DNA of 23,665 bases from a virus, in IMG/VR virus record IMGVR_UViG_3300010151_000166, positions 1-23,665 of that record. The stretch is one strand, 5' to 3'. This document shows positions 1-23,665 of the stretch, piece after piece. A program made the translations under genes and the position numbers. A model generated the notes under the pieces. The model ran no database searches. It saw only the letters and a list, made by a program, of their open reading frames with translations, and was not told the DNA's origin. The stretch's first letter is position 1. Each line of letters opens with the position of its first letter.

Positions 1-69
1 AATTCGCTCAAGAAGTTTCGCAAGAGATATTATAATTTCAAGCAAGATTGGGAAGATGGCACAATATGA
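1..69 (+). CDS. 3' end of an upstream gene (partial)
   Basis: Frame 1 is open from the left edge and ends at TGA 67-69, giving a short basic, aromatic tail (ending ...FKQDWEDGTI). The stop overlaps the ATG at 66 of the next gene in an ATGA arrangement, which is typical of translationally coupled phage genes and is the main reason to prefer this frame. The competing frame 2 is also open to a TAA at 74-76 but gives a less gene-like tail and a longer overlap. Only 22 residues are visible, so no function can be assigned. Confidence 0.5.
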   Translation, partial: NSLKKFRKRYYNFKQDWEDGTI

Positions 70-356
70 GCAATAAAAATTTAGAAACTCTAATCGATGA
101 AGCGCTAGATAATATTCGTGACGATAGAAAAGTTGCGAGAGAGTTTTTAAATGAGATTGCCAACCAGATTGCAAAGGATTCAGAACAGAACAAGTATTTA
201 AGTCCCGTGGCAGCCAAGCATATCGAAACGATGCAGAGATCAAACGAACAATTGGTTAAACTGATTGGTTTGCGACAGAAAGGACAAACACAGCAAGTAG
301 GACTCACAGAAGAAGACAAGAACGATTTATTTGATTTGATTCAGAGCGCCCCCTAA
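66..356 (+). CDS. Small helical phage protein, unknown function
   Basis: A 96-residue protein starting MSNKNLETLIDEALDNI. It is almost wholly charged and predicted helical, with no cysteines, signal peptide or membrane segment. I chose the ATG at 66 over an in-frame TTG at 48: the ATG overlaps the upstream stop (ATGA) and has GGAAGA at 51-56 about 9 nt upstream, whereas the TTG would overlap the neighbour more. The stop TAA at 354-356 overlaps the next ATG (TAATG). The pattern of a helical N-terminus, a central segment with a conserved-looking AAKHIETMQRSNEQLVKL stretch and a polar tail is compatible with a small oligomerising phage protein such as a terminase small subunit or an assembly chaperone. 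That is a guess from shape only; I do not recognise the family. Confidence 0.75.
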   Translation: MSNKNLETLIDEALDNIRDDRKVAREFLNEIANQIAKDSEQNKYLSPVAAKHIETMQRSNEQLVKLIGLRQKGQTQQVGLTEEDKNDLFDLIQSAP

Positions 357-1435
357 TGTCTAAAAGTACAGATTGGAAACAAGCTAATTACGCCATTTGG
401 TCCCGCCGTCGCGCCCAAGATACTTATGGAAAGAACAATATATTTAAAGCGAGGGCGCTTACACAAGGATTTGTTTTGACGCCTGCGATGGCCAAGGGCC
501 TTGAGGCCACGCGCGCTGGCAAGGAAGGAGACGACAAAGACACTCGACATGTTAGAATGTATTTTATAGGTAGAATATTGGGCCCAAATTCGCCACACAA
601 ATTTTTACCAGATCCCTGTGACCCGATTTTTACAGATGCAGAAACTACTGCATGTGCCTTGAATGCGATTTCCCTCCATACAATCTTCATTACAACAAAA
701 GATTTTAATTATGGTGATAAGGATGCTATATCCCCTAATGATATTTTTAATGTTGCTTTAAAGGCTGGCACTGGCAATGCGCCATATAATTTACAAGTTG
801 GAATGGCCTTGAATAGAAATAAGAAATTTCAGGCAAGGAACAACAAAGATGATACAGAAAATTGTAAAAAGTTAAGTAGTATGGATTTTGCAGGTGCCAT
901 TGACTGCGGCATGCCCACACCTGATCCGAAGACGAGTACAATCGCTGGTCAAAGTGTGACAAATGGCAAGTTGCCGAGTGATATGTTGGCAGGAGTTGAT
1001 ACAAATAATTCGAGTGCCGGCACCGTTCTGGCCGCCGCCGTTTCTGATTTTAATAAGATGGCTGCTGCCTTTAAAACAAATTTCGTAGAGAAGTTCCCAC
1101 TAAATAATGGATATCGTAGTTACGCAGATCAGGTCAAGGTTGCATGCATGTATGCCAGCGAACCAGGGCGCGCCGCAGAACCCGGCACTTCAAATCATGG
1201 CTGGGGCCTGGCTTTTGACATGAATGTTCCCGGCGAGGGGAACACCACCGCACAGTTCGCGCATGCTTATTATATATGGATGGCGGCCAACGCGGGAGAT
1301 TATGGATGGGTTAACCCATCATGGGCCCGCCAAGATTGCAATTCGGCCGTCCAGAAGTGCAAGGCAGAGCCTTGGCATTGGGAATATACCAAACCGACAA
1401 CACCACCTCTCGCTGAGACTGACGCCTCCGAATAG
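356..1435 (+). CDS. Baseplate/tail-associated M15 (VanY-type) peptidase with N-terminal adapter module
   Basis: A 359-residue, two-part protein. Residues 1-156 form a module shared with the next gene, including GRILGPNSPH at 72-81 and YNLQVGMAL from 144. A polar linker (about 157-235) leads to a C-terminal domain with the signature of zinc D,D-/L,D-peptidases of family M15: GYRS with Arg254, then HGWGLAFD with His281 and Asp288, then EPWHWEY with Glu338 and His341. In VanY-like enzymes these are the two His and one Asp zinc ligands and the catalytic Glu. The expected reaction is hydrolysis of peptide bonds in peptidoglycan stems or cross-links. Having no signal peptide or holin beside it, and sitting in a baseplate operon, it is better explained as a virion-borne wall-opening enzyme than a free lysis endolysin, though endolysin remains possible. 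The shared module may be an OB-fold-like hub part (inference). Start is coupled to the upstream stop (TAATG). Confidence 0.85.
   Translation: MSKSTDWKQANYAIWSRRRAQDTYGKNNIFKARALTQGFVLTPAMAKGLEATRAGKEGDDKDTRHVRMYFIGRILGPNSPHKFLPDPCDPIFTDAETTACALNAISLHTIFITTKDFNYGDKDAISPNDIFNVALKAGTGNAPYNLQVGMALNRNKKFQARNNKDDTENCKKLSSMDFAGAIDCGMPTPDPKTSTIAGQSVTNGKLPSDMLAGVDTNNSSAGTVLAAAVSDFNKMAAAFKTNFVEKFPLNNGYRSYADQVKVACMYASEPGRAAEPGTSNHGWGLAFDMNVPGEGNTTAQFAHAYYIWMAANAGDYGWVNPSWARQDCNSAVQKCKAEPWHWEYTKPTTPPLAETDASE
552..585 (+). repeat. Direct repeat block 1, copy A (partner 1654-1687)
   Basis: A 34-nt stretch identical at both sites. The match extends upstream by nine more identical bases (542-550 with 1644-1652) after a single mismatch at 551/1653. 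It encodes the RMYFIGRILGP core of the shared N-terminal module, in the same frame in both genes. Confidence 0.9.
787..807 (+). repeat. Direct repeat block 2, copy A (partner 1883-1903)
   Basis: A 21-nt identical stretch encoding the NLQVGMA segment at the end of the shared module. It lies close to where the two paralogous proteins diverge into different C-terminal enzymes. Confidence 0.85.
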
Positions 1436-1437
1436 GA
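1434..1437 (+). promoter_or_regulatory. Ribosome binding site for the hydrolase paralogue
   Basis: AGGA overlaps the TAG stop (1433-1435) of the upstream gene and lies 8 nt before the ATG at 1446. It decides the start: the frame is open upstream to 1224, but 1446 aligns with the start of the paralogue and has this site. Confidence 0.6.
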
Positions 1438-1445
1438 TAAAATTG

Positions 1446-2582
1446 ATGTCTGATAATACAGATAGTACAGATTGGAAAATAGCTCTTGAATTGATCTACG
1501 CAGAGTCGCCTGAAAAGCGAGATATCTACGGCAAAAATAATATATTTCAAGTAGTTGCTCTTACTAATGGATTTACTTTGACCCCGGCCATGGCCCGCGG
1601 GCTCGATAGTGCCTTTCGGGCTGGTGACAACGACAAAGGAGATACTCGACATATTAGAATGTATTTTATAGGTAGAATATTGGGCCCCCAATCCCCGCAT
1701 ATGTTTTTACCATTTCCTTATGATCCGGCCATATCTGAAAATGAGAAATGCCATCTCAATGCAATTTCGCTTCATACGACTTTTCTTACGGCAGATGATT
1801 TTGTTTTTGATTCCAAAGAACCTATCTCAAAAGGAGATATTTTTAATGTCGTTTTATTCCCTGGCACTGGAGATGATCCATTTAATTTACAAGTTGGAAT
1901 GGCATTGAGTAGAAATAAAGAAGAAACACACGCTTCTATAAAGGGGATTAGCGAATCAATACAAAATATGTCTTATGACACAACGTTCTCACCGCCCGCA
2001 GCACCAGAATTGCCTGTTACCCCAGGAGACGAATGCAAGCCATTGACCACTGGAGATGTTGCGTATCCTTGTTTAACAAACACTTCTGTAAGATTGGTTG
2101 TTTTTTATCATGGTGTAGAAAGCCACGGTAATCAAGCAGTTGTGCTTGGAAAACTTAAAGAAATTGGTATTGCCGATAATGTAATGTTTTTGATTCCCAA
2201 AGGTCGCGACAAAAATTATGCTGATGTTGAACAATCAATTGAAGAGTTGGTAAAATTAAATGGGCTCACGATAACAGATAAATATTTGGGAGCATGGAGT
2301 GGTGGTTCGGTTGGATTTAAAACGGCATTTTATTATGGCACTCGACCATGGCCCGGCGAATTTAGTGAAACCATGTTGGCGGATCCTTCTCCATTTCAAT
2401 GGACCGAGGGTGTTACATATATGGAATATAGACCAGAAAATTGGACAGGCCCAAACGCAGAACTTGGACAACAGCAGATTCCAATGGCAGAACAAATTGA
2501 AAACGCTGGAGGTAAAGCTGTCCACGTAGCTCTCGGCCATGAAGAAATTTTAGTGCAGATCTTAAAGAGATTGGCAGCATAA
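1446..2582 (+). CDS. Adapter-module protein with C-terminal alpha/beta-hydrolase-like domain
   Basis: A 378-residue protein. Residues 1 to about 158 are a close paralogue of the N-terminal module of the preceding M15 peptidase (GRILGPQSPH at 76-85; NLQVGMAL near 147-154). After a Pro-rich linker the C-terminal half is unrelated to M15. It looks like an alpha/beta hydrolase: VVFYHG with His222-Gly223 as a possible oxyanion region, GAWSGGS with a nucleophile-elbow serine at 285, LADPS with Asp313, and LGHEE with His365. The order Ser-Asp-His and the spacing fit the fold's catalytic triad. The substrate is unknown; an esterase, deacetylase or depolymerase acting on a cell-surface polymer fits a virion setting. 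The ATG at 1446 is 10 nt after the upstream stop, with AGGA 8 nt before it; a longer in-frame extension back to 1224 overlaps the M15 domain and is rejected. A non-catalytic hydrolase-like binding domain is an alternative. Confidence 0.8.
   Translation: MSDNTDSTDWKIALELIYAESPEKRDIYGKNNIFQVVALTNGFTLTPAMARGLDSAFRAGDNDKGDTRHIRMYFIGRILGPQSPHMFLPFPYDPAISENEKCHLNAISLHTTFLTADDFVFDSKEPISKGDIFNVVLFPGTGDDPFNLQVGMALSRNKEETHASIKGISESIQNMSYDTTFSPPAAPELPVTPGDECKPLTTGDVAYPCLTNTSVRLVVFYHGVESHGNQAVVLGKLKEIGIADNVMFLIPKGRDKNYADVEQSIEELVKLNGLTITDKYLGAWSGGSVGFKTAFYYGTRPWPGEFSETMLADPSPFQWTEGVTYMEYRPENWTGPNAELGQQQIPMAEQIENAGGKAVHVALGHEEILVQILKRLAA
1654..1687 (+). repeat. Direct repeat block 1, copy B (partner 552-585)
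   Basis: Second copy of the 34-nt identical block, encoding the same RMYFIGRILGP core in the hydrolase-bearing paralogue. Confidence 0.9.
1883..1903 (+). repeat. Direct repeat block 2, copy B (partner 787-807)
   Basis: Second copy of the 21-nt identical block near the end of the shared module. Confidence 0.85.
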
Positions 2583-2589
2583 TATCCTA

Positions 2590-2600
2590 AAATAAATAAA
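2590..2600 (+). promoter_or_regulatory. Candidate T4-type late promoter
   Basis: This 51-nt gap (2583-2633) is the largest in the window and holds an AATAAATAAAT run. That differs by one base from the TATAAATA late-promoter box of T4. It lies about 35-45 nt before the ATG at 2634, a suitable distance. The gap is AT-rich, so a chance match is quite possible. No hairpin terminator is visible in the gap. Confidence 0.3.
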
Positions 2601-2617
2601 TAAAATAGAACTATATA

Positions 2618-2623
2618 AAGGAG
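2618..2623 (+). promoter_or_regulatory. Strong ribosome binding site
   Basis: AAGGAG lies 10 nt upstream of the ATG at 2634 and is the best Shine-Dalgarno match in the window. It suggests independent, strong initiation at the start of a new transcription or translation block. Confidence 0.65.
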
Positions 2624-2633
2624 TAGGAACAAA

Positions 2634-3653
2634 ATGGGTAAAAGAAAATTAATTAGACAAAATTTCGTTGAATGTGATGTGGGAGATATTGGAACAAGCG
2701 TTGCCGGCGAAAGTACTGCTCCAGAACTCGTAGAAGACAGAATTAAGCAGGGGAAGCCAGTTAATCAGGCAATGGGGGGTATATTTCATACGTCTCCCCC
2801 ACATCCATTTGTTACTTTTAATTCTGCTACGAACGAGAAACGAATCGGAGCAGACGGCGCCGACATTGTTTTTGGACAAGATCGTCCAACTGGATTGTCC
2901 TCGGGCTTTGGCTTCAAGGGCATCTTTTCTCCAACAATTGATCTTGTTGTGGGTAGAGTCTCGTCGGCAAAAGATGGAGAAGGCCCATGTGAGGGAATGT
3001 TTGTTGATAACAACTTTGCTGCCGACGCCGCAAGAATATATATAAGTCGGCTGACCAAGGTAGATACAAATTTTGGTATTGTAAGAGCAGGTTCAGGAGG
3101 CAGCACCCCGGAACCCGGCCGGTCAGGAATTGTAATTAAAGCCGATAAAGTTAGAGTTATTGGCCGAGAAGGTGTAAAAATTGTTACCGGCAAAATGCAG
3201 GGCCTAAAAGCCGGCACAGACGGAGAACTTAATTCTGTCGGGGGTAAAATAGAACAGGCCCCTACCATTGAGTTAATCGCCGGCAATTATGGCGAATACC
3301 GAACAGTGTGGGGAGGAGCGGCCAACATGCGGGAACGGATTGAATATTTACAGCCAGTTATCAAGGGAATTAACATGCAAGATTGTATAAAAGAATTACG
3401 AGGCATGCTTGATCGCACATTGGCAATGCTTCAGAACTTTATAACAACCACAATAACTGCATTAGGGGTTATTGGGATCGATCCGATTCGGAGTTGGGTT
3501 CCATCGGGCTGTTCAACATCTGTGCAGATGGCGATAAACTATGCGTTAGTTCCCGTATATACTCTACAGGCAGATCTTATAGCTTTTGAGCAAAATTATC
3601 TAGAATGGTCCGGTTACAAATGGATCTGTAGTAAAAGCGTTAGGACGACTTAA
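2634..3653 (+). CDS. Putative baseplate spike-like structural protein
   Basis: A 339-residue protein with two parts. Residues from about 65 to 235 are Gly/Val/Ile-rich with alternating short strands: DIVFGQDRPTG, IDLVVGR, ARIYISR, SGIVIKADKVRVIGREGVKI. This resembles the repetitive strand pattern of phage spike or beta-helix/OB-type needles. Residues from about 235 on are helical (LQPVIKG, then a leucine-rich stretch around 260-290) and end in an aromatic, Cys-containing tail. No signal peptide or enzyme motif is seen. Its place after the two enzyme-bearing adapter proteins and before the giant baseplate-operon protein makes a spike, spike adaptor or hub-associated role reasonable, but this rests on fold pattern and context only. 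It starts after the window's strongest RBS; its stop is 2 nt before the next start. Confidence 0.75.
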   Translation: MGKRKLIRQNFVECDVGDIGTSVAGESTAPELVEDRIKQGKPVNQAMGGIFHTSPPHPFVTFNSATNEKRIGADGADIVFGQDRPTGLSSGFGFKGIFSPTIDLVVGRVSSAKDGEGPCEGMFVDNNFAADAARIYISRLTKVDTNFGIVRAGSGGSTPEPGRSGIVIKADKVRVIGREGVKIVTGKMQGLKAGTDGELNSVGGKIEQAPTIELIAGNYGEYRTVWGGAANMRERIEYLQPVIKGINMQDCIKELRGMLDRTLAMLQNFITTTITALGVIGIDPIRSWVPSGCSTSVQMAINYALVPVYTLQADLIAFEQNYLEWSGYKWICSKSVRTT

Positions 3654-3655
3654 CT

Positions 3656-6600
3656 ATGGCACGTTCAGAATTTTTACCATATCAGGATGCAGATGGCGAT
3701 GGCCTAATTGACGTTTGTGATGATGTGATGGATGTTGCGGAAGTAGAAGAATGTCCAACTTGTACACCAAATCCTTCCGCGATTGTTCCCAATTGGCGAA
3801 AATTAAAAATTTATGAACCTTTTTTAAATGAAAAAACGTGCCAGTATCAGATTACGATAACAACGCATCATACAACAACGGGCGCCCCAGAAAATGCCAA
3901 CGAGGAACAATCCGCCGCGGCCCTTAAAGAGATATATGATGAAAATGTTGAAAAAGCGATTCAAGTTTTATTAGATGTGTTTGACAAAGATGATTCTGAT
4001 GCCTCTAAGGAGGTAGTTGGAGCCACTATTGAATATACGGATTATGATTTAGCCCCTCGTCCCAAATCTAGATTAAAACTGCTTTATTCTGTGCCGTATG
4101 ATATTATAGATGGATTAGATGAAGCCTCCGGCGATGAGGATGATGAAGAGGACGATGAAAGTACTGATGTTACAGTAACATATATGGCATATGAAATGGT
4201 ACCCAAATGGCTGGATGCTAGAAAGGGCTTATCACTTTATGGCAGATATTTGAAAATTTTTCGACAGCTTGAAAATTCAAATATTTTATTTTTGAATGAT
4301 AATTCGGTTTTTAATTTAGAAGATTATGGTGATTATGGTTTTGGGGAATCCGTTTTAAAAGACTTGTTAAATCAATTGGATGACTTTTTAAGATCCAAGG
4401 GGTACAATATAGCTGGTGTTGGTGTTTTCTCGTTTGGTGGCGGCAACAGATCTATTAAAAATATAAAAGTTGAAAAAATATTTTTTAGATTTAGCAAGGA
4501 ATATGAATTAAAGAAAATAAAAGTATATACAGCGGATTGCCCAGAAGATCCTATATCCTATATAAGCAAATTATCATCACTAAAAGCTAAATCTGCATGG
4601 AAAGACCCTACAGCGGTAGCATATTGGGCCCATTTAGATGAAATAGAAGTGGATCTTAAGGCAACAACACCTCTTCCATGGTTGGATTTTGTTAAGAAAT
4701 ACACCTATCCAGAAGTGTATACAATGGCAAATGCTGAATATGATCCGGATGCAGAGGGCCCCCTTACTTGTATCGGAGAAGCGCTTGCAAGCGAAGCAAA
4801 ACAAATTGGTAGTGATGTAATGGATGAAGTATTTGGTTTGGCAGATGCAATTGCATATAAATTTCACGAAAACTTATGCACCGACGCCGCCGGCCAAGAA
4901 TCAATACTACAAAAACTAGGCCAACGGGTCGATCCGAAGACCGGTCAGTCGGAGTCAGTTGCCGCCGTCGCTCAGGCGCAGGCATACGAAGAACTAGAAG
5001 ATAGCAATCCATTTCTCTTTTATTTCTGTAATGAACTTTTAAAAAGTGTATCTGGCGGTACTACCGGCTCTGCTACTAAAAGTCCCGGTGTTAAAGCTTG
5101 GAATTCTGGATTCGCGGAATTGGTTGGCAAACTTTGGGTTTGCGGACTTTTGGATTTGTTGGCATCGGCCATTCAGTGTTTATTCGCGGGACTATCATTA
5201 GAAGAAGCTCTTGCGAGCATGGTAGAGAACGCTCTTAAAGCAATGTCAATTGATAATTTTGGTGATTTGTTTATTGGGCTCCCCCCAGAAAAACAAGCAG
5301 AGCTATCTGCCTTGGTACAGAAAAATCTTGATGAAGGTAATATTTTTAAAGAAGGATCAGCCGCCGATTTGGCCTCCGACGATGTTACGGGAAACTATAT
5401 TGCGACTGAACCATGGGCATCTGAATCAGTCATTGAAGAAGAAAAAGATAATATGACAGAGGGTTCGTATGAATCAATGACTCGCAGCGAATATGAAGAA
5501 TATACTACAGGATCTAGACGCTCCTTGGCAACCACATATGATTATGCAACTAGCGCCCAAGAAGGCACCGAAGAATTGAGTAACAGCATTTTAATGGAAG
5601 CCTATATTAAAGCACTAATAGAAGTATATTCGGAAAACTTGTTGGATTTGGTAGATGAATTAAACAAGTTTCCAGGCGCCGAGATTGTATCTTCAGTTCT
5701 CGCAACCCTCGTTTGTCCCATCCCAGCTATGTTTAATCCCAGTATAATGGACTTTGTTAAGGATCTTGAGCTTCCGTTTTGTAGAAACATGAACGAACTC
5801 GCTCTACCGAGACTCGAATGGCCTACAAACTGGTTGTCATATATTAAAGATCTCTTGGGGTCTTTGAAAGACGCAGCCATTTGGGCCCTCAATGAGCTAT
5901 TATACAGAATTCTTATTATGCTAATGGTAAAGATTTGTGAATTAATAGGAGATGCAATTTGCAAGGCGCTAGAAACTGCTGGTGATTTAGCAGCCGCATT
6001 GCCAGATCTTTTAACTGGAAGAGATAATCTCTCTAATGTAATTGGAGAATCAATTTGCGGCGATGATGCCGACGATGAAAAGGTTAATGATACAATTGCG
6101 GAAATGTTCCAATTGCTTGGGAATGGCGGCGCCGCGTTTAGTGACCAAGAACAAGTTATAGCTTTTGCTGGAGATCTTTCTTCAGCAGTTACGAAACAAG
6201 AACTAACAAACTGGATCTTGGGGGATCCTTCCGCAGCCCTTTTGGAAGTCGTAGATAATTTGATCGAGTTTGAATATCCAGATTTTAGAGACAGCATAAG
6301 AAACGAAGGAGATGCTGCGAGCTTGGGTAGAAATATAGGTAATTTGATGCCGGTAGATTTTAGGGCCGGCCTGAAAGATCTCGTAGATTCCCTTCCTAAA
6401 AATCAAATCTTGCCGGCCAATCCTAGTTTGTGTGCTAGTCCGGAACAAATTGAACAATTTTGTGAGTTAAGGGCAGAATTACTATCTGGTAGAGCCTCGC
6501 CGGAACAGATTGCTAAAATGTGTGAGGATACTCCTTCGTTGGGTGATTTAGATGATTTGGGCAAGGTTTTGCAAGATGGAATTCCGAATTACATAAAAAA

Positions 6601-9600
6601 CAATATGCCTCCCCTTATGTCGGATCCTGGTTGCGACAATGGATTGTTACCTTTCGAACCAGAAACTACAATTGCGGCCGCCACTGTATCTCTGGGTAAC
6701 GAGCTTGAAATGCTTAAGGTTGATTTTTCAACTGACATGCTTGGCAACGGCCCCGGAGAAAAAAATTGGGGGATTATAAATATGATTCTTTCCGATACAA
6801 TGGGCAATCCTCTAACTGCACATCACAGGAAAGCGTTTAGTCAAAAGAGGTATGTTGATTTCAATGTTGAATATGATTTGAAAGATCTGCTGGCGGACAA
6901 CGCCACCGCGCTCGCAGATTCCGGCGCGGCCGTTCTGCTCGCCCCCGTCCTCGCGGCAATTTCTGCAATGGGTAGCGGCCCCGCCTTGACTCCTCGTCAG
7001 AGAGGCGCCTTTCCGGCGAATGTTGCCGAATGGTTGCAGGAAGAAATGACAAACATAAATGTAACCTACGCTTCAAACAATGACTGGAAAAAAGATAGAA
7101 TAATTTCAAAGACGCTCTCAGATTATACAAGCATTTTTCGGCCGGCCGTTAATTTTCTGGGATTGGTAGACATGGGATATAATGTCGAAACAGAACCAGA
7201 TTATGAAAATGATAAATTAGATTTTATTGTGAAAGGGCGTAAACAAACCCCGGATGTGACTTTACAGTTTAGAGATAATTCAAGAGGCGCCGCCAGCAGG
7301 GGATTGATCAACTTCCAAGAAGGATTTGATCTCGAATTTTATCTTTCCGATTTGGAAGAACATGTAGCAGAATTTAGAGGTGATACCGAAGGCCCCCGCA
7401 ATTTACCTAGCGATAATGTAAGAATTAAAATAGTTGATGTGCGCGACACATCAACCGATTTCTCGCTTCTCGCCCCCGCAACACTTATGCCCATCCCCAT
7501 TCCCGGCGCCGCCGCAACTTCTTTATTCAAAAAGGAGACCGAACGAATCAGCAAAGATAGAAGATTTGAATTTATAGCGATCGATGATACGCTTGGAAAC
7601 ATGGAACTAGATGAATATCCTACTTTTTTAAGTACTTTTGAAACTAAATCGTCATATACTCCACAAGTTGTACTACTCGCAGAAATGCTTAATAATGCCG
7701 GCGCCAGCATCGGTAACAAAGAACAAATTAAGAACACTTATGATTCGATTATGAGCAATTTTTTGCAAACAATTTTTCAGTCTGTTGCATCCAATGAAGC
7801 GGCATTTAATTATGGAGCAGAATATGATAGCTTAACGTCGGGAGATGCTATGTATGTCGTCCCCGATAATACTACTGATGTGCCATCGGAATATTGGGGC
7901 GGTGCATATGAAGACGCGCAAATTACAGATTCTGAAACCGAAGATCTGCGCCCAATTGAAAACGATGACCAAATTCTTGGTGTTAGTTACATGCAATATT
8001 CAATCGAATCCGGCACAAGAGATGAAGAAAATAGAGTATTTTTTCTAGATCCGACAATCTTTGGTGGCAATTATATGAACCCTGCTGTTTATGTTAAGCC
8101 TTTACAAAATAAAGGTTGGTTGGGATTTGTAGATGTAATGTTTCCGGACCTGAGCCCCTGTAAGCCACAAAACACAGATTTAATTGATTTTGGTGACATT
8201 CAAGATATGATTGATGAAATTTATCCTAGCATCCCATTTGACGAAAGATTAAAATCTGATCCTAATTGTGTTGTCGAGGTTCCATATAATAGAATTTTAG
8301 ATCGCACCGCGGTCGCTGGCTTGCAAGGATTGATTAGTGCTGCAATTAGAGTATTTGTAAGTGTGCATTTCATCAAATCTTTGGCAACGTTCACTAAATT
8401 TAGCCCACAGTTTCCTCAAAATTATAGTTCTCTATACGCATCTTATATTGTTGAAGATATGGAGGCCGCCTTTAAAGATTCTCAAAAAGCAGGTTGGGAA
8501 TTCTTTAATCCGTTTAAAGATGACGAATTTTGGTATGCGTTTTTGGAGCAATCAGTTCAAATGTACGGCCGTCGCTTAGATCAGGGCGATATTCAAACTC
8601 CACCTACGGCTGTTTTGGATGCTCTTTTCAGATTAAACGACTTGCAGGAAGATTATGATTATGCAAACACAGAGGATCTTAAAGAAGCAAAAGACAACGA
8701 TGAAGTTGGTCGACTTAAAACTCTTAAAAATTATCGTGTCGATCAAAATCTTGAAGCCGTTTGGGAAACTCAAGAAGATGCCAAATTAATCCTTAAAGAA
8801 TTGGTGATGGAACAGGTCAACTTTATGACCAAAAAATTCATGAAAAATCTTAAGATTGTTGGAATGGCTCCCGATGTTCACGATATGGGGTATTACTTAC
8901 TTGAAAACTTCACTCAAGGAAGCAGTCTCACAATTAATGAAAACGTGAAAGCGGGGGGATCCATACGAGAACAATATATTAATTTACCCGCAGTTCCCAT
9001 TGAAGAAGATGTCGATATGGAGTTTCATAATGAGGGGGATGAGGCATATTATACACATGGTGGAGAATTTATTGTTAAAGAAGATAGAGATGAAGAAGGG
9101 TGGAATGTTGGTCAAGAATATATTGGATATTATCATGTTATGATTGATTCAGAAGCCGATGATATTATTTATATGGTTGGCGAATATCACGACGAAGATC
9201 CGCATGATGTTTTATATCCAATGGTTAACAAAGTCGAAGTTGCAATTGGAGATGTAAGCGAATATGGTAGTACCTCTTCTTCCACTTCTACGACACAACC
9301 ATTTGTGGTTGAAAAATACGTGAGTATTAATGGCACCCGGGTGAGCCCTGCCGCGGCTAAATCAACAATTGCTAGCCAAGATACAACTCTGCTCATATCA
9401 GATGTATATCCCGGTAATTTAAAAATTGCCAATGATGTAAATGGGTATCCAGTTGGCCTCCTTGGAGAGCTTGGTGTTCGCCATGGCATTGTTTTTTATA
9501 TGACCTTTGGCGGCACTAAATATGAAATTGCATCTGCCGAAGTCGATGCACTTGATTTACCAATGAATAAATTTACTGTTGCAGAAGCGAATAGTAAGCT

Positions 9601-10258
9601 ACTGCTTTGTTTGATCAATAATTTGAAAGAAGATGATAGATTTAAATTAATGTCCAGGTATATTTTCCCCCTTAACAAATTTACATCACTCACAGCAATT
9701 TATAATAATTTAGGCTTTTTACCTTCAATTGGAGAAATAACTGTTGATGAGGGTGAAACTTTCCTGAAAATTAATCCGCTCATGGCAGCCGACGTGTCGC
9801 TCGGTGTGGGCGAAGGCCCCTTGGCCATGGCCGCCGCCGCGGCGGCTTTCGATTCGGCTAAAAAACCAGGCATGCATGCGGAAGTTGAAACAGATGACGA
9901 TGGTTTTGTCACCAGTGTCTCAACAGAGGGTGTATCCGGTTGGGCTTCAGCAGAAGATCGGGAACCCGGATTGCTTGGTGGTTTGTTTGTTCGAGAATGG
10001 GATAATTGGGATCAAGTATTGTTAAGAAATTCAAAGAGTCGAATTAAAAAACTATTTAAAAATCATTATAATTCTAGAGACTTTGATGTTGATGAGATCG
10101 GCGGCAAAGAATCGTCCCCCGGCCAGGTTGTTTTAAATCAGTTGAAGGACGCCCTAAAACCCCGCACAGGCGAAAAGATATTACCTAGATTTCGGCGCCG
10201 ACGTTTGATATCAAATCCATTTAATGCTGATGGAGAATTGTGCGAAAACAAAGATTGA
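3656..10258 (+). CDS. Giant (2200-aa) structural protein with calcium-loop-like N-terminus
   Basis: A single open frame of 2200 residues, start ATG 3656 with AGGA at 3642-3645. The N-terminus has an Asp-rich loop, D11-A-D-G-D-G-L-I-D-V-C-D-D23, matching the thrombospondin type 3/EF-like calcium-binding pattern, followed by a CPTC pair (Cys33, Cys36). An acidic run lies at about 155-170. Two strongly hydrophobic helical stretches occur at about 489-516 (LWVCGLLDLLASAIQCLFAGL) and 740-772 (AIWALNELLYRILIMLMV). A 20-residue tandem repeat starts ASPEQI at 927 and 947, each with Cys at the tenth position (936, 956). A run of alanines sits near residue 2058, and the C-terminus is basic (RFRRRR). 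No enzyme motif is recognised. Its place just upstream of gp25 and gp6 suggests a baseplate or tail-tip component. A tape-measure role is less likely because no tail-tube genes are adjacent and the length is not mainly coiled coil. It may be a novel family. Confidence 0.85.
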   Translation: MARSEFLPYQDADGDGLIDVCDDVMDVAEVEECPTCTPNPSAIVPNWRKLKIYEPFLNEKTCQYQITITTHHTTTGAPENANEEQSAAALKEIYDENVEKAIQVLLDVFDKDDSDASKEVVGATIEYTDYDLAPRPKSRLKLLYSVPYDIIDGLDEASGDEDDEEDDESTDVTVTYMAYEMVPKWLDARKGLSLYGRYLKIFRQLENSNILFLNDNSVFNLEDYGDYGFGESVLKDLLNQLDDFLRSKGYNIAGVGVFSFGGGNRSIKNIKVEKIFFRFSKEYELKKIKVYTADCPEDPISYISKLSSLKAKSAWKDPTAVAYWAHLDEIEVDLKATTPLPWLDFVKKYTYPEVYTMANAEYDPDAEGPLTCIGEALASEAKQIGSDVMDEVFGLADAIAYKFHENLCTDAAGQESILQKLGQRVDPKTGQSESVAAVAQAQAYEELEDSNPFLFYFCNELLKSVSGGTTGSATKSPGVKAWNSGFAELVGKLWVCGLLDLLASAIQCLFAGLSLEEALASMVENALKAMSIDNFGDLFIGLPPEKQAELSALVQKNLDEGNIFKEGSAADLASDDVTGNYIATEPWASESVIEEEKDNMTEGSYESMTRSEYEEYTTGSRRSLATTYDYATSAQEGTEELSNSILMEAYIKALIEVYSENLLDLVDELNKFPGAEIVSSVLATLVCPIPAMFNPSIMDFVKDLELPFCRNMNELALPRLEWPTNWLSYIKDLLGSLKDAAIWALNELLYRILIMLMVKICELIGDAICKALETAGDLAAALPDLLTGRDNLSNVIGESICGDDADDEKVNDTIAEMFQLLGNGGAAFSDQEQVIAFAGDLSSAVTKQELTNWILGDPSAALLEVVDNLIEFEYPDFRDSIRNEGDAASLGRNIGNLMPVDFRAGLKDLVDSLPKNQILPANPSLCASPEQIEQFCELRAELLSGRASPEQIAKMCEDTPSLGDLDDLGKVLQDGIPNYIKNNMPPLMSDPGCDNGLLPFEPETTIAAATVSLGNELEMLKVDFSTDMLGNGPGEKNWGIINMILSDTMGNPLTAHHRKAFSQKRYVDFNVEYDLKDLLADNATALADSGAAVLLAPVLAAISAMGSGPALTPRQRGAFPANVAEWLQEEMTNINVTYASNNDWKKDRIISKTLSDYTSIFRPAVNFLGLVDMGYNVETEPDYENDKLDFIVKGRKQTPDVTLQFRDNSRGAASRGLINFQEGFDLEFYLSDLEEHVAEFRGDTEGPRNLPSDNVRIKIVDVRDTSTDFSLLAPATLMPIPIPGAAATSLFKKETERISKDRRFEFIAIDDTLGNMELDEYPTFLSTFETKSSYTPQVVLLAEMLNNAGASIGNKEQIKNTYDSIMSNFLQTIFQSVASNEAAFNYGAEYDSLTSGDAMYVVPDNTTDVPSEYWGGAYEDAQITDSETEDLRPIENDDQILGVSYMQYSIESGTRDEENRVFFLDPTIFGGNYMNPAVYVKPLQNKGWLGFVDVMFPDLSPCKPQNTDLIDFGDIQDMIDEIYPSIPFDERLKSDPNCVVEVPYNRILDRTAVAGLQGLISAAIRVFVSVHFIKSLATFTKFSPQFPQNYSSLYASYIVEDMEAAFKDSQKAGWEFFNPFKDDEFWYAFLEQSVQMYGRRLDQGDIQTPPTAVLDALFRLNDLQEDYDYANTEDLKEAKDNDEVGRLKTLKNYRVDQNLEAVWETQEDAKLILKELVMEQVNFMTKKFMKNLKIVGMAPDVHDMGYYLLENFTQGSSLTINENVKAGGSIREQYINLPAVPIEEDVDMEFHNEGDEAYYTHGGEFIVKEDRDEEGWNVGQEYIGYYHVMIDSEADDIIYMVGEYHDEDPHDVLYPMVNKVEVAIGDVSEYGSTSSSTSTTQPFVVEKYVSINGTRVSPAAAKSTIASQDTTLLISDVYPGNLKIANDVNGYPVGLLGELGVRHGIVFYMTFGGTKYEIASAEVDALDLPMNKFTVAEANSKLLLCLINNLKEDDRFKLMSRYIFPLNKFTSLTAIYNNLGFLPSIGEITVDEGETFLKINPLMAADVSLGVGEGPLAMAAAAAAFDSAKKPGMHAEVETDDDGFVTSVSTEGVSGWASAEDREPGLLGGLFVREWDNWDQVLLRNSKSRIKKLFKNHYNSRDFDVDEIGGKESSPGQVVLNQLKDALKPRTGEKILPRFRRRRLISNPFNADGELCENKD
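6434..6553 (+). repeat. In-protein tandem repeat (2 x 20 residues) in the giant protein
   Basis: Residues 927-946 and 947-966 both start ASPEQI and both have Cys at the tenth position, followed by charged residues. The DNA copies have diverged at synonymous sites, so this is an old duplication, perhaps a helical hairpin. Confidence 0.6.
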
Positions 10259-10287
10259 TGATAATTATAATGAGGTAATATAAAAAA

Positions 10288-10656
10288 ATGTCTTCTTTAT
10301 CGGTTGCTTTGCCATTGAAAGTCAGTCTTGTCGATGGTTATGTGATGAATAAAAGTTTAAAATCTTTAATTAAACAAAATTTAAAAATGCTTATATTGAC
10401 AAATCCTGGCGAAAGGGTGATGGAGCCAGCTTTTGGCGCTGGGTTAAATCGGTACTTGTTTCAGAATTTCACTGAGAGCACATATTCAGAAATAGATACA
10501 AGAATAAGAGAACAAGTAACCAAATATATGCCTTCGGTTAAAATAAACAGAATTTCCTTTGATCCCGGTGGGCAAGATTTTAATAAGTTATCTGTTTCCA
10601 TTGAATACTCTGTACCAAAGATTCATGTTAGGGATTTATTAGAGTTTACTATTTAA
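10288..10656 (+). CDS. gp25: Baseplate wedge protein, GPW/gp25 family
   Basis: A 122-residue protein with the hallmark of the GPW/gp25 family: the segment TNPGERVMEPAFGAGL followed by a hydrophobic, Asn/Phe-rich stretch (NRYLFQNF), then a helix and two strands. Length (about 120-130 residues) is normal for the family. Phage T4 gp25 is a small wedge protein that joins the inner baseplate and contacts the sheath; despite an old lysozyme-like label it acts structurally. The start ATG 10288 has GAGGT at 10272-10276 about 11 nt upstream, in a 29-nt gap after the giant protein. The next gene is the expected wedge partner gp6, 15 nt downstream. Confidence 0.92.
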   Translation: MSSLSVALPLKVSLVDGYVMNKSLKSLIKQNLKMLILTNPGERVMEPAFGAGLNRYLFQNFTESTYSEIDTRIREQVTKYMPSVKINRISFDPGGQDFNKLSVSIEYSVPKIHVRDLLEFTI

Positions 10657-10660
10657 AGTT

Positions 10661-10666
10661 GAGGAA
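10661..10666 (+). promoter_or_regulatory. Ribosome binding site of the gp6-like gene
   Basis: GAGGAA lies 5 nt upstream of the ATG at 10672, within the 15-nt gap after gp25, and fixes this start. Confidence 0.6.
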
Positions 10667-10671
10667 CATTT

Positions 10672-12468
10672 ATGGCAGACGAACAGAAAAAAATAGTACC
10701 GATTGATTATACACATAGAGAGTTTGAAAGTATACGTAAAGATTTGATGCAAATTGCAGAAAGATTTTATCCAGATACCTTTCAAGATTTTAGCGAAGCC
10801 TCCTTTGGAGCATTAATGCTTGACGCTGTTGCTTATGTGGGTGATCAGCTTTCGTTTTATTTAGATTATAACGTTAATGAAACTTTTCTCGATACCGCGT
10901 ACCAATATAGCAATGTCTTGAGGCTTGGTAGGGCAATGGGATATAAGGACACAGGGCGCCCCTCTACCTATGGTCAAGTAGCGCTTTTTATTTTAGTTCC
11001 TGCTTCTACCACGGGTATTGGGCCCAACACAAATTATGTTCCCATTCTCAAGAGAGGTACCCGATTTTCGTCAAACACGGGTTTAGGTTTTGTGTTGACT
11101 GAGAATGTAGACTTCGCAGATCCAAAAAACCCTGTTGTTGTGGCAACAGTAGATACAACAACGGGCGCCCCCACCAAATTTGCGATTAAGACATACGGAA
11201 ATGTTGTTTCTGGTCATTTTGGTGTAGAACAAATAGCCATCGGCGCATACGAAAGATTTAAAAAAATAAAGTTATCAAGCGCCAATATTTCGGAAGTTGT
11301 TTCGATTATTGATTCCTCCGGCAATGAATATTTTGAAGTAGAATATCTATCTCAAGATATTATATACAAAGAGCTTACAAATAATAATTATAAAAATGAT
11401 AATGTGCCGTCTGTAATTAAGCCATTTTTAGTTTCTAGAAAATTTGTTATTGAAAGAGATCGCAATAATGTTTATTTACAATTTGGAAGTGGCAAAACAG
11501 GAGCTTCTAATGTGGTTGCTGAACCACAAACGGTTGCATTAGAGATTTTTGGTAAGGATTATGTCACAGATACAACTTTTGATCCATCGCGCTTATCTAA
11601 AAATGAAAATTTTGGTATTGTTCCATCGAATACTACGTTAACGATTACATACAGAGTTACGAACCCTTTGAATTCAAATATCGGCTCGGCCGGACTAAAT
11701 TCGGTTTCTTCACCAAAATTTGAATTTAAAAACAGAGAAACACTCGCAAGAACCACAACCCGGGATGTTATTGATTCTTTGGAGGTATCAAACGAACAGC
11801 CAATCGTGGGAAACACAACCACCGCCAATACAGATGAATTGAAAAAAAGAATATATGATACTTTTCCAACACAAAATCGCGCCGTGACACAGGCAGATTA
11901 TGAAAATGTTGCTTATAGGATGCCTGCTAAATTCGGTTCAGTTTCTAGATGTTCTGTGCAAAGAGATCCAGATTCTTTAAAGAGAAATTTGAACATGTAT
12001 GTAATTTCTGAAGATCGTTTTGGTAAGCTTACTACAACTAACTCAACTATTAAAAATAATTTAAAAACTTGGTTAAATAATTATAGAATGCTCAATGACA
12101 CAATTGATATTTTAGACCCTCATATAATCAATATTGGCATTGATTTTGTTATCAAGGCGGCAACAGGTACCGATAAATATTCTTTATTAGATTCGGCCAT
12201 TCAAACCCTTCAGGTACATTTTAATACAAAGTTTTATATAGGCGAATCATTATATATTAGCGATATTTATCAAGAATTAAAAGGTGTTAAAGGGGTGTTG
12301 GATGTAACAAGGGTAAAAATAAATAATAAAACTGCCTCCCAATATGCCAATTCGCATTTAGATATCAATGCGAATTTGTCTCCAGATGGAAGTCATTTGA
12401 TTGTGCCACGTAATGCAATTATAGAAATTAAATTTCCAGCAACAGATATTAAAGGTAAAGTTAGATAA
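10672..12468 (+). CDS. gp6: Baseplate wedge protein gp6-like (baseplate J-like)
   Basis: A 598-residue protein. The N-terminus (about residues 5-100) has the pattern typical of gp6-type wedge proteins: a DYTHREFESIRKDL helix, then DFSEASFGALMLDAVAYVGD, a tyrosine-rich helix and a NVLRLGRAMGYK segment. The C-terminal third has a baseplate-J-like region, starting near AVTQADYENVAYRM and running through a hinge around GVLDVTRVKI. In T4, gp6 forms the inner iris ring of the baseplate, and gp25 and gp53 bind beside it. The adjacent gp25 homologue supports the call. The usual gp6 length is about 600-660 residues. Its stop overlaps the ATG of the next gene (TAATG), implying translational coupling. 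Confidence 0.9.
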   Translation: MADEQKKIVPIDYTHREFESIRKDLMQIAERFYPDTFQDFSEASFGALMLDAVAYVGDQLSFYLDYNVNETFLDTAYQYSNVLRLGRAMGYKDTGRPSTYGQVALFILVPASTTGIGPNTNYVPILKRGTRFSSNTGLGFVLTENVDFADPKNPVVVATVDTTTGAPTKFAIKTYGNVVSGHFGVEQIAIGAYERFKKIKLSSANISEVVSIIDSSGNEYFEVEYLSQDIIYKELTNNNYKNDNVPSVIKPFLVSRKFVIERDRNNVYLQFGSGKTGASNVVAEPQTVALEIFGKDYVTDTTFDPSRLSKNENFGIVPSNTTLTITYRVTNPLNSNIGSAGLNSVSSPKFEFKNRETLARTTTRDVIDSLEVSNEQPIVGNTTTANTDELKKRIYDTFPTQNRAVTQADYENVAYRMPAKFGSVSRCSVQRDPDSLKRNLNMYVISEDRFGKLTTTNSTIKNNLKTWLNNYRMLNDTIDILDPHIINIGIDFVIKAATGTDKYSLLDSAIQTLQVHFNTKFYIGESLYISDIYQELKGVKGVLDVTRVKINNKTASQYANSHLDINANLSPDGSHLIVPRNAIIEIKFPATDIKGKVR

Positions 12469-14084
12469 TGGCTCTAAAAAACTATACAGCTAGCGCCGAC
12501 ACCACAATCGTTAACGTATTTCAGCCCGATTTGGCCACTCGCGGAACTGGTGCGAATATGGGGGCAGCGGATGTGGTCGAGGTTTTCTCGATTTATGGAA
12601 GGGTAACTACAAGTTCACAAGAACTATCAAGGGCTCTTATTAAGTTTCCCACTACAAAAATCGCCGCAGATCGCACCGCTGGCACAATTCCAGCTAGTGG
12701 AGATGTTAGTTTTTATTTAAAGATGTTCAATGCAGAACATTCAAGAACCATTCCAAGAGATATTACTTTTATGATTCGGCCAATATCTCAAGATTGGGAA
12801 GAAGGGGTGGGATTAGATTTAGAAACATATGCTGACGAAACAAAAGGATCTTCTGGCGCCAATTGGATGAGTGCTTCAAAAAATACTGCATGGACTGGCA
12901 GTACGCTTTCATCGGTTTCTGATGTTACAAATCGTTCGGTGGGCGGCTCTTATTTAACTAGTGCTGGAGATCCGGTATTTAAGGTCACGCTCCCTTCCGG
13001 TCTAGAGGATATAGATGTTGATATTTCTTCGCTTGTAGAAAAATGGATAGCCGGAACAATTAATAATTATGGTGTCGGTATATACCTTTCATCTAGTTTG
13101 GAGGCATCTGCATCTTCGCTGGCTAATACAAATGATGCTGCCGTTTTGCCACTTACTGGAGGAGCCCAAACTTCTTATTATACCAAGAGATTTTTTGCAA
13201 GAGGAACTCAATATTTCTTTAAGAGGCCGACAATACAAGCTCGTTGGGATTCCACAGTTAAAGATAGTCGAGGAGATGTATATTTTAGTAGCTCGCTAGC
13301 GCCACCCGCAGATAACATGAATACATTGTATTTTTATAACTATATTCGCGGAAAGCTGACCAATATTCCAAGTTTGGGCACCGATAATAGAGTTTATGCA
13401 AGTATATTTTCGGGAAGTGCAAATAATTCAGCGCCTTCGGGATCCGCCTTGGTTTTGTCTCCCGACAATAGTGGATATGTTCGCAGCGCCGAACCTACCG
13501 TTATAACTGGTGGTCTAGTAACGACGGGAATATATTCGGCTTCTTTTGCGCTTACGGGCACCACATCAATAACCACCTTATACGATGTTTGGTTTACTGG
13601 TAGTGATACTATGATAGCCACATCCTCTACAACACAATATTTTACTGGTTCTTTCTTTCCGCAAGTGGTGAATCCGGCCCAGACAGTATCTAAGCCTACA
13701 TATTATTTGAATGTAACGAACCTAAGAGGCAAATATCGAGCCGACGAAACAGCAAGATTTAATTTGTATATCAGAAATAAAAACTGGAGCCCAACTATTT
13801 ATACAGTAGCAAATTCAACTCCGGATAGTACAACTATAGTAAGTGCCTCTTATCGAGTATTTAGAACGATGGATGCCTATGGAGCAGTCCCATATGGAAC
13901 TGGATCCGACTTACACACGCACATGTCTTATGATGTGTCGGGTAATTATTTTGATTTTGATATGAATCTTCTCGAACCCGGATATGAATATGCATTTAAA
14001 TTTGCTTTTTACGATTCAGCACTAAACTCTTGGTCAGAACAACCGGGAGCATTTAAGTTTAGAGTAGAAGATTATGAGTATTAA
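12468..14084 (+). CDS. Beta-rich structural protein with DNRLRE-like N-terminal domain
   Basis: A 538-residue protein, Ser/Thr/Gly/Tyr-rich with few charges and no cysteine. The N-terminal ~270 residues show a pattern resembling DNRLRE-type beta domains: an early ADTTI strand, then RALIKFP, VSFYLKMFNAEH, IRPISQDWEEG and NW plus later strands ending near RPTIQARW. The remainder alternates strands and Thr/Ser-rich loops, as in phage fibres or baseplate periphery proteins, and ends in an aromatic-rich YEYAFKFAFYDS segment. It starts 1 nt inside the end of gp6 (TAATG) and overlaps the next, giant gene by 11 nt. By position it sits where T4 has gp7/gp8-type wedge genes, but I see no clear sequence evidence for those. 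A role in attaching peripheral baseplate fibres is an inference. Confidence 0.8.
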   Translation: MALKNYTASADTTIVNVFQPDLATRGTGANMGAADVVEVFSIYGRVTTSSQELSRALIKFPTTKIAADRTAGTIPASGDVSFYLKMFNAEHSRTIPRDITFMIRPISQDWEEGVGLDLETYADETKGSSGANWMSASKNTAWTGSTLSSVSDVTNRSVGGSYLTSAGDPVFKVTLPSGLEDIDVDISSLVEKWIAGTINNYGVGIYLSSSLEASASSLANTNDAAVLPLTGGAQTSYYTKRFFARGTQYFFKRPTIQARWDSTVKDSRGDVYFSSSLAPPADNMNTLYFYNYIRGKLTNIPSLGTDNRVYASIFSGSANNSAPSGSALVLSPDNSGYVRSAEPTVITGGLVTTGIYSASFALTGTTSITTLYDVWFTGSDTMIATSSTTQYFTGSFFPQVVNPAQTVSKPTYYLNVTNLRGKYRADETARFNLYIRNKNWSPTIYTVANSTPDSTTIVSASYRVFRTMDAYGAVPYGTGSDLHTHMSYDVSGNYFDFDMNLLEPGYEYAFKFAFYDSALNSWSEQPGAFKFRVEDYEY

Positions 14085-17000
14085 GAAACTTTTTGGTTCT
14101 ACCGATAAGTCAAATAATTATCTTTCTGATACAAATCAGAAGGACGCTTTTCAAGATGCCGAATCGGCGCGTAATGTTAGGGCGATCAAAGAAAAGCAAG
14201 AAACATTTGTACCTCAAATCGATTGGTCGGAAACTAAAAACTTTGCCAAATATGGTTCAGCTTATTTATACTATAAAGGTGCAGTTGAGAGGATTCATGA
14301 TTATTATCCTTACGATGGCTCTGATGCGGAAATCAATGAATTTTATAACAACCTATTGGGTGTTGAAAAGTATATTTTTGATAATGAATACCCCAGAACA
14401 AATGGTTATGCAATTATTAGTGCCGATGGCTGGGGCACGACAACGATTAATTCCGGTTCTGGCTATGGATTACCAAGTGAGCTAGAATATATTACTTTTT
14501 ATGGCGGACCAAACTCTTCTTCATATACTACATTAGATGGCGCCTTTTCAAATCCGCATGATAGCAGGTTCCAATATTCCAATATTTATGACACCAGCAT
14601 TTATCAAACTGAGGGGCTTCCAACTGATTATGGAGATGGCACCCGGGAATCAAACTTAAAATCAGATTTTGATACGGGTGTCACTGTTGAGTTTTGGCTA
14701 AAGAAAGACGGCTTCAACAATGCCCTTACTTCTAAAGAAGTTGTGTTTGACATGTGGAACAATAACGATCCACGGGCGGTTGATTACGGCCGATTAACAA
14801 TTGAACTAACAGGTGCCACCACCCCTGCCAGTAGTTTGTCGCCCTTCTTAATAACAGCGCAATCTGGCACGACAGGTATATTTACAGCATCTATCGGACA
14901 AAATCTCACTGCCGATTCTTTAAAATCTTGGCAACATTATGCGATTTCTTTCTACAACTCTGGTAGCAACTTTGTTTCAAAACTATACGTTAGTGGCACT
15001 TTAAATGATACATATATTGAAAATTCACTAACATTAGGCGAATTGCCCGAAAAAGATTTAATGGGGCGTATTGGATCGCTGTTGACAAATGTGGGCCCCG
15101 CGTCCGGTACCATCACCAAGCCAGCGCTGGCAGATGCCGTCTTGTTTAACGCGGCCACCGGTTCTGGGAAACTTAGTGGCTCTTTGGACGAATTTAGATT
15201 TTGGAAGGAAGCCAGAAGTGCCAACGATATAGCACGAAACTATATTGGTCAAGTTCGCGGCGGCGTTAATTCAGACATAAGCAATACGACATTAGGTATA
15301 TATTTTAAATTTAATGAAGGAATCACCGGAACATCAAGCGTCGACGATACGGTATTAGATTATAGTGGTAGAATTGGCAATGGAGTTTGGACAGGATATG
15401 ACACTTATTCAAGAAATACGAATTCAGCCATTGTGGAGTCCAGCGCCTCCGCGACAGAATATAAAGATCCGATTATATATTCATTCCATTCGGATGTTAC
15501 AACATTAAAGGGTAATCTATTAGATAGCGGCTCATATCATGATTCTAATAATAATGGCTCTTTTCTGAGCTTAATGCCTGGCTGGGTTGTTGAGGAGCAA
15601 GATGACGAAACTTCCGATCTTAAGAAGCTTACACATATTGTAGGCGTCTATCTTGATAAGCTACATTTACAAATTTCGGCCCTGCCTGCGCTAAAGACTA
15701 TAACATATACAAGTTCTTCGCACAAGCCACTTCCATTTGCTCAACATCTTCCGCAATCTCTTGGATTGTATATGCCGGAATTATTCATCGATTCCGATGT
15801 AATGGAGAAATTTTTAAGTAGAGATCAGACGAGTCTTTTTGAATCCGACTTAGATGAGACTAAGAATTTAATTTATCTGAATTTGTATAACAACCTCGCC
15901 GGTATTTACAAAAGCAAGGGAACCGAAAAATCAATTAAAAATGTTTTTAGATGTTTTAACTTAGATGATAGACTGATTAAGTTAAGTACATATTCGAGCG
16001 GCAGAACGTTTCCTCTAAAAAACAATCTTGAGCAGACACTAGTAAACAAAACACATATTAATTTAAACAAGAATGAGAACAAAGCCGCCGTAGTATATCA
16101 GGCAAAAGGCACTTCCGAGACTTCCGCTACCGCAGTAGACGCTATTGACACAACTGGTGTGAAAGCCACCCTTCTTGATGTTACGTTTACGTTTTCTGTA
16201 CCTCCGGCGAAGGGTGGCGAAGGTGGTACAACCACGATATCGCTGCAAAAGTCTGCAACAACCTCACCAACGGCCGGCGCAAGTTCGATTGGTATTGGTT
16301 TTAGTAACAAGACAGATGCTGAAATTGCTGAACTTATTATCAATGCCATCAATGGGGCTTCGAAGACAAATATTGTCTTTGCGACCTCGGCAAACGGACA
16401 ATCCGGCTACCAGTCTGGTATTAGGGCATCCCAAGGCAGCAGTAATACTCAAATTACGCTTACGATGATTAGTCCCGGGAGTGACGGTAATCTTACTAAC
16501 GCAATTGCCGAAGGTGTTCACAGTGGCGAGTCGGTTGTTGTTGTAACAGACTTTACCGGCGGAACTGGCGAAAGTAGCGGCCATATTTCCGGAAGTGCCA
16601 GCCGGCTGCCGAATGGAACCGATGAAGGCGAGGCCCTCGAAGACAAATATGGACTTACCGTAGAAGCAGATATAACATTCCCATATTTTAATATCGATAA
16701 TGATCCTGTACATAGAAACTTTTACACAGCATCATTGTTTGGCGTGCATACGGTTTTTACGGGTGCTACGAGTCCCGTTACCACTTATCCTTTCAATTCT
16801 CTTTCTGCTTCTCGCGACGGCACAGATACCACATTATTGACCGGTAGCCAAGATTATGCAAATTTCCAAGTTTTTGCTTGTAGGGATGAATTAGGTTCTA
16901 AGAACGTACACTTTAGATTGGATTCTTTAAATGCTCCTAATCCTCTTCCGGCCCTTACTAGTAGCACCTTTTTCAATGTTTATGACAATGACAGATGGAA

Positions 17001-20000
17001 TTTTTCAGTTCGGATTAAGCCAAGCAATTACCCTGTCGCTGAAATTGTAACAGGCTCGACGGGATATACCTATGATGTTATCTTCAGGGGAGTTAACGCT
17101 GTTCTGGGGAATGTTCAAGATAGTTTTATTGCCACCGGTTCTGTTACTAAAGCTGTAGGTCAGAATTTCCTTAGAGCGCCCAAAAGATTGTACGCCGGCG
17201 CAAGAAATACAAATCTTACTGGCGCCAACCTGCAAGAATGCGATGCAACAATTGGCGGCGTTAAATACTGGACAAAATATTTAGAAGATGAAGATTTGAA
17301 TCAGCACATTTTCGATACTGATAATATGGGAATTTCCGGTTCTTACAAAAATATTTCTGCCCTTGATTCTAATAATAGTACCTATGATTATCTCAACTTA
17401 AACACGATAGTATTAGATTGGAATTTTGATAGTGTAACTGGTTCGGATTCCGGCGGCAATTTTGATGTAAAAGATATTAGTTCCGGCTCGGCATTAATAA
17501 GAGATAATTATGGCTGGCTCGGCCTCCTTGCCGGGTATCAGCACACTGGTTATGGATCTGGTTTTGAGGCTTCTTCAACTGATGTGATTGATAAGCACGC
17601 AGTAAACACATTTAAATTTGTAAATCCAGAAAATCCAGCATCATCAGATATGATTAATATACTATCAAGTGATGATGTTATTTATGGATTGCCTGTTTCG
17701 CAAACCATTCCTAGTTTTTTCCATACAATAGAAAAGAGCATATATAACGCCATTTCCGAAGAAATGCTTACATTTTTTGCTGGTGCCATTGATTTTAACA
17801 ATATAATTGGAGAGCCAGTTAATCGATACAGATCGAGATATAAAGCAATAGAAAAGTTAAGAGAGATTTTCTTTAGAAGGGTTACTTCCGTAACTGATGT
17901 TGAAAAATATGTTACATATTATAAATGGTTTGATGATGCGCTGTCTCAAATAGTTTCACAATTGTTGCCGGCATCTTCTGAATTTAATGCGGACACTTTA
18001 AATATTATCGAGAGTCATGTTTTAGAAAGAGACAAATATAAGTCTCAATTTCCTTTAATTGAATATAAGACAAGTACCGAAGGCCCAGCCACCGGTATTA
18101 ATGAGCTTACTTATAACTGGAGATTGGGCCACCATCCCGTATCTGATGTAGAAAATAAAAATACAGAGTGGTGGTCCAGCCGCGCCGACCGGCAAGTTAA
18201 TAGTAAAATATCTTCTGGTGACACAGATGTTGAGATAGGAAGAGAAATTATACGAAGATCGGTAGTGAACAATAACAATCAAACTGCTAGTGCACTCTTC
18301 ACGGTGGGTGGTGCAAGATATACTGGTTCAACATATAGATTGCGTAGATTAACATTACCGTATAAATTAGACGCCGATAGGCAGCAAACATACAAAGGCG
18401 GCGTTAATTTTACTGATAACAAGAATATTCATTTTGCGCAAAATGCTTTGTATCCAGATGGACCAATAGAGACCCCGGGCACTGCGGTGATCCCAGAAAA
18501 TATATTGGTATTTTTCGCTAGCGATATTATAGCTGTCAAAGATAGCGCCGATTTTACCTCTCCTCCCGAATTGATGAAAACCAAGAGGAATTTTAAAGTA
18601 CAGCCTGGTCGCGATTGGCAAGGGGGTATAGGATATACCACCGTAAAATCATCGTATGTGCTGCCGTTTAATATCATTAGTGCCTCCAGGGATAATCCCA
18701 CAACAGGATATAACAAAAATATTGTCGACAAGCTCTCTGGCGGTCTCCAGGTTACAAACTTACATAATGATGTATATGGTCCCGACATGGAAGTGCCGAT
18801 GCAAGGGCCCTTCACAAGTTTTGCAGTTGGTGGCCACCAGTCGCGACATGTTGATGTAAATACCGGTAGCGATGATTACACAAATCGACCAGAAGCTTGG
18901 AAAATGTTATTGGGCGTCATTTCGGGATCATCCCCAGACATTACTGGTGCTTTGGGAATGGTCGGCGCAGATTATCCGTGGCCCAATACTCAAGATCCGG
19001 TTGGACAAAGAGCGGTTTATTACCGAAGCTTTGTTGCCAAGCGACCGGTTAACCTTAGAAACATTGCTAGCACAACTTCTTCAGTTCTAGGGAATTACGA
19101 TAAAAATTGGCAAGTTGTTAGCACCGTAGGCGCTTTCGAAAACCCGAAACACTTTGTTGACAATCAACCAACTCTCCCAGACCAAATTATTCAGACGCCT
19201 GGTGCATCTCAGGCAAGGTCTATTTTGGATATTCACAGAGGTGACGACAGCCATTTCCAGTTTATTCCAGACTATTCGGCAGCTTATTTGACTGGCGCCA
19301 ATAAAAACTCAGTTATAATTGGGCGCTTTGCCGCCCCAGGCGGCATTGAGGTAATGGGCAACGGATATCAAGACATTGGTGCCGCAGAATTGTCAGTTTA
19401 TAATGCATTACCTTATCGTAATTTAACAGTAATTAAACCCTCACAGGGTCCGTCTGGCTCAACTTCTGAAGCAACTGGCTCCGGAACGACAGGAATTCGA
19501 GTATCCGACATTCATGGTAAGGATTTTGGTCTTCGCGCTCATCTCGCTAGGCATGCCGGCCGCTTTGGAAGAGATTCGTTGCTTGTGACAAACCCCGGTG
19601 CATCTTATGATGAGTCGCCGGCATTCCACAAAACGCAGAGAAACACGAAGATAAGATTGAAAATAACCAATAATGGAGATATTTTTAATGCGCCTACCAT
19701 AACGGTAGCCACTTCTTCGCGATACGATAACTTCTTTGTGCAACATCAGATTCCCTGTTCAGATCGCCAATATGCATGGGTTACAAGCTCTTTGGCTTCT
19801 GATAGTACTGATATTAGATTTCATGGTATGGCCCCCCTACAAGGCCCCCAGGCTGGATTATATTCAAGTTCCGCTGACGGCTATGTATCATTTCTTAATT
19901 ATGTCTCAGCCAGCGATGTTTTGGGTACCACAACTCCATCACTTTATCAGCCTACGGAGCGCTTAGGAATTTTTATTGTTGATCCTGTTGACAATATAAG

Positions 20001-23000
20001 CGCATCTCCCAACACATTGGGGAACACACTAACATCGAGTAATACAGATTATATAAATTCTGATCTGCTGACAAAGGCGGGAATTAACGCCGAAATAACC
20101 AGTTCGGTAAATTATTTTAATCTTTTGATGACACAAAGAGGCAATAGTTTTGGCTGGAGTTGGACCGGCGCCCGCTCTAGCGATCACCCAATTTTGTTAA
20201 AACAGCGCCGCGCCAACACACTAACAGTTTATGAAAATAATGCAATTAAAAGCTATAGAATGGCACCCGTTTCTACGAGAGGGCGCCCAGCTTACATAAA
20301 TTATGACATAGAAGGATCTGCCGCAGAAAACATTACAATACAATCAACATTTAATAATGAAAGAATTCGTTTTAATGAAACGGATTTAGATGACTTACAA
20401 TATCCTACGTCGCAGTGGAATGCAACGCCATTTGAGCAATTGATTGAACTAGGAAAAGACAACGATTCTTATCATATGAATTGGGTACAATATGGAGAAA
20501 ATATCTTCCCATCATTAAGAAATGAATATCTGTCTCGTTCTACCGAAAGAGTAGGATATGATAATAAATTCTGGAGAAATAGTTTGGCGGCAAGGATTGA
20601 TGTTGGTACTAGTAGCGCCAACTCCTTCGGTCTCGTTGCTTCGCAAAGTTGCTGGCTGCTTGATGCACAAGAGGATTTCCTTACGAGAACTGCTTCTGTG
20701 GCCATAGATACTGCTGGTGGTGCCTTTGTCGAACTCTTAAGTAAGGGTAAAGCCGGAGAATTACAAAACAATTATGTCTTGGTTCATACTGGTGCTGGAG
20801 CCAATCTGGTGACTTCAATAAAGAGCCTCGCGCCAGCCGCTCTTTATTCTAGAAAACACTTGTTGTCATCGCCTTTGTCGGTTGTTTCTCCGGCCGGCAT
20901 AAATATTGCCGAGACCGGAAGTTTGAGTAAGATTTATCTCGATAATGTAGAGATATATGCAGGAGAGGCTGTTTGGGAGGCACCTTCACAAGCTGGTATT
21001 GTTGTGAAATCTGGCTCAACTTTCAATTATGAAGTTTCTGCTTCGGCGCCTTGGTTTGACGAGTACAACGATTTCAAAGAAGAACTAAAATTGTTAGCTA
21101 AAGATTATGCTATTATTCCAGAATTTAGAATTAGTGAGCATGTTGAAGATTATGTTAAATATGGATTATTTAATAGAAATAAACTTGACACATTTGAGAT
21201 CCCGGGAACGACAGCAAACAGTAGCACTGCTTCTTTTTATAAAGATTATTCAAACTCAGAATTTATGACAAATTTTGTGAAAGTTAGGAATGATACTGCA
21301 TTAGGTGCCAAGGAGATTAGATTAGTTTGTAGCGCTGCAATTAGATTTAATCCATACAAGGGGTTTTATCCCGCACAAAGAACATCTGATTTAGTGAAAC
21401 AACTTTCAAGTTCATATGCCCGCGGGTTTGTTACAGATAGACAAGGAACTGTTACCCAAGTACGCAATGGTGCGATGAGACCACTGGCACAGGCATTGTT
21501 CGCTCCTGGTATATTGTACAACTCAATTAAATCTGGAATTGCTGTTGATTACCCAATCGTTACTGAGCCAACAAAAATATCTAAGAATTATTATGGTGGA
21601 TCTTCGGGTACTGACAATTGGATGATAACATCGAGAAATACTGGAAGTTCTGTTTCTGGTGAGGGATATACTGGTGGTATGTATTGGGATCTTAGAGTTC
21701 CGTTCGAGGCGATTATTGAACCAGAAAAATATTTGAATAATATTGATTTTTTCGATGTGGAACCACACCCGTCAGCTTCTCTCAATGCAACAGCATCTTG
21801 GACTGGTCAGTCAGTAGACAGCATTTATTCATTAATGGCCAGTAATTTCTTTGGCGAGGTTGGCAAATTCTTCCTTAAGGATTCTGGTTTTACGAAAATG
21901 AAGTCAGATATTATAACCAGTGATTTGGAATTTTCAAGTGGAAGCATTTATGGTGCTAGATTAAAAATTCGTCGCTCAACAACTGGTACGCGAACATATC
22001 AATTTGAATCTGGCTCTTCTGGCGATAATACGGCGTATACTAAATTTGGTGGAAAACTGCACGATGGTAGCAATTTTGGAACTTCCGGATACCCAATTCC
22101 GCAAGATCCAAGACAAAATCCCGGATTTAAAGAGAGCTTTACAATGTATAGTCGCCCCACTGCATTCGGCCCACCGATTGCGGGCCGGCCCGGTGAAGTT
22201 CAGGCGACCAACCACAAGGTTACTGCATCTGTGCCGATGGATGGGCTATCTGGATTTAATTGGGCATATACTCCTCCTTATTACCATGGCGAGTCGTGGG
22301 TTGACTTTATCTTTGAACCAACAACTGGCTCGACTTATAATCTAGAGAAAATATTAGCTGAAACAAAAACTGTATTCTGGCGAGCAGACCCCGGAATTTC
22401 AGCATCTTATGGTCAACTTCCGGCGACTCAATTAATTGCCACCTTTAGTGGTTCATCTGCTCTTCCCGGCGTTGGCGACTTGATTTATGAAGGCAAAAAT
22501 ATTAATGCCAACGCAATGCAGCTTACTGCTAGTGTGAATTGCTTTGGCATAGAGCGAGTTGCTCGCCAAAGTACTGATAAGTTTGGAAATGATGTTTTGG
22601 CTGAAAACGAGACTGTTGGTATGAAGTGGGTGATTCAGCCCAAATTTGAAACACCTATGTTGAATTTCAACGATGAAGGCGTGCACCCTATCTCAAATGC
22701 CAATTCCACATTAAGTATACCTACGTATGGATCGGCATCTGTGCCTAGAGGAATGTGGCATCAATTTGGGGTTATTCCGGAAACCAGCGATAAAGGAGTT
22801 TTCTTGGAAATGGGCGAAATTCCAGTTACTTGGTTGAAAAATCATTATGATGTAATAGTGAACAATTCCACATATAACTCTAATGGCGATATATCCGGTT
22901 TAACGGTTTATGAAAGAATGAAGCCGTTGACAGATGTAGTTAAGTTCTCTCCATCAAATAGTAAAGTTCGCTTGGGGGAATTAGCAGATAAGAAAACTAT

Positions 23001-23665
23001 AAAAGAAGCTGTGGTGGTTGTTCCTTATGTTTTGGAAAGCGTAGTAAATACTGATGCTAACAACGTTAGCGGCGAATTCGCGTCTGAGAGAAAGAAGTTC
23101 ATAACAATTCCGGAAGAACAATTTACGGCCGCTTTGAGCGAATCCATTGGAAGCTTAAAGGGGGACTCTTTGGCGGCATCTGGCGAATCTATCAGAAAAC
23201 TAGTTCAGAAAATGGAAAAATATGTATTACCGCCCCAATTTGATTTCTTAAATAACAGAGATGTTACTCCTGTCGTAATGTATATGCTTGAGTTTGAATA
23301 TGCACTAGATAAAGATGATTTAAGTTATATTTGGCAGAACTTGGCGCCACGCGAATATCAAAAGATGACTTTTACTAGTGAGTCTGTCGCGCATGAATTG
23401 CTTGACACCGAACTACTTAGTGAAGATGACCTGATGAATGAGAACTTGCGGTGGATGGTGTTTAAGGTTAAACAAAGATCACAAACAATGTACTCTGATT
23501 TGATGACTGCGCAAGCCGGCCAATCTGCGAATGGGGAACTTTTTGGCTCCTCTGAAAATAACAATATTGGCTTTAATTGGCCCTATGATTACTTATCTTT
23601 CGTTGAGCTAATTAAGATAGATGCAGAGGTCCTCTACCACAACCCAGGAGATGAAAGTTCAACCA
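14074..23665 (+). CDS. Giant (>3197-aa) LamG-containing structural protein, 3' end outside window
   Basis: The frame starting at ATG 14074 (MSIKKLFGSTDK) has no stop through the right edge, giving at least 3197 complete codons. I read the whole frame line by line. Visible parts: a conserved-looking N-terminus (FVPQIDW near 46, FAKYGSAYLYY near 57, PYDGS and YPRTNGY); a LamG/concanavalin-like domain at about 185-445 (VTVEFWLKK, SWQHYAISF, SLDEFRFWKEARSANDI); a KGTEKSIKNVFRCF segment near 615; an Ala/Thr/Gly-rich inserted module at about 690-835; a second beta-rich domain at about 850-1090; a helical core at about 1225-1310 (IIGEPVNRYR, KLREIFFRRV); and an aromatic-rich part near 1750-1900 (SVYNALPYRN, FFVQHQIP). 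A baseplate-periphery or adsorption role is inferred from the LamG domain and position. The start overlaps the upstream gene by 11 nt and lacks a strong RBS. I expect the end shortly beyond the window, because the last visible residues (NWPYDYLSFVELIKIDAEV) look like the C-terminal segment of this type of protein as I remember it. Confidence 0.88.
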   Translation, partial: MSIKKLFGSTDKSNNYLSDTNQKDAFQDAESARNVRAIKEKQETFVPQIDWSETKNFAKYGSAYLYYKGAVERIHDYYPYDGSDAEINEFYNNLLGVEKYIFDNEYPRTNGYAIISADGWGTTTINSGSGYGLPSELEYITFYGGPNSSSYTTLDGAFSNPHDSRFQYSNIYDTSIYQTEGLPTDYGDGTRESNLKSDFDTGVTVEFWLKKDGFNNALTSKEVVFDMWNNNDPRAVDYGRLTIELTGATTPASSLSPFLITAQSGTTGIFTASIGQNLTADSLKSWQHYAISFYNSGSNFVSKLYVSGTLNDTYIENSLTLGELPEKDLMGRIGSLLTNVGPASGTITKPALADAVLFNAATGSGKLSGSLDEFRFWKEARSANDIARNYIGQVRGGVNSDISNTTLGIYFKFNEGITGTSSVDDTVLDYSGRIGNGVWTGYDTYSRNTNSAIVESSASATEYKDPIIYSFHSDVTTLKGNLLDSGSYHDSNNNGSFLSLMPGWVVEEQDDETSDLKKLTHIVGVYLDKLHLQISALPALKTITYTSSSHKPLPFAQHLPQSLGLYMPELFIDSDVMEKFLSRDQTSLFESDLDETKNLIYLNLYNNLAGIYKSKGTEKSIKNVFRCFNLDDRLIKLSTYSSGRTFPLKNNLEQTLVNKTHINLNKNENKAAVVYQAKGTSETSATAVDAIDTTGVKATLLDVTFTFSVPPAKGGEGGTTTISLQKSATTSPTAGASSIGIGFSNKTDAEIAELIINAINGASKTNIVFATSANGQSGYQSGIRASQGSSNTQITLTMISPGSDGNLTNAIAEGVHSGESVVVVTDFTGGTGESSGHISGSASRLPNGTDEGEALEDKYGLTVEADITFPYFNIDNDPVHRNFYTASLFGVHTVFTGATSPVTTYPFNSLSASRDGTDTTLLTGSQDYANFQVFACRDELGSKNVHFRLDSLNAPNPLPALTSSTFFNVYDNDRWNFSVRIKPSNYPVAEIVTGSTGYTYDVIFRGVNAVLGNVQDSFIATGSVTKAVGQNFLRAPKRLYAGARNTNLTGANLQECDATIGGVKYWTKYLEDEDLNQHIFDTDNMGISGSYKNISALDSNNSTYDYLNLNTIVLDWNFDSVTGSDSGGNFDVKDISSGSALIRDNYGWLGLLAGYQHTGYGSGFEASSTDVIDKHAVNTFKFVNPENPASSDMINILSSDDVIYGLPVSQTIPSFFHTIEKSIYNAISEEMLTFFAGAIDFNNIIGEPVNRYRSRYKAIEKLREIFFRRVTSVTDVEKYVTYYKWFDDALSQIVSQLLPASSEFNADTLNIIESHVLERDKYKSQFPLIEYKTSTEGPATGINELTYNWRLGHHPVSDVENKNTEWWSSRADRQVNSKISSGDTDVEIGREIIRRSVVNNNNQTASALFTVGGARYTGSTYRLRRLTLPYKLDADRQQTYKGGVNFTDNKNIHFAQNALYPDGPIETPGTAVIPENILVFFASDIIAVKDSADFTSPPELMKTKRNFKVQPGRDWQGGIGYTTVKSSYVLPFNIISASRDNPTTGYNKNIVDKLSGGLQVTNLHNDVYGPDMEVPMQGPFTSFAVGGHQSRHVDVNTGSDDYTNRPEAWKMLLGVISGSSPDITGALGMVGADYPWPNTQDPVGQRAVYYRSFVAKRPVNLRNIASTTSSVLGNYDKNWQVVSTVGAFENPKHFVDNQPTLPDQIIQTPGASQARSILDIHRGDDSHFQFIPDYSAAYLTGANKNSVIIGRFAAPGGIEVMGNGYQDIGAAELSVYNALPYRNLTVIKPSQGPSGSTSEATGSGTTGIRVSDIHGKDFGLRAHLARHAGRFGRDSLLVTNPGASYDESPAFHKTQRNTKIRLKITNNGDIFNAPTITVATSSRYDNFFVQHQIPCSDRQYAWVTSSLASDSTDIRFHGMAPLQGPQAGLYSSSADGYVSFLNYVSASDVLGTTTPSLYQPTERLGIFIVDPVDNISASPNTLGNTLTSSNTDYINSDLLTKAGINAEITSSVNYFNLLMTQRGNSFGWSWTGARSSDHPILLKQRRANTLTVYENNAIKSYRMAPVSTRGRPAYINYDIEGSAAENITIQSTFNNERIRFNETDLDDLQYPTSQWNATPFEQLIELGKDNDSYHMNWVQYGENIFPSLRNEYLSRSTERVGYDNKFWRNSLAARIDVGTSSANSFGLVASQSCWLLDAQEDFLTRTASVAIDTAGGAFVELLSKGKAGELQNNYVLVHTGAGANLVTSIKSLAPAALYSRKHLLSSPLSVVSPAGINIAETGSLSKIYLDNVEIYAGEAVWEAPSQAGIVVKSGSTFNYEVSASAPWFDEYNDFKEELKLLAKDYAIIPEFRISEHVEDYVKYGLFNRNKLDTFEIPGTTANSSTASFYKDYSNSEFMTNFVKVRNDTALGAKEIRLVCSAAIRFNPYKGFYPAQRTSDLVKQLSSSYARGFVTDRQGTVTQVRNGAMRPLAQALFAPGILYNSIKSGIAVDYPIVTEPTKISKNYYGGSSGTDNWMITSRNTGSSVSGEGYTGGMYWDLRVPFEAIIEPEKYLNNIDFFDVEPHPSASLNATASWTGQSVDSIYSLMASNFFGEVGKFFLKDSGFTKMKSDIITSDLEFSSGSIYGARLKIRRSTTGTRTYQFESGSSGDNTAYTKFGGKLHDGSNFGTSGYPIPQDPRQNPGFKESFTMYSRPTAFGPPIAGRPGEVQATNHKVTASVPMDGLSGFNWAYTPPYYHGESWVDFIFEPTTGSTYNLEKILAETKTVFWRADPGISASYGQLPATQLIATFSGSSALPGVGDLIYEGKNINANAMQLTASVNCFGIERVARQSTDKFGNDVLAENETVGMKWVIQPKFETPMLNFNDEGVHPISNANSTLSIPTYGSASVPRGMWHQFGVIPETSDKGVFLEMGEIPVTWLKNHYDVIVNNSTYNSNGDISGLTVYERMKPLTDVVKFSPSNSKVRLGELADKKTIKEAVVVVPYVLESVVNTDANNVSGEFASERKKFITIPEEQFTAALSESIGSLKGDSLAASGESIRKLVQKMEKYVLPPQFDFLNNRDVTPVVMYMLEFEYALDKDDLSYIWQNLAPREYQKMTFTSESVAHELLDTELLSEDDLMNENLRWMVFKVKQRSQTMYSDLMTAQAGQSANGELFGSSENNNIGFNWPYDYLSFVELIKIDAEVLYHNPGDESST

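Follow-up and report, generated by a model that had tools for sequence, protein, structure and literature searches.

The window analyzed here is the whole 23,665-nt stretch of one virus record (23.7 kb; IMG/VR IMGVR_UViG_3300010151_000166), and all genes described in it lie on the + strand. A conserved anchor gene (66..356; 96 aa), 65 to 68% identical in loci L003 and L004 of our survey, is followed directly by two adjacent genes that are built alike. Gene 1 (356..1435; 359 aa) joins a predicted OB-fold module (residues 1 to 155; 356..820) to an M15/VanY zinc peptidase domain (residues 227 to 345; 1034..1390). Gene 2 (1446..2582; 378 aa) joins a second copy of the module (residues 1 to 157; 1446..1916) to a predicted alpha/beta-hydrolase domain (residues 199 to 378; 2040..2579). 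The longest mechanical open reading frame (ORF) of gene 2 begins at 1224; however, homology starts only at the ATG at 1446. The original prediction held that the two genes share an N-terminal module of about 155 residues and end in unrelated catalytic domains, and both statements hold. The modules are 59% identical over 155 residues, the N-termini align at 54% identity over 174 aa (E 6e-60), and the underlying DNA is 70% identical over 414 nt, whereas comparison of the two C-termini with each other gave no similarity. Both genes are intact open ORFs and the dN/dS of the module pair is 0.36; thus, neither looks decayed, and the suggestion that one is a degenerate copy was ruled out.

Gene 1 is assigned to the M15 peptidases on two grounds. 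Its VanY profile match (PF02557) scores 57 bits against a cut-off of 25 (E 2.2e-15), and its zinc and catalytic residues H281, D288, E338, and H341, located where they had been predicted, fit the M15 pattern HGWGLAFD...EPWH. The enzyme would cut peptidoglycan peptides. The C-terminal half of gene 2 matched no sequence family. Its AlphaFold model (pLDDT 60 to 94 across the hydrolase block) nevertheless aligns with the LC-Est1 esterase domain (3wyd_A; VIA-align Z 12.4, rmsd 3.0, 162 residues aligned) and with many other esterases near Z 11, and the domain is, on this model, an alpha/beta-hydrolase fold. The predicted residues S285, D313, and H365 are likewise in place and are kept in gene 1 of locus L040 (25 to 29% identical), a comparison of two sequences that comes from the alignment and not from geometry. 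L040 was the only further relative of the hydrolase domain returned by an IMG/VR search, and a sequence search of the PDB gave none. An esterase-type serine hydrolase of this kind would perhaps serve against an ester-bearing outer layer. Among isolate phages, only the M15 and GH24 enzyme domains found matches (tblastn).

Immediately 3' of the two genes is a conserved 339-aa gene (2634..3653), whose product we regard, by its position, as the candidate central spike, a counterpart of gp5C. It yielded a 64-member alignment but no family, PDB, or PHROG match, and its comparison with the OB-spike-like proteins of isolates was not significant (hhalign E 0.019, probability 2%). A check for octapeptide spike repeats found scattered [VI]xG motifs and none in tandem, and no ORF holds both the module and this protein as a fusion. 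Next come a conserved 2200-aa gene (3656..10258), found in the same order in L004 and without an isolate match, and two baseplate wedge proteins: one gp25-like (10288..10656; Pfam GPW_gp25 E 8e-15, PHROG baseplate wedge E 4e-21) and one gp6/J-like (10672..12468; PHROG baseplate wedge E 1e-22). By gp6, the nearest isolates are Microcystis phage Mel-JY01 and the Flavobacterium immuto phages (29 to 32% identity); by tblastn, isolate phages gave no relatives of the module, the candidate spike, the anchor, or the 2200-aa protein. A Gp23-family capsid protein was present in five of the nine large contigs of the group that were tested, which places the group among distant T4-type myoviruses.

When only the window's two modules served as queries, IMG/VR scans returned zero or two loci. 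Using the 96-aa anchor gene we fetched 80 loci, and 80 more were taken from the >500 matches to the downstream protein, with many contigs shared between the sets. We call the interval between these two borders the slot, and slot counts refer to the 82 distinct loci that have both. The anchor gene precedes the slot in 82 of 82, the conserved downstream gene follows it in all complete loci, and every gene in between is a module protein, the whole lying in a baseplate cluster. One module gene occupies the slot in 69 of the 82 loci, two in 7, and three in 6, with no slot holding zero or more than three; these are frequencies within a set picked by similarity to the window's neighbors, not those of the whole group, and copies were counted with a module HMM built partly from the same loci. 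A single module with many different C-terminal partners, always in baseplate loci, had been anticipated, and the 82 loci bear this out; they also remove the possibility that the module is peculiar to the window.

The partners are diverse. Pfam searches of 81 non-redundant C-termini from the first set (E up to 0.01; one protein may match several models) identified VanY (24), M23 (9), M15_4 (7), Amidase_2 (4), tyrosine-phosphatase type (4), Phage_lysozyme2 (3), and weakly matching glucosaminidase-like domains (2), together with one each of GH24 lysozyme, SLT, and GDSL-like. The GH24 domain, in L061 (E 2e-18), is of the type found in T4 gp5. All five members of the phosphatase group carry the signature HCxHGxDRTG, and the group matches solved tyrosine phosphatases. 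Two further groups are lysozyme-like by motif only, and PDB profile searches with them gave no match. The phosphatase-like, GDSL-like, and esterase-type domains extend the likely repertoire of tail-tip enzymes.

Replacement of an enzyme is visible directly in two near-identical phages. The DNA of loci L017 and L019 is 95% identical over 5.4 kb on one side of the enzyme domain and 94% identical over 5.7 kb on the other side, but one module protein ends in an M23 peptidase (E 5e-17), its counterpart in an unrelated lysozyme-like domain. At the 5' breakpoint, directly behind the conserved CMSMETLFR tail of the module (about residue 186), identity is lost within a few codons, and at the 3' breakpoint it resumes exactly at the stop codon. 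An enzyme domain has been replaced here while the flanking DNA is nearly unchanged, and the pair can be regarded as a natural experiment. Across the family, enzyme type and module are nearly independent: the module tree requires 36 changes of enzyme type, compared with 40.2 +/- 1.3 when labels are shuffled and a minimum of 12. For this comparison, classes were single-linkage BLAST clusters with Pfam-checked representatives, 12 proteins were unlabeled, and the tree came from a quick search that left many open forks. The original prediction described a tandem pair with a swapped enzyme. That description is correct but understated, given that 13 of the 82 loci hold two or three copies and that L017 and L019 preserve a direct swap.

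Most tandem loci have modules that are closest to each other and enzymes that differ. The window's modules are 59% identical to each other and 43% to the best outsider, and within-locus identity reaches 91% in L030 and 79% in L040. A clade of three-gene loci, L073 to L076, behaves differently: most of its modules are closest to the module in the same slot position elsewhere, with different enzymes attached, position 1 forming a starred clade and positions 2 and 3 grouping less firmly. The dN/dS of tandem-pair modules is 0.04 in L030 and 0.12 in L040, and with the window's value this shows that the OB module is under purifying selection. The pairing of a hydrolase with an M15-type domain is found again, with the order reversed, in distant L040. 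No enzyme class is repeated within a locus, a weak signal (P = 0.05, or 0.16 without near relatives).

The module had been proposed to be a gp5-like OB fold, and the two halves of that proposal fared differently. Predicted alone from 79 sequences, it gave an AlphaFold model with pLDDT 81, and the VIA-align list for this model consists mostly of OB-fold proteins, among which phage spike and hub proteins recur: P1 (9vzk, Z 6.6), Mu (9ki1, 5.5), E217 (8eon, 5.5), SN Orf41 (4ru3, 5.1), and Pam3 (7yfz, 5.0), with proteins of Pa193, PhiTE, and A-1(L) also among the matches. An OB fold is therefore supported by the model. Z-scores of about 5 to 7 speak for the fold and not for descent from gp5. Foldseek found nothing under E 0.001 in the PDB, and in BFVD its best match was a 785-aa protein (A0A516MAZ1; E 1.2e-3, TMq 0.54). 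The family was absent from the family libraries and isolate genomes searched, and searches of PHROGs and of PDB sequences, for which 79 modules and 64 downstream proteins served as queries, pointed to no convincing family.

As for gp5-likeness, the predicted OB fold and an enzyme directly behind it (M15 in gene 1, alpha/beta-hydrolase in gene 2, GH24 in L061) agree with it, but the Gp5_OB profile (PF06714) does not match either of the window's proteins. The same profile was over its cut-off in 0 of 14 large relatives (contigs of 84 to 203 kb), whereas the T4 control scored 226 bits (E 1.8e-68), and the gp27 profile (PF09097) was not detected in relatives either. We looked for the Gp5_OB profile and for a beta-helix in the same chain and found neither, so we do not assign the module to the gp5 family. 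In the same 14 contigs the module occurs only in the slot, in one to three copies. Because Gp5_OB is missing and the module is confined to the slot, we propose that the module takes the place of gp5 and would act in the manner of gp5*.

In T4, gp5* is the chain of OB domain and lysozyme that is cleaved from gp5C, and the OB domain is thought to be an adapter, according to the account in PMC3004832. The module genes share with T4 gp5 an N-terminal OB fold followed by an envelope enzyme and a place in the baseplate gene cluster. They differ in having no Gp5_OB profile match, in chains that end in the enzyme and not in a C-terminal triple beta-helix, and in occurring as one to three tandem genes with different enzymes where T4 has a single gp5. 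We consider it likely that the module is the OB adapter of the central tail hub in these T4-related myoviruses and that it displays interchangeable penetration enzymes. The module protein would be the counterpart of gp5*, encoded separately from the presumed spike. It would dock on the hub, with the enzyme halves most likely hanging beside the spike, be carried in the tail tip, and act while the tail penetrates the envelope, different copies supplying different chemistries. Because the spike would be a separate gene, the OB-enzyme gene could be duplicated (one to three copies) and could exchange its enzyme half while the part that docks stays intact.

How the copies are arranged in a particle is less certain. 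We tentatively put forward, as a serious possibility, a heteromeric hub in which two or three OB-enzyme paralogues take their own places round the threefold axis, with complementary enzymes (for example, peptidase, lysozyme-like, and phosphatase) that are exchanged between phages through recombination immediately after the OB module. It is conceivable, if on the doubtful side, that the same platform instead carries one module protein per particle as a homotrimer, and that tandem copies give a mixed particle population or a choice. T4 gp5 is itself a homotrimer (PMC3004832), and modules as alike as those of L030 and L040 could compete for the same places. However, the position-by-position matching of most modules across L073 to L076 fits fixed, non-equivalent places, copy number stops at three in the 82 loci, and the lack of repeated enzyme classes points weakly in the same direction. 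A trimer shared by different copies is favored by modules specific to a slot position and by the limit of three copies, and high module similarity within the genomes of other phages leaves room for alternative homotrimers.

Docking elsewhere in the virion, on the wedge, fiber network, or sheath, would make the module an enzyme platform and not an equivalent of gp5. OB folds are common and the Z-scores modest, the OB-enzyme chain has no beta-helix of its own, and gp27 went undetected in the relatives. Nevertheless, this is unlikely, given a slot that is always directly 5' of the same conserved gene within a baseplate cluster, the lack of canonical Gp5_OB in the 14 large relatives, and the recurrence of phage spike and hub OB proteins in the fold list. 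It is very unlikely that the proteins are endolysins that carry an unusual N-terminus and act as free lysis enzymes late in infection. M15, Amidase_2, and GH24 are typical endolysin domains, and the similar M15 domains of isolates are annotated as such; however, all loci are baseplate loci, genomes can hold two or three module genes, and the module, under purifying selection, is common to enzymes that do not act on peptidoglycan (phosphatase and esterase). Least credible of all is that the duplication arose by accident and serves no special role, the second copy having gained a stray domain: single copies do predominate (69 of 82 loci), but tandem copies recur across the module tree, the pairing seen in the window returns in L040, and triad and module are conserved.

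The preferred reading, an OB adapter at the hub, has a possible parallel in type VI secretion systems. VgrG is a fusion of gp27 and gp5, with the extra domain behind the spike. 'Evolved' VgrGs, such as V. cholerae VgrG1 and VgrG3, resemble the module genes in being hub/spike paralogues of one system with different C-terminal domains; here, unlike in VgrG, the enzyme sits behind the OB module and a gene of its own encodes the presumed spike, and no sequence relation was found. According to PMC8668125, a heterotrimer of V. cholerae VgrGs with different C-terminal domains has been reported, and for another species it is argued that several effectors, and not the heterotrimer as such, are necessary. 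If our reading is true, then phages have, in the module family, their own version of VgrG paralogues that differ in effector domain. In a large uncultivated T4-related group, of which the window is a two-copy member, tail-tip enzymes appear to be swapped like tool bits. This indicates that a contractile-tailed phage can have its penetration enzyme exchanged as a cassette while the adapter is conserved, and comparison is now a way to approach the old question of how envelope enzymes are matched to hosts.

Enzyme-bearing hubs and their divergence are already known from T4 gp5 and pelagimyophage gp5 (PMC7029224). In pelagimyophages and cyanomyophages, that source describes gp5 as highly divergent, forming several clusters, and reads this as host-wall adaptation; its treatment of gp5, as available to us, describes no tandem or separate OB-enzyme genes. 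The module matched no isolates of these groups. Within the available portions of the open-licence literature, we came across no description of an OB-enzyme platform that is encoded separately, duplicated, and fitted with swapped enzymes. The spike proteins of simple phages hold OB domain and spike in one chain. Those of P1, Mu, SN Orf41, E217, and Pam3 share the OB fold with the module (Z 5 to 6.6, on its predicted structure), but no sequence similarity between the module and the OB spike proteins of simple phages was found. Unlike the window's group, Mel-JY01 and the immuto phages have no module match, and the endolysin/chitinase-like enzyme of Mel-JY01 is a separate gene without the module; their hub region nevertheless has a similar order, with a small gene, an OB-spike-like gene, gp25, and gp6.

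In two IMG/VR contigs, L017 and L019, the flanking DNA is ~95% identical but the enzyme domains are cleanly different (M23 at L017:7781-8501 vs lysozyme-like at L019:7781-8645). One breakpoint lies behind the N-terminal OB-fold module and the other at the stop codon. In most family members, the module is followed by a Cys plus a short motif of the LF type (residues ~172-186 in L017), and the L017/L019 junction falls directly behind it. This feature is not conserved in the second module gene of the window (1446-2582).

The hydrolase and M15-type pair of the window also occurs in a distant phage, in the opposite order (L040:7293-9589). Within a clade of three-gene loci (L073-L076), modules mostly match by slot between genomes, and the enzymes differ. 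Several loci join the module to a domain that resembles cysteine phosphatases and bears the signature HCxHGxDRTG (L036:4863-6602, L045:9662-10987 and gene 1 of L073, L074 and L075). This predicted activity would be unusual for a tail enzyme.

The top viral fold matches of the predicted module in BFVD were two unnamed proteins, A0A516MAZ1 (TMq 0.54) and A0A516M7H8 (TMq 0.46), which may represent relatives from known phages. In the isolate Microcystis phage Mel-JY01, the protein labelled 'tail lysozyme' (L090:15505-16008), encoded immediately 5' of gp6, resembles a gp25-type wedge protein; its label is probably an annotation carry-over.

Elsewhere in the window, a conserved 2200-aa protein (3656-10258) had no match in Pfam, PHROG or isolates. 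An ORF of at least 3197 codons (14074-23664), extending past the window end, presumably encodes a very large structural protein.
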